Shown here piece by piece: positions 1-64,000 of a DNA stretch of 64,000 nt. The first letter of the stretch is position 1, and the number at the start of each line of letters is the position of its first letter. The stretch is from Thermicanus aegyptius DSM 12793 (lineage in GTDB: Bacteria; Bacillota; Bacilli; Thermicanales; Thermicanaceae). Made by a program: the position numbers and the translations under genes. Location of the stretch: NCBI RefSeq assembly GCF_000510645.1, contig NZ_KI783301.1, positions 1,836,420 to 1,900,419 on the forward strand, written 5' to 3'. A model generated the notes under the pieces. That model had not been told where the DNA came from, ran no database searches, and saw nothing but the letters and a program-made list of their open reading frames with translations.

Positions 1-72
1 ATTAGGGCAGTGAATGAGCGTCATTCCATGACCCAGCATACAGGAGGCGCTTTTTGTTTTGCAAACCGCAAA

Positions 73-249
73 TTAATTCATTACAGGAATATCTCCCTCA
101 ATTAATTAATGTTTTCTTCGTTTTTCTCGCTTTTTCTCATGATTTCATCTTTGACGCACGAAGCGCTTAAGGATAATATTTGACGAAGAGTGAATATATG
201 GGATTGATATGTTAGCGGGTTTAATTCATTACAGGAATAGCTCCTTCAA
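73..249. repeat. Pair of 29-bp imperfect direct repeats
   Basis: Positions 73-101 and 221-249 carry nearly the same 29 bases, beginning TTAATTCATTACAGGAATA and differing at three places. The starts are 148 bases apart. Nothing else in positions 1-413 looks like a gene; the stretch is AT-rich. The repeats may be ends or internal parts of a decayed mobile element, given the reverse-transcriptase fragment just to the right, but no complete element is visible. Confidence 0.6.
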
Positions 250-413
250 AAGATTATTTGTCCCCTATCTACCCTACCCCATTATAAAGATTCTTCCCAA
301 AGACTTATTTACTAATTAAAAAGCATAAGTTGGAATACATATTGTTAACTTGTCAATATCGTTTTTACCAAAGTAAATGCTAGTAAACTACACTAGAGAT
401 TATATTCATTTTT

Positions 414-638
414 CTACCAATTTTCAACATCAAGTTTTAAAACTTTACTACTTATAATTTTCAAATTTTTAAATTGTTCCGTTTTAGAATCGGTTTCGGT
501 CGATATATGCCTTGTTTTAGTTAGTATATCGATCGTCTCATCCAGTAGGTTCTCTTCTCCTACGATATAATCAATCGTTAATTGGTTGATCCCAGCGCTG
601 CTACCGTTTACTTTTACCTGTTTCCATAGCGTATGCAT
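414..638 (-). pseudogene. Fragment of a reverse transcriptase (group II intron-like), N-terminal part
   Basis: The 74-residue translation begins with LWKQVKVNGSSAGINQLTID. This resembles the N-terminal motif of group II intron and related reverse transcriptases, usually of the form AWKxVKANKGSAGVDGMTID. After about 40 residues the match fades and the frame stops. No YADD catalytic motif, maturase or endonuclease domain, or intron RNA domain follows. Full-length proteins of this family have several hundred residues, so this is a truncated remnant. It is an inference from one short motif; a small unrelated protein is the alternative. Confidence 0.5.
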
Positions 639-750
639 GATATCATTTCAGTATATCTTGTCAAACAGTACGTAAAACCGTCTATTCGAGTTTCCCTTAA
701 CCGCATAATCTTCGATGCCCTTCCCACCACCAAGTTATGCTATGCTGTTC

Positions 751-940
751 TTACTTCAAAGAACAACTTAATGAAATTTTTTCTCCCCTCTCAACATTAA
801 GGAAGGAAGTTCCAATGTTCTTCATATCTTCTTCCGTAATGACCATAGCACGGTTGAGAGATGTAAGATAGCGAATGTTTTTTGATCTTCCGTCATATGG
901 GGGGGGCGATGAGGAGGGGGCGGAGGGTTTGGACCGATAT
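751..940 (-). pseudogene. Decayed glycosyltransferase 3' fragment (copy 1)
   Basis: The reading frame includes YLTSLNRAMVITEED, which matches HLSSLNRAMVITEEE near the C terminus of the glycosyltransferase at 4.7-5.8 kb. Upstream bases 900-935 match its VQTRRPLLLIDRP segment but are broken by a run of G that shifts the frame. No N-terminal portion is present. On the minus strand the fragment directly follows a murJ fragment, the same order seen at 2.66-4.3 kb, so it is part of a duplicated and decayed murJ-glycosyltransferase block. Confidence 0.75.
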
Positions 941-1445
941 GGAATCAATATATACCGAAGCCAGCCCGCTCTACCTTAAACTGCGCACGAATCTCCTTTT
1001 CAATTTTCCGATCGCTTACTTCGTCAAATCCACAAAAATCGTTTCCCTCAAGACCCACATGGCCGCATAAGCGACGGCCCCTATGGCCATCACAAGAAAT
1101 TGCCAACCCGCCTTCACACCGAAATGGAACTGCTGCATGGAGCCAAACGGATACAAGAAATAAACGACGATCGACAACACCAGAGCTGATGGGTCGTTTA
1201 CCGATCTCATCCATACTTCCGCCGTCATGATCTTGCAGATTTTTTTGCTGTACGACCGGAGAAGTACATAACCGGATAATGTATAACTGATCGAGGTGGC
1301 GTCAGGGCTAACCCTCCATGCGCCATGGGATGAACCAAGATTAGATTTAATCCGATATTGGCGAGGAAAGCGATCATCCCATTCACATCGTTTTTTGTAT
1401 CTTGTAAAAATAAAAATGCGGGAATAAAATTCCCGCAAAGACGGC
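941..1445 (-). pseudogene. Decayed murJ 3' fragment (second copy)
   Basis: About 500 bases align by eye with positions 2736-3230, the 3' third of the intact murJ-like gene, with many substitutions and several small insertions or deletions. The shared coding traces are split over different frames (for example WVLRETIFVDLTK, then SISYTLSGYVLLRS in another frame), so no intact product is made. The 5' two thirds of the gene are absent; the homology stops near 1440, beside the Rpn-family gene. This is a clear pseudogene produced by segmental duplication. Confidence 0.85.
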
Positions 1446-1452
1446 TCATCGC

Positions 1453-2280
1453 TTACGATCTTTCTAATGACTTTTTCAATTCTTCAATCTTCTCCAGCGG
1501 CAATTCTGTAATATCCCGAATAAAATTCACATCCATCCCCTTTAAGAGCATCTTCCGGGCATCTTCCATTTTTCCTTGCTCAATTCCTTTTTCAATCCCC
1601 TTTTCAATTCCTTGTTCAATCCCCTTTTCAATCCCTCTTTCATATCCTTTCTTCTCATAAGAGTTCATGATATTTAGAATCGCTGCACCTTCCTCTTGCG
1701 GCAGTTGCCCAATCTCTTCGCGCAATTTCCTCTCCTCCTCTTCGTTTAAGGTTAGATAAGTATCGAAGAATCCCGTAATCAGGTTGAGCCGAGCTGGATC
1801 TAGTTGTAGGCGTGTGATCATCCGTAGAAATTCCTTCTTCACTTCAACTCTCTCTTCTTTAGTATATCCCATTTTACTGAGAAGCGCAGCAGCGATTGGA
1901 TGATCATAACGGAATTGAAGGACTTGAAGCTCCGGGAAATCAATGGTAAACGCATCCGGTTCATCATGTTTCTCATCATAGGAAAATACCGCAATGGGCA
2001 AAATCGGGCGGCGATGATTCTCATAAAGCCGGCTATAGTAAATGAACATCCGCTCATGAAAGTCATTCTGATAATAGGATTGGGCTTCAATATGGATGAT
2101 GATGAGCCGATTCACCCCCTTGATCTTCGTTTCTACCAGAAGGTCAACCCTCCGTTCGCCTCCTTTCACCACATCGGTATAGACTTCCTCGGAAAGGAAG
2201 GTGACCGAGTCGAAGGAAATGAGAGGATGAAAATTTGGAAAGAACAACGAAATGAAATCTTCGAAAAAGATTTTAATCAA
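1453..2280 (-). CDS. Rpn family recombination-promoting nuclease / putative transposase, 5' end frameshifted
   Basis: The product is a PD-(D/E)XK-type protein of the Rpn (YhgA-like, PDDEXK_2) family. These proteins are DNA endonucleases linked to RecA-independent recombination. Visible features are RRVDLLVETK followed by IIHIEAQ (the D...ExQ nuclease core, residues about 43-66) and a C-terminal tract alternating GIEKG and GIEQG near residues 215-240, typical of the family. The usual N-terminal HHDRLFKELIKIFFEDF is encoded, but its first half lies upstream of the only in-frame start, TTG at 2280. A 14-bp tandem duplication at 2326-2353 separates it from a GTG at 2378 that has a good ribosome site (GAGGTGATG). 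As read, the gene is probably off or poorly expressed. Confidence 0.85.
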   Translation of the reverse strand: MIKIFFEDFISLFFPNFHPLISFDSVTFLSEEVYTDVVKGGERRVDLLVETKIKGVNRLIIIHIEAQSYYQNDFHERMFIYYSRLYENHRRPILPIAVFSYDEKHDEPDAFTIDFPELQVLQFRYDHPIAAALLSKMGYTKEERVEVKKEFLRMITRLQLDPARLNLITGFFDTYLTLNEEEERKLREEIGQLPQEEGAAILNIMNSYEKKGYERGIEKGIEQGIEKGIEKGIEQGKMEDARKMLLKGMDVNFIRDITELPLEKIEELKKSLERS

Positions 2281-2325
2281 TTCTTTAAATAAACGATCAT
2301 GATGAATATACTCCGTCTTGCCCTG

Positions 2326-2353
2326 GTTGTCTTGCTTATGTTGTCTTGCTTAT
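2326..2353. repeat. Exact 14-bp tandem duplication in the start region of the Rpn gene
   Basis: GTTGTCTTGCTTAT occurs at 2326-2339 and again immediately at 2340-2353. Fourteen is not a multiple of three. With both copies present, the frame from the GTG at 2378 does not join the Rpn frame, and the Rpn frame itself meets a TAA upstream. Deleting one copy joins GTG (2378-2376) in frame with the conserved HHDRLFKEL segment. This is what slipped-strand duplication would produce. Confidence 0.9.
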
Positions 2354-2579
2354 ATTGCTGATTCTGTTTCTCCTCCACCGTTCATCACCTCACCGATACA
2401 ATAGATAAAGCGAACATATATGCCTATATCGAGTATAGCGGATGAGGTGATGGATTGCAAACATATTTTCGGATTCTCGTCACATTCCCACTGTTCCTCC
2501 CGCTTTCCACTTTGTTGCGGAAATGGATAGTCACCGTTTCAAACATCAACTCCAAGGTAGGTTTCCGCTCTTCTTCATT

Positions 2580-2663
2580 GACGTTATCAACCTGGCACTG
2601 TAACTGCATAGTTCGTCCGAATGGTGGATGGATACTTCTTCAGCGACGTTATCAACCTGGCAC
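2580..2663. repeat. 19-bp direct repeat, 65-bp period
   Basis: GACGTTATCAACCTGGCAC is found at 2580-2598 and exactly again at 2645-2663, with 46 unrelated bases between. The second copy abuts the start of the decayed glycosyltransferase fragment (GGTTGAGAGATG). The stretch 2400-2660 has no recognisable gene, although a short open frame exists on the minus strand. The repeat probably records a small duplication or an insertion junction at the edge of the murJ-glycosyltransferase duplication. Confidence 0.7.
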
Positions 2664-2735
2664 GGTTGAGAGATGTAAAAGGAGGGTCGATGAGAAGGAG
2701 ACGGCGAAGGGTTTGAACCACTATGAATCAAGATA
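2664..2735 (-). pseudogene. Decayed glycosyltransferase 3' fragment (copy 2)
   Basis: About 70 bases match the segments encoding SLNRA and VQTRRPLLLIDRP of the glycosyltransferase at 4.7-5.8 kb and the fragment at 751-940. Relative to copy 1, roughly 50 bases between the two segments are deleted. It lies directly downstream of the intact murJ-like gene, which implies that the ancestral order was murJ followed by this glycosyltransferase. Confidence 0.7.
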
Positions 2736-2753
2736 TTCCGAAGCCAGCCCGCT

Positions 2754-4307
2754 CTACCTTATACCACGCACGAATCTCCTTTTCACTTTTCCGAGCGCCT
2801 GCTTCGTCAAATCCACGAAAATCGTTTCCCTAAGGACCCATAACATGGCTGCATAAGCGGCGGCCCCTACGGCCATCACAAAAAATAGCCAACCCGCCTT
2901 CACAAGGAAATGGAGCTGCTCTATGGAACCAAGCGGATATAAGAAATAAACGATGATCGACATCACCAGACTGGATGCGGTCGTTTTACCGATCGTCATC
3001 CACACTTCCGCCGTCATGATCTTTCCGATTTTTTTGCCGAGCGACCGGAGAAGCAGATAACCGGATAATGTATAACTGATCGAGGTGGCCAGGGCTAAGC
3101 CCCCATGCGCCATGGGACGAACCAAGATAAGATTTAAAACGATATTTACGAGGAGAGCGATCACCCCATTCCACATCGTTGTCCTCGTGTCTTGCAAAGA
3201 AAAGAAAACGCGGGAAAATAATTCGTGCAAACCTAATCCCACAATACCCAGATTAAAAAAAATAAATGCGACCGTCGTTAGGTCCGTGTCCGCGGCATCG
3301 AATGCTCCTCGTTCAAAGAGAATTTGTATGATGGGACGGGCTAAAATGACCCCGCCAAACAGGATGGGAACGAGAACGATCATTAACACCCTCATGGCAT
3401 ATCTCGTTAGCCGCTTCAGATCATCCTTGCCCGCTTGACTCGCCTGTTCGGCCAGTTTCGGATACAAAACGGAAATGATCGATACCACAATGATGCCAAA
3501 GGCAAGTTGAGAGACTTTATTCGCGTAGTTTAAGGCCGAAATGCTCCCCTCCGACAGTCCGGAAGCAAGCATCCGGTCTACCAGCACATTGACTTGCCCT
3601 ACCATGGTACCAATCAGAACGGGGCCTGTCATATGTAAGGTTTGCCTAAGACCCGGTTCCTTTAGATCAAACACGAATCGATACTTCCATTTCTCCTTCA
3701 CCACACCGAATAACTGAAAGAGGGCCTGGATCAACACGGATAGAACGACCATCCAGGCGAACCCCTCGATGCCATAAGAGGAACCGGCGATGAGAAGATA
3801 AAAAATCACCACGAGATTGTACGGAATCCCGATCGCCGCAGGGATTAAAAATCTCTGGTTGCTTTGAAGGAAAGAGGTGAACAATGCATTGATCAACATA
3901 AATAGCAAAGACAACAACATGATTCTCGTGAGAACCACAGTGAGGGCCAAGGTATCGGAACTGAATCCAAAGGCGAACCATTTCACGATCTGAGGGGCAA
4001 ATAGGAGGGAAACCCCTGTAATGATCAGGGTAAAAAACCCTAAGACGTTAAACATATTGTTAAAATAAACGGCCTTATGCTTTTCATCTAACCGGGTATA
4101 GACGGGAATAAAAGAAGTCCCGATTGCTCCGGCGACAACCGCAAATAAAATTCCTGGAATCGAAAAGGCGACAAAAAAAGCATCCGACTCATTGCTCGCG
4201 CCAAAATAGGCTGCAATGGCCGTCTCCCTTAAGAATCCCAGGATTTTGCTTGTTAACGTGATCACCATGATCCAGGCCGTTATTTTGATCGCTTTATTCC
4301 GATTCAT
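2754..4307 (-). CDS. murJ: MurJ/MviN-type lipid II (or polysaccharide-lipid) flippase
   Basis: This is a polytopic membrane protein of about 517 residues, the usual MurJ length. It begins NRNKAIKITAWIMVITLTSK and carries the MurJ-like segment GFLRETAIAAYFGASNESDA and about 14 hydrophobic segments. MurJ proteins flip undecaprenyl-linked lipid II across the membrane; in polysaccharide loci, paralogues may move other lipid-linked sugars. The ATG at 4307 fits the family N terminus; an in-frame TTG at 4343 would add 12 residues and has no better ribosome site. The gene sits at the distal end of the polysaccharide locus, and a decayed copy of its 3' third lies at 941-1445. It may be a locus-specific paralogue rather than the housekeeping flippase. 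Confidence 0.88.
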   Translation of the reverse strand: MNRNKAIKITAWIMVITLTSKILGFLRETAIAAYFGASNESDAFFVAFSIPGILFAVVAGAIGTSFIPVYTRLDEKHKAVYFNNMFNVLGFFTLIITGVSLLFAPQIVKWFAFGFSSDTLALTVVLTRIMLLSLLFMLINALFTSFLQSNQRFLIPAAIGIPYNLVVIFYLLIAGSSYGIEGFAWMVVLSVLIQALFQLFGVVKEKWKYRFVFDLKEPGLRQTLHMTGPVLIGTMVGQVNVLVDRMLASGLSEGSISALNYANKVSQLAFGIIVVSIISVLYPKLAEQASQAGKDDLKRLTRYAMRVLMIVLVPILFGGVILARPIIQILFERGAFDAADTDLTTVAFIFFNLGIVGLGLHELFSRVFFSLQDTRTTMWNGVIALLVNIVLNLILVRPMAHGGLALATSISYTLSGYLLLRSLGKKIGKIMTAEVWMTIGKTTASSLVMSIIVYFLYPLGSIEQLHFLVKAGWLFFVMAVGAAAYAAMLWVLRETIFVDLTKQALGKVKRRFVRGIR

Positions 4308-4469
4308 AGGAGTGTATAACCTCAAAGGGGATTTTTTCCGCAAGAAATCTCTAAATGGATCTATCGCTTAGAAACATTAAGACGCTAAATTTCCGTTTCT
4401 TCTTTAATTTAGTCCGTATTGTACCTGTCATCGATAGATAAAAGGAACCGATGCCTTTTATTTTATCAC

Positions 4470-4567
4470 ATCGAAAAATCTCTTCAATCCATCCCGCCAA
4501 TGGGGCATGGGAGGAAATCCATTGAGCCGCCCGGCCATATGATCCAGAACGGAATACTTGGGACGTT
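4470..4567 (-). pseudogene. Stray copy of the rmlD 3' end
   Basis: About 95 bases are nearly identical to positions 7615-7710, the last coding bases of rmlD (C-terminal NGFPPMPHWRDGLKRF region). Only a few substitutions separate them. No other part of rmlD is present. It sits in the 400-base gap between the murJ-like gene and the glycosyltransferase; the rest of that gap is AT-rich and shows no gene. High identity indicates a recent duplication or a recombination scar. Confidence 0.85.
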
Positions 4568-4712
4568 GAATTATCTCTTTATCTTTCTTACATATATATC
4601 ACTTTTAAATATAATAACTAGGTCTGATTAAATTGAGAGAACATGTAGAGGTTTATGTTTAGAACTACTTGTATCAAATCTGTCTCATGTCCCCTTGAAG
4701 ATAACCTGCCCC

Positions 4713-5807
4713 TCACACAACGATCATCATTTCCCTTATCACCCCATCGATCACCTCTTCGCTGGGAGGGATGGGATCGATATTTAAAACCTGATTCCTA
4801 CCTTTCTCCATAATCTCCGTATCTATCATCAAATGTTTTAACTCCTCTTCCGTAATCACCATGGCGCGGTTCAGAGATGAAAGATGGCGGATCGTATTCT
4901 GATCCTCCATCATATGAGGACGATCGATGAGGAGAAGGGGACGGCGGGTTTGAACCGCTTCGGCGACGGTACCCCAGCCTGCCTTGGAGATAACAAGGTC
5001 GGATACGGCGATATAATGTTGGGTTTCCGTATATCCATCCGGAATGCGGATCACATGGGGGTGGTGAACCTGGGTATTGCTGGATACCACAAAAATAGTC
5101 CCTTCCGAATCCCATAGAGGGAGACTCCCCAGACCCACTTGATCGATCTTCATTCCGAGCCCAAAATAAACCACCTTTTTCTTCCCGTCCGGATTCAGTT
5201 CCCGCCGCAAGCGTGCCACTTCCCTGGGGCGGACGGATCGGCAAAAATATGGAAAGGGGGTCATCCTTTCCCTTCCCCAATCGGGTTCCTTCGCACCTGC
5301 AAGGGGCAGGAAGAAATCCATCTTTTGATACGCCTCCCGCATCCCCTGCAACTTCTCATCCGGAATGATCCCCTGATAGGCGGTATACCAGGTGAAATTG
5401 GAAATGCCCACGGAGGGAATGTGAAGATCCTTTGCCACCACAAAAGGAAAAGGGGAAATATCCGTAAGGAGGAGATCTACCTTGTGATCGGTGAGAAATC
5501 TTCTTTCCTGATCCAAATAAGCAGGAATTCCCTCCATATACCGGTCATAAGCCTCATTCATCCCGGCCATATCCACCTCAATGGAATCCTTTTGCAAAAT
5601 GAAGCCCAGATCATTCCGCACACGACGAAAGGCAAGACGCCCCTTCTCCTCCCCATGCAATGAAGCCCGAATAAACGGAAGTGGAAAGGAAGTGGATATG
5701 ATGATGTGAACATCTCGATCATGGGCCAAAAGTCTGCGAATGATCGCGATACTTCGAGCCGCATGACCATGCCCGTAGTCGGAGATGTAGTATGCAATGG
5801 TGAATAT
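4713..5807 (-). CDS. Glycosyltransferase of the MurG/MGT type, unusual or lost start codon
   Basis: The protein looks like a GT-B glycosyltransferase. It has an N-terminal Rossmann half with DYGHGHAARSIAIIRRLL, a linker, and a C-terminal half with AVSDLVISKAGWGTVAEAV and RPLLLIDRP, the nucleotide-sugar binding region. The conserved N terminus (IFTIAYYISDYGHGH) lies upstream of the first canonical in-frame start, a TTG at 5729. Upstream of it the frame reads TAG GGG GGC ACT AAA ATA TTC. A GGGGGG ribosome-like tract sits about 7 bases before an ATA codon at 5807, chosen here because it retains the conserved region. Either a rare ATA or ATT start is used, or the original ATG was lost. Fragments of this gene occur at 751-940 and 2664-2735. 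The sugar transferred is unknown. Confidence 0.75.
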   Translation of the reverse strand: MFTIAYYISDYGHGHAARSIAIIRRLLAHDRDVHIIISTSFPLPFIRASLHGEEKGRLAFRRVRNDLGFILQKDSIEVDMAGMNEAYDRYMEGIPAYLDQERRFLTDHKVDLLLTDISPFPFVVAKDLHIPSVGISNFTWYTAYQGIIPDEKLQGMREAYQKMDFFLPLAGAKEPDWGRERMTPFPYFCRSVRPREVARLRRELNPDGKKKVVYFGLGMKIDQVGLGSLPLWDSEGTIFVVSSNTQVHHPHVIRIPDGYTETQHYIAVSDLVISKAGWGTVAEAVQTRRPLLLIDRPHMMEDQNTIRHLSSLNRAMVITEEELKHLMIDTEIMEKGRNQVLNIDPIPPSEEVIDGVIREMMIVV

Positions 5808-5819
5808 TTTAGTGCCCCC

Positions 5820-5897
5820 CTATTCTAAAAAATCCTGAGCTTGTCCGTTCTCATCATAGCCTTCCGTCCAAAATTTCCCATCATATCTAAACTTCAT
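5820..5897 (-). CDS. Short ORF of 25 codons ahead of the glycosyltransferase
   Basis: ATG at 5897 is preceded by AGAGGA at suitable spacing and opens a 25-residue peptide starting MKFRYDGNFWTEGYDENG and ending at TAG 5820, directly beside the proposed start of the glycosyltransferase. I do not recognise the peptide. It could be a small coupled protein or the left-over N terminus of a lost gene. The rest of the 5813-6058 gap shows nothing else. Confidence 0.35.
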   Translation of the reverse strand: MKFRYDGKFWTEGYDENGQAQDFLE

Positions 5898-6058
5898 AAT
5901 ACAGTCCTCTGATCTCATTTCATATACTTTCCAGCAACGGGTAGGACTATAAAAAACCTGAACTTAAACAAAAGAATCAAGGATCATAATCCGAATATTC
6001 GATTTATCCGCAAAGCACAAAATCACAAAAAAAGGTGGGAATATCTCCCATACCGAAT

Positions 6059-7477
6059 CTATTCAACTTGTTTGGATTCATCTTTTACCAAAGCCTGAAC
6101 AACCTCATCCCACGTGGAGTAAATCCGCATAATATCCTCTTCGATCAATTCTTTCCCCTGTTGCACCTCGATCAATTCCATTTCGGTAAGGGCCCGAATC
6201 CCATGAGGTGTGCCTGGGGGGATCTGAATGACCTCTCCCGCTTGAACGGTACGAATCTCTCCCTCCATGGCCAACTCCCCTTCCCCACGGATCACCGTCC
6301 ATGTTTCACTCCGTTTGAAATGAATCTGGTAAGTAATGTACTTCCCTTCATGAATCGCGATCCGTTTCGTTAGAACTTCCTGGCCGTCCTCGAAGTGAGT
6401 GTAATCCAAGATCCGGTACCAACCCCAGCGCCTCTCTTCATACATGGGCATTTGAACATGATCCTTCATCAATTCCTTCACCCTGGGGCTGGCCTCTTTG
6501 CTCGTGACCAAGATCCCATCGGGACTTGCGGCTACCACCACATCGGAGACTCCCAGGACGGCTACCGGCAAATCCAGTTCATTTACGATCCGGCTATTCT
6601 TCGAGTCCTCGCTTATCACTCCTTTTCCCAAAATGGGACTTCCCATCTCCTCCGTCAAGGTGTTCCATGTACCAAGATCCTTCCAAGCTCCTTCATAGGG
6701 AAGAACGACGATACGATCTGTCTTTTCCACAACCTCATAGTCGAAGCTAATGTTCGGGAGCCTTTCATATTGCTTCACCAGTTCCTCATACTGCAGCGGA
6801 TAACTCCGCTCCGCAAGCCAACGAATCATCGTCCCCAGAGTAAAAGCGAAAACACCGGCATTCCAGAGGGCGCCCGCATCGATTAATTTTTGGGCCTCTT
6901 CTGCCTTTGGCTTCTCCCGGAAATGGCTGACAGAAAAATAATCCGATGCACTCTCTACCGTGAAGGGGTTTCTCCCTTCCAAACTTTTGCCAAACGGTAC
7001 GATATATCCATATTTTTCGGAGGGAAAGAGTGGGCGAATTCCAATGAGGGCAAGATCCGCCCCGGAGCGTCTCAAGACCGGATCCAACCGTTTAACCTGC
7101 AGGAAGAATGATTCTTCCACATAAGGGTCTACAGGTAAAACGGCAACGGTTTCATCGGAAGACATCCTTTCTATGGAATAAAGATATACCGAAGCCAGGG
7201 CGATGGCGGGAAAAGTATCCCTCCGCTCCGGTTCTACGATGATGGAAACCTCTTCTCCCAAATGACTGCGGATCATCTCCCGCTGTACTTTGCCTGTCGC
7301 CACATAAGCAAATTCCGCTAAACCAACATTCTTTAGCTGACGCCAGACCCGCTGCACCATCGACTCCAATACCCCATCTCCCCGATCAAGGAGGCGCAAA
7401 AACTGTTTCGAACGGGAATCATTCGAAAGAGGCCATAGACGTTTACCGGACCCGCCGGACAATAATACGAGTTTCAT
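6059..7477 (-). CDS. manC: Mannose-1-phosphate guanylyltransferase with C-terminal cupin domain
   Basis: The enzyme makes GDP-mannose from mannose-1-phosphate and GTP. The N-terminal nucleotidyltransferase domain has the signature LSGGSGKRLWPLS followed by SKQFLRLL (residues about 5-30). A C-terminal cupin (from about residue 350) starts near WGWYRILDYTHFEDGQ and includes YQIHFKRSETWTV. In bifunctional enzymes the matching isomerase motif carries QxHxHRxExW; here the second His is Lys, so phosphomannose isomerase activity is doubtful. The second of two nearby ATGs is chosen because GGAG lies 9 bases upstream. It is the last sugar-nucleotide gene of the polysaccharide locus and supplies mannose or derivatives of it. 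Confidence 0.9.
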   Translation of the reverse strand: MKLVLLSGGSGKRLWPLSNDSRSKQFLRLLDRGDGVLESMVQRVWRQLKNVGLAEFAYVATGKVQREMIRSHLGEEVSIIVEPERRDTFPAIALASVYLYSIERMSSDETVAVLPVDPYVEESFFLQVKRLDPVLRRSGADLALIGIRPLFPSEKYGYIVPFGKSLEGRNPFTVESASDYFSVSHFREKPKAEEAQKLIDAGALWNAGVFAFTLGTMIRWLAERSYPLQYEELVKQYERLPNISFDYEVVEKTDRIVVLPYEGAWKDLGTWNTLTEEMGSPILGKGVISEDSKNSRIVNELDLPVAVLGVSDVVVAASPDGILVTSKEASPRVKELMKDHVQMPMYEERRWGWYRILDYTHFEDGQEVLTKRIAIHEGKYITYQIHFKRSETWTVIRGEGELAMEGEIRTVQAGEVIQIPPGTPHGIRALTEMELIEVQQGKELIEEDIMRIYSTWDEVVQALVKDESKQVE

Positions 7478-7589
7478 CAGCATACTCTCCTAACCGGATA
7501 AAGACAGTTGTTTTGTTTCCAATATTGCAATGTTTTTATTCTCTTAAACTAAAACGAACCAGTTACCAACAACACTATAGTACTAATTT

Positions 7590-8465
7590 TTATGTCTTTA
7601 TGTATGATGTTAAAAACCTCTTCAATCCATCCCGCCAATGGGGCATGGGAGGAAATCCATTGAGCCGCCAGGCCCTATGATCCAGGACGGAATACTTGGG
7701 ACGCTTCGCAGGACGGGGAAAGGCTTCAGTGGGAATCGGTTCCACAGTAACCTGCATCCCAACCTCTTCAAAGATAGCCTTAGCGAATTCATACCAGGAA
7801 CATGCTCCAGAATTGGAAAGATGATAGATCCCATACTTCTCCGTCTCTATCAAATGAAGGAGTGCCTCAGCCAGATCCACCGTATAGGTAGGGGAACCGA
7901 TCTGATCATTCACCACCCGAACAGCGAGTTGTTCCTTCCCCAGTCGGAGCATCGTCTTTACGAAATTCGCACCATAAGCTCCATAAACCCAAGAGGTACG
8001 GACGATAAAAAAACGGGAGTGAAAATCCCGCACCATCTGTTCTCCCATCTCTTTGGAGGCTCCATACACATTCAGAGGAGCTGTCCGATCATATTCCAAA
8101 TAAGGCTTTCCCTTCTCTCCATCAAAGACATAATCGGTGCTGATGTAGACCAGTTTCGCGCCCACCTCTTCGCTGGCCACCGCCACATTGCGAGTTCCCC
8201 AGCCATTCACTGCAAAGGCGAGATCCATTTCCTCTTCCGCTTGATCTACTTTTGTATAAGCAGCTGTATGAATAACTACATCAGGATGGACCTCCTCTAT
8301 GCTCTTTTTTACCTCGAATTGGTCGGTAACATCTAATTCTTCACGTGAGAAGCCATAAACCTCATATGTTCTATCTTTTAACAGGAGCATTAGATCTTTT
8401 CCCAGCTGTCCACCTACTCCGGTAATAAGAACCTTACATTTCTTCTCAGATTTATTAGATGACAT
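7590..8465 (-). CDS. rfbD: dTDP-4-dehydrorhamnose reductase
   Basis: This enzyme (RmlD) carries out the last step of dTDP-L-rhamnose synthesis, the NAD(P)H-dependent reduction of dTDP-4-keto-rhamnose. The N-terminal Rossmann motif is GVGGQLGKDL, then STDYVFDG and the catalytic YxxxK in YGASKEMGE. About 291 residues is the family norm. The ATG at 8465 is preceded by GGAGGTGAT, which lies inside the last codons of the upstream glycosyltransferase, so the two genes are translationally close. It is separated from rmlBCA by one glycosyltransferase and a remnant. Its last 95 bases recur at 4470-4567. Confidence 0.95.
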   Translation of the reverse strand: MSSNKSEKKCKVLITGVGGQLGKDLMLLLKDRTYEVYGFSREELDVTDQFEVKKSIEEVHPDVVIHTAAYTKVDQAEEEMDLAFAVNGWGTRNVAVASEEVGAKLVYISTDYVFDGEKGKPYLEYDRTAPLNVYGASKEMGEQMVRDFHSRFFIVRTSWVYGAYGANFVKTMLRLGKEQLAVRVVNDQIGSPTYTVDLAEALLHLIETEKYGIYHLSNSGACSWYEFAKAIFEEVGMQVTVEPIPTEAFPRPAKRPKYSVLDHRAWRLNGFPPMPHWRDGLKRFLTSYIKT

Positions 8466-8472
8466 TCCTACT

Positions 8473-9603
8473 TTAATCACCTCCAAAAGTCTGATCAGAA
8501 AACCCAATTAATTCATATGTAATCTTTTTGTGATCATTGGCCCATCTCTTCGTTGTAAACTGCTTTTCTTGGATATATTGGAATGCTGTTTCACCCATGT
8601 ATTTTCTTTTGCCTGGATTATTTAATAAATCTTCAATCGCTGTAATAAAGCCTTTCTTGTCCCCTACTTCAACCATAAAACCCGTCTCACGATCCAATAC
8701 ATAATCATCCATTCCGGGAACCTTCGTTATAATGATAGGTTTTCGTCTGGCTGCTGTTTCTAATACAGTAGTACATCCACTCACATGTTCATTATATTTC
8801 AAAGGAACGATAACAAGTATACTATTTTCATAAAGCCAGCGAATTTCCTTTAAATTTGCCTTTACGACTGTAATATTTTTATGCTCTCTCATTTCGTGAG
8901 CAAACGAGATATTTGCTGTAGCAAAGATAAAGTTTATTTTCCCCTCAAAATGATTTGCGATTTCCACTAACATATCTAGATCGCGATGCTTATCGGTTCC
9001 AACACTTAATACAAATGGAGTGGGAACATCCAAAGGTATTATATCTCCCTCGCTATATGAACTAATATTAATCCCAAAGGGGACATATTGAAGATGCTTT
9101 GAATCAATGCCAAAATAATTTTTAAATAAGTTCTTTTCAGTCTTGGCATGAAATATAATTTTATCAATGCTTTTTAACAACCAGCTAATGATTTTCTTCT
9201 TTAATGGTTTATATTCACGATAGTTATCTAAAAGCCAAACAAAACAAGAAATCTGTTTTGGCATTCTATGTTTTAAAATAGGTATTTTTTTATATAAGGC
9301 TATGGCTAAAGCATCTTTATCATAATGTGTCCATATAATATCGTTCCGATTAACTTTAAAAGGTAAGGAGAGAAAAGGATAGATTTTTTTTAATATAGGA
9401 ATCCTTGAAAACCATCTCTTCTCAAATGAATCGGCCTCAATATATGTTATAGATAAATTATCATCCTCTGCCCATTGATATCCATAAGGGAGAGGATCAT
9501 TCATCATATCTTGCTTATATTTCTCTCGCCAATCATCTAAATGAAAAAAGAAACTGCTAAGAAAGACTTTCACATTCTGCTTTTTTTTGAGATGATTTAA
9601 CAT
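8473..9603 (-). CDS. Glycosyltransferase, GT4-like (GT-B fold)
   Basis: The 376-residue protein has the layout of a family 4 glycosyltransferase. The C-terminal half contains FVLSVGTDKHRDLDMLVEIA, then SGCTTVLETAARRKPIIITKVPG and YVLDRETGFMVEVGD, which are the donor-binding and E-x7-E regions of the family. ATG at 9603 follows AAGGAGAGAG. The gene is noticeably more AT-rich than rmlD beside it, suggesting separate origin. It likely adds one sugar to the lipid-linked repeat unit; donor and linkage cannot be read from sequence. Confidence 0.85.
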   Translation of the reverse strand: MLNHLKKKQNVKVFLSSFFFHLDDWREKYKQDMMNDPLPYGYQWAEDDNLSITYIEADSFEKRWFSRIPILKKIYPFLSLPFKVNRNDIIWTHYDKDALAIALYKKIPILKHRMPKQISCFVWLLDNYREYKPLKKKIISWLLKSIDKIIFHAKTEKNLFKNYFGIDSKHLQYVPFGINISSYSEGDIIPLDVPTPFVLSVGTDKHRDLDMLVEIANHFEGKINFIFATANISFAHEMREHKNITVVKANLKEIRWLYENSILVIVPLKYNEHVSGCTTVLETAARRKPIIITKVPGMDDYVLDRETGFMVEVGDKKGFITAIEDLLNNPGKRKYMGETAFQYIQEKQFTTKRWANDHKKITYELIGFSDQTFGGD

Positions 9604-10009
9604 TTTTTCTCTCTCCTTGTTGATCTTAAATCTCCTAATCTTGCTATTTCAAGGCCTAAACTTATTTTACCATCGTAATAATACTATACGCATCCAATTA
9701 GTTGATTCTTAATCATCACTTACTTCCCATCTCAAATGATCATTATAATCCAACCATAGTTTGTTTCAAAGGAGTGGTAAACATATGTCTGAGTCAAGTC
9801 ATCGTGGGCACCTTCCCAAAATGATTTAAAACTTTTTTTGCCCTCTCTCACTTGGTAGCGCTTTCGTTTATCATCCTTTCATTTTCCATGCATGGTTTTC
9901 CTTTAATTTCCTCTTAACAATCCTTTTATAGCCCGACCCGTCGGATTGCTTTGCATAGGCCCCAGCAACAAGCGAATTGTCCCGTCAATACACCCTTTCG
10001 ACTCTCGTT

Positions 10010-10102
10010 TCACTTCCCGTAACCACTGGCGTATCCGTAGACCACTTTAAAACCACCAACAGGGTGAGTACCATGGCCTGGTAATAAGAAGGTAACTCTC
10101 AT
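10010..10102 (-). pseudogene. Glycosyltransferase remnant, N-terminal 30 codons
   Basis: ATG at 10102 follows GAGAGGAG and opens MRVTFLLPGHGTHPVGGFKV, a typical start of GT4 glycosyltransferases (usual continuation VYEYANRLAERGH). The frame stops after 30 residues (YGYASGYGK), and the following 250 bases do not continue the family in a way I can recognise. The remainder of the 9604-10258 gap is AT-rich without another gene. The intact start and ribosome site suggest a truncation or replacement event rather than long decay. Confidence 0.65.
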
Positions 10103-10258
10103 TTAACTTAACTCCTCTCTTGTATTTGTAGCTTGGATATAAAAAATAAGTTTATAAGATAACGATAATTATTCTAATTTTAAAAAAATTTCTATTTTTA
10201 GTATTTATTTTGTTATACAACCTTCTGTATCTAATCCAATTATATTTCTGCATATTTA

Positions 10259-11269
10259 TCAATGATTCCCGTATTGCTTCGCATAATACTCCTGATAATC
10301 CCCACTCTTCACCCGTTCCCACCATTCCCGGTTGTCCAGGTACCACCGGATCGTCTCCCGAATTCCCTTTTCAAACGTATATTGGGGTTCCCAGCCCAAT
10401 TCCCTCCGGATTTTCGTGGGGTCGATGGCATAGCGGCGGTCATGTCCCGGACGGTCCGGAACAAAGCGGATCAGTTCCTCCGATTTTCCCAATTCCTTTA
10501 GAATCAATTTCACGATGTCGATGTTCCGCCATTCGTTATGCCCCCCGATGTTATACACTTCTCCCGGCTTTCCCCTCCTCAAGACGAGATCAATCGCCCG
10601 TGCGTGATCCTCCACGTGGAGCCAATCCCGAATATTTCCTCCATCTCCATAGACAGGCAAAGGCTTATTCTCCAAGGCGTTGGTAATCATTAAGGGGATT
10701 AGCTTTTCCGGAAAATGATAGGGCCCATAATTGTTGGAACAGCGGGTGATATTCACATTCATCCCATAGGTCTCATGGTAAGCCCTTACGATTAAGTCGG
10801 CGGAAGCTTTGCTGGCCGAGTAGGGGCTGTTCGGAGCCAGGGGAGTCTCCTCGGTAAAATATCCCTCTTCCCCCAGGGAACCATACACCTCATCGGTAGA
10901 AATCTGAAGATATTTCTTCACCCCAGTCTCTTTCGCCGCATCGAGAAGCGCCTGTGTTCCCAAGACATTGGTCCGGAGGAAGAGATCCGGCTCCATAATG
11001 CTTCGGTCCACATGAGATTCGGCCGCAAAATTAACGACCGTATCGATGTCATACTCTCGTAAAAGATATGCCACCAGTTCACGGTTCCCTATATCCCCCT
11101 TAACGAACCGGTAATGGGGATGGGATTCCATCTCACGGAGGTTCTCCAGATTCCCCGCATAGGTTAACTTATCCAGATTTAAGATGAAGAGATCAGGATC
11201 ATTCCGTAGCATATACCGGATAAAGTTGCTTCCAATAAAACCGGCACCGCCTGTCACAAGAAGTCGCAT
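10259..11269 (-). CDS. rfbB: dTDP-glucose 4,6-dehydratase
   Basis: RmlB converts dTDP-glucose to dTDP-4-keto-6-deoxyglucose with bound NAD. Seen in order are the Rossmann motif TGGAGFIGSNFIRYML, STDEVYGSLGE, the catalytic YSASKASADL (YxxxK), and RCSNNYGPYHFPEKLIPL. About 336 residues is normal. The second ATG (11269) is chosen because GGAGG is six bases upstream; the ATG at 11275 would abut it. It is the third gene of an rmlA-rmlC-rmlB run with higher GC than the neighbouring glycosyltransferases. Confidence 0.96.
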   Translation of the reverse strand: MRLLVTGGAGFIGSNFIRYMLRNDPDLFILNLDKLTYAGNLENLREMESHPHYRFVKGDIGNRELVAYLLREYDIDTVVNFAAESHVDRSIMEPDLFLRTNVLGTQALLDAAKETGVKKYLQISTDEVYGSLGEEGYFTEETPLAPNSPYSASKASADLIVRAYHETYGMNVNITRCSNNYGPYHFPEKLIPLMITNALENKPLPVYGDGGNIRDWLHVEDHARAIDLVLRRGKPGEVYNIGGHNEWRNIDIVKLILKELGKSEELIRFVPDRPGHDRRYAIDPTKIRRELGWEPQYTFEKGIRETIRWYLDNREWWERVKSGDYQEYYAKQYGNH

Positions 11270-11339
11270 CGTCATCCTCCAGATTTATCTATTTCCTTCA
11301 TACCCACTCGTTTCAGTTAATATGAAGAGACGTTGATTA

Positions 11340-11888
11340 TTAAAACAATTTCTCGACCTCACGCAGGAAAGGATGCTTCATATCCTTCTCCGATAAGACC
11401 GGATCCGATACCGGCCAATCGATGCCGATCTCCGGATCGTTCCATCGAATGCCCTTATCATGCTCCGGGGAATAAAATTGATCCACTTTATACAATACTT
11501 CCGTATTCCCGACCAACGTACAAAATCCATGGGCAAATCCTTTTGGAATAAGGATCTGGCGATAATTCTCAGCGCTCAATATTACCCCTACCCACTTTCC
11601 AAAGGTGGGGGAATCCTTCCTGAGATCGACGGCAACATCATAGATAGCTCCCCGGATCACCCGAACCAGCTTCGTCTGGGCCATCGGTTCCTCCTGATAA
11701 TGAAGCCCCCGGATCGTCCCGGCTGCTACCGAAAGGGAATGATTATCCTGAACAAAACGAAAGGAGAAACCTAGCTCTTCCATCACCCGCTCGTTATAGC
11801 TCTCCATGAAAAAACCCCGCCCATCGCGGAAGACTCGCGGTTCAAATAGATAGACCCCATCCAATTTCGTCTCTAAGACCTTCATCAT
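11340..11888 (-). CDS. rfbC: dTDP-4-dehydrorhamnose 3,5-epimerase
   Basis: RmlC epimerises dTDP-4-keto-6-deoxyglucose at C3 and C5. The cupin-fold protein has the catalytic His in [17 protein letters not shown], and a Tyr-containing [19 protein letters not shown]. Its 182 residues match the family. Its start overlaps the rmlA stop by four bases (ATGA), and GGGAGGAG precedes either of two adjacent ATGs. It acts with RmlA, B and D to supply dTDP-L-rhamnose to the locus. Confidence 0.96.
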
Positions 11889-12781
11889 TCTCCTCCCAAC
11901 AGGATTGAACTTTTTTCCCGCACCGGCAAAGTTAGAAGATATTTCCCGTACTCCGTCTTCTTCAACGGCTCTGCCAGACGAAGAAGCTGCTCCTCATCAA
12001 TATACCCCATCCGATAGGCAATCTCTTCGATACAAGCCACTTTTAGGCTTTGCCGTTTCTCTATGGTCTCGATAAATTGGGAAGCCTCCAGAAGCGACTC
12101 ATGAGTTCCCGTATCCAACCAAGCGAAGCCCCGTCCCAGAAGCTCCACATGAAGCTCTCCCCATTCCAGGTAAGCCCGGTTCACATCGGTAATCTCCAGT
12201 TCTCCCCTAGCTGAGGGGCGAATCGATTTCGCTACGTCAATTACCCGATGGTCATAAAAATATAATCCCGTGACCGCATAGTTGGACTTAGGGTCAGAAG
12301 GCTTTTCCTCAATGGAGACCGCCCGCATCTCCTCATCAAATTCGATCACTCCGAACCGCTCGGGATCTTTCACATAATAACCAAAGACCGTCGCTCCCCT
12401 CTCCCGGGAAGCAGCCCTCCGAACCAGATCGGTCAATCCATGCCCATAGAAAATGTTATCCCCCAAGATGAGGGCAACAGGATCCCCCGCTATAAACTCC
12501 TCTCCGATCAGAAATGCTTGCGCCAAACCATCCGGTGACGGCTGCACCACATAAGAGAGAGAAAGACCATACTCCCTCCCGTCTCCCAGAAGCTGCTCAA
12601 ATCGGGGAGTATCCTGTGGGGTGGAGATAATAAGAATATCCCGAATTCCGGCCAACATAAGCACAGAGAGAGGATAATAGATCATCGGTTTATCGTAAAT
12701 GGGAAGAAGTTGTTTGGAGACGACACGGGTTAAGGGATAGAGGCGTGTCCCACTTCCTCCTGCCAGAATAATTCCTTTCAT
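11885..12781 (-). CDS. rfbA: Glucose-1-phosphate thymidylyltransferase
   Basis: RmlA joins glucose-1-phosphate and dTTP to give dTDP-glucose, the first rhamnose-pathway step. The N terminus [20 protein letters not shown] contains the nucleotidyltransferase signature, followed by [20 protein letters not shown]. At 298 residues it matches the family length. A ribosome site AAAGGAG precedes the ATG at slightly long spacing (about 13 bases). It is the first gene of the rml run; a 600-base gap separates it from the next gene upstream, so it may have its own promoter. Confidence 0.96.
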
Positions 12782-12980
12782 GGAAATAGAAGGACTCCTT
12801 TCGATTAAATCGAATATGCACCCCTAATACAACAAACTCTTTCATTTCCATCTTCTTACTTTGTTTGACACTACATGCACCGTTAGATGAACAACGTAAA
12901 TCTAAGACTTCATGGCTTTTCCTTACTTCCCCCATTTCTCTCTAATCACAAGGAAAAAGCTTCATCTCATCATGGTCTTC

Positions 12981-13172
12981 CTATCGTTTCTCAAATGATT
13001 CCCCTTTTTCTCTAACTGCTTTCATACACGCTCCACCATTGACACTAGTGTTCCTTCGACACGATCCAATACTCTCAAAAATGCTTAGAGCGGGAATAAT
13101 TTGAGGGATGTTATAACCTTTTTTCCTAAACATCCTGATAATAAGATAAGTTTCACTAAAACTTCCTCCCAC
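12981..13172 (-). pseudogene. Possible family 2 glycosyltransferase remnant (C-terminal part)
   Basis: A 63-codon frame reads GGSFSETYLIIRMFRKKGYN and later FESIGSCRRNTS. This is reminiscent of the GT2 segment with an ED motif, R-x-x-x-KGY, then a His/Gly-Ser-rich part. The ED acid pair is not present and no other part of a GT2 protein is visible, so the call is weak. The remaining sequence between 12782 and 13383 is AT-rich with no gene that I can see. With the remnant at 10010-10102, it places glycosyltransferase debris on both sides of the rmlABC block. Confidence 0.3.
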
Positions 13173-13383
13173 TAAAAAATATATTTTAAGTATACCTCTT
13201 GTTTACTTATATCCTTAAATATGGATCATTTACTTTTTAATAAATCCTATCTATACCTCTTTTTTTAGAATTTGAATGCATTTTATCTTTGGCATTGCTA
13301 TAGAAATACCTGTTCCTTTCTCACAAATACGAAGTAAGTTAACATTGAGGTCACAATTAATCAAAAAATTTCATATTTCCAAT

Positions 13384-14682
13384 TTAGATCCCAAATATAC
13401 TATCATAATTTTTATAGACAGCCTCCTTGCTATAATATTTTAAATATAACTCATAGGCACCTTTCGATAATTTTTCATTCAACTCTCTATCTATAATTTT
13501 TTCCATTAGAGACGGATATTTCGATAAATTATCTTCAATTAAACAATTATCGCCATTCGTTACAGGAATTCCTTCTACACCATAACTAGTTGATATGATT
13601 GGTACACCTCTTGCAAGTGCCTCTAAGGTCTTTAGCTTTACACCACTACCGAATACCAATGGAATGATCATAGCACAACTCTCAGAAAAAAGAGTATCGA
13701 GATCTTCTACATACGTAAAATACTTAATATTAGACTTATGTTTGTAAAATTCTTCAAGAAGACGATTAGTAGGACTTCTCCCAATTACTAATAGCTCAAC
13801 ATTACTAATCTTTCGACATACTTGTGGAAATACTTTTTGTAAAAATTCTAAAAGGCTTACTTCATTATGCGGAATATTAAGTGCTCCGATAAAAATGAAA
13901 CGAGGTTTACCATTATAATTTCTGTTTAATTTTTTCTTTATATCTACTAAAGGATAAGCGACTAATATTTTTGCATTATTTTTGCTAGATAATTTTTTTG
14001 CTTCTTCATTATTCAATAGAATAGACCTATCAAATAAAAGCGGTTGTTTATTTTCACTCTTTGTTATTAAATGCATTTCGGTTCTTAATAAATATTTTTG
14101 TATTAAATTGCTCCCATTAATTATGTCCCGCAAGAAAAAAGGAATAAATCGTTCAAAATTCCCTAAAACACTATTCCCAATAAATTTGCCATCTTCTATA
14201 TTTTCAATCATTCTCTGATAACGAACAGAAAATAAATCATCCAGATAGAGAACGTTAGAACATTTATTTGAATAAAAAGAAAGAAATTGCCCCATACGTA
14301 CCGTATCGTAAATAACTAGATTTGGATCAATAGATGCAATAAGCCGACGAATTTCTTCCTTAGTCTTAGGCGACCAAAAAACGGCTTCCTGTATCGATTT
14401 GGTTCTCAATATAAATGACTTTGTAATAACATTCCATATTTTCCGTAATATACCTATACCTTTTACAACAAAAACTTTTATTCCCTCATACTCAGTTTTG
14501 GATAAGTCTATCCTTAAAAAATCTCCAATTAGAATCCAATGTATATTTTGAGCACCGAATCTACTAATAAAATATTTTAAAAAACCTCTGAGTACAACTT
14601 TTTTTCCATTATCTACTGGATAAGGTATAATTGGTGAGATTATGACAATTTTAGTTTGATGAAGACCTCTTTTTGCTCTCAT
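13384..14682 (-). CDS. Glycosyltransferase, GT4-like
   Basis: The 432-residue protein begins with an N-terminal GT-B segment KIVIISPIIPYPVDNGKKVV, like enzymes that recognise P-x-P-x-x-x-G-x-x near the start. The C-terminal half has RFIFIGALNIPHNEVSLLEF, ELLVIGRSP, and PLVFGSGVKLKTLEALARGVPIIST with GVEGI, the donor-site region. ATG at 14682 has GGAGGTG upstream and overlaps the preceding gene by 32 bases. It is AT-rich, as are its neighbours. Role: one sugar transfer in repeat-unit assembly; specificity unknown. Confidence 0.85.
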   Translation of the reverse strand: MRAKRGLHQTKIVIISPIIPYPVDNGKKVVLRGFLKYFISRFGAQNIHWILIGDFLRIDLSKTEYEGIKVFVVKGIGILRKIWNVITKSFILRTKSIQEAVFWSPKTKEEIRRLIASIDPNLVIYDTVRMGQFLSFYSNKCSNVLYLDDLFSVRYQRMIENIEDGKFIGNSVLGNFERFIPFFLRDIINGSNLIQKYLLRTEMHLITKSENKQPLLFDRSILLNNEEAKKLSSKNNAKILVAYPLVDIKKKLNRNYNGKPRFIFIGALNIPHNEVSLLEFLQKVFPQVCRKISNVELLVIGRSPTNRLLEEFYKHKSNIKYFTYVEDLDTLFSESCAMIIPLVFGSGVKLKTLEALARGVPIISTSYGVEGIPVTNGDNCLIEDNLSKYPSLMEKIIDRELNEKLSKGAYELYLKYYSKEAVYKNYDSIFGI

Positions 14683-15769
14683 AATACACCTCCCTAAACA
14701 GCTCTACTAATTGATTTCTCAAACAATTACTATTAATAGATTCTAACCTCATTCTTCCTAATATTATAAGCCGTTTTGCATAATCAGGATTTTCTAAAAG
14801 ATACTTTATTCCATTTGCAATAGATTCTATTGAAAATGGATCTACTAAATGCGCAGCATTTCCAGCAACTTCGCTCATTGGTGGGATGTTTGAGGTTATT
14901 ACAGGAACTCCTGCACTAAATCCCTCTATAATTGGTAAACCATACCCCTCTTTCAAACTAGGAAAAACTAATATTGATGCTTTTGAATAAATAGAAACTA
15001 TATCCTCGTCATTCACCCATCCTGGAAAAATAATATTATCCTCTTTATATCGCTTTGATATTGGGTTATCAGTTCCCATACCTAAGATAATAAGCTTTGT
15101 GTTTTTCAAGTTTAATAGTTTAAAAGCTGATATAACACGTTCAGTATTTTTATGCGGAGATATGCCACCAATATGCAAAATGATTTTCATACTATTATTA
15201 CTCATTTTACTGTTGTTTGTATTTTTGTTTATTTTATTGTAATGATTTAAGAATAAAGTTTCAGCTGGTGTATTCACAACAATTGGTGATATTCCTATTT
15301 TCTTTTCAATATGTTCTTTGCTATGCATACTTACAGTAATAATAAATGGCCTTTTTTTCTTTATATTAATCAAAGATATTCTTCGATAAATATTCCCGAT
15401 TTTTTGATACAATCCTCTTCCCAAATTTTCTTCAAAAATTAGATCGTGAATCGTCACTAAAACATACTTTGATAAATTGATAAAAGGGATGGTATTATTA
15501 GGACAAAATACAATATCAGGATTTACTTTTCTAACTGCTAACGGAAAGACGATTTGTTCCCAAATTGGATAAGGGGTATTAGTAAAGTATTTTATGGAAA
15601 AAAAGGAGGGCAAATCAAATCCTAAAGACAATTTAGTCTTATTGGGAATAGCTATGACTATCTCTAAATCATTTTCTTGATGCTTAGATAAAGCATATAT
15701 TATTTCTTTTAAATATCTTCCAAGACCTCTTGGTTTATTGATCCAAATACCGTCAATTAAAATTTTCAT
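14651..15769 (-). CDS. Glycosyltransferase family 4 protein (mannosyl/rhamnosyl-type)
   Basis: The N terminus MKILIDGIWINKPRGLGRYL resembles GT4 enzymes such as mannosyltransferases that start MKIxIDxR...GIGRY. It also has VLVTIHDLIFEENLGRG, ILHIGGISPHKNTERVISAF, and FPSLKEGYGLPIIEGFSAG with the E-x7-E motif of retaining GT-B enzymes. ATG at 15769 is preferred over the upstream GTG (15781) because AAGGGTG lies at suitable distance and the start matches the family. It overlaps the next gene, indicating an operon. Confidence 0.88.
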   Translation of the reverse strand: MKILIDGIWINKPRGLGRYLKEIIYALSKHQENDLEIVIAIPNKTKLSLGFDLPSFFSIKYFTNTPYPIWEQIVFPLAVRKVNPDIVFCPNNTIPFINLSKYVLVTIHDLIFEENLGRGLYQKIGNIYRRISLINIKKKRPFIITVSMHSKEHIEKKIGISPIVVNTPAETLFLNHYNKINKNTNNSKMSNNSMKIILHIGGISPHKNTERVISAFKLLNLKNTKLIILGMGTDNPISKRYKEDNIIFPGWVNDEDIVSIYSKASILVFPSLKEGYGLPIIEGFSAGVPVITSNIPPMSEVAGNAAHLVDPFSIESIANGIKYLLENPDYAKRLIILGRMRLESINSNCLRNQLVELFREVYYESKKRSSSN

Positions 15770-15804
15770 TAGTTCATACACCCTTATCTATTGTATTTTT
15801 TCAC

Positions 15805-16995
15805 TTAAAGTCTCACTTTTCTTATTATCTGAAATAAAAAATAGGTTAATATATCTACCCAAAAAAAAGTTACAAAAACCGCTATTCCGTTTCTTATGAG
15901 TTGAATAATGTTGATATAAATAATACTAAATAAAACAATTGATGAATAACTCCTTTTTGGTTTTTGATAAAGGGAAGTTAAGTAATATCCTAATGGTATT
16001 AGAAGAAAAAGACCAAAAAAACTAAAATTCGCATATAGTTCTGGGAGGATTCCAATTATTTGTTGCCCAATATCATTTCTAATTAATTCTTTTGTGAACC
16101 CAGCTAATAAATAATCTCCGACTATTGCGCTAGATCGTGGGATAATCTTAAAAATTGCTACTATAAACGATATCCCATAAAGATACCCTATCTGATCAGC
16201 AGTTTTTAAAACCTTGTACAACACATCAGCTCCATCGAAAAAATTTGTAGCTACTATCATCATTACTTTATTCAAATCTAATACGGTTAAATAATCAATG
16301 AAAGAACCTGCAAATTGACCATAATCTACAATGCCCTTATAATAACGATATAGTCCATAAACAAAAATAATAATAACTAATGCAAGCATCATAAATAAAT
16401 AATAAATCAATTTGGGCCGCTTTTTACTAATAAAAGAATATATTAAGATCAATTGGGCCAAAAATTCTACTGCAAAAAATCTCCCGAAAAAGCTTAATAT
16501 TATTAAAGCGAATATAAATTTTATTAATAAATTAAACGTAAACCTGTTGTGTTGATAATATTCATAAAAGAATATGTACTTTATTAAAAAAATAGGTGCT
16601 GTCAACCAAGTAAATCCTTGCATAAAAATTTGCCTTTTATCTAAATTATCCAGAAAATAGCTAACACTTCCAGCTGAAATTTGCATTATCATAAGTGTAT
16701 AAATTCCAATAATAATATATACTAAATTAAAGATAATTTTACTGTATCCGGATGATTCATAATTTATTATAAGTGCTATTTTCTCTTCATTTGCTATTCC
16801 TCCTTTTTTCTTAATTACTAAACTCAATAAACATCCTATAGTAAACAAAAGATTGGATAATATACCAATCAAAACAATCCTCTCTGCATATGATTCTGGA
16901 ATCCAACGAATATAAAGAAGAACAGGTAACAAAGCATATGAATATAGAGCTATTAAGACATTTATTAATACAATTGGACTTAGTATCTTTATCAA
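15805..16995 (-). CDS. Wzy-like O-antigen/polysaccharide repeat-unit polymerase
   Basis: This is an integral membrane protein of about 400 residues with roughly 10-12 hydrophobic segments and one larger loop in the second half, where ADQIGYLYGISFIVAI, PRSSAIVGDYLLAGF and LPELYANFSFFGLFLLIPLG occur. Such a topology, with the ELYANFG-like stretch, is typical of Wzy-type polymerases, which join lipid-linked repeat units outside the membrane. Sequence conservation in Wzy proteins is low, so the assignment rests on topology and on the neighbours (Wzx flippase, transferases). A TTG at 16995 with GGAG eight bases upstream is preferred; another TTG at 17019 is possible. Confidence 0.7.
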   Translation of the reverse strand: MIKILSPIVLINVLIALYSYALLPVLLYIRWIPESYAERIVLIGILSNLLFTIGCLLSLVIKKKGGIANEEKIALIINYESSGYSKIIFNLVYIIIGIYTLMIMQISAGSVSYFLDNLDKRQIFMQGFTWLTAPIFLIKYIFFYEYYQHNRFTFNLLIKFIFALIILSFFGRFFAVEFLAQLILIYSFISKKRPKLIYYLFMMLALVIIIFVYGLYRYYKGIVDYGQFAGSFIDYLTVLDLNKVMMIVATNFFDGADVLYKVLKTADQIGYLYGISFIVAIFKIIPRSSAIVGDYLLAGFTKELIRNDIGQQIIGILPELYANFSFFGLFLLIPLGYYLTSLYQKPKRSYSSIVLFSIIYINIIQLIRNGIAVFVTFFWVDILTYFLFQIIRKVRL

Positions 16996-17074
16996 TAAAC
17001 CCACTCCAATCCTAGGCAATCAAATATCCTTTTTTTTAAGATGTACTTGTTCTCATGTAAGGTGATAGATAAAC

Positions 17075-18106
17075 TTAAAAACCAATTTTTGGACTATGCC
17101 CCAAGATTTTTCTGACTAATTTAACTATGTAATCATAACCAGTTTTTTTTAGAATATAACCTATAATACAGTGAAAATAGAATATTGGCTCCTTACTCAT
17201 TCCTACACTCCTAAAAGCTCTTATCATTTTTATATAGCTAGTAATTGGTAAACTTAATTGGTCTCTTATATAGGGATAAAAATAAATGCTAATATCCTTT
17301 TTTATAGCTTTATAAATGATTTTCTTCTCCGTATTGTCAATATAGTCCGCTATCTTTAATAGCCCTTGAATCATATGAACTCTTGATTCATATGTGTATT
17401 TCCCTGGTTTAAAGATTTTCTTTTCTACTTCAGAATTCCCAAAATCAGGTTCTATGCCATCTCTTGATAATGTTTGCACATCTGAGATATAATAACCACT
17501 GTGTGATTTTAATAACATACCTGCAAGATACATTTGATAATATAAATACCCATCAAATCTATCAGTTGCTATTTTGTTAGCTAGATCTCGTTTAAATACC
17601 AGTCCTGATAAAACCCCGACTCTTCGATAAAAAAATTTAATTGCATTTAATCCGGGGGAAAAAAGCTTGTCCTCTGGTAAATGCTTTATTGTATCTTGAA
17701 TATTATCTGGTTCAAACAAAAAAATTTGATATGCTCTTGATATAACGGCTACATCAGGATGTTGTTCGACCACTTTTAGTATCCGCTCTATAGCTCCAGG
17801 CATCAAAATATCATCATTGCCCATGAATAAGCAATAATCACCAGAAGCTTTATCTAGGAGATTACGAATATTACCATCATAGCCAATATTTTTTTCATTT
17901 TCATAATACTTTATTTTATCACTATTATATCTAAGCTCTTTAATTTTATCCATAACGACATTACGAATTAACTCTCTCTCAGGTGATGCATCTTCACAAA
18001 TCACTATTTCAAGTCCAGGATAGTCTTGAAATAAGATTGAATCAAGGAGTGGCTTCAAAAACTGATGTCTATTATACGCAGGAATACATACACTTACTTT
18101 AATCAT
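17075..18106 (-). CDS. Glycosyltransferase family 2 protein
   Basis: The protein is a GT-A family 2 enzyme. The N-terminal 120 residues carry VSVCIPAYNRHQFLKPLLDS, a first acidic site in IVICEDASPE, and the metal-binding region GDYCLFMGNDDILMPGA (a DD motif). The C-terminal 130 residues are helical. Its ATG overlaps the stop of the acetyltransferase gene by four bases. Donor and acceptor are unknown. Confidence 0.9.
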   Translation of the reverse strand: MIKVSVCIPAYNRHQFLKPLLDSILFQDYPGLEIVICEDASPERELIRNVVMDKIKELRYNSDKIKYYENEKNIGYDGNIRNLLDKASGDYCLFMGNDDILMPGAIERILKVVEQHPDVAVISRAYQIFLFEPDNIQDTIKHLPEDKLFSPGLNAIKFFYRRVGVLSGLVFKRDLANKIATDRFDGYLYYQMYLAGMLLKSHSGYYISDVQTLSRDGIEPDFGNSEVEKKIFKPGKYTYESRVHMIQGLLKIADYIDNTEKKIIYKAIKKDISIYFYPYIRDQLSLPITSYIKMIRAFRSVGMSKEPIFYFHCIIGYILKKTGYDYIVKLVRKILGHSPKIGF

Positions 18107-18693
18107 CCTTTTAGCTCCTTTATTATTTTAGCAGGTATACCTGCAATTATACAATAATCTGGAAATATACCTCTTACTACACTATTTGCGCCAATTACGC
18201 ATCCTTCTCCTATTTCTGTTCCTGCTAAAATTACAACATTGTCACCCACCCAACAGTTTTTTCCAATTTTTATCGCCCCAAAATCCCCTAATGGCCTTTT
18301 AGCGGGTGGTATAGACAACTGTTGAATGGTCAATTTTTGCTTGTAACTTCCATGGCTATGATCACCGATGTACACTTTACTACCAACTAGGGTTCCGTCC
18401 CCAATTACAATAGAGGTTACACAGCTTATATGAACAAAGTCACTAAATGATACGTTAGAACCAATTGATAACAAAGGTTCAAAAGATTGATTACCATAAT
18501 TTATAACTGCCTCAATCCAGCAAAAATCACCAATTGAAACATTTTTACCAACTTTAAAATATTTTCCTCCTCGAATCTTAGAATGCACTCCGATTGATTT
18601 AAAATAAATACCAGACATAACAAAGTATAAAGAAGCCCTTATTCTCCTTTTTATAGAAATTATTTTTTCAAAAAAATAGTACAAGTGAATCAT
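18103..18693 (-). CDS. Hexapeptide-repeat acyltransferase (sugar O-acetyltransferase type)
   Basis: The 196-residue protein has the left-handed beta-helix repeats of the WcaF/LbetaH acetyltransferases, seen from about residue 35 to 180 (VGKNVSIGDFCWIEAVI, IGSNVSFSDFVHISC, IGDGTLVGSKVYIGDHSHG, IGKNCWVGDNVVILAGTEIG, IGANSVVRG). The GDHSHG segment contains the catalytic His. GGAGGTAC precedes the ATG. It most likely O-acetylates one sugar of the repeat unit using acetyl-CoA. Confidence 0.88.
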   Translation of the reverse strand: MIHLYYFFEKIISIKRRIRASLYFVMSGIYFKSIGVHSKIRGGKYFKVGKNVSIGDFCWIEAVINYGNQSFEPLLSIGSNVSFSDFVHISCVTSIVIGDGTLVGSKVYIGDHSHGSYKQKLTIQQLSIPPAKRPLGDFGAIKIGKNCWVGDNVVILAGTEIGEGCVIGANSVVRGIFPDYCIIAGIPAKIIKELKG

Positions 18694-18741
18694 AATGTAG
18701 TACCTCCATTGGATTGCCGGAAAGGTTTATCTAAATTCATT

Positions 18742-20013
18742 TCATTTATTTATTATCTCTTTGTACAGAGTGAGGATTTCACTTGTATGCTCGGTTGGAG
18801 TCTTTGTGGGTTTTATCATTTTTGCCCATCTTAGACATCTTTCTAAAAAGTTTTCCGATGTGAAAATTTGTAAGAAATCCCGAATACCTTCAATAGACGG
18901 CTCAATGAGATATCCATTATAATCATGTTTTATAAAATCTGGAATACCGCCCATTTTTGTGCCGACAATAGGTATTCCAGCATTCAGAAACTCAAAAACA
19001 ACTTGGGGCGCATTATCCTCCCATATCGGAAGAACGAGGCCAATATCGATTTTACTCAAAATATTTGATAGTTCAATTTGTTGATAGCTTCCATTGTAAT
19101 ATATATTACGTCTTTTTTTCAACTTTCTTTCGAAACCTCTTTCTAAACGCCCATTAATAACTATTTTATGCGGGGGAGGAAGTAAATCAGCAAGTGCAAT
19201 TATTAAGTCAGCTCCTTTATGGCGACTAAAATATCCAATAAAGCCTAATGTTATTGACTCATGAATATTATTGCGCGGATAGGGAGAATATTGATTTCTA
19301 AATTCCTTTGTTGCACTTATGTTTCCTATATGACTTACGATAAATTTTTTATTAGTTAATCCATGTTGCATATAGATTTCTTTTACCCTAGATGAAACCG
19401 CAATTATAGCATCCATTTTAGGGAATATATTTTTCAAATACTCATGTTTTTCTTGATGTCCCGAAGTTTTTCCATTAAGTGGAAAGGGTATTTGATATAC
19501 ACTATCAGGTAATAATTTTCTGTACAGAAACTTTGAATATCGGTTAAGATCAGCTTTCTTTATACATATCTCGCAGGCTTTTCCATTAGCTGAATTAGTA
19601 CATAAAGTTCCGTCAGGATGCATTAGATATATTCTATTACATATAAATGAATAATCATGCAAACTAATAATAACAGGAGCAAACTGTTTAAACGTTTCAA
19701 GAATTGACATTGGAAGATCTAGAATCATATGAACATGTATGATGTCTGGATTAATTTTTTTTAAAATCTTTTCGATAGTATGATTATCCTCATTAGCGGC
19801 AACAATGCTTGATAGATGAAATGGTCTTAATATAGTGTGCTCAAGTTTAATTCTTTTGAATTTAAAATTAGGATCGCCCAATGGTTTCGTTGAATCCAAC
19901 ACAAATACTTCATTTCCAAATTCTGTAAGCTCATCTGCTAAAGAACGAACATAATTTGTAATTCCACCATTAAAATTTATGTCAAAACCAGAACAGACGT
20001 GAAAAATTCTCAT
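18742..20013 (-). CDS. Glycosyltransferase, GT4-like
   Basis: A GT-B enzyme of 423 residues. The N-terminal part MRIFHVCSGFDINFNGGITN is the glycine-rich acceptor side, followed by DIIHVHMILDLPMSIL and VIISLHDYSFICNRIYLMHP with a small Cys cluster (CTNSANGKACEICIKK). This Cys pattern is common in GT4 enzymes that carry an inserted zinc-finger-like loop. The donor side has ITLGFIGYFSRHKGADLIIA and VFEFLNAGIPIVGTKMGGIP. It overlaps the glf stop by four bases. Transfer specificity is unknown. Confidence 0.87.
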   Translation of the reverse strand: MRIFHVCSGFDINFNGGITNYVRSLADELTEFGNEVFVLDSTKPLGDPNFKFKRIKLEHTILRPFHLSSIVAANEDNHTIEKILKKINPDIIHVHMILDLPMSILETFKQFAPVIISLHDYSFICNRIYLMHPDGTLCTNSANGKACEICIKKADLNRYSKFLYRKLLPDSVYQIPFPLNGKTSGHQEKHEYLKNIFPKMDAIIAVSSRVKEIYMQHGLTNKKFIVSHIGNISATKEFRNQYSPYPRNNIHESITLGFIGYFSRHKGADLIIALADLLPPPHKIVINGRLERGFERKLKKRRNIYYNGSYQQIELSNILSKIDIGLVLPIWEDNAPQVVFEFLNAGIPIVGTKMGGIPDFIKHDYNGYLIEPSIEGIRDFLQIFTSENFLERCLRWAKMIKPTKTPTEHTSEILTLYKEIINK

Positions 20014-21164
20014 TCATTATCCTCCCGACTTAATCTCTCGAATGTAACTAAAGCTCTCTCAATGATATCATCCATATCATAATAACGATACTCTGCTAAT
20101 CTTCCTAACAAAATAATATTCGTTAAATCTGCTGCATACTCTTTATACCTTTCATATTTGCTTTTTTCTTCATTCGTAAAGATGGGATAATATGGAATGT
20201 TTTTCCCGATTACAAAATCTTGAGGGTACTCCTTCAGGATTACGGTTTTATTACTCTTTATTGGGTGCATCTTTTTAAATTCGGTTATTCTTGTAAAATC
20301 ATAATTATTAGGGTAATTGACTGTTGCGACTTCTTGAAAGGATTCCACATCTAATGTTTCAAATTTCAAATCTAATGACCGATATTTTAGTTGACCAAAA
20401 CGATAGCTAAAAAGTTCATCAATCATTCCTGTAAAAATTACTTTCCCCTTAAATTCATTTCCAAACAAATAAAATTTTTCATCTACTAGATTTGCAACTT
20501 CTTTGTAATCTGTATTTAAAAGTAACTTTATATTCGGGTGATCTAACATTCTTTCAAAAATTTTTGTATAGCCTTCTTTCGGAAGAGCTTGATAGATATC
20601 ATTAAAATAGCGATCGTCTCTTCCAATAAATACTGGAACCCTAGCGGTGACCGCTTCATCGATCTCTTCCGGGCTTTTCCCCCATTGTTTAGAAGTATAG
20701 TTTCGAAAGATTTTCTCATAAATATATTGAGCTAAAAATTGTAGATCCTGGTCTATAGACTTTTTCAACTCAAGGATTGGTACTTTCGTATTGTATTCAA
20801 AATTATCAAGAAGCTTTTTTTCCAATTTTACAGCTATTGTGTTAGGGAAGACTTCATATAGTGTGTTTAAATTAAATGGTAAGGTCACTTTTCTCCCGTC
20901 TACAAAAGCTTTCACCCTGTGATGATAAATTTCCCACTCTGTAAATTGGGAGAGATAATCCCAAACTTTTTTATTACTGGTGTGAAAAAGATGAGGCCCG
21001 TATTGATGAATAAGAATATTGTTTTCATCGCGGAAATCATAACAGTTACCACCTATATGTTTTCTTTTTTCTATGATGAGTACTTTCTTATTTAATTGTG
21101 TGGCAATTCTTTCTGCCATTACAGAACCGGCAAAACCCGCCCCAATAATTAGATAATCAAACAT
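20010..21164 (-). CDS. glf: UDP-galactopyranose mutase
   Basis: Glf is a flavoenzyme that interconverts UDP-galactopyranose and UDP-galactofuranose. The N terminus FDYLIIGAGFAGSVMAERIA is the FAD-binding motif, followed by RKHIGGNCYDFRDENN, HQYGPHLFHTSNKKVWDYL, FRNYTSKQWG and, near the end, LLGRLAEYRYYDMDD. Length (384) is the family norm. It overlaps wzx by eight bases. Its presence shows that the locus makes a galactofuranose-containing glycan. Confidence 0.96.
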   Translation of the reverse strand: MFDYLIIGAGFAGSVMAERIATQLNKKVLIIEKRKHIGGNCYDFRDENNILIHQYGPHLFHTSNKKVWDYLSQFTEWEIYHHRVKAFVDGRKVTLPFNLNTLYEVFPNTIAVKLEKKLLDNFEYNTKVPILELKKSIDQDLQFLAQYIYEKIFRNYTSKQWGKSPEEIDEAVTARVPVFIGRDDRYFNDIYQALPKEGYTKIFERMLDHPNIKLLLNTDYKEVANLVDEKFYLFGNEFKGKVIFTGMIDELFSYRFGQLKYRSLDLKFETLDVESFQEVATVNYPNNYDFTRITEFKKMHPIKSNKTVILKEYPQDFVIGKNIPYYPIFTNEEKSKYERYKEYAADLTNIILLGRLAEYRYYDMDDIIERALVTFERLSREDNE

Positions 21165-22467
21165 TTTTTAATTCTCCTTTGATAAAATTTATCCCTGATT
21201 TCTGTAGACATAGCAACATTGTTGAGGTAATAAATGTTTCCACTAATAATACAGATATCGCCGAACCGATATGCTGATATATTGGAACGAGTAAGATAGA
21301 TAATATTAAATTTATGATACTTCCTGCTATAAGAATTCGGCTAAAGGTCTTTTTTCGATCAAAATTTAGCATCGTTTGGATTCCAAAGATATTACTTAGA
21401 AAAATAATAAATGGCAAAAACGAAAGAATTTTTACCACTATAATTGAGTGGAAATATTCCAGCCCAAGCAAAACGGTAACTAATGGTTCCGAAAATATAA
21501 ACAGAAATAATGATATAGTGAACATTCCCATACCAAATAAAAGAGTAACTTTCCTAATAAATCGCAATCCCTCTATTTTTGATTGGTGAATTTTTTTACT
21601 GATATATGGATAGATAGATTGCGAAATGGGATTAAATAATCCTTGAACAGCTTGGATGATCTTCTCACCTGCTGCATAGTATCCCACTACCCTATTATTC
21701 GTGAATAACCCAAGGATAAATGTTGTGGATACGGTGTATAGGCTGACTGCAATATTTGATATAAATACGTGCCATCCTTCTTTCAGGTGATATACGATCG
21801 TTTTATATGACTGTAACTTAAAATGAATATCAAAAGTTCTTTTCACAATTATAAGTGACCAAAACCCGACAATGATGAATCCGATTGAGTTTAGTAAAGG
21901 AACAAGATAATAATCTTTTTTTTCTTTTACAAAGAAAAATATCGCTATTGTAAAAATGGTTTTTGCTAAAATATTTAAGTAAGTTATATACTTCATCCGC
22001 TCCATGCCTTGGAAAAACCAGACCGGAAAAAGGACTTGGCCGATTACCATTCCAAAGGTAAGATAATAAACGGGCCAATCTTTGGCAAACTTATTAAAAC
22101 TAAAAACTAAAATTGTTAAAAGAATAAAGCTAACCATCATCAGCAAAACTTTAATCGTCATCACAGAGCTAAAGATCTCGTTAAGTTTCTCTTTATTATT
22201 TCTATGAATTGAGATTTCCCTTGTGGCGGTGAGATTGAAGCCATAATCGGTAATAATCTGAAAATAGGCGATTGTGGCGGTAGCAAAAGATAACAAGCCA
22301 AAGTTCTCAACTCCTAATACTCTCACCAGGTAGGGAAAAGTGACCAGAGGCAGAATGTAATTTGCCCCTTGGAGAATAGAGAGTGAAAAGAAATTGGCCA
22401 GTAATCTTTTCTTTTCTTCTGTGTTCACAAAACTCTTAACTTTAGCTAGCAAATCAATACGCTCCAT
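21157..22467 (-). CDS. Wzx-type oligosaccharide flippase
   Basis: This 436-residue polytopic protein (about 12 hydrophobic segments) belongs to the polysaccharide-export branch of the MOP superfamily. Typical stretches are NFFSLSILQGANYILPLVTF at the N terminus, YLVRVLGVENFGLLSFATAT, and a central GWHVFISNIAVSLYTVSTTF. It would flip undecaprenyl-linked repeat units to the outer face for the Wzy polymerase. It overlaps both the initiating transferase gene and glf, so it is part of one transcript. Confidence 0.9.
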   Translation of the reverse strand: MERIDLLAKVKSFVNTEEKKRLLANFFSLSILQGANYILPLVTFPYLVRVLGVENFGLLSFATATIAYFQIITDYGFNLTATREISIHRNNKEKLNEIFSSVMTIKVLLMMVSFILLTILVFSFNKFAKDWPVYYLTFGMVIGQVLFPVWFFQGMERMKYITYLNILAKTIFTIAIFFFVKEKKDYYLVPLLNSIGFIIVGFWSLIIVKRTFDIHFKLQSYKTIVYHLKEGWHVFISNIAVSLYTVSTTFILGLFTNNRVVGYYAAGEKIIQAVQGLFNPISQSIYPYISKKIHQSKIEGLRFIRKVTLLFGMGMFTISLFLFIFSEPLVTVLLGLEYFHSIIVVKILSFLPFIIFLSNIFGIQTMLNFDRKKTFSRILIAGSIINLILSILLVPIYQHIGSAISVLLVETFITSTMLLCLQKSGINFIKGELKNV

Positions 22468-23917
22468 CTCTTCTCAATACAGATGTTATTGTTTTGAGAA
22501 GTATTTTGATATCCATCACAATTGATTGATTGTATACATAATAGAGTTCTAGGTCAACTCGTTCAGGATAACCCACACCGCTACGGCCGCTTACCTGCCA
22601 GTAACCGGTGACACCTGGTTTCACGGAGAGGAAGTCTTCAATTTTTTCTCCATACTCCTTGAGTTCTTCGGTAACGACTGGGCGAGGGCCTACAAGGCTC
22701 ATATCCCCTTTAAGAACATTGAATAGTTGAGGCAGCTCATCTAAGCTGGTGCGGCGTAAGAATCTTCCCAATTTCGTAATCCTCGGGTCTTCTTCCGGAT
22801 CCAGCTTGTAGTTATTTTCAATATATTTCTTATAGAGAATCGGATCTTCTTTTAAACGTTGTTCTGCATTTGGGATCATCGAACGGAACTTGTACATATA
22901 AAAAACCTTCCCGTTTTTGCCTGTCCTCTTCTGTTTAAAGAAAACTGGCCCGGGGGAATCTATTTTGATGGCGATAGCGATAATGAGGAAGACGGGGCTG
23001 AATAGGATTAAGCCGATCAGGGAAAGGATCACGTCCATTCCCCTTTTCATAACCCTTTGCCATTCATCCATATTCCTCTTGTTCACTTCGACGAAGGGAT
23101 AGGATTGTACCTGTTCGAAAGCAATCCGGGATGTAACCAGATCATAGAGTTCAGGAACGATCTTGATGGAGATCGGGGTGTTTCTTAAACTCTGAATCAA
23201 GCTTTGGATGTATTGCCGTTCAGAGGGGATAGATACTAGTAATTCATCGACTTCGTGCTGGAGGATGACCTGCCGGAAGTCTTTCAGGCTCCCTTTTATC
23301 TCCTCTCCAGTGACGGCATCATCTAAGAAACCCACCACCCGATATCCAAGGTGGGGGGTCTCTTTGATCCAGTCATATAGACTCCTTCCTACCTTCCCTG
23401 CTCCAATGATTAAGACGTTGTGAACCAATCTTTCCCGTTCGGTGAGGATGCGTAGAATTATGCGCTTTACTCCCTTCACCGACCAGGAGAGAAAAAGGAG
23501 GAGAAGAAAAAAGAGGAGGATGAGGGCACGGGAATAAACCACCGATACTTTTAGTAAAAAAAGAATGGCGATGGTGATCATAGCCGTGTTAAAGACCACT
23601 CTTGCCAAGCGGGTAAATTCCTCAACCCATCCATAAGGGGAACGGGTATGAAAGAGCCGCTGGTTCAAAGAGAATATCGTATAAAGCACCAGTATTAATG
23701 CAAATAGAGAGAGATACTCCTGGGTGATAGGTCCATCCATACGCCATTTAAAGAGCAAGAGGAAGAGGCCGGTTAGTAGAACGTACTCAATTCCAATAAA
23801 GAGGGCATTAACACTCGCTAAAAGTCTCTTTTTTTTCACTTTTTGTTTTGCCAGGGTATGTACCATCTTGACCGAATCAGGATAGACGGCCTGCGCCAGG
23901 GATGGTTCAGTTCTCAT
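22454..23917 (-). CDS. Undecaprenyl-phosphate sugar phosphotransferase (WbaP/WcaJ type, initiating enzyme)
   Basis: This polyisoprenyl-phosphate hexose-1-phosphate transferase starts repeat-unit synthesis by loading a sugar phosphate onto undecaprenyl phosphate. There are four N-terminal membrane segments (about residues 30-150), a Rossmann-like CoA-binding domain (VLIIGAGKVGRSLYDWI), and a C-terminal catalytic domain with KRGMDVILSLIGLILFSPVF, GPVFFKQKRTGKNGK and DELPQLFNVLKGDMSLVGPR. The ATG at 23917 is preferred over a start 20 codons upstream, on family length and the weak GAGATGGTGAGAGA ribosome site. It is the first gene after the structured RNA near 24.1 kb. Confidence 0.93.
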   Translation of the reverse strand: MRTEPSLAQAVYPDSVKMVHTLAKQKVKKKRLLASVNALFIGIEYVLLTGLFLLLFKWRMDGPITQEYLSLFALILVLYTIFSLNQRLFHTRSPYGWVEEFTRLARVVFNTAMITIAILFLLKVSVVYSRALILLFFLLLLFLSWSVKGVKRIILRILTERERLVHNVLIIGAGKVGRSLYDWIKETPHLGYRVVGFLDDAVTGEEIKGSLKDFRQVILQHEVDELLVSIPSERQYIQSLIQSLRNTPISIKIVPELYDLVTSRIAFEQVQSYPFVEVNKRNMDEWQRVMKRGMDVILSLIGLILFSPVFLIIAIAIKIDSPGPVFFKQKRTGKNGKVFYMYKFRSMIPNAEQRLKEDPILYKKYIENNYKLDPEEDPRITKLGRFLRRTSLDELPQLFNVLKGDMSLVGPRPVVTEELKEYGEKIEDFLSVKPGVTGYWQVSGRSGVGYPERVDLELYYVYNQSIVMDIKILLKTITSVLRRDGAY

Positions 23918-24072
23918 TCTCTCACCATCTCTTTCCGAAATGTCCTTCTCTTTATCTTCAAAAAAGCATACGGGCATTTTCGATCTGCTACATGATTCAT
24001 ATATTATGTTTCACCCGGTGAGGTGAAATAGAAGAATTTAATAATTTTATATAAAATAATCAATATGTATAT

Positions 24073-24240
24073 GGGCATCAAACCCGCCCTCACGCTGCAC
24101 CTTCGACGACCCGCGTCTAAGGTGAACGATGCACCCACAGCACAGCCGAGTGCCTCCCTTGATAGCGGTAAGGAGACATCACCGATAAGATGCTTTAAGA
24201 TCATCTGCGATCATGTTGGTGGCGATTACCAGCCATGATC
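24073..24240 (-). ncRNA. Structured RNA in the polysaccharide operon leader, EAR/epsC-like candidate
   Basis: This GC-rich stretch sits in AT-rich surroundings between the phosphatase gene and the initiating transferase gene. On either strand it folds strongly. A hairpin at 24098-24124 pairs CACCTT with AAGGTG and, inside, GACG with CGTC around ACCCG. Another at 24140-24153 pairs GCAC with GTGC. GCATC (24075-24079) can close on GATGC (24189-24193). A second module at 24209-24240 pairs GATCATG with CATGATC and nests TGGT with ACCA. In Bacillales the EAR (epsC) element lies at a comparable place in exopolysaccharide operons and promotes processive antitermination. The identity is inferred from position and structure; I could not check the consensus. 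Confidence 0.55.
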
Positions 24241-24384
24241 ATTTCTATCATACCATCATTCTCGTCAAGTTTCTACAAAAATTTGATTCAAACATTTCTT
24301 TTTTGCAATATAACATATGGAAATCAATCACGGTCATTATTATATCATAACAGAAACGGCTCGGGGGACGAATCTCCATCCCGG

Positions 24385-25155
24385 CTAAAAAAATATGAAG
24401 TGGCGGCGGCGGCCTATCTTTTCCGGTTCGTTCACGGGGATGCTCTCCCCGGCAGCTACCTTCTCCGCGTTATCCTGAATTTCCCGGGCGAAGAGATCTC
24501 CCTCCCATTGTCTCAGCATCCGATAAGCACCGGATAACGCCGGGATGCGCGGGCCTGCCGCCTGGTGGGCATCGGAAGCGACGAGGTGAGCCAGGGAGTG
24601 GCTGAATAGATCCTGGGTGAAGCGTTGGGTCTCTTTGCCGAAGTGGCCTAGAAGACTGCCTGCGGTCACCTGGATAATCGCACCGGCCTTCGCCATCCGA
24701 TATAACAAAAGGGGTTGGCGGCGGATCGCCATATTCCTCTCCGGATGGGGGATGACCGGTGTAATCCCAAGCATAAGGATCTCATAGATGAGCTTCTCCA
24801 TATAATGAGGGACCGATTGGCTTGGAAGTTCCAGAAGGAGATAGTGGGAACGGGGATCCAGGGTGAGGAGATCCCTATTCGCCAGATCCTGCAAAAGCCC
24901 TTCATAAATGCGAATTTCTTGCCCCGGATAGATCTCAAGAGGAATCCCCTTGCTGCGAAGGATCTCGTTCGCCCACGCCGCTTCCTTCTCCACCTTATGC
25001 CTTGGGTTGAGATAGGTGCCGTTCTGGTGGTGGGGAGTGGCGACGATGCGGGTGATTCCATCCTGAACGGCAAGACGGGCCATCGCGAGAAATTCTTCCT
25101 CTCCCTTCGCTCCGTCATCCAGATCGGGCAGGATGTGCGTATGAAGATCGATCAT
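24385..25155 (-). CDS. CpsB/CapC-type tyrosine-protein phosphatase (PHP family)
   Basis: A metal-dependent phosphatase that dephosphorylates the partner tyrosine kinase in polysaccharide chain-length control. PHP metal-binding motifs are visible: MIDLHTHILPDLDDGAK at the N terminus, IVATPHHQNGTY, TPVIPHPERN, and LVASDAHQ. The ATG at 25155 with GAGGAGGT upstream is preferred to the GTG at 25164. It lies 27 bases after the kinase gene in the same direction. Confidence 0.95.
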   Translation of the reverse strand: MIDLHTHILPDLDDGAKGEEEFLAMARLAVQDGITRIVATPHHQNGTYLNPRHKVEKEAAWANEILRSKGIPLEIYPGQEIRIYEGLLQDLANRDLLTLDPRSHYLLLELPSQSVPHYMEKLIYEILMLGITPVIPHPERNMAIRRQPLLLYRMAKAGAIIQVTAGSLLGHFGKETQRFTQDLFSHSLAHLVASDAHQAAGPRIPALSGAYRMLRQWEGDLFAREIQDNAEKVAAGESIPVNEPEKIGRRRHFIFF

Positions 25156-25182
25156 CTTCCCCACCTCCTCATCGATCGTGTA

Positions 25183-25893
25183 TTAAGCTTCTTTCCCATA
25201 ATAGTAGTAATAATAATCCTTTTTTCGCTCCATTTTATTGTGGTTTAAGATCACGCCCAAGAGATTGGCATGGACGGTCTCTAAGAGTCCCTTTGCTTTC
25301 ACGGCCATCTCCCGGTTTGTCTTGCCCGAATGGACGACGAGGATCACCCCATCCAGCTCGGAGGCGAGAATCTGGGCATCCGTTACGGCGATGACAGGGG
25401 GCGTATCAAAGAGGATGAGATCATAGGCGGATTTCATCTCTTCGACGGCCTGCTTCATCTTCTCCGATCCCAGAAGCTCTGCCGGATTGGGTGGTATAGG
25501 GCCGGAAGGGAGCAAGTGAAGCCCCTCCACGGAAGTTTCCCGGATAACCTCCTTCAAGGCAAATCCCCCCGCCAGGAGATTGGTTAACCCTAAGCTGTTT
25601 GGAACACGAAAGAAGTAGTGGAGCGTCGGTTTTCTAAGGTCGGTATCGACCAAGAGAATCTTCTTTCCGGCTTGTGCTAAGACAACCGCCATATTGGCGA
25701 TGGTGGTCGATTTTCCTTCCCCCGGTCCTGAACTGGTGAACATCAGGGTATGGAGGGGTTTATCGACGCTGGAATACTGCAGGTTGGTGCGAATGGTCCG
25801 GTACGCCTCTGAAATAGGGGACTTGGGGAGAAGGAGAGTGACCAGTTTCTGGGCACGCTCCTTGTTCTTCCCCCGCTCCGATCTATGCCTCAA
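25183..25893 (-). CDS. CpsD/CapB-type tyrosine-protein kinase (BY-kinase)
   Basis: This cytoplasmic bacterial tyrosine kinase of the split Firmicutes type carries Walker A TSSGPGEGKSTTIANMA, Walker A' LLVDTDLRKPTLH and Walker B LILFDTPPVIAVTDA. The C terminus is a tyrosine cluster (DYYYYYYGKEA), the autophosphorylation site. The start is TTG at 25893 with GGGGAGAG five bases upstream, overlapping the modulator gene by 11 bases. It works with the membrane modulator just upstream and the phosphatase downstream to regulate export and chain length. Confidence 0.95.
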   Translation of the reverse strand: MRHRSERGKNKERAQKLVTLLLPKSPISEAYRTIRTNLQYSSVDKPLHTLMFTSSGPGEGKSTTIANMAVVLAQAGKKILLVDTDLRKPTLHYFFRVPNSLGLTNLLAGGFALKEVIRETSVEGLHLLPSGPIPPNPAELLGSEKMKQAVEEMKSAYDLILFDTPPVIAVTDAQILASELDGVILVVHSGKTNREMAVKAKGLLETVHANLLGVILNHNKMERKKDYYYYYYGKEA

Positions 25894-26674
25894 TGGTTCT
25901 CTCCCCTTTCCTTGCAGGTTCCTCCAGGATTCGTCCCGACCGATTCGTCACGGGCGCCTCTTTCTCCTCGGAAGTATAACGGGGAGAGGGGGCTAAAGGT
26001 TCGATGATTCCTACCATCCCCAAGACAGGAAGACCCAGGTATTTCTCCACATCCGCTTCCGTCTTCAGGGTATTATCCATATACTCCAGAAGGAAGATCA
26101 AAAGGGTCGCAACCATGAGCCCTACGACAAAAGCGATCACCATATTGAGTAAGGGTTTCGGCTTCACGGGAGCGGGGTGATCCTCCACTTTTGCCGTAGC
26201 GAGAATTTGAACATTATCTACATTCATAATATTGGGGACTTGTTCCTGGAAGGTTAAAGCGATGTTATTGGCAATGGCAGCCGCTCTCCCCGGATCAGGG
26301 TCTTCGACGGTAATGGAGATGATCTGCGATTGTTTGACGGTGTTAACCTGGATCTTCTTCCTCAATTCTGCTGCGGTCAGGGGGAGATTCATCTGCCGGA
26401 TCGTCTGGTCTAAGATGCGGGGACTGGTGATCACTTCGATATATGTCTGGATAATGTTCATGCTGAATTGGAGATCGCTCACGGTAAGAGGAGCCTTCGC
26501 CTCTTCTTTGCTGTTATTCACGAGCAGTTGCGTAGAAGACTGGTAAATCGGCGTCATGAAAAAGTAACTGATCATACCGGCAAACAAAGTGCTTAAGATA
26601 GAGATAAACCCGAGAATCCAGAATCTTTTTTTGATGATGTGGACGATTTCCCTGAGCTCAATTTCATCGTTCAT
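25883..26674 (-). CDS. Wzz/CpsC-type chain-length modulator (kinase activator)
   Basis: Two membrane segments (about residues 17-38 and 178-200) bracket an extracellular helical domain, and a C-terminal cytoplasmic tail follows, as in YveK/CpsC proteins. The N-terminal Wzz domain starts NDEIELREIVHIIKKRFWIL and the second membrane segment is preceded by a Pro-rich PAPVKPKPLL. The tail activates the tyrosine kinase encoded immediately downstream. The final 60 residues are rich in Pro, Glu and Arg. The 130-base gap to the SLH gene upstream contains no terminator that I can see. Confidence 0.93.
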   Translation of the reverse strand: MNDEIELREIVHIIKKRFWILGFISILSTLFAGMISYFFMTPIYQSSTQLLVNNSKEEAKAPLTVSDLQFSMNIIQTYIEVITSPRILDQTIRQMNLPLTAAELRKKIQVNTVKQSQIISITVEDPDPGRAAAIANNIALTFQEQVPNIMNVDNVQILATAKVEDHPAPVKPKPLLNMVIAFVVGLMVATLLIFLLEYMDNTLKTEADVEKYLGLPVLGMVGIIEPLAPSPRYTSEEKEAPVTNRSGRILEEPARKGERTIEA

Positions 26675-26804
26675 CTCTCGGCCATCCTTCGTCGAAATTT
26701 AGGAACCTATCCCGTTAGAATGAATATAGGACCACGTGAAACTCCTAAATGGAGAGATTGGCCGGCCCGAGCGTCTCATCGGGCCGACGTTCACTCCACA
26801 GAAC

Positions 26805-29147
26805 TCATTCGCTCAGGAATTTTAGTGCGGTAAGGAGACGTTTCAGGAGCGCGGCGCTCTCCGCCCGGGTGGAATTGTTTTTGGGATTGATCTTCCCATT
26901 GTCGCCCTTAAGAATTCCTTCTTTGGCGGCAAAGGCGATGTAATCCTTGGCCCATGCGCTTACCTGCGTGAGATCGGTAAATTTGGCCAGTTGAGATGCT
27001 TTCTCTTCATCGGTGAGAGAAATCTTCTTCCCTGCACCTTCATAGGCTTTGGCGATCATCTTGGCGGCTTCTTCCCTTTTCACAGGCGCATTGGGCCGAG
27101 CGGATTTATCCGGGTAACCATTCATGAGGCCCGCTTTGAAGGCCGCTCCCAAGTATCCGGCATACCAATCGGTTTCTTTGACGTCGGTGAATTGTTTTGC
27201 CGTGGCAGCATCTTCAGGAAGTCCCAGTGCCCGCACCAATAAGGCGGCGAATTCGGCCCGGGTTAAAGTCCCCTGAGGCACGAACGTGTTCTGGGTCCTC
27301 CCTTGGATCAGCAGTTTATTGGCCAAGAGTCTCACGTCGGCGGCGAACCATTGATCGCTTACATCGGTAAAGTTCTTCGTCGTTTGTACAACGGTATAGG
27401 CTTTATCGGTCTTTTTCAGGACGTGTACCGTGGTCTTCCCGTCCTTTACCTCGATGGTGGTTGGAACCGGGGTGACCTTAACGGTAGAGGAGGCAGCGGT
27501 TTGTACCGAATTGGCTTTAGCTGTTCCCCCTGTGTTTCCGCTGATTTCCACCCCTACAAGCTGTGCCGCCGGATAGGTACCCTCTAACGTGAGACTGCTT
27601 CCGAGATAGCCGGTAAATTGGCTGATCTCTACTTTCTTCTCTCCGGATACCACCACCAGTTTCGGTTGAAGCGGTGCAGCCAGCACGGCGGAATCCTTCC
27701 CCAACACACTCGCCACGGTCCCCTTCTCCGCATCGGTTCCTTTCACGAGAATCAGCCGAACCTGGGCGTTGGCGGGATCGATGCCTTGATTCATCGCAGT
27801 TTTTAATGCGAGGGCAAGTTCGGAGGCTTTGATCTCGATCGTGCCGCTCCCCGTCGAGAATGCGATGGAATTCTCCCCGTTATCCGCAGCCAGAGCCTGT
27901 ATGGTTCCGGCCGTAATCACAGCCGTGGCCAGATCCGCCGTTTCCTTTGAGGTGAGAAGGAGGACGACGGGAGCTTCGCTGCCGACCGCCGCATTGAGAA
28001 GGGCGTTCTCATCTGGGAGAACCGTCAGCGTAGTTTGCCCGTTCTCATTGGTTTCCTTCTTTTCCGTTACAGGAACGGTTACCTGTTCGGCGGGAGTTTG
28101 GTCAGGGGTAGTGACACCTCCCCCACCGCCTCCTGCGGGAGGAGTGCTTTCACCGCCCGAAACGACGGTGATGGTGTCGGTGGCGATGGTGATATCATTG
28201 AAGACAAGGGCACGAACGGTGGCGGTACCTGCTTTTACGGCGGTTAATTCGTTTCCTGAAATGGTTGCAACAGAGGAATTATCGGAGACGAATTTCACCA
28301 TCGAAGTGACCGATAGTTCGCCCACTGCCAATCGAACGGAAAAGTTTAGAGCGATCTTCTGCCCGACCGGAATGTTGGATTTGGAGAGATTGTCCGGATA
28401 TACGATTCTAGCTTCCTTTTTTCTAGCAATTCCTTGAAGCACCGCGCTAATCGCACTATTATCGGGATCGATCTTCTCGGCGAGGCGGGTGCGGATATCA
28501 ACCAAATCGTTTAAGCCGATCCCGATTCCCTCATACAGGGTCCCGTCCAGATTGGCGAAGGTTGATCCTGGTTTGGTAAGTTCGTTGATGGCATCTTTTA
28601 TCACTTCGTCGATGGATTGCTTCCCTAATTCACCGGCAAGAAATTTATCGTCATTCGTCAATTTTTCTTCCAAAGCGGCGATGAAGCTTAAGAGTTGGTC
28701 CACCGTCAAGTCCTTGCCGAAAAGTTGATCGAATTCGTCGGCATAGTCCGAACGGAATTGGTTGATGTCATCAACCAACGTATCCGGATTGGTGTTGAGG
28801 ACGAGACTGCCGATCTTCTTCGCCAGTTCAACGGTTTTACCTTCTATTTTCAACTTGCCGTCGACGGTGGAGATCAAGGTCTCTCCCAAAACGTAGGTCC
28901 AATCATCGTTCAGTCTTGCGAGAGCTTCCGAGACTGCCGTCACTTTCGCCTTTTCGTCTGCGTTTAACAGCCCATATAACGCTTTAAGACGGTTGGCCAA
29001 TTCCTCCACGCTGGTCGAAGTGCTTTCGGCCGCATAGACAGGGTTGGTTACGTATGTAGGAGATGAGAGCGGCAATAGAGATGGCGAGGTTGAAAAAATG
29101 AGCCCCGCAGATAAGGTGAGTAAAAGTAACGATTTCTTATTACCCAT
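26805..29147 (-). CDS. Secreted SLH-domain protein with Ig-like domain (S-layer-associated)
   Basis: The 780-residue protein has a long signal peptide (KKSLLLLTLSAGLIFSTS, cleavage near VYAAES), an N-terminal helical region (about 45-260), a Big_2-like Ig domain (about 260-345, ending ATVRALVFNDITIATDTITV), a Gly/Pro linker (GGGGGGVTTPDQTPAEQ), a beta-rich middle, and three SLH repeats (about 600-775: FTDVSDQWFAADVRLLANKL, FTDVKETDWYAGYLGAAF, FTDLTQVSAWAKDYIAFAA). SLH triplets bind pyruvylated secondary cell-wall polymer. The gene is embedded between the two Wzz-like genes, so the protein may anchor or organise the exported glycan. A promoter precedes it at 29216-29243. Confidence 0.92.
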   Translation of the reverse strand: MGNKKSLLLLTLSAGLIFSTSPSLLPLSSPTYVTNPVYAAESTSTSVEELANRLKALYGLLNADEKAKVTAVSEALARLNDDWTYVLGETLISTVDGKLKIEGKTVELAKKIGSLVLNTNPDTLVDDINQFRSDYADEFDQLFGKDLTVDQLLSFIAALEEKLTNDDKFLAGELGKQSIDEVIKDAINELTKPGSTFANLDGTLYEGIGIGLNDLVDIRTRLAEKIDPDNSAISAVLQGIARKKEARIVYPDNLSKSNIPVGQKIALNFSVRLAVGELSVTSMVKFVSDNSSVATISGNELTAVKAGTATVRALVFNDITIATDTITVVSGGESTPPAGGGGGGVTTPDQTPAEQVTVPVTEKKETNENGQTTLTVLPDENALLNAAVGSEAPVVLLLTSKETADLATAVITAGTIQALAADNGENSIAFSTGSGTIEIKASELALALKTAMNQGIDPANAQVRLILVKGTDAEKGTVASVLGKDSAVLAAPLQPKLVVVSGEKKVEISQFTGYLGSSLTLEGTYPAAQLVGVEISGNTGGTAKANSVQTAASSTVKVTPVPTTIEVKDGKTTVHVLKKTDKAYTVVQTTKNFTDVSDQWFAADVRLLANKLLIQGRTQNTFVPQGTLTRAEFAALLVRALGLPEDAATAKQFTDVKETDWYAGYLGAAFKAGLMNGYPDKSARPNAPVKREEAAKMIAKAYEGAGKKISLTDEEKASQLAKFTDLTQVSAWAKDYIAFAAKEGILKGDNGKINPKNNSTRAESAALLKRLLTALKFLSE

Positions 29148-29215
29148 GTTACCCCTCCGTTCAACTTTTTTTCTTAGATCTTAGGAACTAGTAATGAATT
29201 CACTAATTGACTTTT

Positions 29216-29243
29216 AGTATAAAGGTTTCTTAATAAATTTCAA
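29216..29243 (-). promoter_or_regulatory. Sigma-A type promoter of the SLH gene
   Basis: On the minus strand TTGAAA (29243-29238) and TATACT (29221-29216) are 16 bases apart. The start codon at 29147 follows GGAGGGG, giving a leader of about 60 bases. The surrounding 29148-29271 interval is otherwise AT-rich. Confidence 0.6.
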
Positions 29244-29271
29244 GATATTTTTATTAAAAAAATGTAAAAAT

Positions 29272-30042
29272 TTATTTTTGGTTGTCGTTTGAGAAAGCTT
29301 TTCCGAGAATTTCGTTCTTCTTTGCTTGGATTTTGTCGCGGTACGTTTTTTCAGCTTGTTCCGCCAGCGAAAGCGGGAGTTGGTTCGCTTTCAATTCTTC
29401 CCGCATTCCGTCAAGGAGTTTATAGAAGACCTTATCTACCTCCCCTTGTAACTTGTTCACTGCACTCATGTAACGGGAGGCAAACTCCGTCTTTGAAAAA
29501 CCTGGGGTCCCTTGTTTTTCCCTGTATTCCAACTTGGCACCGGCAACCAATTCATCAATCCGTGATAGGGCGAGGCTCTCCAAACGTGAGAAAGCAGGAT
29601 AGTATCGTTGATAGATTTGTTGTTCGGTGATCGGGTTTCCTTCAGATGATCCTGTTCCTTTACTCGAAGTTTCTTTGCTCGAAGAGGGGTTCTTCTCATT
29701 GTTTTTATTCTCTGAGAGGGAGGATTTCGTAGCAGAGGTTTCTTGGCTCGGGTTGTCCTTCGCATCTTTCATAGAACTTCCCTCATTTTCCTGCGCGGGT
29801 GCCGTTCCTGAATCGGATTGATTGAGGGATACCGACGATTCTAGAGGGGATCCCATCGGTGAAACCTCGGAGAGCACGGAGTCAAAATCAAAAAAGCCCA
29901 TTTCCACACCCAAGTCCTTCTCCGTAACATCCCTGTGCGTCATACGGTCCAACCCTATCCAGGCGATTCCTCCCCCTATGAGTAGGAAAGCGAGGAAGGA
30001 TATGCCCCAAAATTTCCACTTCTTCACCTTTTTCTTTTTCAT
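29272..30042 (-). CDS. Membrane-anchored hypothetical protein with Ser-rich linker
   Basis: I do not recognise a family. The protein has a Lys-rich N terminus, one membrane segment (about residues 12-32, FLAFLLIGGGIAWIGL), a long low-complexity linker rich in Ser, Asn, Glu and Thr (about 60-145), and a helical C-terminal domain of about 110 residues starting YQRYYPAFSRLESLALSRID and rich in Lys, Glu and Ala. The layout suggests a cell-surface protein reaching through the wall. The ATG at 30042 with GGGGAG upstream is preferred to the ATG at 30057. It lies between a Wzz-like gene and an SLH gene, so a role in polysaccharide or S-layer assembly is possible. Confidence 0.7.
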   Translation of the reverse strand: MKKKKVKKWKFWGISFLAFLLIGGGIAWIGLDRMTHRDVTEKDLGVEMGFFDFDSVLSEVSPMGSPLESSVSLNQSDSGTAPAQENEGSSMKDAKDNPSQETSATKSSLSENKNNEKNPSSSKETSSKGTGSSEGNPITEQQIYQRYYPAFSRLESLALSRIDELVAGAKLEYREKQGTPGFSKTEFASRYMSAVNKLQGEVDKVFYKLLDGMREELKANQLPLSLAEQAEKTYRDKIQAKKNEILGKAFSNDNQK

Positions 30043-30149
30043 TTCTTTACTCCCCATTTCGTCATTAAATCATTAAATCATTGTGTATGCATGGCAAGTG
30101 ATGCCTTTTTTTAGAATAACTAAGAGAGATCTACCGTTCAATCTTTATT

Positions 30150-30226
30150 TTGCAGCAAAAAAAAGCCCGATGGCTCGATCCTTGTATTGCCATTCGGGAG
30201 CTTTGATCTTTCGATATAAAAGCTGA
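30150..30226 (-). terminator. Tandem hairpins with U-tract between the Wzz-like gene and the hypothetical gene
   Basis: On the minus strand a first hairpin pairs AGCTTT with AAAGCT (30224-30199) with a nested ATC/GAT. It is followed at once by GCCATTCGGG's complement pairing with CCCGATGGC (30198-30166) and eight or more T residues. The second is a rho-independent terminator. Two back-to-back hairpins in a 250-base gap could also be an attenuator for the downstream gene; no known riboswitch consensus was recognised. Confidence 0.65.
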
Positions 30227-30289
30227 TGAAAGTCAGAAATTACATGAGTACCATACACAGGTATGCCGCAAAAAACCAACACGAAAACT

Positions 30290-31150
30290 CTAGGAAGACA
30301 AGCCCATATTCTCCTCTTTCCCTCTCAGGCGGTGCATATTCTTGGAAAAATATTCGATGAGGAAGACGAGGAGAAGGGCGAACATGAGCCCCACCACGAA
30401 GGCGATCACGGCATTTAATGCCTTCTTCGGTGAGTCGGGCCGATCCGGCAAGGTGGCGTTTTCCACGAATTGGGCCTCTTTCATGTCGATCAGCCTCATC
30501 TCCGCATCCTGGATGCGGCTGATGGAATCTTTGATGTAAGCTTCGTCCCTCACGATGTAGTCGAGGAGGCGGACCCGGGAGATGTCCTTCTCTTCATTGG
30601 TGAGATTGCCGTTTGTTTCAATGGCGGTGAGGGCCGCCCGGTTCCGGTCCAGGCTCTTCGATGCGAGGTCCTTTTGCTCTTTCAAGGTCGCAAGAAGGTC
30701 TTCCACCAGTTTCTTTTTGGCCAGAAAGACCTGATCGCTCTTTTCCTTAAATACTTTCCCGATCTCCGCGGCGATGGCCTGGGCGGTTTTCGCATCGGAG
30801 TAGAAGACGTCCACCTGGAGGATGTTTTGATCCTTCTGGGCGGTTACTTCAATCGTCTTCTTAAATTCGTCCACCGTCTTATATTTCAGCTTGAGCCTTT
30901 CCATAATGGGAGTGAGGGTATCAGCGCTTAAGATTTCCTCTTTGGCTGCCAAAGGATTGGAATAAATCGGGTCTCCCATATTGCTTAAAACGATCTTTAC
31001 GGTGGAGCTGTATGTAGGGGTCATGAAGAAGCTTATGCCATAGGCCAGTATCGCGGCAAAGATGGGCAGGAGTATCACCAGCCATTTTCGCTGCCAGATG
31101 ATGCGGATCAGTTCAATCAGTTCAATTTCGTCGTCGTAGCGCTCCGTCAT
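30290..31150 (-). CDS. Wzz-like chain-length determinant protein
   Basis: This is a second Wzz-domain protein of the locus. Membrane segments lie at about residues 25-45 and 250-272 around an extracellular coiled region. The start TERYDDEIELIELIRIIWQR is the Wzz signature region, and the second segment is preceded by LPDRPDSPKKALN, the usual Pro-rich motif. Unlike the protein at 25.9 kb, its cytoplasmic tail is short, so it may not activate a kinase. ATG at 31150 with GGAGG upstream is preferred over one 12 codons earlier. It is the first gene of the polysaccharide locus. Confidence 0.9.
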   Translation of the reverse strand: MTERYDDEIELIELIRIIWQRKWLVILLPIFAAILAYGISFFMTPTYSSTVKIVLSNMGDPIYSNPLAAKEEILSADTLTPIMERLKLKYKTVDEFKKTIEVTAQKDQNILQVDVFYSDAKTAQAIAAEIGKVFKEKSDQVFLAKKKLVEDLLATLKEQKDLASKSLDRNRAALTAIETNGNLTNEEKDISRVRLLDYIVRDEAYIKDSISRIQDAEMRLIDMKEAQFVENATLPDRPDSPKKALNAVIAFVVGLMFALLLVFLIEYFSKNMHRLRGKEENMGLSS

Positions 31151-31370
31151 GATGTGCCTCCAAGGTTCGATCTTTTCCGTTTCCATTTTGCAGGAATCCT
31201 ATTCCACCTTACATGGAAAACGGCCGGATGTCAATGCCCCATTCTCTTTTTTTAAGATTTTTTTATAAACGCGAACATCTAAAGAAATTTCATTAAGCAT
31301 TGCATAAAGTAACTTTTCTCTAGATCAACTTGTTCGTTATCCCTTTCTTCTTCACCGACAATGCGGCCAA

Positions 31371-34300
31371 TTAAAAAGATGAGTGAAGGGGCAGAGTGAA
31401 GTAGAAGGTGCTGCCCTCTCCCGGCCGGCTCATGACACCGATCGTTCCCCCGTGCCGTTCCACGATCTCCTTGCAGATGCTTAAGCCTAAGCCGTGGGAT
31501 TTCATCCCGTTCCGGGGAGGAGTTCCCGCATAGAAGCGTTCGAAAATGCGGGACTTCTCCTTCTCGCCGATGCCGATGCCTGTGTCGGTCACCTTGACGA
31601 GCAGGTGCCGGTTGGCGTGGGGCATCTCCTCGGTCTGCGCCGAAATCCTGGCCGGTTGGTTCACTTCCTCCTCCACCCACTCGGCTTCCAGGGTGATGCT
31701 TCCCCCTGGGGGGGTAAATTTCACGGCATTATCGATCAGGTTCATCACCACCTGCCCGATGCGATGTTCGTCGGCCTCCACATATCCCTCCCTTTCCGGA
31801 AGGAGATACCGGAAGGCAATCCCCGCCTTCTCCACGGTGAGGGCGGCGCCGTCGCAGAGGGAGCGGAGCAGTTCCTTCGCCTCCAGCCGCCGCATGTTTA
31901 GAGGGACCTCCCTCATTTCCAGCTCGATCAGGTGAAAGAGATCGTCGATCAAACGGTTTAATCCCGTGAGCCGTTCCCGCATCCGTGCAAGATAATGAGC
32001 GGCCTCCTTCACATCCTTCACATGCCCCTCCAGGAGATAGTCCAGATAGCCCTGCACCATGGCCAAAGGGGAACGGAGATCGTGGGAGACGTTATAGAGG
32101 AGATGCTTCCGGAATCGTTCCATCTCCGTAAGGGTGAGATGGGTCTTCTCCAATTGCCCGTATGCCCGCTTCAGCTCTTCGGTCCGCATCCTCACCTCTT
32201 CCTCGATGCGGGCATAGAGGCGCGCCGTCTCGATGGAGATGGCCCCCTGCGCGCTTAATAGCGTCAGCACCTTCATCCCCTCTTCGGGAAAGGCATCGGT
32301 GATGAGATTATTCTCCAGATAGAGGAAGCCGATTCCTTTACCCCGGTGCTGGATGGGAAGGAGGAGAAGGGAGCGGCTGTCATGCTCCCGAAAGTAAGGA
32401 TCGTCTGCGTAAAAGGGTTCTCTCCGGACATCGGCGGCGCGCAAGGGTTTCATGGTGTGGGGCTCTTTCAGCGAAAGGAAGCTTCCGAGAAAGGCGCGGG
32501 GGAGTTCCCCACACTCCGCTAAGGGACGCCCGGGGAGGAGGACCTGGACCGATTGGTTTTCATGTCCGGCCAGGGCGGCCACGATCCACTCCTCCCCATC
32601 TTTCAGGAGGAGGGCGCCCTTCCTCGCCGCTGCGTTTTTCAGATAGATCTCCATGAGCCGCCGGAAGAGGGATTCGGGAACCACCTCTTCCGAGATCGCC
32701 CGGGAGGCTTCCAGCAAGGCGTAAAGGTCGATCTGGGCGGAATCGTGCTTCACAGCGAAAAAATCCTGCGCCTCTTCTTCCAATTGCGATGCCTTCCTCT
32801 CCGCCCCCCACTTCCTGTAGGTGCTGATCGCCTCCCGGAGGAAATAGGAGGCCAGACGGCGGTCTCCCCTCTTCCTGTGGAAGCGGTAGGCCCGTTCCTT
32901 CGCGATCGCTTCATCCTGGATGATGCCGCTCCGTTCCGCTTCCCGAATCGCCCGGTCGTAGAGGAGAAGGGCGGGAATCTCCTTCCCCCGAAGCCGCATC
33001 CATTCCGCCTTTAGGAGGGTGGCCTTGTGGAGATAATTCTCCGGATTTTTCCTGCTCATGCGGGTCAATTTGCCCATGATCCGCCGGAGTTTCTTCCTGT
33101 AATGGCGTTTCTCTTTTCCGAGAGAGGAAGATGCTTTTTCGGCGTACAAGAGTCCCTGGTAGTAGAATATTTCAGGAATGTAGATAAAGATGAGGGATCG
33201 GCCGATCAATTTCTCCCCCTCTTCCGCTTCCCGAAGCGCTTCCTCCTGTTCACCCAGCATGTACATCATCATCAGATAGAAATAGAGATATGGGGGGTAA
33301 ATGGAAGGTGACTTGGCGGGTGGGATGGCGGGTGGGGTTCCCCCCTGCCTCCCGGTGAGATAATCGATGCCGTTCAGCACAAAACGGATGTAATCCTTGC
33401 TTAAAGGAAATTGGAGCTGTTCGTCAAAGATCAGCTCTTCTTCCGCTTCCTGCCTCACCCTCTCTAAGGGGAACCCGCTCAGAAGGAGGGAGATGACCAG
33501 GAAGGAGGAGGTCGCCCCGGCGAGGGAGAAATAATCCGACTTCACGGTAAACTCTTTCGCTTTCTTCAAATACTCATAGCTTTCCCGAAAGGGATGGAGC
33601 CAATGGTTAATAAAGACCCCGTAGACGAAGTAGGTCCGGCCCAAAAGGGTATAATCTTCCCTCGATGAGGCCAGCCGGATCGCCAGGCGGCAAAACCGGT
33701 CCCCCTCCTGAAAGTCGCCGAGGCCTGCGCTGAGGAAGAGGGCATAATTATTGCAGGCTAAGACCGACATGTCGCTGTGGCCGTGAAGCATGGTGTAGCG
33801 GATCGCCTTCAGCATCAGGAGGCTCGCCAGATTCTGGTCCCGATGGAAGGCGGGGGAGTTCAGATGAATCAGAAGCTGCATGAGGAGCCGCTCCCTTTCC
33901 ACCATCGGGGGGAGAGCGGGAAGATGCTCCGGCCTGCGCCAGAGTAGGACCGCTTTCGTCTTCACCCATTCCCGAACCACCGCCCATCTGCCGGGCTCGG
34001 CCGGGATCTTCAGGCCGAAAAGGGAGAGGCCGGTAATGCCCGCCTCCGCCGCTTCCCGATAATTCTCCGTATGGGTATGTAAGATGATGAGAAGGTGATA
34101 GACCCTCTGTTTTTCTTCCAGGGTGGACCCATGGGCCAGCGCCTCCTGAAAGAGGGCCTGCCCCTCCTCTTCCTCACCCAGGAGTATCGTTCCCTCCCCC
34201 AGTTCCAAGGCGAGCTCCATCGTGAGGGAGCGGTGAGGTTCTTCCCAACGATGGCCCGGGAGCAGCTCCCATCCGATCCGGAAAAACGTGACCGATTCTT

Positions 34301-36734
34301 CCAGGGCCGCCGCCCTCTTCGCCCGCCGTCCCGCCTCCAGGTTGAACCGGGCCAGTTCCAGGCGCTCCTCCTCCTTCACGATTCCTCTTCTTCCTGCGTT
34401 TAAATGGAGGATGGCTTCGTACCGCCGCTCCCCTTTTCCCTCCCCGGCGGTGAGGAGGAGCCTGCCGATCATTCGATGGATCTCTTCCCTCCTCTCCTCT
34501 TCCAAGAGGGAATAGACCACCTGGCGGATCCGGTCATGGAGGAACCGGTAGGTGGATTGAGTTTCTCCGCTTTCAGGAGAGTGCACGGGATGAATGATCC
34601 CCCCTTCGATCGCCTCTAAGAGGCGTTCTTCCACCTCCTTCACTCCTTCCCCCAGCGCGGAGGCAAGGAGCCCCACATCAAAACGAAAGCCGATGCAGGC
34701 CGCCGTCTTCAGCGCTTCCAAGGCGGCGGGAGAAAGGCGCTCCACCCGCCTGCCGATGAGGGTGAGAAGGTCATCCCCCACCGCGAGGGACTCCCACGCC
34801 ACATGGGTCGCCCTCCATCCCCTCCCCCTTTCATCATAGGAGAGAAGCCCGTTCTGATAAAGATTCTCCAGAATCTGGATGATGTAGAGGGGGTTCCCGT
34901 CGGTCAGTTTCTTCACCCCGCGGGCGAGGGAATGAGATTCCTCCTCCTTGCAATGAAGCGTCTCGGCCACCAGTCTCCCGGTCTCCTCCAGCGTAAGCGG
35001 AGAGAGGGGGACCGGCAGGAGGGGAAGGGATTCTTTCTTCCCTACCTCGATCAGGCGGAGGAGGGGATGCTCCGGCGCAAGCTCATTCTCCCTGGCGGCC
35101 CCGAGGAGAAGGAGGGGGATTCCCTTCCCGTTCCGGAGAAGATGTTCCAGCAGATGGAGGGTGGCGGCGTCGGCCCATTGGAGGTCGTCGAGGAAGAGGA
35201 CCAGGGGAGCCTCGGGCCGGGCGAGGAGGGAGAAGAGGGCTTGGAAGGCGAGATGAATCTTCTGCTGGCGCTCCTTCGGGGAGAGGTCGCTCGCCGCTTG
35301 ATTGGTAAATGGCCTTTCTCCCTGATCCGCCGAAGGGCTTCCTGCCCAAGGATCTTCGCCGCGGGATCGATGCGCAAAACGGGAGGAGCCGGAGAGGGCA
35401 CGAAGGCGTTCCCCCAGTTCAGGGAGATCCTCCAGGAAAACATCCAGGTAGCCCCCCAATCTGCTCTGCAAAATGCGAAGTTCCTCCACCGCCGGCTTCC
35501 TCGTCTCCCCCGCCTGCCCCCCCTCATCCATGAGCCGATCCAGCAGCCCGACGAGGGCCCGAAGGAGAGGTTCATAGGGGGAATGTCCTTTATACGGGTC
35601 AAATTTGCCCTCCAGGTAGACTCCCCTCTCCATCGCCAAGGGGGCGACGGTTTTCCAGACTAAGGAAGATTTCCCCACCCCGGCCATGCCGGTGAGGAGA
35701 AGCATCCTCACCCCTTTCTCGCCTGCTTCACGGTAGGCGGAGAGGAGGAGGTCCCTCTCCCTCTCCCTGCCATACAGTCGGCCGGGAAGGGAAAAATGGA
35801 GTCGGCGATCCTCCGCTCCTAGGGGGAAGGAAGAGATTCTTCCCTCCTCCTCCAAGAGGAGCTTCATCCGTTCCAGATCTTTATAAAGCCCCCAGGCGCT
35901 CTGATAGCGATCCTCCGGTTCTTTGGCCAAAAGCTTCAGCACCATCTCGGCTAGGGCGTGGGGAAGATGGGGCACCCGCTCCGTTGGAGGAAGGGGCGGG
36001 ACGGCCAGGTGCGCATAGGCGTATCCGGGATAATCCTCCCGCTGAAACGGAGGCTCCCCCGTTAAGAGTTCATAGAAGAGAGCCCCTGCGGAGTAAAGGT
36101 CGCTCCGTTCATCGACGCTCCGCTCGATCCTCCCCGTCTCTTCCGGGGAGAGATAGGGCCAGGCGCTCTCCGGGATACGGGATTCCCGAAAGGAAGCCGC
36201 CCCTCTCGTGATGCGAGCCGCCGTCCCGAATCCCCCTACCTTCAGCTCATCCATCGGCAGGGAGACATAAAGGTTGCCGGGCCGGATTCCCCTGTGCAGG
36301 AAGCCCATCTTATGCAGGATATGCAAAGCCCTGGCCAGAGGGAGGGCGAGGGCGAAAAAGGTGGAAATGGTCAAGGGTTCCCCCTTTTTCAAGAAGAGGG
36401 AGAGGGGGAGCTTCCCCTCCTCTTCGTAGATGAAATAGGGGAGCCCTTTATGCCAAACCAGCCTTTTCGGGAGATAAAATCCCCCTTCCCGGGGCTCTGC
36501 CGGTCCGTCCGTCGGAGAGAGGCTCTCTTTGTGGGGATTGCTTTGCAGTGCCGTGCCGGTCTTTTCTTCCCGGAGGAATCCTTCGATTTCCTTCGGGGTA
36601 GGTTCCGTGAGCCAACCCCTCACCAAGACCGGCCGTTTCGTCCCCTTCTCCCGCCCCTGCCAGATCCCTTCTTTCCCCTCCCTGAGGATGAGCCGGTCCA
36701 ACGTATATTCGGGCAACGCGATTGGATCGATCAT
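31371..36734 (-). CDS. Giant hybrid sensor: pseudokinase - AAA ATPase - GAF - histidine kinase
   Basis: The 1787-residue protein has the architecture known from cyanobacteria, myxobacteria and some Bacillales: Ser/Thr-kinase-like domain (1-300), AAA/NACHT-like ATPase (320-620; Walker A GMAGVGKSS, Walker B LFLDDLQWAD), a long helical TPR-like region (650-1250), GAF (about 1290-1460), then HisKA with VSHDLRSP (phospho-His 1551) and HATPase (NLIDNAVKF, DTGIGIG, GLGLSI). The kinase-like domain lacks key residues: HRD reads HRG (G149), DFG reads GFG (G168), and the VAIK lysine position reads VLVRGW. It has no membrane segment, so sensing is cytoplasmic. AAGGAGG precedes the ATG, nine bases after the response-regulator gene. 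Confidence 0.93.
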   Translation of the reverse strand: MIDPIALPEYTLDRLILREGKEGIWQGREKGTKRPVLVRGWLTEPTPKEIEGFLREEKTGTALQSNPHKESLSPTDGPAEPREGGFYLPKRLVWHKGLPYFIYEEEGKLPLSLFLKKGEPLTISTFFALALPLARALHILHKMGFLHRGIRPGNLYVSLPMDELKVGGFGTAARITRGAASFRESRIPESAWPYLSPEETGRIERSVDERSDLYSAGALFYELLTGEPPFQREDYPGYAYAHLAVPPLPPTERVPHLPHALAEMVLKLLAKEPEDRYQSAWGLYKDLERMKLLLEEEGRISSFPLGAEDRRLHFSLPGRLYGRERERDLLLSAYREAGEKGVRMLLLTGMAGVGKSSLVWKTVAPLAMERGVYLEGKFDPYKGHSPYEPLLRALVGLLDRLMDEGGQAGETRKPAVEELRILQSRLGGYLDVFLEDLPELGERLRALSGSSRFAHRSRGEDPWAGSPSADQGERPFTNQAASDLSPKERQQKIHLAFQALFSLLARPEAPLVLFLDDLQWADAATLHLLEHLLRNGKGIPLLLLGAARENELAPEHPLLRLIEVGKKESLPLLPVPLSPLTLEETGRLVAETLHCKEEESHSLARGVKKLTDGNPLYIIQILENLYQNGLLSYDERGRGWRATHVAWESLAVGDDLLTLIGRRVERLSPAALEALKTAACIGFRFDVGLLASALGEGVKEVEERLLEAIEGGIIHPVHSPESGETQSTYRFLHDRIRQVVYSLLEEERREEIHRMIGRLLLTAGEGKGERRYEAILHLNAGRRGIVKEEERLELARFNLEAGRRAKRAAALEESVTFFRIGWELLPGHRWEEPHRSLTMELALELGEGTILLGEEEEGQALFQEALAHGSTLEEKQRVYHLLIILHTHTENYREAAEAGITGLSLFGLKIPAEPGRWAVVREWVKTKAVLLWRRPEHLPALPPMVERERLLMQLLIHLNSPAFHRDQNLASLLMLKAIRYTMLHGHSDMSVLACNNYALFLSAGLGDFQEGDRFCRLAIRLASSREDYTLLGRTYFVYGVFINHWLHPFRESYEYLKKAKEFTVKSDYFSLAGATSSFLVISLLLSGFPLERVRQEAEEELIFDEQLQFPLSKDYIRFVLNGIDYLTGRQGGTPPAIPPAKSPSIYPPYLYFYLMMMYMLGEQEEALREAEEGEKLIGRSLIFIYIPEIFYYQGLLYAEKASSSLGKEKRHYRKKLRRIMGKLTRMSRKNPENYLHKATLLKAEWMRLRGKEIPALLLYDRAIREAERSGIIQDEAIAKERAYRFHRKRGDRRLASYFLREAISTYRKWGAERKASQLEEEAQDFFAVKHDSAQIDLYALLEASRAISEEVVPESLFRRLMEIYLKNAAARKGALLLKDGEEWIVAALAGHENQSVQVLLPGRPLAECGELPRAFLGSFLSLKEPHTMKPLRAADVRREPFYADDPYFREHDSRSLLLLPIQHRGKGIGFLYLENNLITDAFPEEGMKVLTLLSAQGAISIETARLYARIEEEVRMRTEELKRAYGQLEKTHLTLTEMERFRKHLLYNVSHDLRSPLAMVQGYLDYLLEGHVKDVKEAAHYLARMRERLTGLNRLIDDLFHLIELEMREVPLNMRRLEAKELLRSLCDGAALTVEKAGIAFRYLLPEREGYVEADEHRIGQVVMNLIDNAVKFTPPGGSITLEAEWVEEEVNQPARISAQTEEMPHANRHLLVKVTDTGIGIGEKEKSRIFERFYAGTPPRNGMKSHGLGLSICKEIVERHGGTIGVMSRPGEGSTFYFTLPLHSSF

Positions 36735-36743
36735 GGCTCCTCC

Positions 36744-37463
36744 TTATTCCCGGTTCAGCTTATATCCCCAACCCCGGACGGTGAGGATAAAACGGGGGTT
36801 CTCCGGATCGGTCTCGATTTTCCTGCGAAGGTTGCTGATATGTACGTTAATCGTCCGGGTATCTCCCAAACTCTCTTTTCCCCAGAGGGCTTGGTAGAGT
36901 TCCTCCTGGCTAAAGATTTGTTCCGGGTGCCGGGCCAGGTAGACGAGAATTTGAAATTCCTTCGCCGAGAGGGGGATGGGATTGCCGTTCTTCATGACGA
37001 GATTTCGGATCAGATCAATCTCCAACTCTCCGAAGCGGAGGTAGGTCCCGTTCTCTTCCTTCTCCTGATCCTTCTCCTCGATTTTTTCCCGGAGGATGCG
37101 GTTTCGGCGGAGATGGGCCCGGATCCGCACCAGAAGTTCCGCCATGCTGAAAGGTTTGGTGACGTAATCATCCCCACCGGTGCTGAGGCCCATGATCTTA
37201 TTCATTTCATCCTGGCGGGCGCTGAGGAAGATAATAGGAACGTCGGTAAATTTGCGCAAGGATTGGCAGAGTTCAATCCCGTCCACGCCCGGCATCACCA
37301 CATCGAGGATGATGAGATCCGGGTTGTAGGTTTTGGCTGCGGCCACCACCTTTTCCCCTTCCGTTACGGAAAAGGTCTCATACCCGTTTTGGGTCAGGTA
37401 CAACTTGATCAATTCTTGAATATCCGGATCGTCGTCCACGATCATGATCCGTTCTCTGGCCAT
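36744..37463 (-). CDS. OmpR/PhoB-type response regulator
   Basis: The 239-residue regulator has a receiver domain (1-120) with the acidic pocket near IVDDDPDIQ, the phosphoacceptor Asp in LIILDVVMPGVDGIE, and TKPFS with the conserved Lys. A winged-helix DNA-binding domain (140-238) ends RRKIETDPENPRFILTVRGW. It directly precedes the giant sensor kinase gene and is the obvious partner. Targets cannot be read, but the next genes upstream encode SLH surface proteins. AGGAG lies before the ATG. Confidence 0.95.
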   Translation of the reverse strand: MARERIMIVDDDPDIQELIKLYLTQNGYETFSVTEGEKVVAAAKTYNPDLIILDVVMPGVDGIELCQSLRKFTDVPIIFLSARQDEMNKIMGLSTGGDDYVTKPFSMAELLVRIRAHLRRNRILREKIEEKDQEKEENGTYLRFGELEIDLIRNLVMKNGNPIPLSAKEFQILVYLARHPEQIFSQEELYQALWGKESLGDTRTINVHISNLRRKIETDPENPRFILTVRGWGYKLNRE

Positions 37464-37639
37464 CTCATTTTCTCCTAATCTTAACGTACTAGTGAATTTT
37501 CTATCACAATTTTATCATATGTAAGGGGTTCATTCCATTGTCAAATAGATCTTAAAATGAATTTTCATTCTTTTTATGTTTGAAAAGATGGTTGAGGTGC
37601 GTTTGGCGCTATGGGAATGATCCGCTGCGAGAAGAACGC

Positions 37640-37672
37640 AAAGAGAAGGCCAGCCCCTTGCGGGGCTGACCC
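37640..37672 (-). terminator. Intrinsic terminator after the giant SLH gene
   Basis: CAGCCCC (37651-37657) pairs with GGGGCTG (37662-37668) around a four-base loop. On the minus strand the stem is followed by CCTTCTCTTTG, a moderate T-rich tail. It lies about 60 bases past the stop of the giant SLH gene and ahead of the response-regulator gene. Confidence 0.7.
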
Positions 37673-37724
37673 GGATTTGATTCCTTCGGTCGTTCCGATC
37701 CGGATTTCATTTCTGAGGAAAACT

Positions 37725-40700
37725 TTACTTCCCGATCAGGGCTAGCGCCTTCAGGATGACGGAGGTGGCTTCGGCCCGGGTGGTGTAGGCGGCCGGATCA
37801 AAGCGGTTGCCGCTGCGTCCTTGGATGAGGCCGTTTTCGACGGCGGCTGCCACCGCCCCTTTCGCCCACGCCGGAATCCGATTGGCATCGGAGAAGGTGA
37901 GCATCGCTCCGTCATTGGCCGGAAGTCCCAATGCCCTTACGATCATGACGGCCATCTCCACGCGGGAAATCGGGTTGTTTGCCTTGAAGGTGCCGTCGCT
38001 ATACCCATTGATGACTCCTTTCTCGACGGCTCCGGCCACATAGGTGCGGGACCATGTGGGGATCGACGGAAGGTCGTTGAAGGAAAGATTTCCTTCATCT
38101 CCGGCAAGTCCCAGGGCTTTGCCGATCATGACGGCAAACTCTGCCCGGGTGACCATCCCGTCGGGATGGAAGGTGTTGTTGGGATAGCCATTGACGAAGC
38201 CTTTCGCAACGCCTTCCATGATGGCCGCTTCCGCCCAGTGGCCTTTTACATCCGTGAACGATGGAACGGAAGGTTTGCCTTCGCCTTCTTTCTTCACTTC
38301 GGCGAAGACGGCAAAGTAGGTAAAGTGGTTTACTTCCAGGGTAATGCGGTTTTCCTTTGCCTCGCCTCCCAGCTTCACCCATTTCTTCTGCACTTCGTCG
38401 AAGTAATAGACCCCTACCGGGTGGTCCGCCGCTTTCGCCGTGTCGTAGGCGAACGTTAGGCGAACCGGATGGTTGAACGTTACAGCCTTGTCCGTGGTGA
38501 TATCGTAGATGGGGCTTACCAGGAGCAGTTCGTCTTCCGGCGGGAGGGCGGGGAAAGTATCCACTTTTTCGACCGTGACCTCCACCGTCCTGTCGAACGT
38601 CCCCTTCGGCACCTCCACGGTGGCTTCATCGTTTAGGGATACGGTGCCGCGATCGCCGCTCACGATGGTCTGGGTGGCCTTCTGAGAGGTGTTGGTTCCG
38701 CCGCCTGCAGAGCCGCCTCCGCCGATGATGCTTCCTCCACCGCCGCCACCGCCTCCGCCGCCACCGGTACCGCCTCCGCCGCTTCCTCCGCCGCCGCTAC
38801 CACCGCCGCTGTTCGGAGGTGTGGGCTGTTTCACGATGGTTAAGGTTCCGCTGATGGTGGGGAGGTTGACTCCCGATGCGACGGTGATCTCTTGGATCGT
38901 TCCCTTCGATCCTTCGATCACCACGCCGCTCATGTTCACCGCGATCTGGTTCAGGCTGCCGGTGGTGTTGATGGTGAACTTACTTGCCTGGTTCACCGTG
39001 GCGGTTCCCGTCAGGGAGGTGCTGCCGTCCAAGACGATATGGACATTCTTTTTGTTCACTTCCATATCGTTCAGGATGGAGTCGGTGAAGGTGACGGTAT
39101 CGGGCGCCCCGCCGTTTACGATCACTTTCCCTTGTACGGTGACATTCCGGGCGGTGAAATCTTGGTCCACCTGTTCGTCAATCACCAGGTTGCCGGTGAT
39201 GGTTACGTTTTTCAGGATGGCATTTTCGCCGGTTACCGTCAGATTCCCTTGGATGGTGACGTTTTGCAGGGTGATGTTATCTCCCGTGAGGGTGACGTTG
39301 CCGGTCACCTTGGCCGTCTTACCGTCGGTTGGCCCGTAGGTGGTCTCCCCATTATCTAAGACGACATCCCCCGTATAGTCGCTGCCGTTTAGAAGCGCCG
39401 CCTCTCCTGGGGTATCGACGCGGACGGTCGCCTGGGAAACCTCGCTTTCGTTCCCCGCTTGATCCACCGTCTTCGCTTCGATCAGGGTGGTGCCGCTTGC
39501 GGTGATGGAGATCTTGTCCGTTTCGCTATAGGGCTGCCATGCGGTCCAGTCTTTATCCCCCGTCTTGGTCCGGTAGAGGACTTTGTCCACTTCGCCCAGG
39601 GGATCGCTTCCTGCCGTGAGGGTGACTAGGACGTTTCCGGAGGACCATCCCGATGGTGCCTGTATCGCAGGCGCTGTCGGCTTCGTCCGGTCGATCTTCA
39701 CCAGGATGGAGTTGGATAGATCGCCGATATTTCCTGCGTTGTCCAAGGTGCGGGCGATCACTTCATGAATACCTTCGGTGTCAAGGAGGATTCTTACTCC
39801 AGGATCGTAGTCGGTCCAGGTGCCGTCCGCGCCGATCTTGTATTGGCTCTTCGCCACACCGCTTAAGTTCGGTTGATCGACGCCATCGGTGAGGGTGAGG
39901 ATCACGGCCTCTTTCGTCCAGACCCCCGGGGTGTAGGAACCACTCTCTAGAGTGGGAGACGTAGGCTTCGTCCGGTCGATCCGGACGGTGTAGGCGGCGG
40001 CAGCGCTCTCGTTGCCCACCTGATCCACCGTCTTCACGGAAACAACGGTTTCCCCTTCCCCATCGACGGGAATGGTAAATTTGCCTGTTCCGACGACCGT
40101 CTGTTCCGATCCATTCCCTACGGTATATTTCGTCCCGTAGGTCCCGCTTCCATTATCCGTTCCGGGGGTGATCTCCACCAAAACGCTTCCCGGCTGGTTG
40201 GTCCAGCCATAGACGGCGGAGGTTACAACGGCCGGTGGAGGCGCGGTCTTGTCGATCTTGACGGTGACGGGGCCTGCCTCGGCGCCGATATTTCCTGCGT
40301 TGTCCAGGGTGCGGGCGTAGATCTCAAAGCTGCCGTCCTGGTTTAACGGGATTCCATCCGTTGGATAGTCGGTCCAGGTGCCGTCTGCGCCGATCTTGTA
40401 TTGGCTCTTCGCTACACCGCTTAGGCCCGGTTGATCGGTTCCGTCGGTGATGGTGACGGTCACGGCCTCTTTCGTCCAGGTTCCGGGCGCATAGCCGCCG
40501 GTGCCGATCGTCGGTTGAGACGGAGCCGTCTTGTCGATCCGGACGATGTAGGTGACAGGATCGCTTTCGTTCCCCGCTTCATCCCGGGTCACGGCGGTTA
40601 CGGTGGTCTCTCCTTCGGTATTGAAATCATACCGAATCGATGGCGTTGCCTTCGGGAGAATGGAGGATTGGCTTCCCCAACCGGTTACCGTTTCCTTGAT

Positions 40701-43700
40701 GCCGCTTAACGCATCGGTGCCATGCGTCACCGTGAGCTCTACCTGCTGATTGGCCCAGCCGGTCGGCGTGAGCGTCAGAGTGGGCGATGCCGGTTTGGTC
40801 TTATCGATGTTGATGTGCAGGGGACCTGCTTCCACACTCGAGTTGCCGGCCTTGTCCAAGGTTCTGGCGTAGAGGAGATATTGGCCTTCCTGATTGAAGA
40901 GGATGCCACCTGACGCAGGATCATAGTCGGTCCAGGCGCCTTCTGCGCCGATCTTGTATTGGCTCTTCGCCACACCGCTTAAGTTATCGGTTCCATCGGT
41001 CAGCGTGACGGTCACGTCGCCGTTCGTCCATTTGCCGTCGGGATAAGAGCCTCCGCCGTATGCGGCGTTGATCGCCGGCGCATTGGGGCGAGTCGTGTCG
41101 ATCTTCACCGTATAGGAAGCGAGGCTTTCATTGCCCACCTGGTCCACGGTGCGGACACGGATGTTGGCCACGCCGTTGATGTCGGCATCTTTTCCTGCGA
41201 TGGAGATGCTGCCGTCCGCGCCGCTGAAGGTGACCCAATTTCCTCCATTCACCTGATACTCCGTCCTGGCCACGCCGCTTCCGCCGTCGGTTCCGCCGGT
41301 GACATCAAGAAGGACGGGAACGGTGTTGGTCCATGCTCCATCAGATACCGTGGATGCAACGGAGGGTGCGGTAGGCGATTTGTTATCGATCTTGACGGCG
41401 ACGGAAGTCTCCGTCTCGTTCCCGGCATTGTCTTTCGTCCGGGCGTAGAGGGTGAGTGAGCCTTCCGCATCGGCGGGAAGGTCGGCGGTTAGATTCCCTC
41501 CCGTATAGGGAGTCCAGGTACCGCTTGCTCCCACCTTATAAACGGTTTCCGCCACTCCGCTTAAATCATCGGGGCCCTGGGTGATGGTGAAGGAGATCGG
41601 ACCCTTCTGCCATCCGGTCGGGGCATTGATGACGGGAGCGGGGGGCGCGGTCTTGTCGATCCTGATCGTAACGGGAGCGGAAGATGCGACGGTATTTCCC
41701 GCTGCGTCCGTAACCCTGGCGTATATCTCCTGCACTCCCGGGGTGGAGACGGTTACCTCTCCGGTGTACTCGGTCCAGGTGCCGTTCGCGCCGATCTTAT
41801 ACTCCAGCTTGGCGATGCCGCTTCGGTCGTCGGAAGCTCCCTCGAGGGTGAAGGTTACATCCCGGTTGGTCCAGCCGGTTGTGCTCGGCATCACGGTGGG
41901 CGGAACGGGAGCGGTCTTATCGATCTTCACCTGGCCGGTGGCAAGGGAGCTTTCATTCCCGGCGTTGTCCACCGTCTTGGCCTGGATGGCGGTGATCCCT
42001 TCCGTGGCTACGGAGAAAGGAGTGGTATACGGGGTCCAGGTTTTCCCGCCGTCGGTGCTGTAGAGGGTCTCCTTCACTCCGCTTTTCCCATAGCCTAGCG
42101 TGTCGGTTCCTGGGTTGAGGGTGACGGTCACATCCCCATTCGTCCAGTTTTCCGTACTCGGCTGGATGGAAGGGGGGGTCGGAGCGGTGATGTCGATCTT
42201 CATGGTGTGTTCCGACACAGGGCTTAGATTTCCTGCTTTATCCATGGTGATCGCCTTAATCGTCACCGAACCTTCAACGCCTTCCGGCAAGGTGATGTTT
42301 CCTCCGGTGGGAACATCGGTCCATTGCTCCACATAGCCATTCACCATATATTGGCTCTTTAACACTCCGCTGGACTTGGTTTCATCCGTCCCGTCACTGC
42401 CGTCGGTAATGGTGAAGGAACGCTGATTGGTCCATCCGTCGGGAGCATTGATGGTTGGAGCACCGGGAGGAGTCCGGTCGATCAGAACGACACGGTTGGC
42501 CGTTCCGCTGATGTTGCCGGCTCCGTCGATGGCTTGGGCATAGATGGTGACGCTCCCCTCGTATGGGTCAGGTACGTTGATGCCTACCGCGGGATCGGAG
42601 GGGACATAGTCGATCCATGCTCCATTTACATCGAAGCGATATTGAAGCTTGGCCACGCCGCTGTTTTTCCCGGTCGGAAGGTCTCCCTGATCGGCCAGAG
42701 TGAAGGCGACTTCGTTTGCCCAAGAGGTAGTGCTGGGAGTAATCAGCGGAAGCTTGGGAGCGGTCTTATCATACCGGGCGATGACCGGGGTGCTAGGATC
42801 CCCCACATTTCCGGCATTGTCGATCGCCCGGGCATAGACCATCGTCTCTCCTTCTTGATTGATGGAGACGGCGGTTCCGGGATAATCGACCCAGTTGGTG
42901 CCGTCGAAGCTGTACTGGTATCCTTTGATGCCGCTTCCCCCGTCATCCGTCCCCCCGGTTATGGTGAAGGCGGGGATGGTATTGCTCCAGCCGTAGGTGA
43001 TGCCGGAGACGGTGGGAGGGGTCGGTTTTACCCGATCGATCTGGACTGTGATGATGACCGGTTGGCTCTCGTTCCCGGCTTTGTCCACCCCGATGGCCCA
43101 AATCGTCGTCGTGCCGGCATTGGTTACTTTGAGGGGACTTTTCGGATCATAGGGTAGAAACGATGCGCCATCCCAGCTGTACCAGCTTTTGTCATAGCCG
43201 CTTAAGCCCTGCTGATCCGTCCCGTCCGTCAGGGTAACGGTTACTTCCGGCGCATTGGTCCAATCGGAGGCGGGCGATTTGACGAACGTGGGCGCACTTG
43301 GTGCGGAGGTATCCACCTTCACCGTCGCCGTGGCGCTCTCCCCCACGTTCCCTGCCTTGTCCACCGTATGGGCTTCGATGGTGTGGAGCCCATCGGACGT
43401 TACCTGGAAGGGCGTGGAATAGGTGGTCCATGGGCCATTGTCGATCCGGTATTCCGTCTTTTCCACTCCGCTGCCGTTCTCGTATCCATCGGAAATCGTG
43501 ACGGTTACCGGATCCTTCGTCCATTCCGCCGTGGACGGGGTAACCGTCGGTTTCCCGGGAGCGGTGGCATCCACGCGGATGACGTGTTCCGTCCAATTTC
43601 CCCATGCTTCCCATTGGTCCTTCACCCGCACATAGAGATAATGAGTCCCGTCGCTAAGGTCTTGTCCAAGCGTATAGGGAACGGTACTTCCGCTCGCCCA

Positions 43701-44510
43701 ATCGCCTGTGATCTCTGTCTTCGATGAGATACTCGGGTTTATTTTCGCGTCGGACAAGACGATCTGGTACGCCCTCAATCGGTCTCCGTTCGGGTCACTT
43801 ACCGTAAAGGAGATGGGAGGGCGTTTCTCCTTTTGCCACACGGTGGAATCCGGAGAAAAATTGCCGGGCGGATCGGGTGAATCATTGTAGGTGGGGCGGA
43901 GTAAATAAGGATCGGCAGAAGTTCCTGAACCGCTCGCCACTTCCAGCCCGTTCTGCAAAGTGACGGCGGGACGCACCCCATAGGAGGTGGTGCTCATCTT
44001 CTCCATCACCTTTCCGTCGGTACCTACATACCAAGCCTTCGATCCGTTTGAGGGGGTGGCGGTCCAGTAGGAGGAGGTCCCCTTAAGAACCAACGTGGAG
44101 GATAACGTCCCTTTCGGGGTATAGACCACCCCGCCCACGGTGTTGTCGTAGGCGTAGGTCGCTTCCGTCACCGTGACGATTTCATCCAGGGTGAGAAGGC
44201 TCTCTCCCGAAGGATCTACCAATGTGGTGGGGAACCCCCCCACAAAGGTATCCGCCGCGTTCTGGGCGGTGGACCAAGTATTCGCCGGAGGTATTCCCTC
44301 ATAGAGAAGCCGTCTGGAACTCACGTCGAAGATCCGAAACTTCTCCCACTTTCCATCCGAGGTCTGAAGGGAAACATAATCGCCTACGGCGAGGGAGCCG
44401 AATGCCGTCCCTTGCGCCTCGGTTTTGGCCACCGATATGCCGTACATGGCGGCCAGGCTCACGGTAAGCAAGGCAACCAGCAGGCCTTTCCAAAAAATAT
44501 TCAATTTCAT
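37725..44510 (-). CDS. Giant SLH surface protein with about 15 Ig-like modules
   Basis: The 2261-residue secreted protein starts with a signal peptide (GLLVALLTVSLAAMYGISVA). An N-terminal domain of about 200 residues is followed by about 15 modules of 85-100 residues. Each opens with IDKTAP or a variant and ends in a YARTLDNAGN-like stretch, as in bacterial Ig-like repeats of adhesins. Next come a beta-helix-like region rich in NVTIxGNL repeats, a poly-Gly linker (coded by 38690-38830), a ZU5-like domain (VEVPKGTFDRTVEVTVEK), and three SLH repeats (FTDVKGHWAEAAIMEGVAKG and two more). It is probably an S-layer or cell-surface adhesin. GGAGGAAG precedes the ATG. The modules lie in tandem and could recombine. 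Confidence 0.92.
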   Translation of the reverse strand: MKLNIFWKGLLVALLTVSLAAMYGISVAKTEAQGTAFGSLAVGDYVSLQTSDGKWEKFRIFDVSSRRLLYEGIPPANTWSTAQNAADTFVGGFPTTLVDPSGESLLTLDEIVTVTEATYAYDNTVGGVVYTPKGTLSSTLVLKGTSSYWTATPSNGSKAWYVGTDGKVMEKMSTTSYGVRPAVTLQNGLEVASGSGTSADPYLLRPTYNDSPDPPGNFSPDSTVWQKEKRPPISFTVSDPNGDRLRAYQIVLSDAKINPSISSKTEITGDWASGSTVPYTLGQDLSDGTHYLYVRVKDQWEAWGNWTEHVIRVDATAPGKPTVTPSTAEWTKDPVTVTISDGYENGSGVEKTEYRIDNGPWTTYSTPFQVTSDGLHTIEAHTVDKAGNVGESATATVKVDTSAPSAPTFVKSPASDWTNAPEVTVTLTDGTDQQGLSGYDKSWYSWDGASFLPYDPKSPLKVTNAGTTTIWAIGVDKAGNESQPVIITVQIDRVKPTPPTVSGITYGWSNTIPAFTITGGTDDGGSGIKGYQYSFDGTNWVDYPGTAVSINQEGETMVYARAIDNAGNVGDPSTPVIARYDKTAPKLPLITPSTTSWANEVAFTLADQGDLPTGKNSGVAKLQYRFDVNGAWIDYVPSDPAVGINVPDPYEGSVTIYAQAIDGAGNISGTANRVVLIDRTPPGAPTINAPDGWTNQRSFTITDGSDGTDETKSSGVLKSQYMVNGYVEQWTDVPTGGNITLPEGVEGSVTIKAITMDKAGNLSPVSEHTMKIDITAPTPPSIQPSTENWTNGDVTVTLNPGTDTLGYGKSGVKETLYSTDGGKTWTPYTTPFSVATEGITAIQAKTVDNAGNESSLATGQVKIDKTAPVPPTVMPSTTGWTNRDVTFTLEGASDDRSGIAKLEYKIGANGTWTEYTGEVTVSTPGVQEIYARVTDAAGNTVASSAPVTIRIDKTAPPAPVINAPTGWQKGPISFTITQGPDDLSGVAETVYKVGASGTWTPYTGGNLTADLPADAEGSLTLYARTKDNAGNETETSVAVKIDNKSPTAPSVASTVSDGAWTNTVPVLLDVTGGTDGGSGVARTEYQVNGGNWVTFSGADGSISIAGKDADINGVANIRVRTVDQVGNESLASYTVKIDTTRPNAPAINAAYGGGSYPDGKWTNGDVTVTLTDGTDNLSGVAKSQYKIGAEGAWTDYDPASGGILFNQEGQYLLYARTLDKAGNSSVEAGPLHINIDKTKPASPTLTLTPTGWANQQVELTVTHGTDALSGIKETVTGWGSQSSILPKATPSIRYDFNTEGETTVTAVTRDEAGNESDPVTYIVRIDKTAPSQPTIGTGGYAPGTWTKEAVTVTITDGTDQPGLSGVAKSQYKIGADGTWTDYPTDGIPLNQDGSFEIYARTLDNAGNIGAEAGPVTVKIDKTAPPPAVVTSAVYGWTNQPGSVLVEITPGTDNGSGTYGTKYTVGNGSEQTVVGTGKFTIPVDGEGETVVSVKTVDQVGNESAAAAYTVRIDRTKPTSPTLESGSYTPGVWTKEAVILTLTDGVDQPNLSGVAKSQYKIGADGTWTDYDPGVRILLDTEGIHEVIARTLDNAGNIGDLSNSILVKIDRTKPTAPAIQAPSGWSSGNVLVTLTAGSDPLGEVDKVLYRTKTGDKDWTAWQPYSETDKISITASGTTLIEAKTVDQAGNESEVSQATVRVDTPGEAALLNGSDYTGDVVLDNGETTYGPTDGKTAKVTGNVTLTGDNITLQNVTIQGNLTVTGENAILKNVTITGNLVIDEQVDQDFTARNVTVQGKVIVNGGAPDTVTFTDSILNDMEVNKKNVHIVLDGSTSLTGTATVNQASKFTINTTGSLNQIAVNMSGVVIEGSKGTIQEITVASGVNLPTISGTLTIVKQPTPPNSGGGSGGGGSGGGGTGGGGGGGGGGGSIIGGGGSAGGGTNTSQKATQTIVSGDRGTVSLNDEATVEVPKGTFDRTVEVTVEKVDTFPALPPEDELLLVSPIYDITTDKAVTFNHPVRLTFAYDTAKAADHPVGVYYFDEVQKKWVKLGGEAKENRITLEVNHFTYFAVFAEVKKEGEGKPSVPSFTDVKGHWAEAAIMEGVAKGFVNGYPNNTFHPDGMVTRAEFAVMIGKALGLAGDEGNLSFNDLPSIPTWSRTYVAGAVEKGVINGYSDGTFKANNPISRVEMAVMIVRALGLPANDGAMLTFSDANRIPAWAKGAVAAAVENGLIQGRSGNRFDPAAYTTRAEATSVILKALALIGK

Positions 44511-44585
44511 TTTCTTCCTCCTATCCCTTCTTCCTATTGAAAAATGGATCCCATGAGAGCGATATTTCCCATGCAGAGGCTCATA

Positions 44586-44645
44586 TCAACATCGCCACCT
44601 GCGATATAAGAATCGAACCGGGCGGATCTTCGGCAGAGTCTTCAT
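44586..44645 (-). CDS. 19-codon leader ORF upstream of the giant SLH gene
   Basis: ATG at 44645 is preceded by a near-perfect ribosome site (AAAGGAGGTGAGGAGC) and encodes MKTLPKIRPVRFLYRRWRC, ending 75 bases before the SLH start codon. Five of 19 residues are Arg. The ribosome site and start codon lie in the loop of a hairpin formed by GGCAGAGTC (44632-44640) and GACTCTGCC (44666-44674). The strong site suggests that it is translated, perhaps as an attenuation-type leader peptide. No homologue is known to me. Confidence 0.5.
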   Translation of the reverse strand: MKTLPKIRPVRFLYRRWRC

Positions 44646-44732
44646 GCTCCTCACCTCCTTTAAAGGACTCTGCCCGTTTCGCCAAAACCAAAGGCTTGTT
44701 GAAAATACGGATAGTTGGCTCGCCTTTGGTTT
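44632..44732 (-). promoter_or_regulatory. Two-hairpin structured leader of the giant SLH gene
   Basis: The minus-strand leader contains an 11-bp perfect inverted repeat, AAACCAAAGGC (44685-44695) with GCCTTTGGTTT (44722-44732), around a 26-base loop. A 9-bp stem, GGCAGAGTC/GACTCTGCC (44632-44640 and 44666-44674), follows, and its loop holds the leader ORF ribosome site and ATG plus the palindrome CCTTTAAAGG (44657-44666). Neither stem carries a T-run, so they are not terminators. A translational control element or unknown riboswitch is likely. Confidence 0.6.
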
Positions 44733-45083
44733 GTCGGAGAGAATATGAGCTTTGTAGGAAAAAGGGAGTCGTAGAAAGAAAAATGGTTTGCATTTGTACA
44801 GATATAGCATAGCACATCCATCTGAAGTATTATTCTAAATATTCCTTCTTTAGTTTAATTTTTGTTTGAAAGGTTCATCTTTTTTTTGTGAATTGAATCT
44901 TTGTTTTATGAATCGTTAAGCCTGTTAAAGGTTTATTAACCTCGGTAAGAAATCGATTGAACTGAGAATATAACGGTAAGATGCGGGCAAGCCTTCGGTA
45001 AGGTCTATCGGATCGATGAGAAATGAAGATGATCTATTTCCTCCTCGATGCATTAAATGATATAGCGGTGATTCCTATAGGCA

Positions 45084-45112
45084 GGCTCTCGCGCGAAAGA
45101 GAGCCTTTTTTG
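45084..45112 (+). terminator. Orphan intrinsic terminator upstream of the riboswitch
   Basis: GGCTCTC (45084-45090) pairs with GAGAGCC (45099-45105) around GCGCGAAA, followed by six T. No coding gene on the plus strand ends here; the adjacent gene to the left is divergent. It implies a short transcript beginning in roughly 44830-45060, either a small RNA or a prematurely stopped leader. No known RNA consensus was recognised in that stretch, and no gene. Confidence 0.7.
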
Positions 45113-45175
45113 TCCCTTTGCGACATTTTTTTGAAAGAACCCAAAGATACCCTATGATATTCCATCGACCTAACG

Positions 45176-45181
45176 TATAAT
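45176..45181 (+). promoter_or_regulatory. Promoter -10 element ahead of the c-di-GMP riboswitch
   Basis: TATAAT at 45176-45181 is a perfect -10 hexamer about 18 bases before the aptamer. The -35 region at the usual spacing (TATGAT, 45153-45158) is poor, so an activator may be needed. Confidence 0.5.
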
Positions 45182-45189
45182 GAAGTAAA

Positions 45190-45290
45190 GCGATGATTCG
45201 ACAAAGGCAAAATCATCGAAAGATGATGACGCAAAGCTACAGGGGCTAAGGTCTTGACGACGATGCCAGCCAGTTGCCGGTATAAGAGGG
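45190..45290 (+). ncRNA. c-di-GMP-I (GEMM) riboswitch aptamer
   Basis: The sequence carries the class I c-di-GMP consensus in order: AAAGGCAAAATCATC, a GAAA tetraloop-bearing P1b hairpin (ATCATCGAAAGATGAT), GACGCAAAGC, a central GGGGCTAAGG, and ATGCCAGCCAGTTGCCG. An intrinsic terminator follows directly. Class I aptamers bind cyclic di-GMP and control motility, matrix and surface genes. The gene controlled is the secreted-protein gene starting at 45431. Confidence 0.93.
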
Positions 45291-45325
45291 ATGAAAACCT
45301 ATCCGGCAGGATAGGTTTTTTCATC
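45291..45325 (+). terminator. Expression-platform terminator of the c-di-GMP riboswitch
   Basis: AACCTATCC pairs with GGATAGGTT around GGCA, followed by a T-run; the stem can extend through GATGAAA/TTTCATC. It abuts the aptamer and precedes the coding region by about 105 bases, the layout of a transcriptional riboswitch. Whether ligand switches it on or off cannot be read by eye. Confidence 0.88.
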
Positions 45326-45430
45326 CATAACTCCCCTCAATGCATCAAGGGCAACCTGGAACCGATCGCCTGATTTCCGCTTAGAATCGTCGATTTTCGC
45401 CTTTTACATTTCGTTAAGGAGGGATTGTGA

Positions 45431-46213
45431 ATGAGTAAAAAAGTGATGTCGGTGTTGTCGCTGTTTGTCGCGCTCTCTCTCATCCTCGCAAGTTCGATCT
45501 TTGCGGCTCCGTATGGGACAAGCACTCCGGCCAAAGGGGCGTTCTCCCTGGCGAACCCAATGGATGATGGGAAAAATAAGGGGGACGAAAGCGCATACCA
45601 GTCGAACACCGAAGAGGGAGATCAAGGAGAAATCGATCAAGAAGATCAGCCGGATCAAGAAAATGCCAACCAAGAGTTAAACCAATCGGATGATGGCAAC
45701 TCCAATGATACGAATGGAACGGATAAGGAAAAAAAGAAGAAAAAAGAGAAGGAAGCGAATGAAAATGCCCGCCAGGGCCTCTTAAACGCCCTTACCCACC
45801 TGAAGGGAACTCCGGCCGAGAAAGTGATCTTAGACCTGCTCAATCTGGAAGATGTAGATTTGGAGGAATTGCTCAGCCAGCTCCAAGCATATCTTGGGGA
45901 AAATGGGCAAACGAGCGTTACGGAGGATACCTATGGAGAGAATGTTCAGACGCAAACCCGACTTCAACTTGAGGCGCTGACGAAAGAACAACTCTCTGCC
46001 TTCGCCGATGCGTTGGGAGCCAAATTGGAGCTGCAGGCACAAGTAAAAGAACAGACCAAATTGAAGAAACAGCTGCGGGAAATTTATGAGAAGATGGGCG
46101 AATCGAAGAAAGCGCGTGATGTCCAATTATCCGTCGTTCAAGAGGTGTATCAAAATCTGGACGAGTATGAAAAACTGGGAGAACTATACGAAAAATACAG
46201 AATAAAGGCGTGA
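45431..46213 (+). CDS. Secreted protein with acidic linker, N-terminal part of a stalk-domain protein
   Basis: The signal peptide (KKVMSVLSLFVALSLILASS, cleavage near IFAAPYG) is followed by a long acidic Asp/Glu/Gln/Asn-rich linker (about 40-105), then a helical domain (about 110-260) rich in Leu, Lys and Glu. AAGGAGGG precedes the ATG. The frame ends at TGA 46213, but a copper-amine-oxidase-type domain begins in the -1 frame with a GTGA overlap. In comparable Bacillales proteins both parts are joined, so this may be the front half of one protein. Expression is under the c-di-GMP-I riboswitch upstream. Its role is unknown, probably in matrix or surface. Confidence 0.8.
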   Translation: MSKKVMSVLSLFVALSLILASSIFAAPYGTSTPAKGAFSLANPMDDGKNKGDESAYQSNTEEGDQGEIDQEDQPDQENANQELNQSDDGNSNDTNGTDKEKKKKKEKEANENARQGLLNALTHLKGTPAEKVILDLLNLEDVDLEELLSQLQAYLGENGQTSVTEDTYGENVQTQTRLQLEALTKEQLSAFADALGAKLELQAQVKEQTKLKKQLREIYEKMGESKKARDVQLSVVQEVYQNLDEYEKLGELYEKYRIKA

Positions 46214-46575
46214 AGGCCTTCGTCAACGGGGTACAACCCGCGTTCGAGGTTCCCCCCATCATTAAAGATGGCCGGACCCTCGTTCCGTTCCGCGCCATCG
46301 CTGAAGCCCTGGGCGCAGACGTGAAGTGGGATGCGGAGACGAGGACGGTCACGGTAAGTAAAGGGGATAAAACGGTTCAGCTTCCCATCGGAAGCAATGT
46401 GGCGCTCGTGAATGGACAAGAGATCTCTCTCGATGTGCCAGCGAGCATTATACAGGGACGAACCCTTGTCCCCGCCCGCTTCCTGGCCAATGCATTAGGC
46501 GCGAAGGTGGACTGGGTGCCGGTCGGCCAAATCGTGGTGATTAACGCATCACCCGACACCACCACGACCAAATAA
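46210..46575 (+). CDS. Copper amine oxidase N-terminal-like (stalk) domain, separate frame
   Basis: The 121 residues match the stalk domain found at the end of many secreted Bacillales and Clostridia proteins. Seen are FVNGVQPAFEVPPIIKDGRT, LVPFRAIAEALGADVKWDAE and a second LVPARFLANALGAKVDW. The frame starts with GTG overlapping the TGA of the preceding gene. It has no signal peptide of its own and a very close AAAGG, so stand-alone secretion is not possible. A -1 frameshift at AAAGGCGTG, or an 8-base near-duplication of AAGGC, would explain the split. Confidence 0.8.
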   Translation: MKAFVNGVQPAFEVPPIIKDGRTLVPFRAIAEALGADVKWDAETRTVTVSKGDKTVQLPIGSNVALVNGQEISLDVPASIIQGRTLVPARFLANALGAKVDWVPVGQIVVINASPDTTTTK

Positions 46576-46608
46576 GTCGGCAGCGTAAGATGAAAAGACT
46601 CTATCGCC

Positions 46609-46647
46609 AAAAAGCAGGTTCCCATGAGGGAGCTTGCTTTTTCTTTG
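46609..46647 (+). terminator. Intrinsic terminator of the riboswitch-controlled gene pair
   Basis: AAGCAGGTTCCC (46612-46623) pairs with GGGAGCTTGCTT (46628-46639) around ATGA and ends in a T-rich tract. It lies about 35 bases after the stop codon. Confidence 0.85.
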
Positions 46648-46811
46648 CCCAACGGCCCAGGCTGCCCGTTCATTACCTGCATATGAAATGAGATTACGGA
46701 ATCCGGTCATTCTCATCCAAACCAGTTCCTCAAATCCATCCCAACTCATACGCTTCCTTTCAGGTTTCATCGATCATGGGCAGGCCTTATTCGATTCATC
46801 GATCGCCTCCT

Positions 46812-46840
46812 TAAAAAAAAGAAGCCTTTCGGCTTCTTTC
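46812..46840 (-). terminator. Intrinsic terminator of the Kelch-SLH gene
   Basis: GAAGCC (46821-46826) pairs with GGCTTC (46831-46836) around TTTC. On the minus strand the stem is followed by eight T. It is about 25 bases past the stop of the Kelch-SLH gene. The 46648-46811 stretch between the two terminators shows no gene. Confidence 0.88.
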
Positions 46841-46865
46841 CATGAGGATGAGAGCAAGATTGCGC

Positions 46866-49800
46866 TTATTGTTTTTCTCCTAGATTCAATGCCCGGAGCA
46901 GGAAGACGACGGTCTCGGCACGGGTGGTTTTTCCGTTCGGGGCGAGCAGCCTATCGCCTCTCCCGTTCATGAGTCCGTTGGACCAGGTGGTGAAGAGGTA
47001 ATCCTTCGCCCATCCCGGTATTTCCGCATGATCGGAGAATCTTGTGAGATCGCCTTCCGTGCCGGGAACAAGCTTCAGCGCACGAACGAGGATGGCCGCC
47101 ATCTCACTGCGGGTGATGCTTCGATCCGGTCGGAAGGTGAGATCGGGATACCCTTCGATCCAGCCCGCCCCATAGGCACGGGTCAGAGCATCCTTTGTCC
47201 ACTCGGGAATCTGATTCAGGTCCGTAAAGGGAAGTTCCTTCGATCCCTCCGGCAGGCAGAAGGCATTGGCCAACATGAGGACGAATTCCGCCCGGGTGAT
47301 GGAGCGGTCCGGTTGGAATGTCCCGTCGGTATAGCCGGTAACGATTCCCTCCGCCGCCCCTTGGTTGATCTCTTTTTCAGCCCAATGTCCGGAGATATCG
47401 GTAAACTGGGGCGGCTTTTCCGGCTTCGTCCGGCAGCAGGCGCCCTGAGAGAGAATCTCGTCGGAATATGCAGGGCTCACATTTCCCGCACCATCCCGGA
47501 ACCGGACATACACCTTTTTCAATCCCGGACCGGGAGGTAAGGTGTAGGCCTTGGTGTGGGAATAAGGCTCCCACTCGGTCCAATGCTCCCCATCATTGGA
47601 GAAACGCATCTCCTTCACCCCGGTTCCCCAGTCGGTCGCCGTCAGGGTCAGGGTGACCCGGCAGGTGGAGGTGCTTTCCTCTCCCCCATTGATGAGGATG
47701 CTGCCCGTTGGGGGCGTGATATCCCGGTTTCCGGAACTACCCGATCCCGGATTCGGGGCGGGGGGAGCCTCACGCTTGATGATGGTAAAGCTCTTTTCCG
47801 CGTTGAATTCCGTTCCGGGGATCCGTGCGGTCATTGTAACGGTGCCTTGACTCCCTGGGATGTTCTCCGGAGCCGTGTAGGTGAGGGTGTAATTCCCTGC
47901 GGCATCGGTGTAGACATCCTTCACCACCGCAGGTGGACTCCCGAATCCACCGCCTCCGTACACTTCCAAGGTGACGGGGATATGGGCAAGTCCCAGGCCG
48001 TCCTTCCCGTAGACCTGGCCGGTTATGGTGGTCGATTCACCGGTTTCTAAGGTATCTTTCGCCGCGGAAAGGGTTAATCCGGCCAGCTTCAGCCAATTGG
48101 AACGATGGAGAAGCCATGTGTCTTGGTAAACCACCCACTCTTCCTGCGGATTCCATCCCTCTCCTCCAAAGAGAAGAAAACTTTGGTTTGCCGGTGAGTA
48201 GGCCATGCCGGCTCCTACCCGGGGAGAAGGATTTGGGCTTGTGAAGGCGGGAATGATGGTCGGAACGCTGCCGTCTCCGGGATATAGACTTGTCCATTCC
48301 CTCTTCTCCGGGTCCCACATCCATAGATCGTTTAATACCTGTTCATTCTCACCAAATCCTCCAAAGAGGAAAGTCTTTCCCGTAAAGGGATCGTAGGCGA
48401 GGGTCGCCCCATAACGCGCGGATGGGGTTTTTTCTGGAGTGGTCTCCACTTTTGTCCACTTATCCCCATCGAAGAGCCAGGTCTCGTTGGAGGTTAAACC
48501 AGCTTTCGTAAATCCCCCGAAGAGGAGGATCTTCTTCCCGTCAAAAGCGAGGGAGGCGCCATATCTAGGGGAAGGGTCCCCTTCCCGTGGATCGACCCGG
48601 TTCCATGCTTCACCGTTCCAGACCCAAGTGTCTCCCAGGGTATCAATCTCTCCATTGCCTCCAAACATGACCACCTGCCCTGTTAGGGGATTATAAGCCA
48701 TCGCCGCACTGTAGCGGCCAGGAGGGGTAGCACCCGGTTGAGTGTCTATCTTTCGCCAATCTTCCCCATCCCAAATCCAGGTATCGTCGTAATAATGTTC
48801 GATATCTTCAACGCTATCGTAATTGTACCCACCGAACAAAAGGACGTCCCTTCCGTTGAAGGCCATAGCGGCTGAATGGCGTGGAGATGGGGAAGTGGAA
48901 GGTCTCTTCTTAATCCATTCTACTCCATTCCATGCCCAGGTATCCCCCATTGTTTCCCAATAATCTTCGGTTCCTCCAAAGAGGAGAACCTGGCCGTTCT
49001 TTTCATCAGTGGCCATTGCTGCAGAAGATCGGGGAGAAGGGGAAGGAGGGTCGATCTCTTCCCACAAATCGGAGACACTATCGTACTTCCATAGATCGTT
49101 AAGAGAATATTTTCCGCCAAACAAAAGCAGGTTGCCGTCAGGACCCTCGGTAAAGAAGGCTTCCGCTCTTCCTGTTAGGTCTCTTACGTTCTCCGCAACA
49201 AGGGTCCAAGTCCGCTCCTTACCATCCCATGCCCATAGATCGTTGAGAAAATTGCCGTTACTGTCTTCTCCGCCAAAGAGATAGATTTTTCCGCTCTTCG
49301 GATCATACGACATGGCGGCACCGGCCCGGGGAGATGGACCATAAACCTCGCCGGTCACGTTCTGCCATCCATTTCCGTCCCACAGCCAGGTGTCCCCCAA
49401 GGGATTCTCATATGGACTATACCAATACTGTTTTGTACTAAATCCACCAAAGAGAAGCACATTCCCGTTCTCCGGATCGTAAACCATGGAAGCGACAGTC
49501 CGGGCTGGCGGGTTCTTCCCTCCGGGATCGGTTTTATTCGTCCACATCTGAGTCTCCGGATCCCAGACCCAGGTTTCGTCTAGGAATGTATCACTACGTA
49601 TTCCGCCAAACAGGAGGAGTCCTCCAGACGGATCGGTGGCCACCGCTTCATCATATCGGGCAGGGGGGATCGGGGAGTATACACTTCGAGCGACCTCGGT
49701 CCACCCCTGCTCATCCATCTGCCATATGGCCGATTCGGTTTCAGGTGGGGTCCCGTACCATTTTGTCTTTCCTCCATATAACAGGATCTTCCCCGCTTTT

Positions 49801-50111
49801 GGGGAGTAAACCAGCCTGGCGTTGCTCAGATCACCATCCGGTTTAACATAGCCTAAATTCGTCCATTCCGTTCCGTCCCATGCATAGGTAATATCGTTAC
49901 GAGCCTCTCCACCTTCATGAAACAGCGCGATAACCCTGTTCGAAATCGGATCGTAAACCAGCGATCCTTCCGATGTGGCCGGCCAGACAAAGGCCAATTC
50001 CTCCCACCAATAGGGTTTTTCCGTATCACCTCCTTGCGCTCCTGCCAGGGATGGCATCAACCCTAGGAGCATCATGATGAGGAGGAAGAGCGAAATCCCT
50101 CTCTTCCCCAA
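46866..50111 (-). CDS. Secreted Kelch-repeat protein with Ig-like domain and SLH triplet
   Basis: The 1081-residue protein has a signal peptide (GISLFLLIMMLLGLMPSLAG, cleavage near GAQG). There are about 11 Kelch-type blades (residues 50-670), recognisable by repeated LLFGG or VMFGG followed by a W-x-W-D or TWVWD turn. A Big_1-like Ig domain (about 690-790, TGQVYGKDGLGLAHIPVTLE), an Ig-like module (DITPPTGSILINGGEEST) and three SLH repeats (FTDISGHWAEKEINQGAAEG and two more) follow. The start is TTG at 50111; a GGAGGG lies upstream at long spacing. It is probably a surface protein displaying a beta-propeller. Confidence 0.9.
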   Translation of the reverse strand: MGKRGISLFLLIMMLLGLMPSLAGAQGGDTEKPYWWEELAFVWPATSEGSLVYDPISNRVIALFHEGGEARNDITYAWDGTEWTNLGYVKPDGDLSNARLVYSPKAGKILLYGGKTKWYGTPPETESAIWQMDEQGWTEVARSVYSPIPPARYDEAVATDPSGGLLLFGGIRSDTFLDETWVWDPETQMWTNKTDPGGKNPPARTVASMVYDPENGNVLLFGGFSTKQYWYSPYENPLGDTWLWDGNGWQNVTGEVYGPSPRAGAAMSYDPKSGKIYLFGGEDSNGNFLNDLWAWDGKERTWTLVAENVRDLTGRAEAFFTEGPDGNLLLFGGKYSLNDLWKYDSVSDLWEEIDPPSPSPRSSAAMATDEKNGQVLLFGGTEDYWETMGDTWAWNGVEWIKKRPSTSPSPRHSAAMAFNGRDVLLFGGYNYDSVEDIEHYYDDTWIWDGEDWRKIDTQPGATPPGRYSAAMAYNPLTGQVVMFGGNGEIDTLGDTWVWNGEAWNRVDPREGDPSPRYGASLAFDGKKILLFGGFTKAGLTSNETWLFDGDKWTKVETTPEKTPSARYGATLAYDPFTGKTFLFGGFGENEQVLNDLWMWDPEKREWTSLYPGDGSVPTIIPAFTSPNPSPRVGAGMAYSPANQSFLLFGGEGWNPQEEWVVYQDTWLLHRSNWLKLAGLTLSAAKDTLETGESTTITGQVYGKDGLGLAHIPVTLEVYGGGGFGSPPAVVKDVYTDAAGNYTLTYTAPENIPGSQGTVTMTARIPGTEFNAEKSFTIIKREAPPAPNPGSGSSGNRDITPPTGSILINGGEESTSTCRVTLTLTATDWGTGVKEMRFSNDGEHWTEWEPYSHTKAYTLPPGPGLKKVYVRFRDGAGNVSPAYSDEILSQGACCRTKPEKPPQFTDISGHWAEKEINQGAAEGIVTGYTDGTFQPDRSITRAEFVLMLANAFCLPEGSKELPFTDLNQIPEWTKDALTRAYGAGWIEGYPDLTFRPDRSITRSEMAAILVRALKLVPGTEGDLTRFSDHAEIPGWAKDYLFTTWSNGLMNGRGDRLLAPNGKTTRAETVVFLLRALNLGEKQ

Positions 50112-50287
50112 CGTTTTCCGTTTCTTTCCCTCCGTGATCTTCTTCTCCTCCCCTCATTGTTTTGATCACTCTTTCATCCTGCATCCTTTGAAGTGCAGGC
50201 TTAACATTAATGCTATCATAGGGATGAGGTCGAATCGTTTAAAATCTGCTTTATCTAAATAAAATATTCTTTAATTTTCGCATAATA

Positions 50288-50322
50288 TAAAAAGAACCAT
50301 GCCTTCTTCGGCATGGTCCTTA
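50288..50322 (-). terminator. Intrinsic terminator of the Ala-rich protein gene
   Basis: ACCATGCC pairs with GGCATGGT (50297-50303 and 50310-50317) around a six-base loop. The minus-strand tail is TTCTTTTTAT. The gap 50112-50363 contains no gene. Confidence 0.75.
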
Positions 50323-50363
50323 TTTGGTGTAGGGTGAGTCCACCCCAAATCCTCTATTGGAGA

Positions 50364-50567
50364 TTAAAATTCTTCGTCTTCTAAATCGAAGGCATCGGTC
50401 GCCGCATTGTTTGCGGTGCCGGCGGTCCTGCCGGCACCGCGGGCCAAGGCCTCAGCCGCATCTCCCGCCGCATCTGCGGCATTCTGGGCCGCCTCAGATG
50501 CTGTTTCCACCGTATCCTTTGCCGCATCGGCCGCATTCTCATTGGCGAAACGATCTTTTTCTGCCAT
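50364..50567 (-). CDS. Small Ala-rich hypothetical protein
   Basis: This 67-residue protein has high Ala, Asp and Glu content in heptad-like runs (ENAADAAKDTVETASEAAQN, then AADAAGDAAEA), predicting a long amphipathic helix, and an acidic tail LEDEEF. I recognise no defined family; the composition is reminiscent of LEA-like or stress-associated proteins. ATG at 50567 lies seven bases after GGAG; a nearer ATG at 50573 is too close to it. A terminator follows. Confidence 0.55.
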   Translation of the reverse strand: MAEKDRFANENAADAAKDTVETASEAAQNAADAAGDAAEALARGAGRTAGTANNAATDAFDLEDEEF

Positions 50568-50643
50568 CTCCATTCTCCTTTCTCTTTCTTATAGTGGTCG
50601 TTTACAGGTTTATTGTTCCAATGATCCTGCCGAATTATACACC

Positions 50644-51267
50644 TTAATTTTCCACAGGGTCCGTCTCGTTCCGATAGAGGGCATACTCGCCATAGGTGGA
50701 TAGGATGCTGTTAAATTCAGCCAGAGAGTGAACCGGGATTCCTTGACGCAAGAGTTTTACTTCCTCCTGGGGAAGGCTGGATTCCATTCGTTTTACGTCG
50801 ATCCGGAAGAAGGTTTCGATCACCTGTGGATCGATCTCCGAACCCGTATAGAGCATCAACATGCCGTCTTTGGTTAGTCCCAATTTTCCCCTTTCCTTGA
50901 TAAAGGGGGAGAGATCTTCCACTCTTTTTTCCACGATGTAGCGTTCCCTTACCGCTCCGTAAGGTGTTAGGTTCCCATATTGTTTCTTCAGATTCTCCAA
51001 TTCGGAATAGGGGAGCTTCTTCACCTCTTCTTCCACCGGGCCCACTTCATAGATGGTTCGAAAGATCACCTCCGCCATATTCGGGGCTAACGCGGCGGTA
51101 ATCTCCTCCCCTCGTTTACCCCCTCCCTTGGACGGGGTGAGGGAAGAAAACTCCCGGTTAAAGAGAACGGAAAGGGCGAGGAGGAAGAAAAGGAGGGAGG
51201 CAAGGAGTTGGGCCGGCCGTTTCACCCGAAGCTTTCGTAAAAGGCGTTTGAGCCAGCTGGACATCAT
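50644..51267 (-). CDS. BofC-domain protein (forespore regulator-like)
   Basis: About 207 residues with a Lys/Arg-rich start, one membrane segment (about residues 20-36, LLASLLFFLLALSVLF), and a C-terminal domain matching BofC: DGMLMLYTGS, VIETFFRIDVKRMESSLP and GIPVHSLAEFNSILSTYGEY. BofC in Bacillus is a secreted intermembrane-space inhibitor of SpoIVB signalling to pro-sigma-K during sporulation. This one is longer in its N-terminal part and appears membrane-anchored. The start is the ATG at 51267, after AAGAAGGG. It suggests that the organism forms endospores. Confidence 0.75.
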   Translation of the reverse strand: MMSSWLKRLLRKLRVKRPAQLLASLLFFLLALSVLFNREFSSLTPSKGGGKRGEEITAALAPNMAEVIFRTIYEVGPVEEEVKKLPYSELENLKKQYGNLTPYGAVRERYIVEKRVEDLSPFIKERGKLGLTKDGMLMLYTGSEIDPQVIETFFRIDVKRMESSLPQEEVKLLRQGIPVHSLAEFNSILSTYGEYALYRNETDPVEN

Positions 51268-51399
51268 ATCCCTTCTTTCTGGTAGCCTAATGTTACGATT
51301 AGTCTGCCCCAAAAAAAAGGAACTATTCGCCAAATCCGCGTTAAATTATTTAGGCATTAAACCTACCGTATATAAAATGGGTTTTTTACGCTAACATTA

Positions 51400-51437
51400 A
51401 GAAAAAAGAAAAATCTCGCCGTGAAAGGCGAGAAAAA
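51400..51437 (-). terminator. Intrinsic terminator after the restriction gene
   Basis: TCTCGCC (51414-51420) pairs with GGCGAGA (51427-51433) around GTGAAA. On the minus strand it is followed by TTTTTTCTTTTTTC. It follows the restriction endonuclease gene by about 15 bases. Confidence 0.85.
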
Positions 51438-51450
51438 CTGACACCTTTAT

Positions 51451-52368
51451 TTATTCAAATTCAATTAACCTCCGCAAATGGTCCAAGATCGTATGAATAA
51501 CTTCTATTTTGCCGTTAGTCCTAATCTCCGCTTTCTGCGATATCTGTCGCTCAAAACGTTCAAATTCAAGTCCTATTTCCTCCTGTGTCCTCCCTTCGCT
51601 AAACATCTTTACAAAGCGTAACCAATGACCAATCTCAATCCCAGAAATACGCTCACCATATATATTCTTTTTGTATTCATCCATAATTCCCGTTCTTGCA
51701 ATACGCCCAAAATTATTTCCACTATCTGATACCGGTTTATCGTTAATCGCGTCGCTCTTCCGCGGATAGGGGTGAACATTTTCTGGAATGATGATTCTCG
51801 TATCACCCCTCGTTTCGCGAGATCGCTGCCAATAATAATTGCGCCATTCTGCCAAAAACCTTGCATTCTCCACAAACGGCTTGAGCAATTTCGGTCGTCC
51901 GGAAATAACTTGGGATAAAATCCATGGCACAATCACCACCAAATCTTGAAGCGCGCATGCGTCCTTGGTGGCACGGAAGCGAAAGTTAGGTTCCTTTTCC
52001 TTCGCTAAAAGATACCAGCTCTTCAGTTCAATACCAAGAATGGGTGAATTGTTCTCACCGCCGGGTTTCGAAAGAAGAATATCTGGAAACGTCTGCGCTT
52101 GGCGTATGAATGCATACTCGGAGTATTTATCTTCAGGGTCCCAAACCGACCGCATTTGATTTAAGTTATCCACCAATTGTTGTTCGATTGTCGCACCCAC
52201 AGCTGAAGATAACGTTGAAAGATCCGTAAGATCAACACCTTCAATATATGTGTCCGTACGAAATTGATAGGGAAGGTTGTAAATGGCTTCCTTAGCGTTG
52301 ACCCACAACTTGTAATGTTCCCACTCAGAAGATGGTTCCTCGCGAAACGGAGGTTTAAGAACGTTCAT
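51451..52368 (-). CDS. Probable type II restriction endonuclease, PD-(D/E)XK type
   Basis: The 305-residue protein contains FPDILLSK followed after about 13 residues by LGIELKSWYLLAKEKEP. This is the PD...ExK catalytic arrangement, with PD at about 110 and ELK at about 128. Downstream are conserved-looking FRFRATKDACALQDLVVIVP and ENARFLAEWRNYYWQRSRE. The gene overlaps the methyltransferase gene by 14 bases, which identifies it as the restriction partner. I cannot assign a known specificity or named family. The role is cleavage of unmodified DNA, such as phage DNA. Confidence 0.75.
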   Translation of the reverse strand: MNVLKPPFREEPSSEWEHYKLWVNAKEAIYNLPYQFRTDTYIEGVDLTDLSTLSSAVGATIEQQLVDNLNQMRSVWDPEDKYSEYAFIRQAQTFPDILLSKPGGENNSPILGIELKSWYLLAKEKEPNFRFRATKDACALQDLVVIVPWILSQVISGRPKLLKPFVENARFLAEWRNYYWQRSRETRGDTRIIIPENVHPYPRKSDAINDKPVSDSGNNFGRIARTGIMDEYKKNIYGERISGIEIGHWLRFVKMFSEGRTQEEIGLEFERFERQISQKAEIRTNGKIEVIHTILDHLRRLIEFE

Positions 52369-53380
52369 CGGTTTTCAACCTTTCAACCGCTATTTCAAAG
52401 TATTCGCGGTTTATTTCCGCCCCATAATGTATTCGTGCCAAACGATGTGACGCCACAGCTTCGGTTCCCACACCCCCAAACGGTGCCCACACGACATCCC
52501 CGGGGTCAGAACTTACTCGAATGATCCGTTCAGCCAGCTTAAGTGGTTTCTGGTTGGCATGTAACGCTTTATTTGTTCGTCCTGGAACTTTAATGCGTTC
52601 TCGCCCCCGAACGGTGGGTTCATCCCAAACGTTCGTAATACCAGGCTCGCAATAAAATTTGGCGCGCATCATAGCCCATTCTCTTGCGGTCAGGGGACGC
52701 TTACCGTCAAGGGAGAAATAGGGACGCCCGCTAGGATCGCCGTGCTGATTGGCATAAGAGACAAGGCGTTCAAAAGCTTCAGGTGGCGGATAATACCAAA
52801 GATGGTCCTTTGTTAAATATTTTCTGGTTGCCGCACTCTTCGTACCAGTCGCTTCATTTGTCTTCGATAAGGGAAGTCCGCTACGTTCCCATTCGTAACG
52901 CAACCATTCCTGCATGTTCATTAGCAGGTTGCCTACACGGAATTCTGCTTTCCGGACATATTGAACGCAAACCTCTGTCACGATGGGAAATTGACGAAGG
53001 GTCTTCGTATTGGAATTTCCGGCCACATGCCCAATACCCTTATTCCAAATATGGCAATTCACGAAAGACCATCCGTATTTCTGAAGTAACCCGTGGATAT
53101 TTGCCCACCCATGTTCAGAATTCCAAAACCAAAGAGTTGTCAAGGGAGTGGCCGCCTTGGACCAGGCCGCTATATGCGGTTCATACCAGTCCACCAAGGC
53201 GTCTGGTGTTGGCGGATCACCAGGAAAACCTGACACGCCGTAAGGGCCATCCGAGATAATCACCGTCGGTCTCGGCCATTGATCATACCAGTTTAATGCA
53301 TCGCCAAAAAAAATATGGACCTCGTCCCGCACAAACATATGCCCTTCGTTGTCTGATGAGGAGAAAGCTGGGTTTATCAT
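52355..53380 (-). CDS. DNA methyltransferase, class beta N6/N4 type
   Basis: The S-adenosylmethionine-dependent modification enzyme of the pair. Motif IV comes first, SDGPYG near residue 45 (a DPPY variant with Gly in the second position). The SAM-binding motif I is near the C terminus (VVWAPFGGVGTEAVASHRLA, F-x-G-x-G). This permuted order, with the recognition region between, is class beta. The ATG at 53380 is preferred to the upstream GTG because AAGGGGTGA precedes it. It overlaps the nuclease gene, so modification is made first in the same transcript. Confidence 0.9.
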   Translation of the reverse strand: MINPAFSSSDNEGHMFVRDEVHIFFGDALNWYDQWPRPTVIISDGPYGVSGFPGDPPTPDALVDWYEPHIAAWSKAATPLTTLWFWNSEHGWANIHGLLQKYGWSFVNCHIWNKGIGHVAGNSNTKTLRQFPIVTEVCVQYVRKAEFRVGNLLMNMQEWLRYEWERSGLPLSKTNEATGTKSAATRKYLTKDHLWYYPPPEAFERLVSYANQHGDPSGRPYFSLDGKRPLTAREWAMMRAKFYCEPGITNVWDEPTVRGRERIKVPGRTNKALHANQKPLKLAERIIRVSSDPGDVVWAPFGGVGTEAVASHRLARIHYGAEINREYFEIAVERLKTDERS

Positions 53381-53392
53381 ATTCGTCACCCC

Positions 53393-53518
53393 TTATTCCG
53401 GCTCGTAATACTCCGCCGGAGGTTCAAACCACGTGGCTTTTTCGGGCATCCATGCGAAGTGGTGATCCCGGATCATACCGTTCGGATTGTACGGATAGAA
53501 AATATGTCTTCGTACCAA
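53393..53518 (-). other. Small open frame preceding the methyltransferase
   Basis: A 41-codon frame from TTG at 53518 ends 12 bases before the methyltransferase start. It translates with an unusual composition rich in Pro, Tyr, Trp and His (HIFYPYNPNGMIRDHHFAWM, then EPPAEYYEPE). No ribosome site is seen before the TTG or before an internal ATG; a TATACT-like -10 element lies almost at the start, so leaderless translation is possible. It could be a fragment or a small regulatory protein; I do not recognise it. Confidence 0.3.
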
Positions 53519-53581
53519 CAGTATAACATAGATCAATAAGTGAAAACAAGAGTTCGCATCCATCAAATGTTGGTCAACCGT

Positions 53582-54871
53582 TCACACGGTCTCCGTGGAA
53601 GCATCCGCCGTTTGCAGAGCTTGCTCCCCCCTTTTTGCGTAGCGGGGCAGGGTGAGGGCATAGAGAACGGCGACGATCAGGATGGCCCCGCCCACCATGA
53701 GGAAGAGGCTCTCAACGGAGATCCATTTCGGGTAGATGAGGGCGATCAGCCCCAAGGTGGCGGTCTGGGCCAGCATCATGAGCGGACTGATCCACCCCTC
53801 CACCCTCCCCATCATCTTCGGGTCTACAATTTGGGGCAACCAGCCCCCCAGGGCCACATTAATGGGGGCGATGAAGATGGAGGCGAGGGTCAGAACCGCC
53901 AGATAAATCGCCAGGGTGGGAGCGTATCCCCCGACCACGGTGAGTATTCCGGTGACGAAAAGGCCCATGATCAGGAGCCGGTATAATTTCATCTTGTTCG
54001 CCAACATGGGAGAAAAGATGCTGCCGATGAGAATACCTAGGCCGAACAGGATACCGTTTAAGACCGAGGTGGCTTCGTACCCTGCGGGGTCCAGCTTATA
54101 TTTCAACATGTACATCATCATCACAGCGAAGCCTCCGTTGACGATCCCAAAGAGAAAGAAGCCAAGAATGAGAAAGAAAAGAAGCCGATTTCCCAGGATG
54201 TAGGTGAAGCCTTCCCCGAAATCTTTCAGGATCATGGCAGGGTGGATCTGTTTCCAGGAGATTTTTCCGTTGGGCAAGCGAACGCTTTCGGAAAAACGGT
54301 TCATCCGGATCAGGAGGGCGGAGACGATATAACTAATGGCGTCGATGAGGATGGCCCCTTCCACCCCGATCCAGACGAAGGCGAGAAGGCCCAATCCTGA
54401 GCCGAACAGCATGAAGATGCTCTGCACCATCTGGTTCAAGCCTGCGGACATGGTGTACTCTTCCTTGGTCAGGATTCCCTGCACCAGAGCGGCTTCCGCC
54501 GGGAAGAAGAACTTATTCACCGCGCTTCGGAGGAAGAGAAGGGCGAAGATGAGGGGCATCCAGCCGGTCATTACCGCACCCAGCAAGAGAAGGGTAAGTG
54601 CCGCACTGATCCAGTTGGAATAGATGGTGATCTTCTGCCGGTCCATCCGGTCGGCCGCCACGCCGACGAGGAAGAAGACGGCCAACGTGGGCATGGAATA
54701 CATCATCTCCGTAATGGCGGTATAGGCCGGCATATGAGCATACCGCTTCAGGAGAAAAAAGGTAAAGGCGGTCATGCCGATGACGGATCCCAGATTGGAG
54801 GTAAAGGAGGCGAGAAATAATTTAAGAAATGCCCGGTTTCTAAAGATGGATAAGATGGAGGCACTTGCCAT
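53582..54871 (-). CDS. MFS transporter (macrolide/drug efflux-like)
   Basis: The protein has 429 residues and 12 hydrophobic segments, of the MFS type with an N-terminal FLKLFLASFTSNLGSVIGMT segment and VAADRMDRQKI between segments 2 and 3 (the MFS A-loop signature G-x-x-x-D-R). Similar proteins include the enterobactin/macrolide exporters of the MFS_3 group. Substrate unknown. AGGGAGAG precedes the ATG. It is transcribed divergently from the next MFS gene. Confidence 0.88.
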   Translation of the reverse strand: MASASILSIFRNRAFLKLFLASFTSNLGSVIGMTAFTFFLLKRYAHMPAYTAITEMMYSMPTLAVFFLVGVAADRMDRQKITIYSNWISAALTLLLLGAVMTGWMPLIFALLFLRSAVNKFFFPAEAALVQGILTKEEYTMSAGLNQMVQSIFMLFGSGLGLLAFVWIGVEGAILIDAISYIVSALLIRMNRFSESVRLPNGKISWKQIHPAMILKDFGEGFTYILGNRLLFFLILGFFLFGIVNGGFAVMMMYMLKYKLDPAGYEATSVLNGILFGLGILIGSIFSPMLANKMKLYRLLIMGLFVTGILTVVGGYAPTLAIYLAVLTLASIFIAPINVALGGWLPQIVDPKMMGRVEGWISPLMMLAQTATLGLIALIYPKWISVESLFLMVGGAILIVAVLYALTLPRYAKRGEQALQTADASTETV

Positions 54872-54951
54872 TTGCTCTCCCTGCTTTCATCGAATTTATC
54901 TGCGTAAATTTTACCATTTTACAGAGAGAGGAAATCCGTCGCGAGACCTAT

Positions 54952-54978
54952 TTCCCCTCCTGCGAGAGGAGGGATTTT
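54952..54978 (+). terminator. Hairpin with T-run in the divergent intergenic region
   Basis: TCCCCTCC pairs with GGAGGGA around TGCGAGA, followed by TTTTTAA. No plus-strand gene ends here, as both neighbours start away from it. It might stop a short leader or antisense transcript. The remaining 54979-55199 is a GC-rich leader with possible pairing (GGTAC at 55049 with GTACC at 55091) but no known riboswitch that I can name. Confidence 0.55.
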
Positions 54979-55199
54979 TAACAAGACGTTTTATTTCTCT
55001 TAAAAATGTTAAATTTTCGTAAAGATGTATTCTTCGCCATAAAAGTATGGTACATCTAAGGAGGAAGGGCTTCTCTCCGAAGGATGCCGTACCGGAAAGC
55101 CTGCGGATATGATCCCTTGGCGGGATGCCCCCCATCGAAGTTATGATCGCCTGATCAGAAATCATTCGAAGAAAATTGCTGCCGGAAAGGAGAGCTTTC

Positions 55200-56546
55200 A
55201 TGAACACCCCGTCGATGATCGAACGTCATGAAAAACCGCCCCGGACAGGGTTCGCCCTCTTCTTCGCCTTTCCCATCTTCGCCTGGGCCCTGTACGATGC
55301 GGCCAATACCATTTTCTCTTCCAACATCGTCACCATATTCTTCCCCTTTTACATGACGGAGGTCGTGGGGGGGAATGAAGAGCTCAATCAGTTGGCCAGT
55401 ACCTTCATCAGTTACACCAACGCCGTCGCCAGTTTCTTTCTCGTCCTCTTCTCCCCCCTCTTCGGCGTCTGGATGGACCGCACCGGGAAAAAGATGGCTT
55501 ATCTCCTGCCCTTCACCCTGATCACCATCATCAGCACCTTTTTGATGGGGGTGGCCGCGTTGTACCGGTTGCCCGGTTCCCTCTTCGGCCTTCCCCTTTC
55601 CGTCGCTCTGGTCCTCCTCTTCTTCATGATTGCCAAGTTCTTTTATAACTCCAGCCTTGTCTTTTATGACACCACCATTTCCGATCTGGGGAATCCAAAG
55701 GAGATTCCCCTCATCTCCGGCTGGGGGGTGGCCATCGGTTATGTGGGGACCTTGATCGGCCTTCTCGTCTATCCCCTGGCCAAAGATCATTCCGCCCTCG
55801 CCTTTATCCCCAGTGCCCTCCTCTTTCTCCTGCTCTCCCTTCCCTTCTTCCTAAGTTATAAGGATAAACCCTCCGAGGAGAAGAAGGATGCCAAGATTCC
55901 CTGGGTGAAGGGGTACCGGGAGATCCTTACCACCTTTCGGGAGATGAGGAATTACCGGGGAATCTTCACCTTCATGTTGGCCTATTTCTTCTTTAACGAC
56001 GCCATCGCCACCGCCATCGCCATGATGGCCGTCTACGCCAAAGCGGTGGTCCATTTTTCGAGCAGCCAATTTATTTTCCTCTATCTGGTCTCCACCATAT
56101 CGAGCATCGTCGGCTCTTTCCTATTCGGCTTCATCGCGCGGAAGACCGGGGCGAAAATGGCGGTGGTGAGCGTGGCCGTCCTCCTGGTGGTCGCCCTGGC
56201 GATGGCCACCTTTGCCGTAAGCAAGGCGATGTTCTGGGTGGCCGGCAGTCTCTACGGGGTCGCCATGGGGTCCATGTGGGTCACCTCCCGCACCCTGATC
56301 GTGGAGCTCTCCCCTCCGGAGAAGCGGGGGGAATTTTTCGGTCTCTTTGCGTTTTCCGGCAAACTATCCGCCATCGTTGGCCCCGCCCTTTACGGCACCG
56401 TCACCCTGCTCCTCAAGGATTTGGGGAATGTGGCCAGCCGAACCGCACTCGGTTCCCTCATGATCATGGTTTTTATCGGACTCGTCGTCATGTTCTTCGT
56501 CAGGACAAATCCCTCCAAGGCGGAGAGGCATTCCACCTCTGTATAG
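55200..56546 (+). CDS. MFS transporter, UMF1/Atg22-like
   Basis: The protein has 448 residues and 12 hydrophobic segments. The early FAWALYDAANTIFSSNIVTI and the loop GVWMDRTGKKMAYLLP are typical of the UMF1 (Atg22-like) MFS group, whose yeast relative exports amino acids from the vacuole. Bacterial substrates are largely unknown. AAAGGAGAG precedes ATG 55200; the upstream in-frame codon at 55176 is not needed. A long GC-rich leader lies upstream. Confidence 0.87.
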   Translation: MNTPSMIERHEKPPRTGFALFFAFPIFAWALYDAANTIFSSNIVTIFFPFYMTEVVGGNEELNQLASTFISYTNAVASFFLVLFSPLFGVWMDRTGKKMAYLLPFTLITIISTFLMGVAALYRLPGSLFGLPLSVALVLLFFMIAKFFYNSSLVFYDTTISDLGNPKEIPLISGWGVAIGYVGTLIGLLVYPLAKDHSALAFIPSALLFLLLSLPFFLSYKDKPSEEKKDAKIPWVKGYREILTTFREMRNYRGIFTFMLAYFFFNDAIATAIAMMAVYAKAVVHFSSSQFIFLYLVSTISSIVGSFLFGFIARKTGAKMAVVSVAVLLVVALAMATFAVSKAMFWVAGSLYGVAMGSMWVTSRTLIVELSPPEKRGEFFGLFAFSGKLSAIVGPALYGTVTLLLKDLGNVASRTALGSLMIMVFIGLVVMFFVRTNPSKAERHSTSV

Positions 56547-56670
56547 CACGAAATAGAGATGGGACATATGGCACCAATATCTCCAGCCGTGGACTCCGTT
56601 CCGCCCTTTTATAACACAAAAAAGAATAGGTCTTCTTCAATCTCTTAACGATTACGGTTGAAAACAAGAT

Positions 56671-56706
56671 CGGGAAGCTCTCAAAAGAGGGCTTTTTCTT
56701 TTTTTA
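56671..56706 (+). terminator. Intrinsic terminator after the UMF1 transporter
   Basis: AAGCTCTC (56675-56682) pairs with GAGGGCTT (56687-56694) around AAAA, followed by TTTCTTTTTTT. It separates the transporter from the toxin-antitoxin operon. Confidence 0.88.
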
Positions 56707-56762
56707 AACCTATTGATCAATTTACTTAAATCACATAAAATATTCAATAGGAGGGATGAACC

Positions 56763-57035
56763 ATGAAGAGACTCAGCGCGACCGATCTCCGACGTCGTTT
56801 CGGCGAAGTGATAGAAGATGCGAAGCTTGAACCGGTATTGATTGAAAAAGGCGGACGGCCTGTGGTCGTCGTATTATCATATGAAGATTATCAACGATTA
56901 CAGGATCTAGAAGATGAATGGTGGGGAGAACAAGCGCGAAAGGCGGCAGCTGAAGGATTTTTAAGCGCGGAAGAGACGGAGGCCTGGTTAAAGGAGAAGA
57001 TCCATGAAACTGATTCTGAGCCGAGCGGCACGTGA
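56763..57035 (+). CDS. Type II antitoxin, Phd/YefM family
   Basis: The 90-residue antitoxin has an N-terminal Phd/YefM DNA-binding fold, with LSATDLRRRFGEVIEDAK and then EPVLIEKGGRPVVVVLSYED. The C-terminal half is acidic and Trp/Glu-rich, the usual toxin-wrapping region. AGGAGGG precedes the ATG. It overlaps the toxin gene by 32 bases and likely autoregulates the operon. Confidence 0.92.
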   Translation: MKRLSATDLRRRFGEVIEDAKLEPVLIEKGGRPVVVVLSYEDYQRLQDLEDEWWGEQARKAAAEGFLSAEETEAWLKEKIHETDSEPSGT

Positions 57036-57267
57036 TTACCTCGAATCCCTCCCATCCAAACCTTTTCGCCAAATCGTTACCGCTATTTTTCGCCTTCTAT
57101 CCGAACCCTACCCTCATGATGCGAAGCACTTCAAAGGCTATCCATATTTCCGCATCGACGTGGGGGAATTTCGGGTGGTTTATGAGGTAAAAAACGAGGA
57201 AGTTCGGATCTTGATCATCGGCAAAAGGAATGACGATGAGGTGTACCGCCTTTTGAAGCGACACTGA
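57004..57267 (+). CDS. Type II toxin, RelE/ParE family
   Basis: The 87-residue protein has the RelE/ParE fold pattern: KLILSRAARDYLESLP, then a helix and PHDAKHFKGYPYFRIDVGEFR, then VVYEVKNEEVRILIIGKRND. Members cleave ribosome-bound mRNA (RelE) or poison gyrase (ParE); which applies cannot be told here. It overlaps and is co-transcribed with its antitoxin. Confidence 0.9.
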   Translation: MKLILSRAARDYLESLPSKPFRQIVTAIFRLLSEPYPHDAKHFKGYPYFRIDVGEFRVVYEVKNEEVRILIIGKRNDDEVYRLLKRH

Positions 57268-57291
57268 TGGAGAGCCAACGCCTCTATGTAA

Positions 57292-57332
57292 TGAAAACCC
57301 GCCTCCAGCCCGGAGACGGGTTCTTCTTCGTG
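57292..57332. terminator. Bidirectional terminator between convergent genes
   Basis: AACCCG (57296-57301) pairs with CGGGTT (57317-57322), with CTCC/GGAG inside, and has T/A-rich flanks on both sides. It lies between the toxin gene and the ABC permease gene, which converge. Confidence 0.75.
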
Positions 57333-57333
57333 A

Positions 57334-58290
57334 TCAGGAGCGCACCTCCTGCCGCATAAAGAGGAGGAAGGAGACCGCAAAGAGAAGGACGGAGAGGGCG
57401 ATCAGGCCCACCACATGGGGCCAGATGAGGAGCAGGCTCTGGGTGAGGGGTAGGGGGCTCGGGATGGTGCCGTATACTTGCTCCATGGTGAGAGGGCCCA
57501 AGCTCCTCACCCCAGGGGTGAGCAACGTAGTGGTCGCCTCGGTAAAAAGCTGGCTGGGGGATAGGCGGGATAAAAACTGGTACCAATAGATCTGGTTAAG
57601 CACCGCCTGCGGATCGGCATTTTGATCGGGTGTGCCCCCCGCCAACAGATCGATGATCATCCCGTAAAAGAGGGTGAAGAAGAGCCAGATGGCCATCCCT
57701 GCCATCACCGAGGTGGCCGCCTGCCGGAAAAGGATAGAGAAGAGAATGGATAGGGTGAGCCAAAAGGCGATGTAGACGACGGTGACCATGAGAAAGGAAA
57801 GGACCCGCAAAAATTCCTCGGCGGAAGGCGGTATGCCGAAGAGCAGGATGCCCAGTCCCGTCACCAGGATGCCCATGGCAAAGAAGAAGACGGCCAAAAG
57901 GATCAACGCTCCCACCCATTTTCCCAAAATGATGTCATCCCGGTAGAGGGGTTGGGAGAGGAGGCGGATGAGGGTGCCTTTGTTCCGCTCCGAATTGATG
58001 GCGTCAAAGCCCATGCCGATCCCCAGAAGGGGTCCCAGGAAACCGACGAAGGTGATAAACGAGGGTAAGGTTCCATTGGAGACGGTAAAGATCTTTAGGA
58101 AGAGATCGTCGGGAAGGATGGTATTGCTCTTCGGCACCGCATCCCGGATGGAAAGCCCCGCCGTGTAGAGGGAAGCGATGGTTGTCAAAAGGATGAGGAG
58201 GAGGAGGATATTGAACCGCCAGCTTAAGATATGGTCGGCCATCTCCTTCTTGACGATGACCCAAAAGGGCCGGTTTTTCGTTCCTTCCAT
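57334..58290 (-). CDS. ABC transporter permease (ABC-2 type)
   Basis: The 318-residue membrane protein has six hydrophobic segments. The first is preceded by a cytoplasmic start (RPFWVIVKKEMADHILSWRF), and a large external loop lies between segments 1 and 2 (RDAVPKSNTILPDDLFL). GMGFDAINSERNKGTLIRLL and YRDDIILGKWVGALILL are typical of ABC-2 export permeases. Its ATG follows the ATPase stop codon directly (TAAATG), and GAGGGGG lies in the end of that gene. It forms an exporter with the ATPase; the substrate is unknown. Confidence 0.9.
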   Translation of the reverse strand: MEGTKNRPFWVIVKKEMADHILSWRFNILLLLILLTTIASLYTAGLSIRDAVPKSNTILPDDLFLKIFTVSNGTLPSFITFVGFLGPLLGIGMGFDAINSERNKGTLIRLLSQPLYRDDIILGKWVGALILLAVFFFAMGILVTGLGILLFGIPPSAEEFLRVLSFLMVTVVYIAFWLTLSILFSILFRQAATSVMAGMAIWLFFTLFYGMIIDLLAGGTPDQNADPQAVLNQIYWYQFLSRLSPSQLFTEATTTLLTPGVRSLGPLTMEQVYGTIPSPLPLTQSLLLIWPHVVGLIALSVLLFAVSFLLFMRQEVRS

Positions 58291-59226
58291 TTACTGCACC
58301 CCCTCAAAATAGCGGTGGTAGATTTCATCCAACCCAAACTCTTTTTGTTGGAAATGGCGAATCGTCTTTCCGGTCGAAAGAAGATAGGATAAGATCTTCC
58401 CCCCCGACTTCCGCCCGCAGCGAATCTCAAGCCGCTCCCCTTCCCGTTCCACCTGGGTTACGCCCTCCACCTTCCTGATGGCTTCAAGGATCTCCTCCTC
58501 CACTTGGTCGATCTCCACTTCCAAGAGGGAGTCTTCCTCCGGGAAGAGCTGCCGGGAGAGCTCTTCGACGGTGCCCAGGGCGATAAGGCGTCCCCGGACG
58601 AAGAGGCCGACCCGGTCGCAGATTCTCTGCACCTGGTGCAGGTGATGGGAAGAGAGGAGGACGGTAATCCCCTCTTCTTTGCTTAACGTTTGAATTAAGG
58701 CGAGAAAATCCCGCACCCCTTCCGGGTCTATTCCCAGGGTGGGCTCATCCAGGATGATCAGCTCCGGTTGTTTCATGAGGACATCGGCCAATCCTAACCG
58801 CTGCCGCATCCCCCGGGAGTAGGTGCCCGCCTTCTTTCCCTGGGCTTCCGTCAGTCCCACCCGCGTGAGGAGATTATTGGCCCGTCTCTCCCCTTCGTCT
58901 CGGGAGAGGCCGTTCAGCTCGGCGGTGAAAAGGAGATTCTCCAGACCGGTCATCTCTTCATAAAAGCCGACGTTGTCCGGGAGGTATCCCACCCTCCTTT
59001 TTACTTCCAAAGGTTCCCGGGTGGCGTTGTATCCCAATACATGGGCCGTTCCTTCCGTCGGTTCCACGAGCCCGAGAAGCATCAGGATCGTGGTTGATTT
59101 GCCGGCACCGTTGGGCCCCAAGAAGCCGAAGATCTCCCCTTTCTTTAAGGAAAGGTCCAGGTGGTCGACGGCGGTAAATTCCCCATATCGCTTGGTTAAT
59201 CCCTCCAGCTGAATAACGTTCTCCAT
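58291..59226 (-). CDS. ABC transporter ATP-binding protein
   Basis: The ATPase of the exporter has Walker [21 protein letters not shown], the signature [15 protein letters not shown], Walker [13 protein letters not shown], and the H-loop [10 protein letters not shown], followed by an 80-residue C-terminal domain common in the CcmA/NatA group. The ATG at 59226 follows GGAGGTAAGG. It lies directly after the NEW3-domain gene, making a three-gene operon. Confidence 0.95.
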
Positions 59227-59228
59227 CC

Positions 59229-60377
59229 TTACCTCCTCCCGTACTTCCGGATCACCCAGTAGAGTCCGGCCAGGATGAGGAGGATGAGGAAGATGCCCAC
59301 CCACCCCCACAGGAGAGAGGTTTTTACCGCCACCCGGAAATCGGCCCGTGAGGAGATCTCCGGCGCCTGGGCGGTGATGCTCACGGCGTAGTCTCCGGCA
59401 ATCGCTTTCTTATCGGCCTTGATGGTGGCCGTCACCTCTTTCGACTCACCGGCGGCGAGCTGGTCGATCTTCTCCGGAGAGAAGGTGACTTCCCAATTGA
59501 TGGGAGTATCCGGCTGGAAGGTGATGTTTTTAAGCGGCGCCGATCCGGAATTGGTCACCTGCAGGGTAAGGCTCCTCGTCCCTCCTGCCGTAATATCCGT
59601 GCTTAAAAGCCCGGAGGGGGTGGAGAGTTTCATGTCAAAGGTTCCGGTGACGACCGCCTCCAACTCCAGGGAAGCGGAGGTGCTCTTGGTGGTTGCCTTG
59701 ACCGGGATCTTATAGCTGCCCGCCTTCACCTGGTCCGGCGGGTCCAATTGGACGGAGATGCTTTTGGTTGAGCCGGCCGCCACGCTCACCGAGGTAACAT
59801 CTTTGCCATCGACGGAAAAGGTGGTGTTCCAACCTTCCGGTGCCGTCGCCGTGAGGGCGTAGAGCTGCTCGTCGGCCGTCCGGTTGCGGAGCGTTAATTC
59901 ATATTGGAAGGTCGATTTGGAGTTTCCCTCCATGTTGGGTTGATCGGCGGTCAGCTCCGTCTTGTAGGTTCCCTCCTCGGTGACGGTAATGGCCAGGGGA
60001 AGTGAAGCGCCCTGATTGGTATCTACCAGAAAACGATAAGTTCCCTTGCTGATCTGTAGAGGCACATTCACCTGCAGGGAGAGAGTTTGCTGGTCTTTCG
60101 GCATGACGGAGATTTCATCCACCTTATATCCCCCCGCCGTCGCCTCATAATCCCAGTTGGCCGGCGGTTTCATGGTGAAACGGACCGTCTGGATCGCATC
60201 GGTGTTGTTCACCACCTGAATCGAGTAAGAGACCGATTCTCCAGGGGTGACGGAGAGGCTGGTATAGGGGGTATACAAGGTGATCGGGGCAGGGGCTGCT
60301 TTCAGGAGGGCCCCTCCTCCAAAGCTAAGAAAGAAGAGCAGGGCGATGAGCCCGGTGGCGAAGATTCGCCGCTTCAT
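59229..60377 (-). CDS. NEW3-domain membrane-anchored protein (ABC exporter partner)
   Basis: A secreted protein with a signal peptide ([20 protein letters not shown]), three tandem Ig-like NEW3/COG1470 domains (each with a Gxxxx-Y-xI-V-N or LTLxVTNSG stretch, about residues 40-140, 145-250, 255-355), and a C-terminal membrane anchor ([20 protein letters not shown]) ending in basic residues. Such proteins are often encoded beside an ABC-2 exporter. AAAGGAGG lies nine bases before ATG 60377; an ATG eight codons upstream overlaps that site. It probably helps the exporter outside the membrane. Confidence 0.85.
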
Positions 60378-60550
60378 AAAAAGATCCCTCCTTTTATTCA
60401 TCCAAATCTAAACTCAGTACGTAGTAAAGATAGAGATGGATTTATTCTTTCTTTGCATAAAATGGGATTTTTCTTGCACCGATTTTTTTGTATAGTAGAA
60501 GCGGGAGGTACTTTTCGCGGTGGATACGGAGGATAAAGGGAGGAAGTAGA

Positions 60551-61159
60551 ATGATAGAACGTGAAGAATCCGGGCGGAATCCGGGAAGCCCCGATGAAGC
60601 GCTGGTGAAGGGGCTGAAGGAAGGCCGTCTATCATCCTTCCAGCAATTTTATGAAGAATATAGCCCTTTTCTCTATCAAATCTCCTTAAAGATGTTGCAT
60701 GATCCCATGGAAGCGGAGGATCTGACCCACGATCTCTTTATCGAAGTGATGGAACGCATCCATCAATACGATCCGGAGCGGGGCAGTTTTCAAGCATGGC
60801 TGGCCGTCCTCTCCCGCAGCCGTTCCCTGGATCGCCTGCGCAAGAAAAAGCCCCTTTTGGTGGAGGATATCGGGGGGCTTTACCGATCCCAGGCGTCGGC
60901 GGAACGAACCGAGGAGAAGGCGATCCGCCGTCTGGAACAGGAAATGGCGGAAGAAGCCATCCACAGGTTGCCGGATTTGCAGCGGCAGGCGATCGAGCGT
61001 TTCTATTTTGGATCGAAGACACACCAGGAATTGGCCGAGGAGTTGGGACGACCTCTGGGCACGATTAAATCGCTGCTCCGTTACGGGCTAAAAAATGTCC
61101 GGAAGCAGCTGAGCCAGGTAGGCTGGCTGGAGGTGACGAGCGGTGAACCGAAACGGTAA
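60551..61159 (+). CDS. ECF-type sigma-70 family RNA polymerase sigma factor
   Basis: The factor has about 202 residues. Region 2 is FLYQISLKMLHDPMEAEDLT followed by DLFIEVMERIHQYDPERGSF, and region 4 includes FYFGSKTHQELAEELGRPLG and TIKSLLRYGLKNVRKQL (helix-turn-helix). The layout fits the SigK/RskA-type ECF group. GGGAGGAAG precedes ATG 60551. The anti-sigma gene overlaps its end by 17 bases. Regulation is expected through the membrane anti-sigma factor. Confidence 0.92.
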   Translation: MIEREESGRNPGSPDEALVKGLKEGRLSSFQQFYEEYSPFLYQISLKMLHDPMEAEDLTHDLFIEVMERIHQYDPERGSFQAWLAVLSRSRSLDRLRKKKPLLVEDIGGLYRSQASAERTEEKAIRRLEQEMAEEAIHRLPDLQRQAIERFYFGSKTHQELAEELGRPLGTIKSLLRYGLKNVRKQLSQVGWLEVTSGEPKR

Positions 61160-61967
61160 CACCTGCCTACAGCAGGAAGAGATGGTCGATTATGTGGTAG
61201 GCAAGCTTCCCCAGAAAGGGAGGATTCGGGTCGAACAGCATCTCACCCGCTGCCTTCAATGCCGCCGGCAGGTGGAAGGATGGCGAACTCTCCTCTACGC
61301 CCTTCCGGCCGCCCAAAGACCTCCGCGCCGCCTGAAACGGAGGCTCATCTTCTCCTTTCTTCTGCGAAAGGGGATATTTCGGAACGGCAGGAGATGGGTC
61401 ACCCGCTTTTTCTCCTTTCCCTTGAGGCATAAACGTGCGGTTCTCTTTTCCTTTCTCCTCTTCTTCCTTGCCTCCGGGAGCCTCTTGCTCTGGCAAAACC
61501 GCCCGTCCTTCACCCCGATCACCCTGAAGGAGCCGCCTTACGTCTCGACCGTCCCACAGGGCGGCGGCAATTCGCCGTATACAACGGTATCCTCCCTTGG
61601 AAAGGAAGAAGCACCCTTTACTGCCGATTATCCTTTTATCTTTGATCCCCTGACGGTCCGCTATGACGTCATCTCCCTCCAGGATGAACAGGTGCATGGT
61701 TATGTATGGATCAACAGCAATTCTCAAGAGGTGCTCCTCATCATGGAGGAAGTCCTCCCTCTCGCGGAAAAGGATTACCAAGTCTGGATGAGGGAGAAGA
61801 GAAACGCTTCCAATCTGGGCCTCTTACAGATCGAAAAACGGGGGGCTCATCTCTATTACCAGGGAGAGGCTTCTCAACATGGAGAGGGCATGACGATCTC
61901 TTTGGAACCGAAAGGCGGGAGCCTCATCCCAACCGGTCCGGACCAGTATGTGGTCCATTTCCGCTAA
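61143..61967 (+). CDS. Anti-sigma factor, zinc-finger and RskA-like
   Basis: The 274-residue protein starts with GTG inside the sigma gene. The N-terminal zinc-finger anti-sigma motif is VEQHLTRCLQCRRQ (H-x3-C-x2-C), followed by a basic loop, one membrane segment (about residues 94-112, VLFSFLLFFLASGSLLLW), and an external domain of about 150 residues resembling the RskA C-terminal fold (LLIMEEVLPLAEKDYQVWMR). It holds the sigma factor at the membrane until a surface signal releases it. Signal unknown. Confidence 0.88.
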   Translation: MNRNGNTCLQQEEMVDYVVGKLPQKGRIRVEQHLTRCLQCRRQVEGWRTLLYALPAAQRPPRRLKRRLIFSFLLRKGIFRNGRRWVTRFFSFPLRHKRAVLFSFLLFFLASGSLLLWQNRPSFTPITLKEPPYVSTVPQGGGNSPYTTVSSLGKEEAPFTADYPFIFDPLTVRYDVISLQDEQVHGYVWINSNSQEVLLIMEEVLPLAEKDYQVWMREKRNASNLGLLQIEKRGAHLYYQGEASQHGEGMTISLEPKGGSLIPTGPDQYVVHFR

Positions 61968-61992
61968 TCCGATTTTGCAAAATTTTGCTGTA

Positions 61993-62021
61993 TTGACAAA
62001 TCGACAAGATCTCTATATACT
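61993..62021 (+). promoter_or_regulatory. Sigma-A promoter of the methionine uptake operon
   Basis: TTGACA (61993-61998) and TATACT (62016-62021) are separated by exactly 17 bases, a near-ideal housekeeping promoter. The SAM-I riboswitch begins about 25 bases downstream. Confidence 0.88.
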
Positions 62022-62043
62022 CTTCTCATCATCTGAATAGCAC

Positions 62044-62162
62044 TTTCTTATCCAGAGTGGTGGAGGGACTGGCCCGATGAAACCCGGCAACCGTTCTTGG
62101 CGAAGCCAAGAAAAGGTGCCAATTCCTGCAAGGCGGAAAGACCTGTCTTGAGAGATAAGAAG
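62044..62162 (+). ncRNA. SAM-I (S-box) riboswitch
   Basis: The S-box consensus is plain: CTTATCCAGAGTGGTGGAG, GGCCCGATGAAACCCGGCAA, AAGGTGCCAATTCCTGC, and a closing AGAGATAAG. It binds S-adenosylmethionine and turns off methionine genes when SAM is plentiful. The structure is followed by a terminator and metQ. Confidence 0.97.
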
Positions 62163-62180
62163 GGACCGGCGTGAATCGTT

Positions 62181-62210
62181 CCCCCTCTTTCTCCGAGGGG
62201 GTTTTCTTTT
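62181..62210 (+). terminator. SAM riboswitch terminator
   Basis: CCCCCTC (62181-62187) pairs with GAGGGGG (62195-62201), followed by TTTTCTTTT. It is the expression platform terminator of the riboswitch and lies about 90 bases before metQ. Confidence 0.93.
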
Positions 62211-62303
62211 GTCGCCTTCTCTCCAAGAAAGGAGCACCGGCGGGATGATGGATGGAACGCTTCGCTCATTCAGAAAAAGAGAAGAAAAGGAGTGGAATAT
62301 TGC

Positions 62304-63113
62304 ATGAAAAAAGGCCTCATTGTGATCCTTCTTACCTCCATCCTGGCGATCCTCGCAGGATGCGGAAGCCAAACCTCCGGAAAGGCGTTAAGCCCCGACA
62401 AGTTATTGGTAGGGGTAACGGCCGGCCCCCATGAGCAGATTATGGAAAAGGTAAAGGAAGTTGCGGCGAAGGATGGGCTGAATATTACCTTGAAGGTATT
62501 TAACGAATATGTGATGCCCAATGTGGCCCTGGCCGAAGGGGAATTGGATGTGAATATTTACCAACACAAGCCCTTCTTGGAGCAGATGAAAAAAGACCGG
62601 AATCTTGATCTCACCGATATTGCTCCCACCGTCAATTTCCCGATGGGCATCTATTCCAAAAAGGTGAAGGATGTGAAGGAGATCCCCGACGGCGGAAAGA
62701 TTGGCCTCCCCAACGATCCGACCAATGGGGCACGGGCCCTCATCCTCTTCCAGCAGGCGGGTCTCATTAAGCTGAAGGATGGGGTCGGGGTGAAAGCGAC
62801 GGTGAAAGATATCCAGGAGAATCCCCATAACTACCAATTCGTCGAATTGGAAGCTTCCCAGATTCCCCGCCAGTTGGACGAGCTGGATGCGGCGGCGATC
62901 AATACCAATTTTGCCATCGAACATGGGTACCTTCCCAGCCGGGATGCCATCGTGCTCGAACCGAAGGATTCTCCCTGGGTAAACGTGATCGTGGTTCGCA
63001 CGGAGAACAAGGATGATCCGGTGCTTCAGAAATTGATTAAAGCGTACCATTCCGATGAGGTGAAGAAGTTTATCGAGGAGAAGTTCCAGGGGTCGGTCGT
63101 CCCTGCGTGGTAA
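62304..63113 (+). CDS. metQ: D-methionine-binding lipoprotein
   Basis: The substrate-binding lipoprotein of the methionine ABC importer has a signal peptide with lipobox LAGC (Cys at about residue 20), then LLVGVTAGPHEQIMEKVKEV, VMPNVALAEGELDVNIYQHK and the NlpA-family stretch IGLPNDPTNGARALILFQQA. The length (about 269) is the family norm. The ATG at 62304 is preferred over a GTG at 62292 that lies too near the ribosome site. It is controlled by the SAM-I riboswitch upstream. Confidence 0.96.
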   Translation: MKKGLIVILLTSILAILAGCGSQTSGKALSPDKLLVGVTAGPHEQIMEKVKEVAAKDGLNITLKVFNEYVMPNVALAEGELDVNIYQHKPFLEQMKKDRNLDLTDIAPTVNFPMGIYSKKVKDVKEIPDGGKIGLPNDPTNGARALILFQQAGLIKLKDGVGVKATVKDIQENPHNYQFVELEASQIPRQLDELDAAAINTNFAIEHGYLPSRDAIVLEPKDSPWVNVIVVRTENKDDPVLQKLIKAYHSDEVKKFIEEKFQGSVVPAW

Positions 63114-63154
63114 ACGAGCAGATGAGAGGAGAATGCCTGAAAGGGGTGAAGTGT

Positions 63155-64000
63155 ATGATCCGATTGGAGAATCTCTCCAAAAGCTATGTGAGCAAGAATG
63201 GGAATGTGGAGGCATTAAAGGATGTATCTCTCCATGTGAAAAAGGGAGAGATTTTCGGGGTGATCGGTTACAGCGGAGCCGGAAAGAGCACGCTGATCCG
63301 CACCGTCAATCTCCTGGAGAAGCCTACAGCGGGCAAGGTTTATGTAAACGGGGTTGAGCTTACCTCCCTTCCCCCGCATGAATTGTTGAAAGCTCGTCGA
63401 AAGATCGGCATGATCTTTCAGGGATTTAACCTCCTGAAAACGGCGACGGTGGAGGAAAATCTGGCGATCCCGTTGAGATTGGCCGGCCTCCCCCAGGAGG
63501 AAGTAAGAGCCCGGGTGGACCGTTACCTTTCCGTGGTGGGCTTGGCGGAGAAGAAAAAAGCTTATCCGGCACAGCTTTCCGGCGGGCAGAAGCAGAGGGT
63601 CGCCATCGCCCGGGCCCTCTCCTTTGAACCCGAAGTTCTCTTAAGCGATGAAGCCACCAGCGCCCTAGATCCGGAGACCACCGAGGCCATTCTGGATCTT
63701 CTCTTGGAGATCAACCGAAACTTCGGAATCACCATCCTCCTGATCACCCACGAGATGCATGTGGTCCAAAAGGTGTGCGACCGGGTGGCGGTGCTGGAGG
63801 CGGGGAAGATCATCGAGGAGGGAAGCGTGGTGGAGCTTTTCACGCGTCCTAAGGAAAAGACGACACGCAAATTTGTGGAGAGTCTCTTCCAGGTTAACCC
63901 CTCGCCCCAGATTCTTGAGCAATTTTCATCCTATGGGATCCTGGCTACCCTCTCCTTCGTAGGGGGAACTTCGGGGGAACCGGCCCTCGCCAAGGTGAGC
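63155..64000 (+). CDS. metN: Methionine ABC transporter ATP-binding protein, cut by the window edge
   Basis: The ATPase of the methionine importer begins MIRLENLSKSYVSKNGNVEA. It shows Walker A IGYSGAGKSTLIRTVNLLEK, Q-loop GMIFQGFNLL, signature AQLSGGQKQRVAIARAL, Walker B EVLLSDEATSALD and the H-loop LLITHEMHVV. The C-terminal methionine-sensing NIL domain begins near codon 265 and the frame remains open at the edge. AGGGGTGAAG precedes ATG 63155. metI would be expected to follow outside the window. Confidence 0.96.
   Translation, partial: MIRLENLSKSYVSKNGNVEALKDVSLHVKKGEIFGVIGYSGAGKSTLIRTVNLLEKPTAGKVYVNGVELTSLPPHELLKARRKIGMIFQGFNLLKTATVEENLAIPLRLAGLPQEEVRARVDRYLSVVGLAEKKKAYPAQLSGGQKQRVAIARALSFEPEVLLSDEATSALDPETTEAILDLLLEINRNFGITILLITHEMHVVQKVCDRVAVLEAGKIIEEGSVVELFTRPKEKTTRKFVESLFQVNPSPQILEQFSSYGILATLSFVGGTSGEPALAKVS

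Follow-up and report, generated by a model that had tools for sequence, protein, structure and literature searches.

A very strong ribosome-binding site with a 19-codon open reading frame in the leader of a giant SLH-protein gene, probably an upstream ORF or mRNA stabiliser of a known kind

Here, we analysed the leader of a gene for a 2261-residue surface protein with SLH domains, which is read from the minus strand of a 64,000-nucleotide stretch of Thermicanus aegyptius DSM 12793 DNA (the window), and found that this leader carries an exceptionally strong ribosome-binding site, SD1, in front of a mini-ORF, sORF1 (Table 1). The leader is probably a cis-acting upstream ORF or an mRNA stabiliser, in either case of a type that has been described. 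Our preferred reading, to which we assign a probability of roughly 0.4, is a cis-acting upstream-ORF leader in which the loading and passage of ribosomes, and not the peptide, determine how well the SLH mRNA is translated or how stable it is.

Table 1. Features of the leader and of the gene behind it, in the order of transcription (positions within the window).
Feature	Position	Strand	Remarks
Possible extended -10 element	44806-44814	-	TGcTATGCT; putative
Pyrimidine-rich 5' stretch	44754-44791	-	potential pairing partner of the SLH ribosome site (44537-44501)
Hairpin H1	44685-44732	-	11 perfect pairs (44685-44695/44722-44732), 26-nt loop
Hairpin H2	44632-44674	-	9 perfect pairs (44632-44640/44666-44674), 25-nt loop
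SD1, AAAGGAGGTGA	44651-44661	-	11-nt match to the 16S anti-SD tail
sORF1, MKTLPKIRPVRFLYRRWRC	44586-44645	-	19 codons; ATG at 44645, stop TGA at 44586
sORF2, MSLCMGNIALMGSIFQ	44534-44584	-	16 codons; putatively translated
SD of the SLH gene, AGGAGG	44517-44522	-	predicted to be mostly paired
Gene of the 2261-residue surface protein	37725-44510	-	signal peptide and domain matches

The evidence that carries this reading is the initiation site itself, whose SD1 is located 141 nt 5' of the SLH ATG. SD1 followed by 4-8 nt and an ATG occurs at 7 sites in the 3.66-Mb genome, compared with 0 sites for the reversed pattern used as control. Because the six other sites open frames of 62, 88, 122, 207, 471 and >500 codons, sites of this type can be taken as genuine starts, and the sORF1 site is the sole one of the seven that opens a mini-ORF. 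The combination of SD1 and ATG is beyond chance and ranks among the best ribosome-binding sites of the genome, and we count these statistics in favour of the upstream-ORF reading. The 10-bp palindrome CCTTTAAAGG of the H2 loop includes the AAAGG of SD1, and CCTTTAAAGGAGGTGA recurs 5' of an ATG in another genome (L089), at a chance match of our leader model; the palindrome thus needs no separate explanation.

The peptide presents a different picture. The 19-codon ORF had been reported in a preliminary description of this DNA to contain five Arg and two Lys, which is exact. The Arg codons are, in order, CGC, CGA, CGC, AGG and CGA, and the presence of five of them, two being CGA (3.9 per 1000 codons in the genome; AGG, 9.1 per 1000) and none the preferred CGG, was counted for the upstream-ORF reading. 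Five Arg in 18 codons is a level, however, that 11% of the genome's stop-free non-coding windows attain, compared with 1% of its coding windows, and the Arg richness is not clearly beyond chance for a non-coding frame. The codon usage (-0.62 bits per codon, compared with -0.13 for the 5th percentile of real coding windows) is typical for non-coding frames. Both values were counted against the upstream-ORF reading. The start of sORF1 looks selected, its peptide does not. Of the earlier suggestion of control by a leader peptide, an upstream ORF with a cis role, well supported at its initiation site, remains the best reading, whereas the argument from Arg richness is weakened, as such richness is common in random frames. 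The upstream-ORF reading and the stabiliser reading discussed below both hold the peptide to be unimportant, which fits its codon usage. In a different frame, sORF1 is overlapped by a longer open frame of 71 codons (MQTIFLSTTPFFLQ..., 44579-44793, minus strand); the ATG of this longer frame, at 44793, lies near the presumed transcript start and has no SD, and its codon score of -0.09 lies between coding and non-coding.

The ordinary Arg content and the non-coding-like codon usage of sORF1 also favour an incidental origin, in which SD1 and sORF1 would be either a tiny ORF on its own or what is left of a gene start, situated by accident in the intergenic region, and the stems would be products of chance. 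The statistics of the stems lend this explanation further support. We confirmed to the base both the 11-bp perfect inverted repeat (H1) and the 9-bp stem (H2) whose loop holds SD1, the sORF1 ATG and the palindrome; H1 folds with -14.3 kcal/mol at 37 C and -8.9 at 55 C, and H2 with -16.4 kcal/mol at 37 C (one flanking base included per side). An 11-bp stem arises in only 2/300 shuffles of the 290-nt leader and is notable on that scale, yet its choice from the whole window is not significant: 0-2 perfect 11-bp repeats are expected by chance per 64 kb and 3 are seen, so that a scan of the whole window is expected to return about one. Perfect 9-bp repeats are common. An incidental origin is opposed by the stability of the whole leader, which folds from the presumed start at 44800 with z = -3.2 (0/100 shuffles as stable), a value that also counts for the upstream-ORF reading, and by the well-spaced perfect SD, which would be hard to retain absent selection. 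We consider an incidental origin unlikely. A shorter 251-nt piece of the leader that lacks the 5' end gave z = -2.3. Taken together, the leader is moderately structured, and its hairpins are not clearly beyond chance. An H-type pseudoknot of the H1 loop (GCCA/TGGC) was seen by eye and dismissed, since its 4 bp are too short to count.

How could ribosomes on sORF1 affect a gene whose start lies 75 nt beyond the end of the mini-ORF? The second mini-ORF, sORF2, starts 1 nt past the sORF1 stop (TGATATG) and ends with a TAG 23 nt 5' of the SLH start. A ribosome finishing sORF2 would cover the SLH Shine-Dalgarno sequence, and only there would it be near enough to matter. The spacing of sORF1, sORF2 and the SLH gene counts for the upstream-ORF reading, as does the predicted occlusion of the SLH Shine-Dalgarno sequence, whose mean unpaired probability in the model of the full-leader fold is 0.23 (37-60 C). 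Counted on the other side are the weak SD of sORF2 (AGGTGG) and the behaviour of the fold model under a ribosome, in which a ribosome placed at three positions of sORF1 did not free the SLH Shine-Dalgarno sequence (0.23 unpaired each time). The predicted partner of the SLH ribosome site is the pyrimidine-rich stretch at the 5' end, with 13 contiguous pairs including G-U, plus about 11 others, and -30.8 kcal/mol, an energy that was reached in 5/2000 shuffles. This helix is only suggestive, because its longest run is found in about 3.5% of shuffles (p about 0.035) and the leaders of other SLH genes of the genome give comparable values; such pairing before other SLH genes is a further point against the upstream-ORF reading.

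Based on these elements, we speculate that ribosomes load at SD1 in the H2 loop and translate sORF1, which would open H2, and that after the TGA they may restart at the sORF2 ATG. A ribosome terminating on sORF2 would overlie the SLH Shine-Dalgarno sequence and could thereby be delivered to a partly hidden site, which without ribosome traffic is predicted to stay paired with the pyrimidine-rich 5' end. The SLH output would then track how fast ribosomes initiate on the mini-ORFs and move through them, and slow rare-Arg codons could modulate it. The sequence elements and the non-random SD1 with its ATG are established, whereas the transcription start, the translation of both mini-ORFs, their coupling to the SLH gene and any signal are inferred. 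If upstream-ORF control is true, a structural surface protein would join the few Gram-positive genes set by uORFs, amino-acid supply would be tied to the building of the cell surface, and the leader would offer a simple case of a very strong ribosome site that steers or protects a long mRNA instead of making protein. A two-step relay from sORF1 through sORF2 to the SLH gene, in which pausing at rare Arg codons sets surface-protein synthesis and the SLH site is otherwise locked to the mRNA 5' end, appears quite improbable to us; if true, it would be a nutrient-sensing switch for a surface adhesin in an arrangement not described before.

The preliminary description held that no known family matches this leader, which is too strong a statement, as rbfL (PMC13009471), toiL (PMC12121999) and the strong-SD stabilisers of Bacillus (PMC3997798, PMC4113751) come close. 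In Staphylococcus aureus, the leader peptide rbfL has an extended SD and rare Arg codons that, by slowing ribosomes, control the biofilm regulator rbf; it starts with GUG, has 2 Arg codons and overlaps the rbf ribosome site (PMC13009471). In its sequence, the leader described here resembles rbfL by a short, putatively translated uORF with an extended SD and by rare Arg codons, at which ribosomes may pause; it further shares with it a gene of surface or biofilm life and a Gram-positive host of the Bacilli type. In contrast to rbfL, which overlaps its target site, sORF1 neither overlaps nor abuts the SLH ribosome site and ends 75 nt short of the SLH start, and only sORF2, within 23 nt, reaches that site; moreover, sORF1 has 5 Arg codons instead of 2, and a response of it to Arg is hypothetical. 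In E. coli, the uORF toiL controls a hidden ribosome site of topAI (PMC12121999). In both leaders a uORF lies in a fold that hides the downstream ribosome site, in the SLH leader by prediction, and the position of a ribosome would alter the fold, but toiL itself pairs with the target site, whereas the SLH site is predicted to pair outside the uORF, with the pyrimidine-rich 5' end. Macrolide attenuators of the erm type place hairpins and a leader peptide that has an SD of its own before the regulated ribosome site. The SLH leader likewise has a leader ORF with its own SD and hairpins 5' of the SLH ribosome site; it differs in that no resistance gene lies downstream and that no alternative stem was shown to join the leader ORF and the SLH site.

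In the chief rival of the upstream-ORF reading, the leader would be a 5' stabiliser: SD1, together with H1 and H2, would retain a ribosome or 30S subunit and so block 5'-3' decay of the 6.8-kb structural mRNA by RNase J, and the mini-ORF would be incidental. The STAB-SD of cry3A and the initiation site of hbs are strong-SD 5' stabilisers of Bacillus that act against RNase J (PMC4113751, PMC3997798), and stabilising leaders in Bacilli commonly owe their effect to a strong SD and/or 5' occlusion (PMC3997798, PMC4113751). Like these systems, which belong to mRNAs for highly expressed structural proteins, the SLH leader is long and has a very strong SD, the 11-nt SD1, placed far upstream of the gene; RNase J is encoded in the genome (TIGR00649 match, 693 bits), and no coding selection is visible on the sORF1 peptide. 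Unlike STAB-SD, which directs no initiation, SD1 is followed by a correctly spaced ATG and a 19-codon ORF. The putative 5' end, too, lies about 140 nt upstream of SD1, which speaks against a stabiliser unless the RNA is trimmed. We regard a stabiliser as rather doubtful, though less so than an incidental origin. The leader was assigned to neither rbfL nor STAB-SD, because it fails the overlap with the ribosome site that marks the former and the non-initiation that marks the latter.

Is the leader a member of a wider RNA family? An Rfam scan of the leader, at gathering thresholds and at E<=5, gave no match, the sole nearby one being a divergent c-di-GMP-I riboswitch. A DNA search of its own genome and order and of plasmids and phages returned only the leader itself; the short matches were shared SD sequences. 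We built a covariance model of the two hairpins from the single sequence and ran it on 399 genomes of the class, which yielded only chance-level matches (best non-self E 0.001 per genome) that were driven by the SD and sited at unrelated genes or within coding sequence, and no homologue with covariation was found among these genomes. None of the genome's 21 further SLH genes has a leader that shares a stem or a mini-ORF with it. The lack of a relative was counted against the upstream-ORF reading and for an incidental origin; however, the missing conservation is uninformative, because the genomes compared include no other member of the genus or family, and this weakens it as an argument for incidental origin as well.

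The preliminary description had also proposed an unknown ligand-binding RNA, which finds no support here. The leader is structured, as such an RNA would be, but neither a match at the permissive Rfam threshold nor a relative in the class was found, the stem statistics at window scale are ordinary, the hairpins are simple, with no conserved junction or core, and no expression platform with a terminator is present; we believe this the least probable of all explanations. Scarcely more credible is a leader bound by an RNA-binding protein, for instance CsrA, with the GGA motifs of the H2 loop (AAAGGAGG, GAGGAG) and another in the SLH SD as the sites covered. The csrA gene is encoded in the genome (87.5 bits), but GGA is present in every strong SD. 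CsrA prefers short loops, and the H2 loop measures 25 nt.

The possible extended -10 element would, if we read it correctly, set the transcript start near 44799-44800. On the minus strand we found no promoter with both hexamers and no sigma-70 site with a good -35. The preliminary description noted that neither stem has a terminator T-run; no terminator-like site was found after H1 or H2 or elsewhere between promoter and gene on this strand, and the leader thus holds no intrinsic terminator of the kind used by transcription attenuators (amino-acid leader, T-box). A strong terminator-like hairpin on the plus strand, at 45083-45106, is preceded over roughly 570 bases by no plus-strand gene, and an orphan small RNA may extend from about 44960 to 45113. 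An antisense RNA ending at this hairpin and pairing with the leader or the SLH SD was discarded, as its duplex energies were ordinary compared with shuffles and random genomic pieces.

The surface protein combines a signal peptide and numerous Ig-like repeats (Big_13 and relatives) with a weak DUF6273-like match and three SLH domains at its C-terminus. Its N-terminal 206 residues had no match in 60 relatives, the 399 class genomes and a contig collection of 84,980 species; the N-terminus is an orphan. SLH genes number at least 22 in this genome; one encodes a 1081-aa kelch-repeat protein with three SLH domains (46866-50111, minus strand; TTG start as read here). Downstream of the surface-protein gene, at 31371-37463 on the minus strand, lie genes of an OmpR-type response regulator and of a sensor, 1787 aa long, that combines Ser/Thr kinase, AAA_16, GAF and histidine-kinase domains. 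This sensor is almost without relatives in the 84,980 species (short conserved stretches) and, tried as a handle on the locus, yielded nothing useful.

The surface locus is probably under c-di-GMP control. The c-di-GMP-I riboswitch (45196-45281, plus strand, 78.8 bits) serves the gene divergent to the SLH gene and is followed by an 11-bp hairpin, AAAACCTATCC/GGATAGGTTTT, at 45294-45319; the gene behind it (45431-46213, plus strand) encodes a secreted 260-aa protein with no Pfam match. Elsewhere in the window, Rfam matches mark an epsC (EAR) RNA at 24072-24184 on the minus strand and a SAM riboswitch at 62045-62161 on the plus strand.
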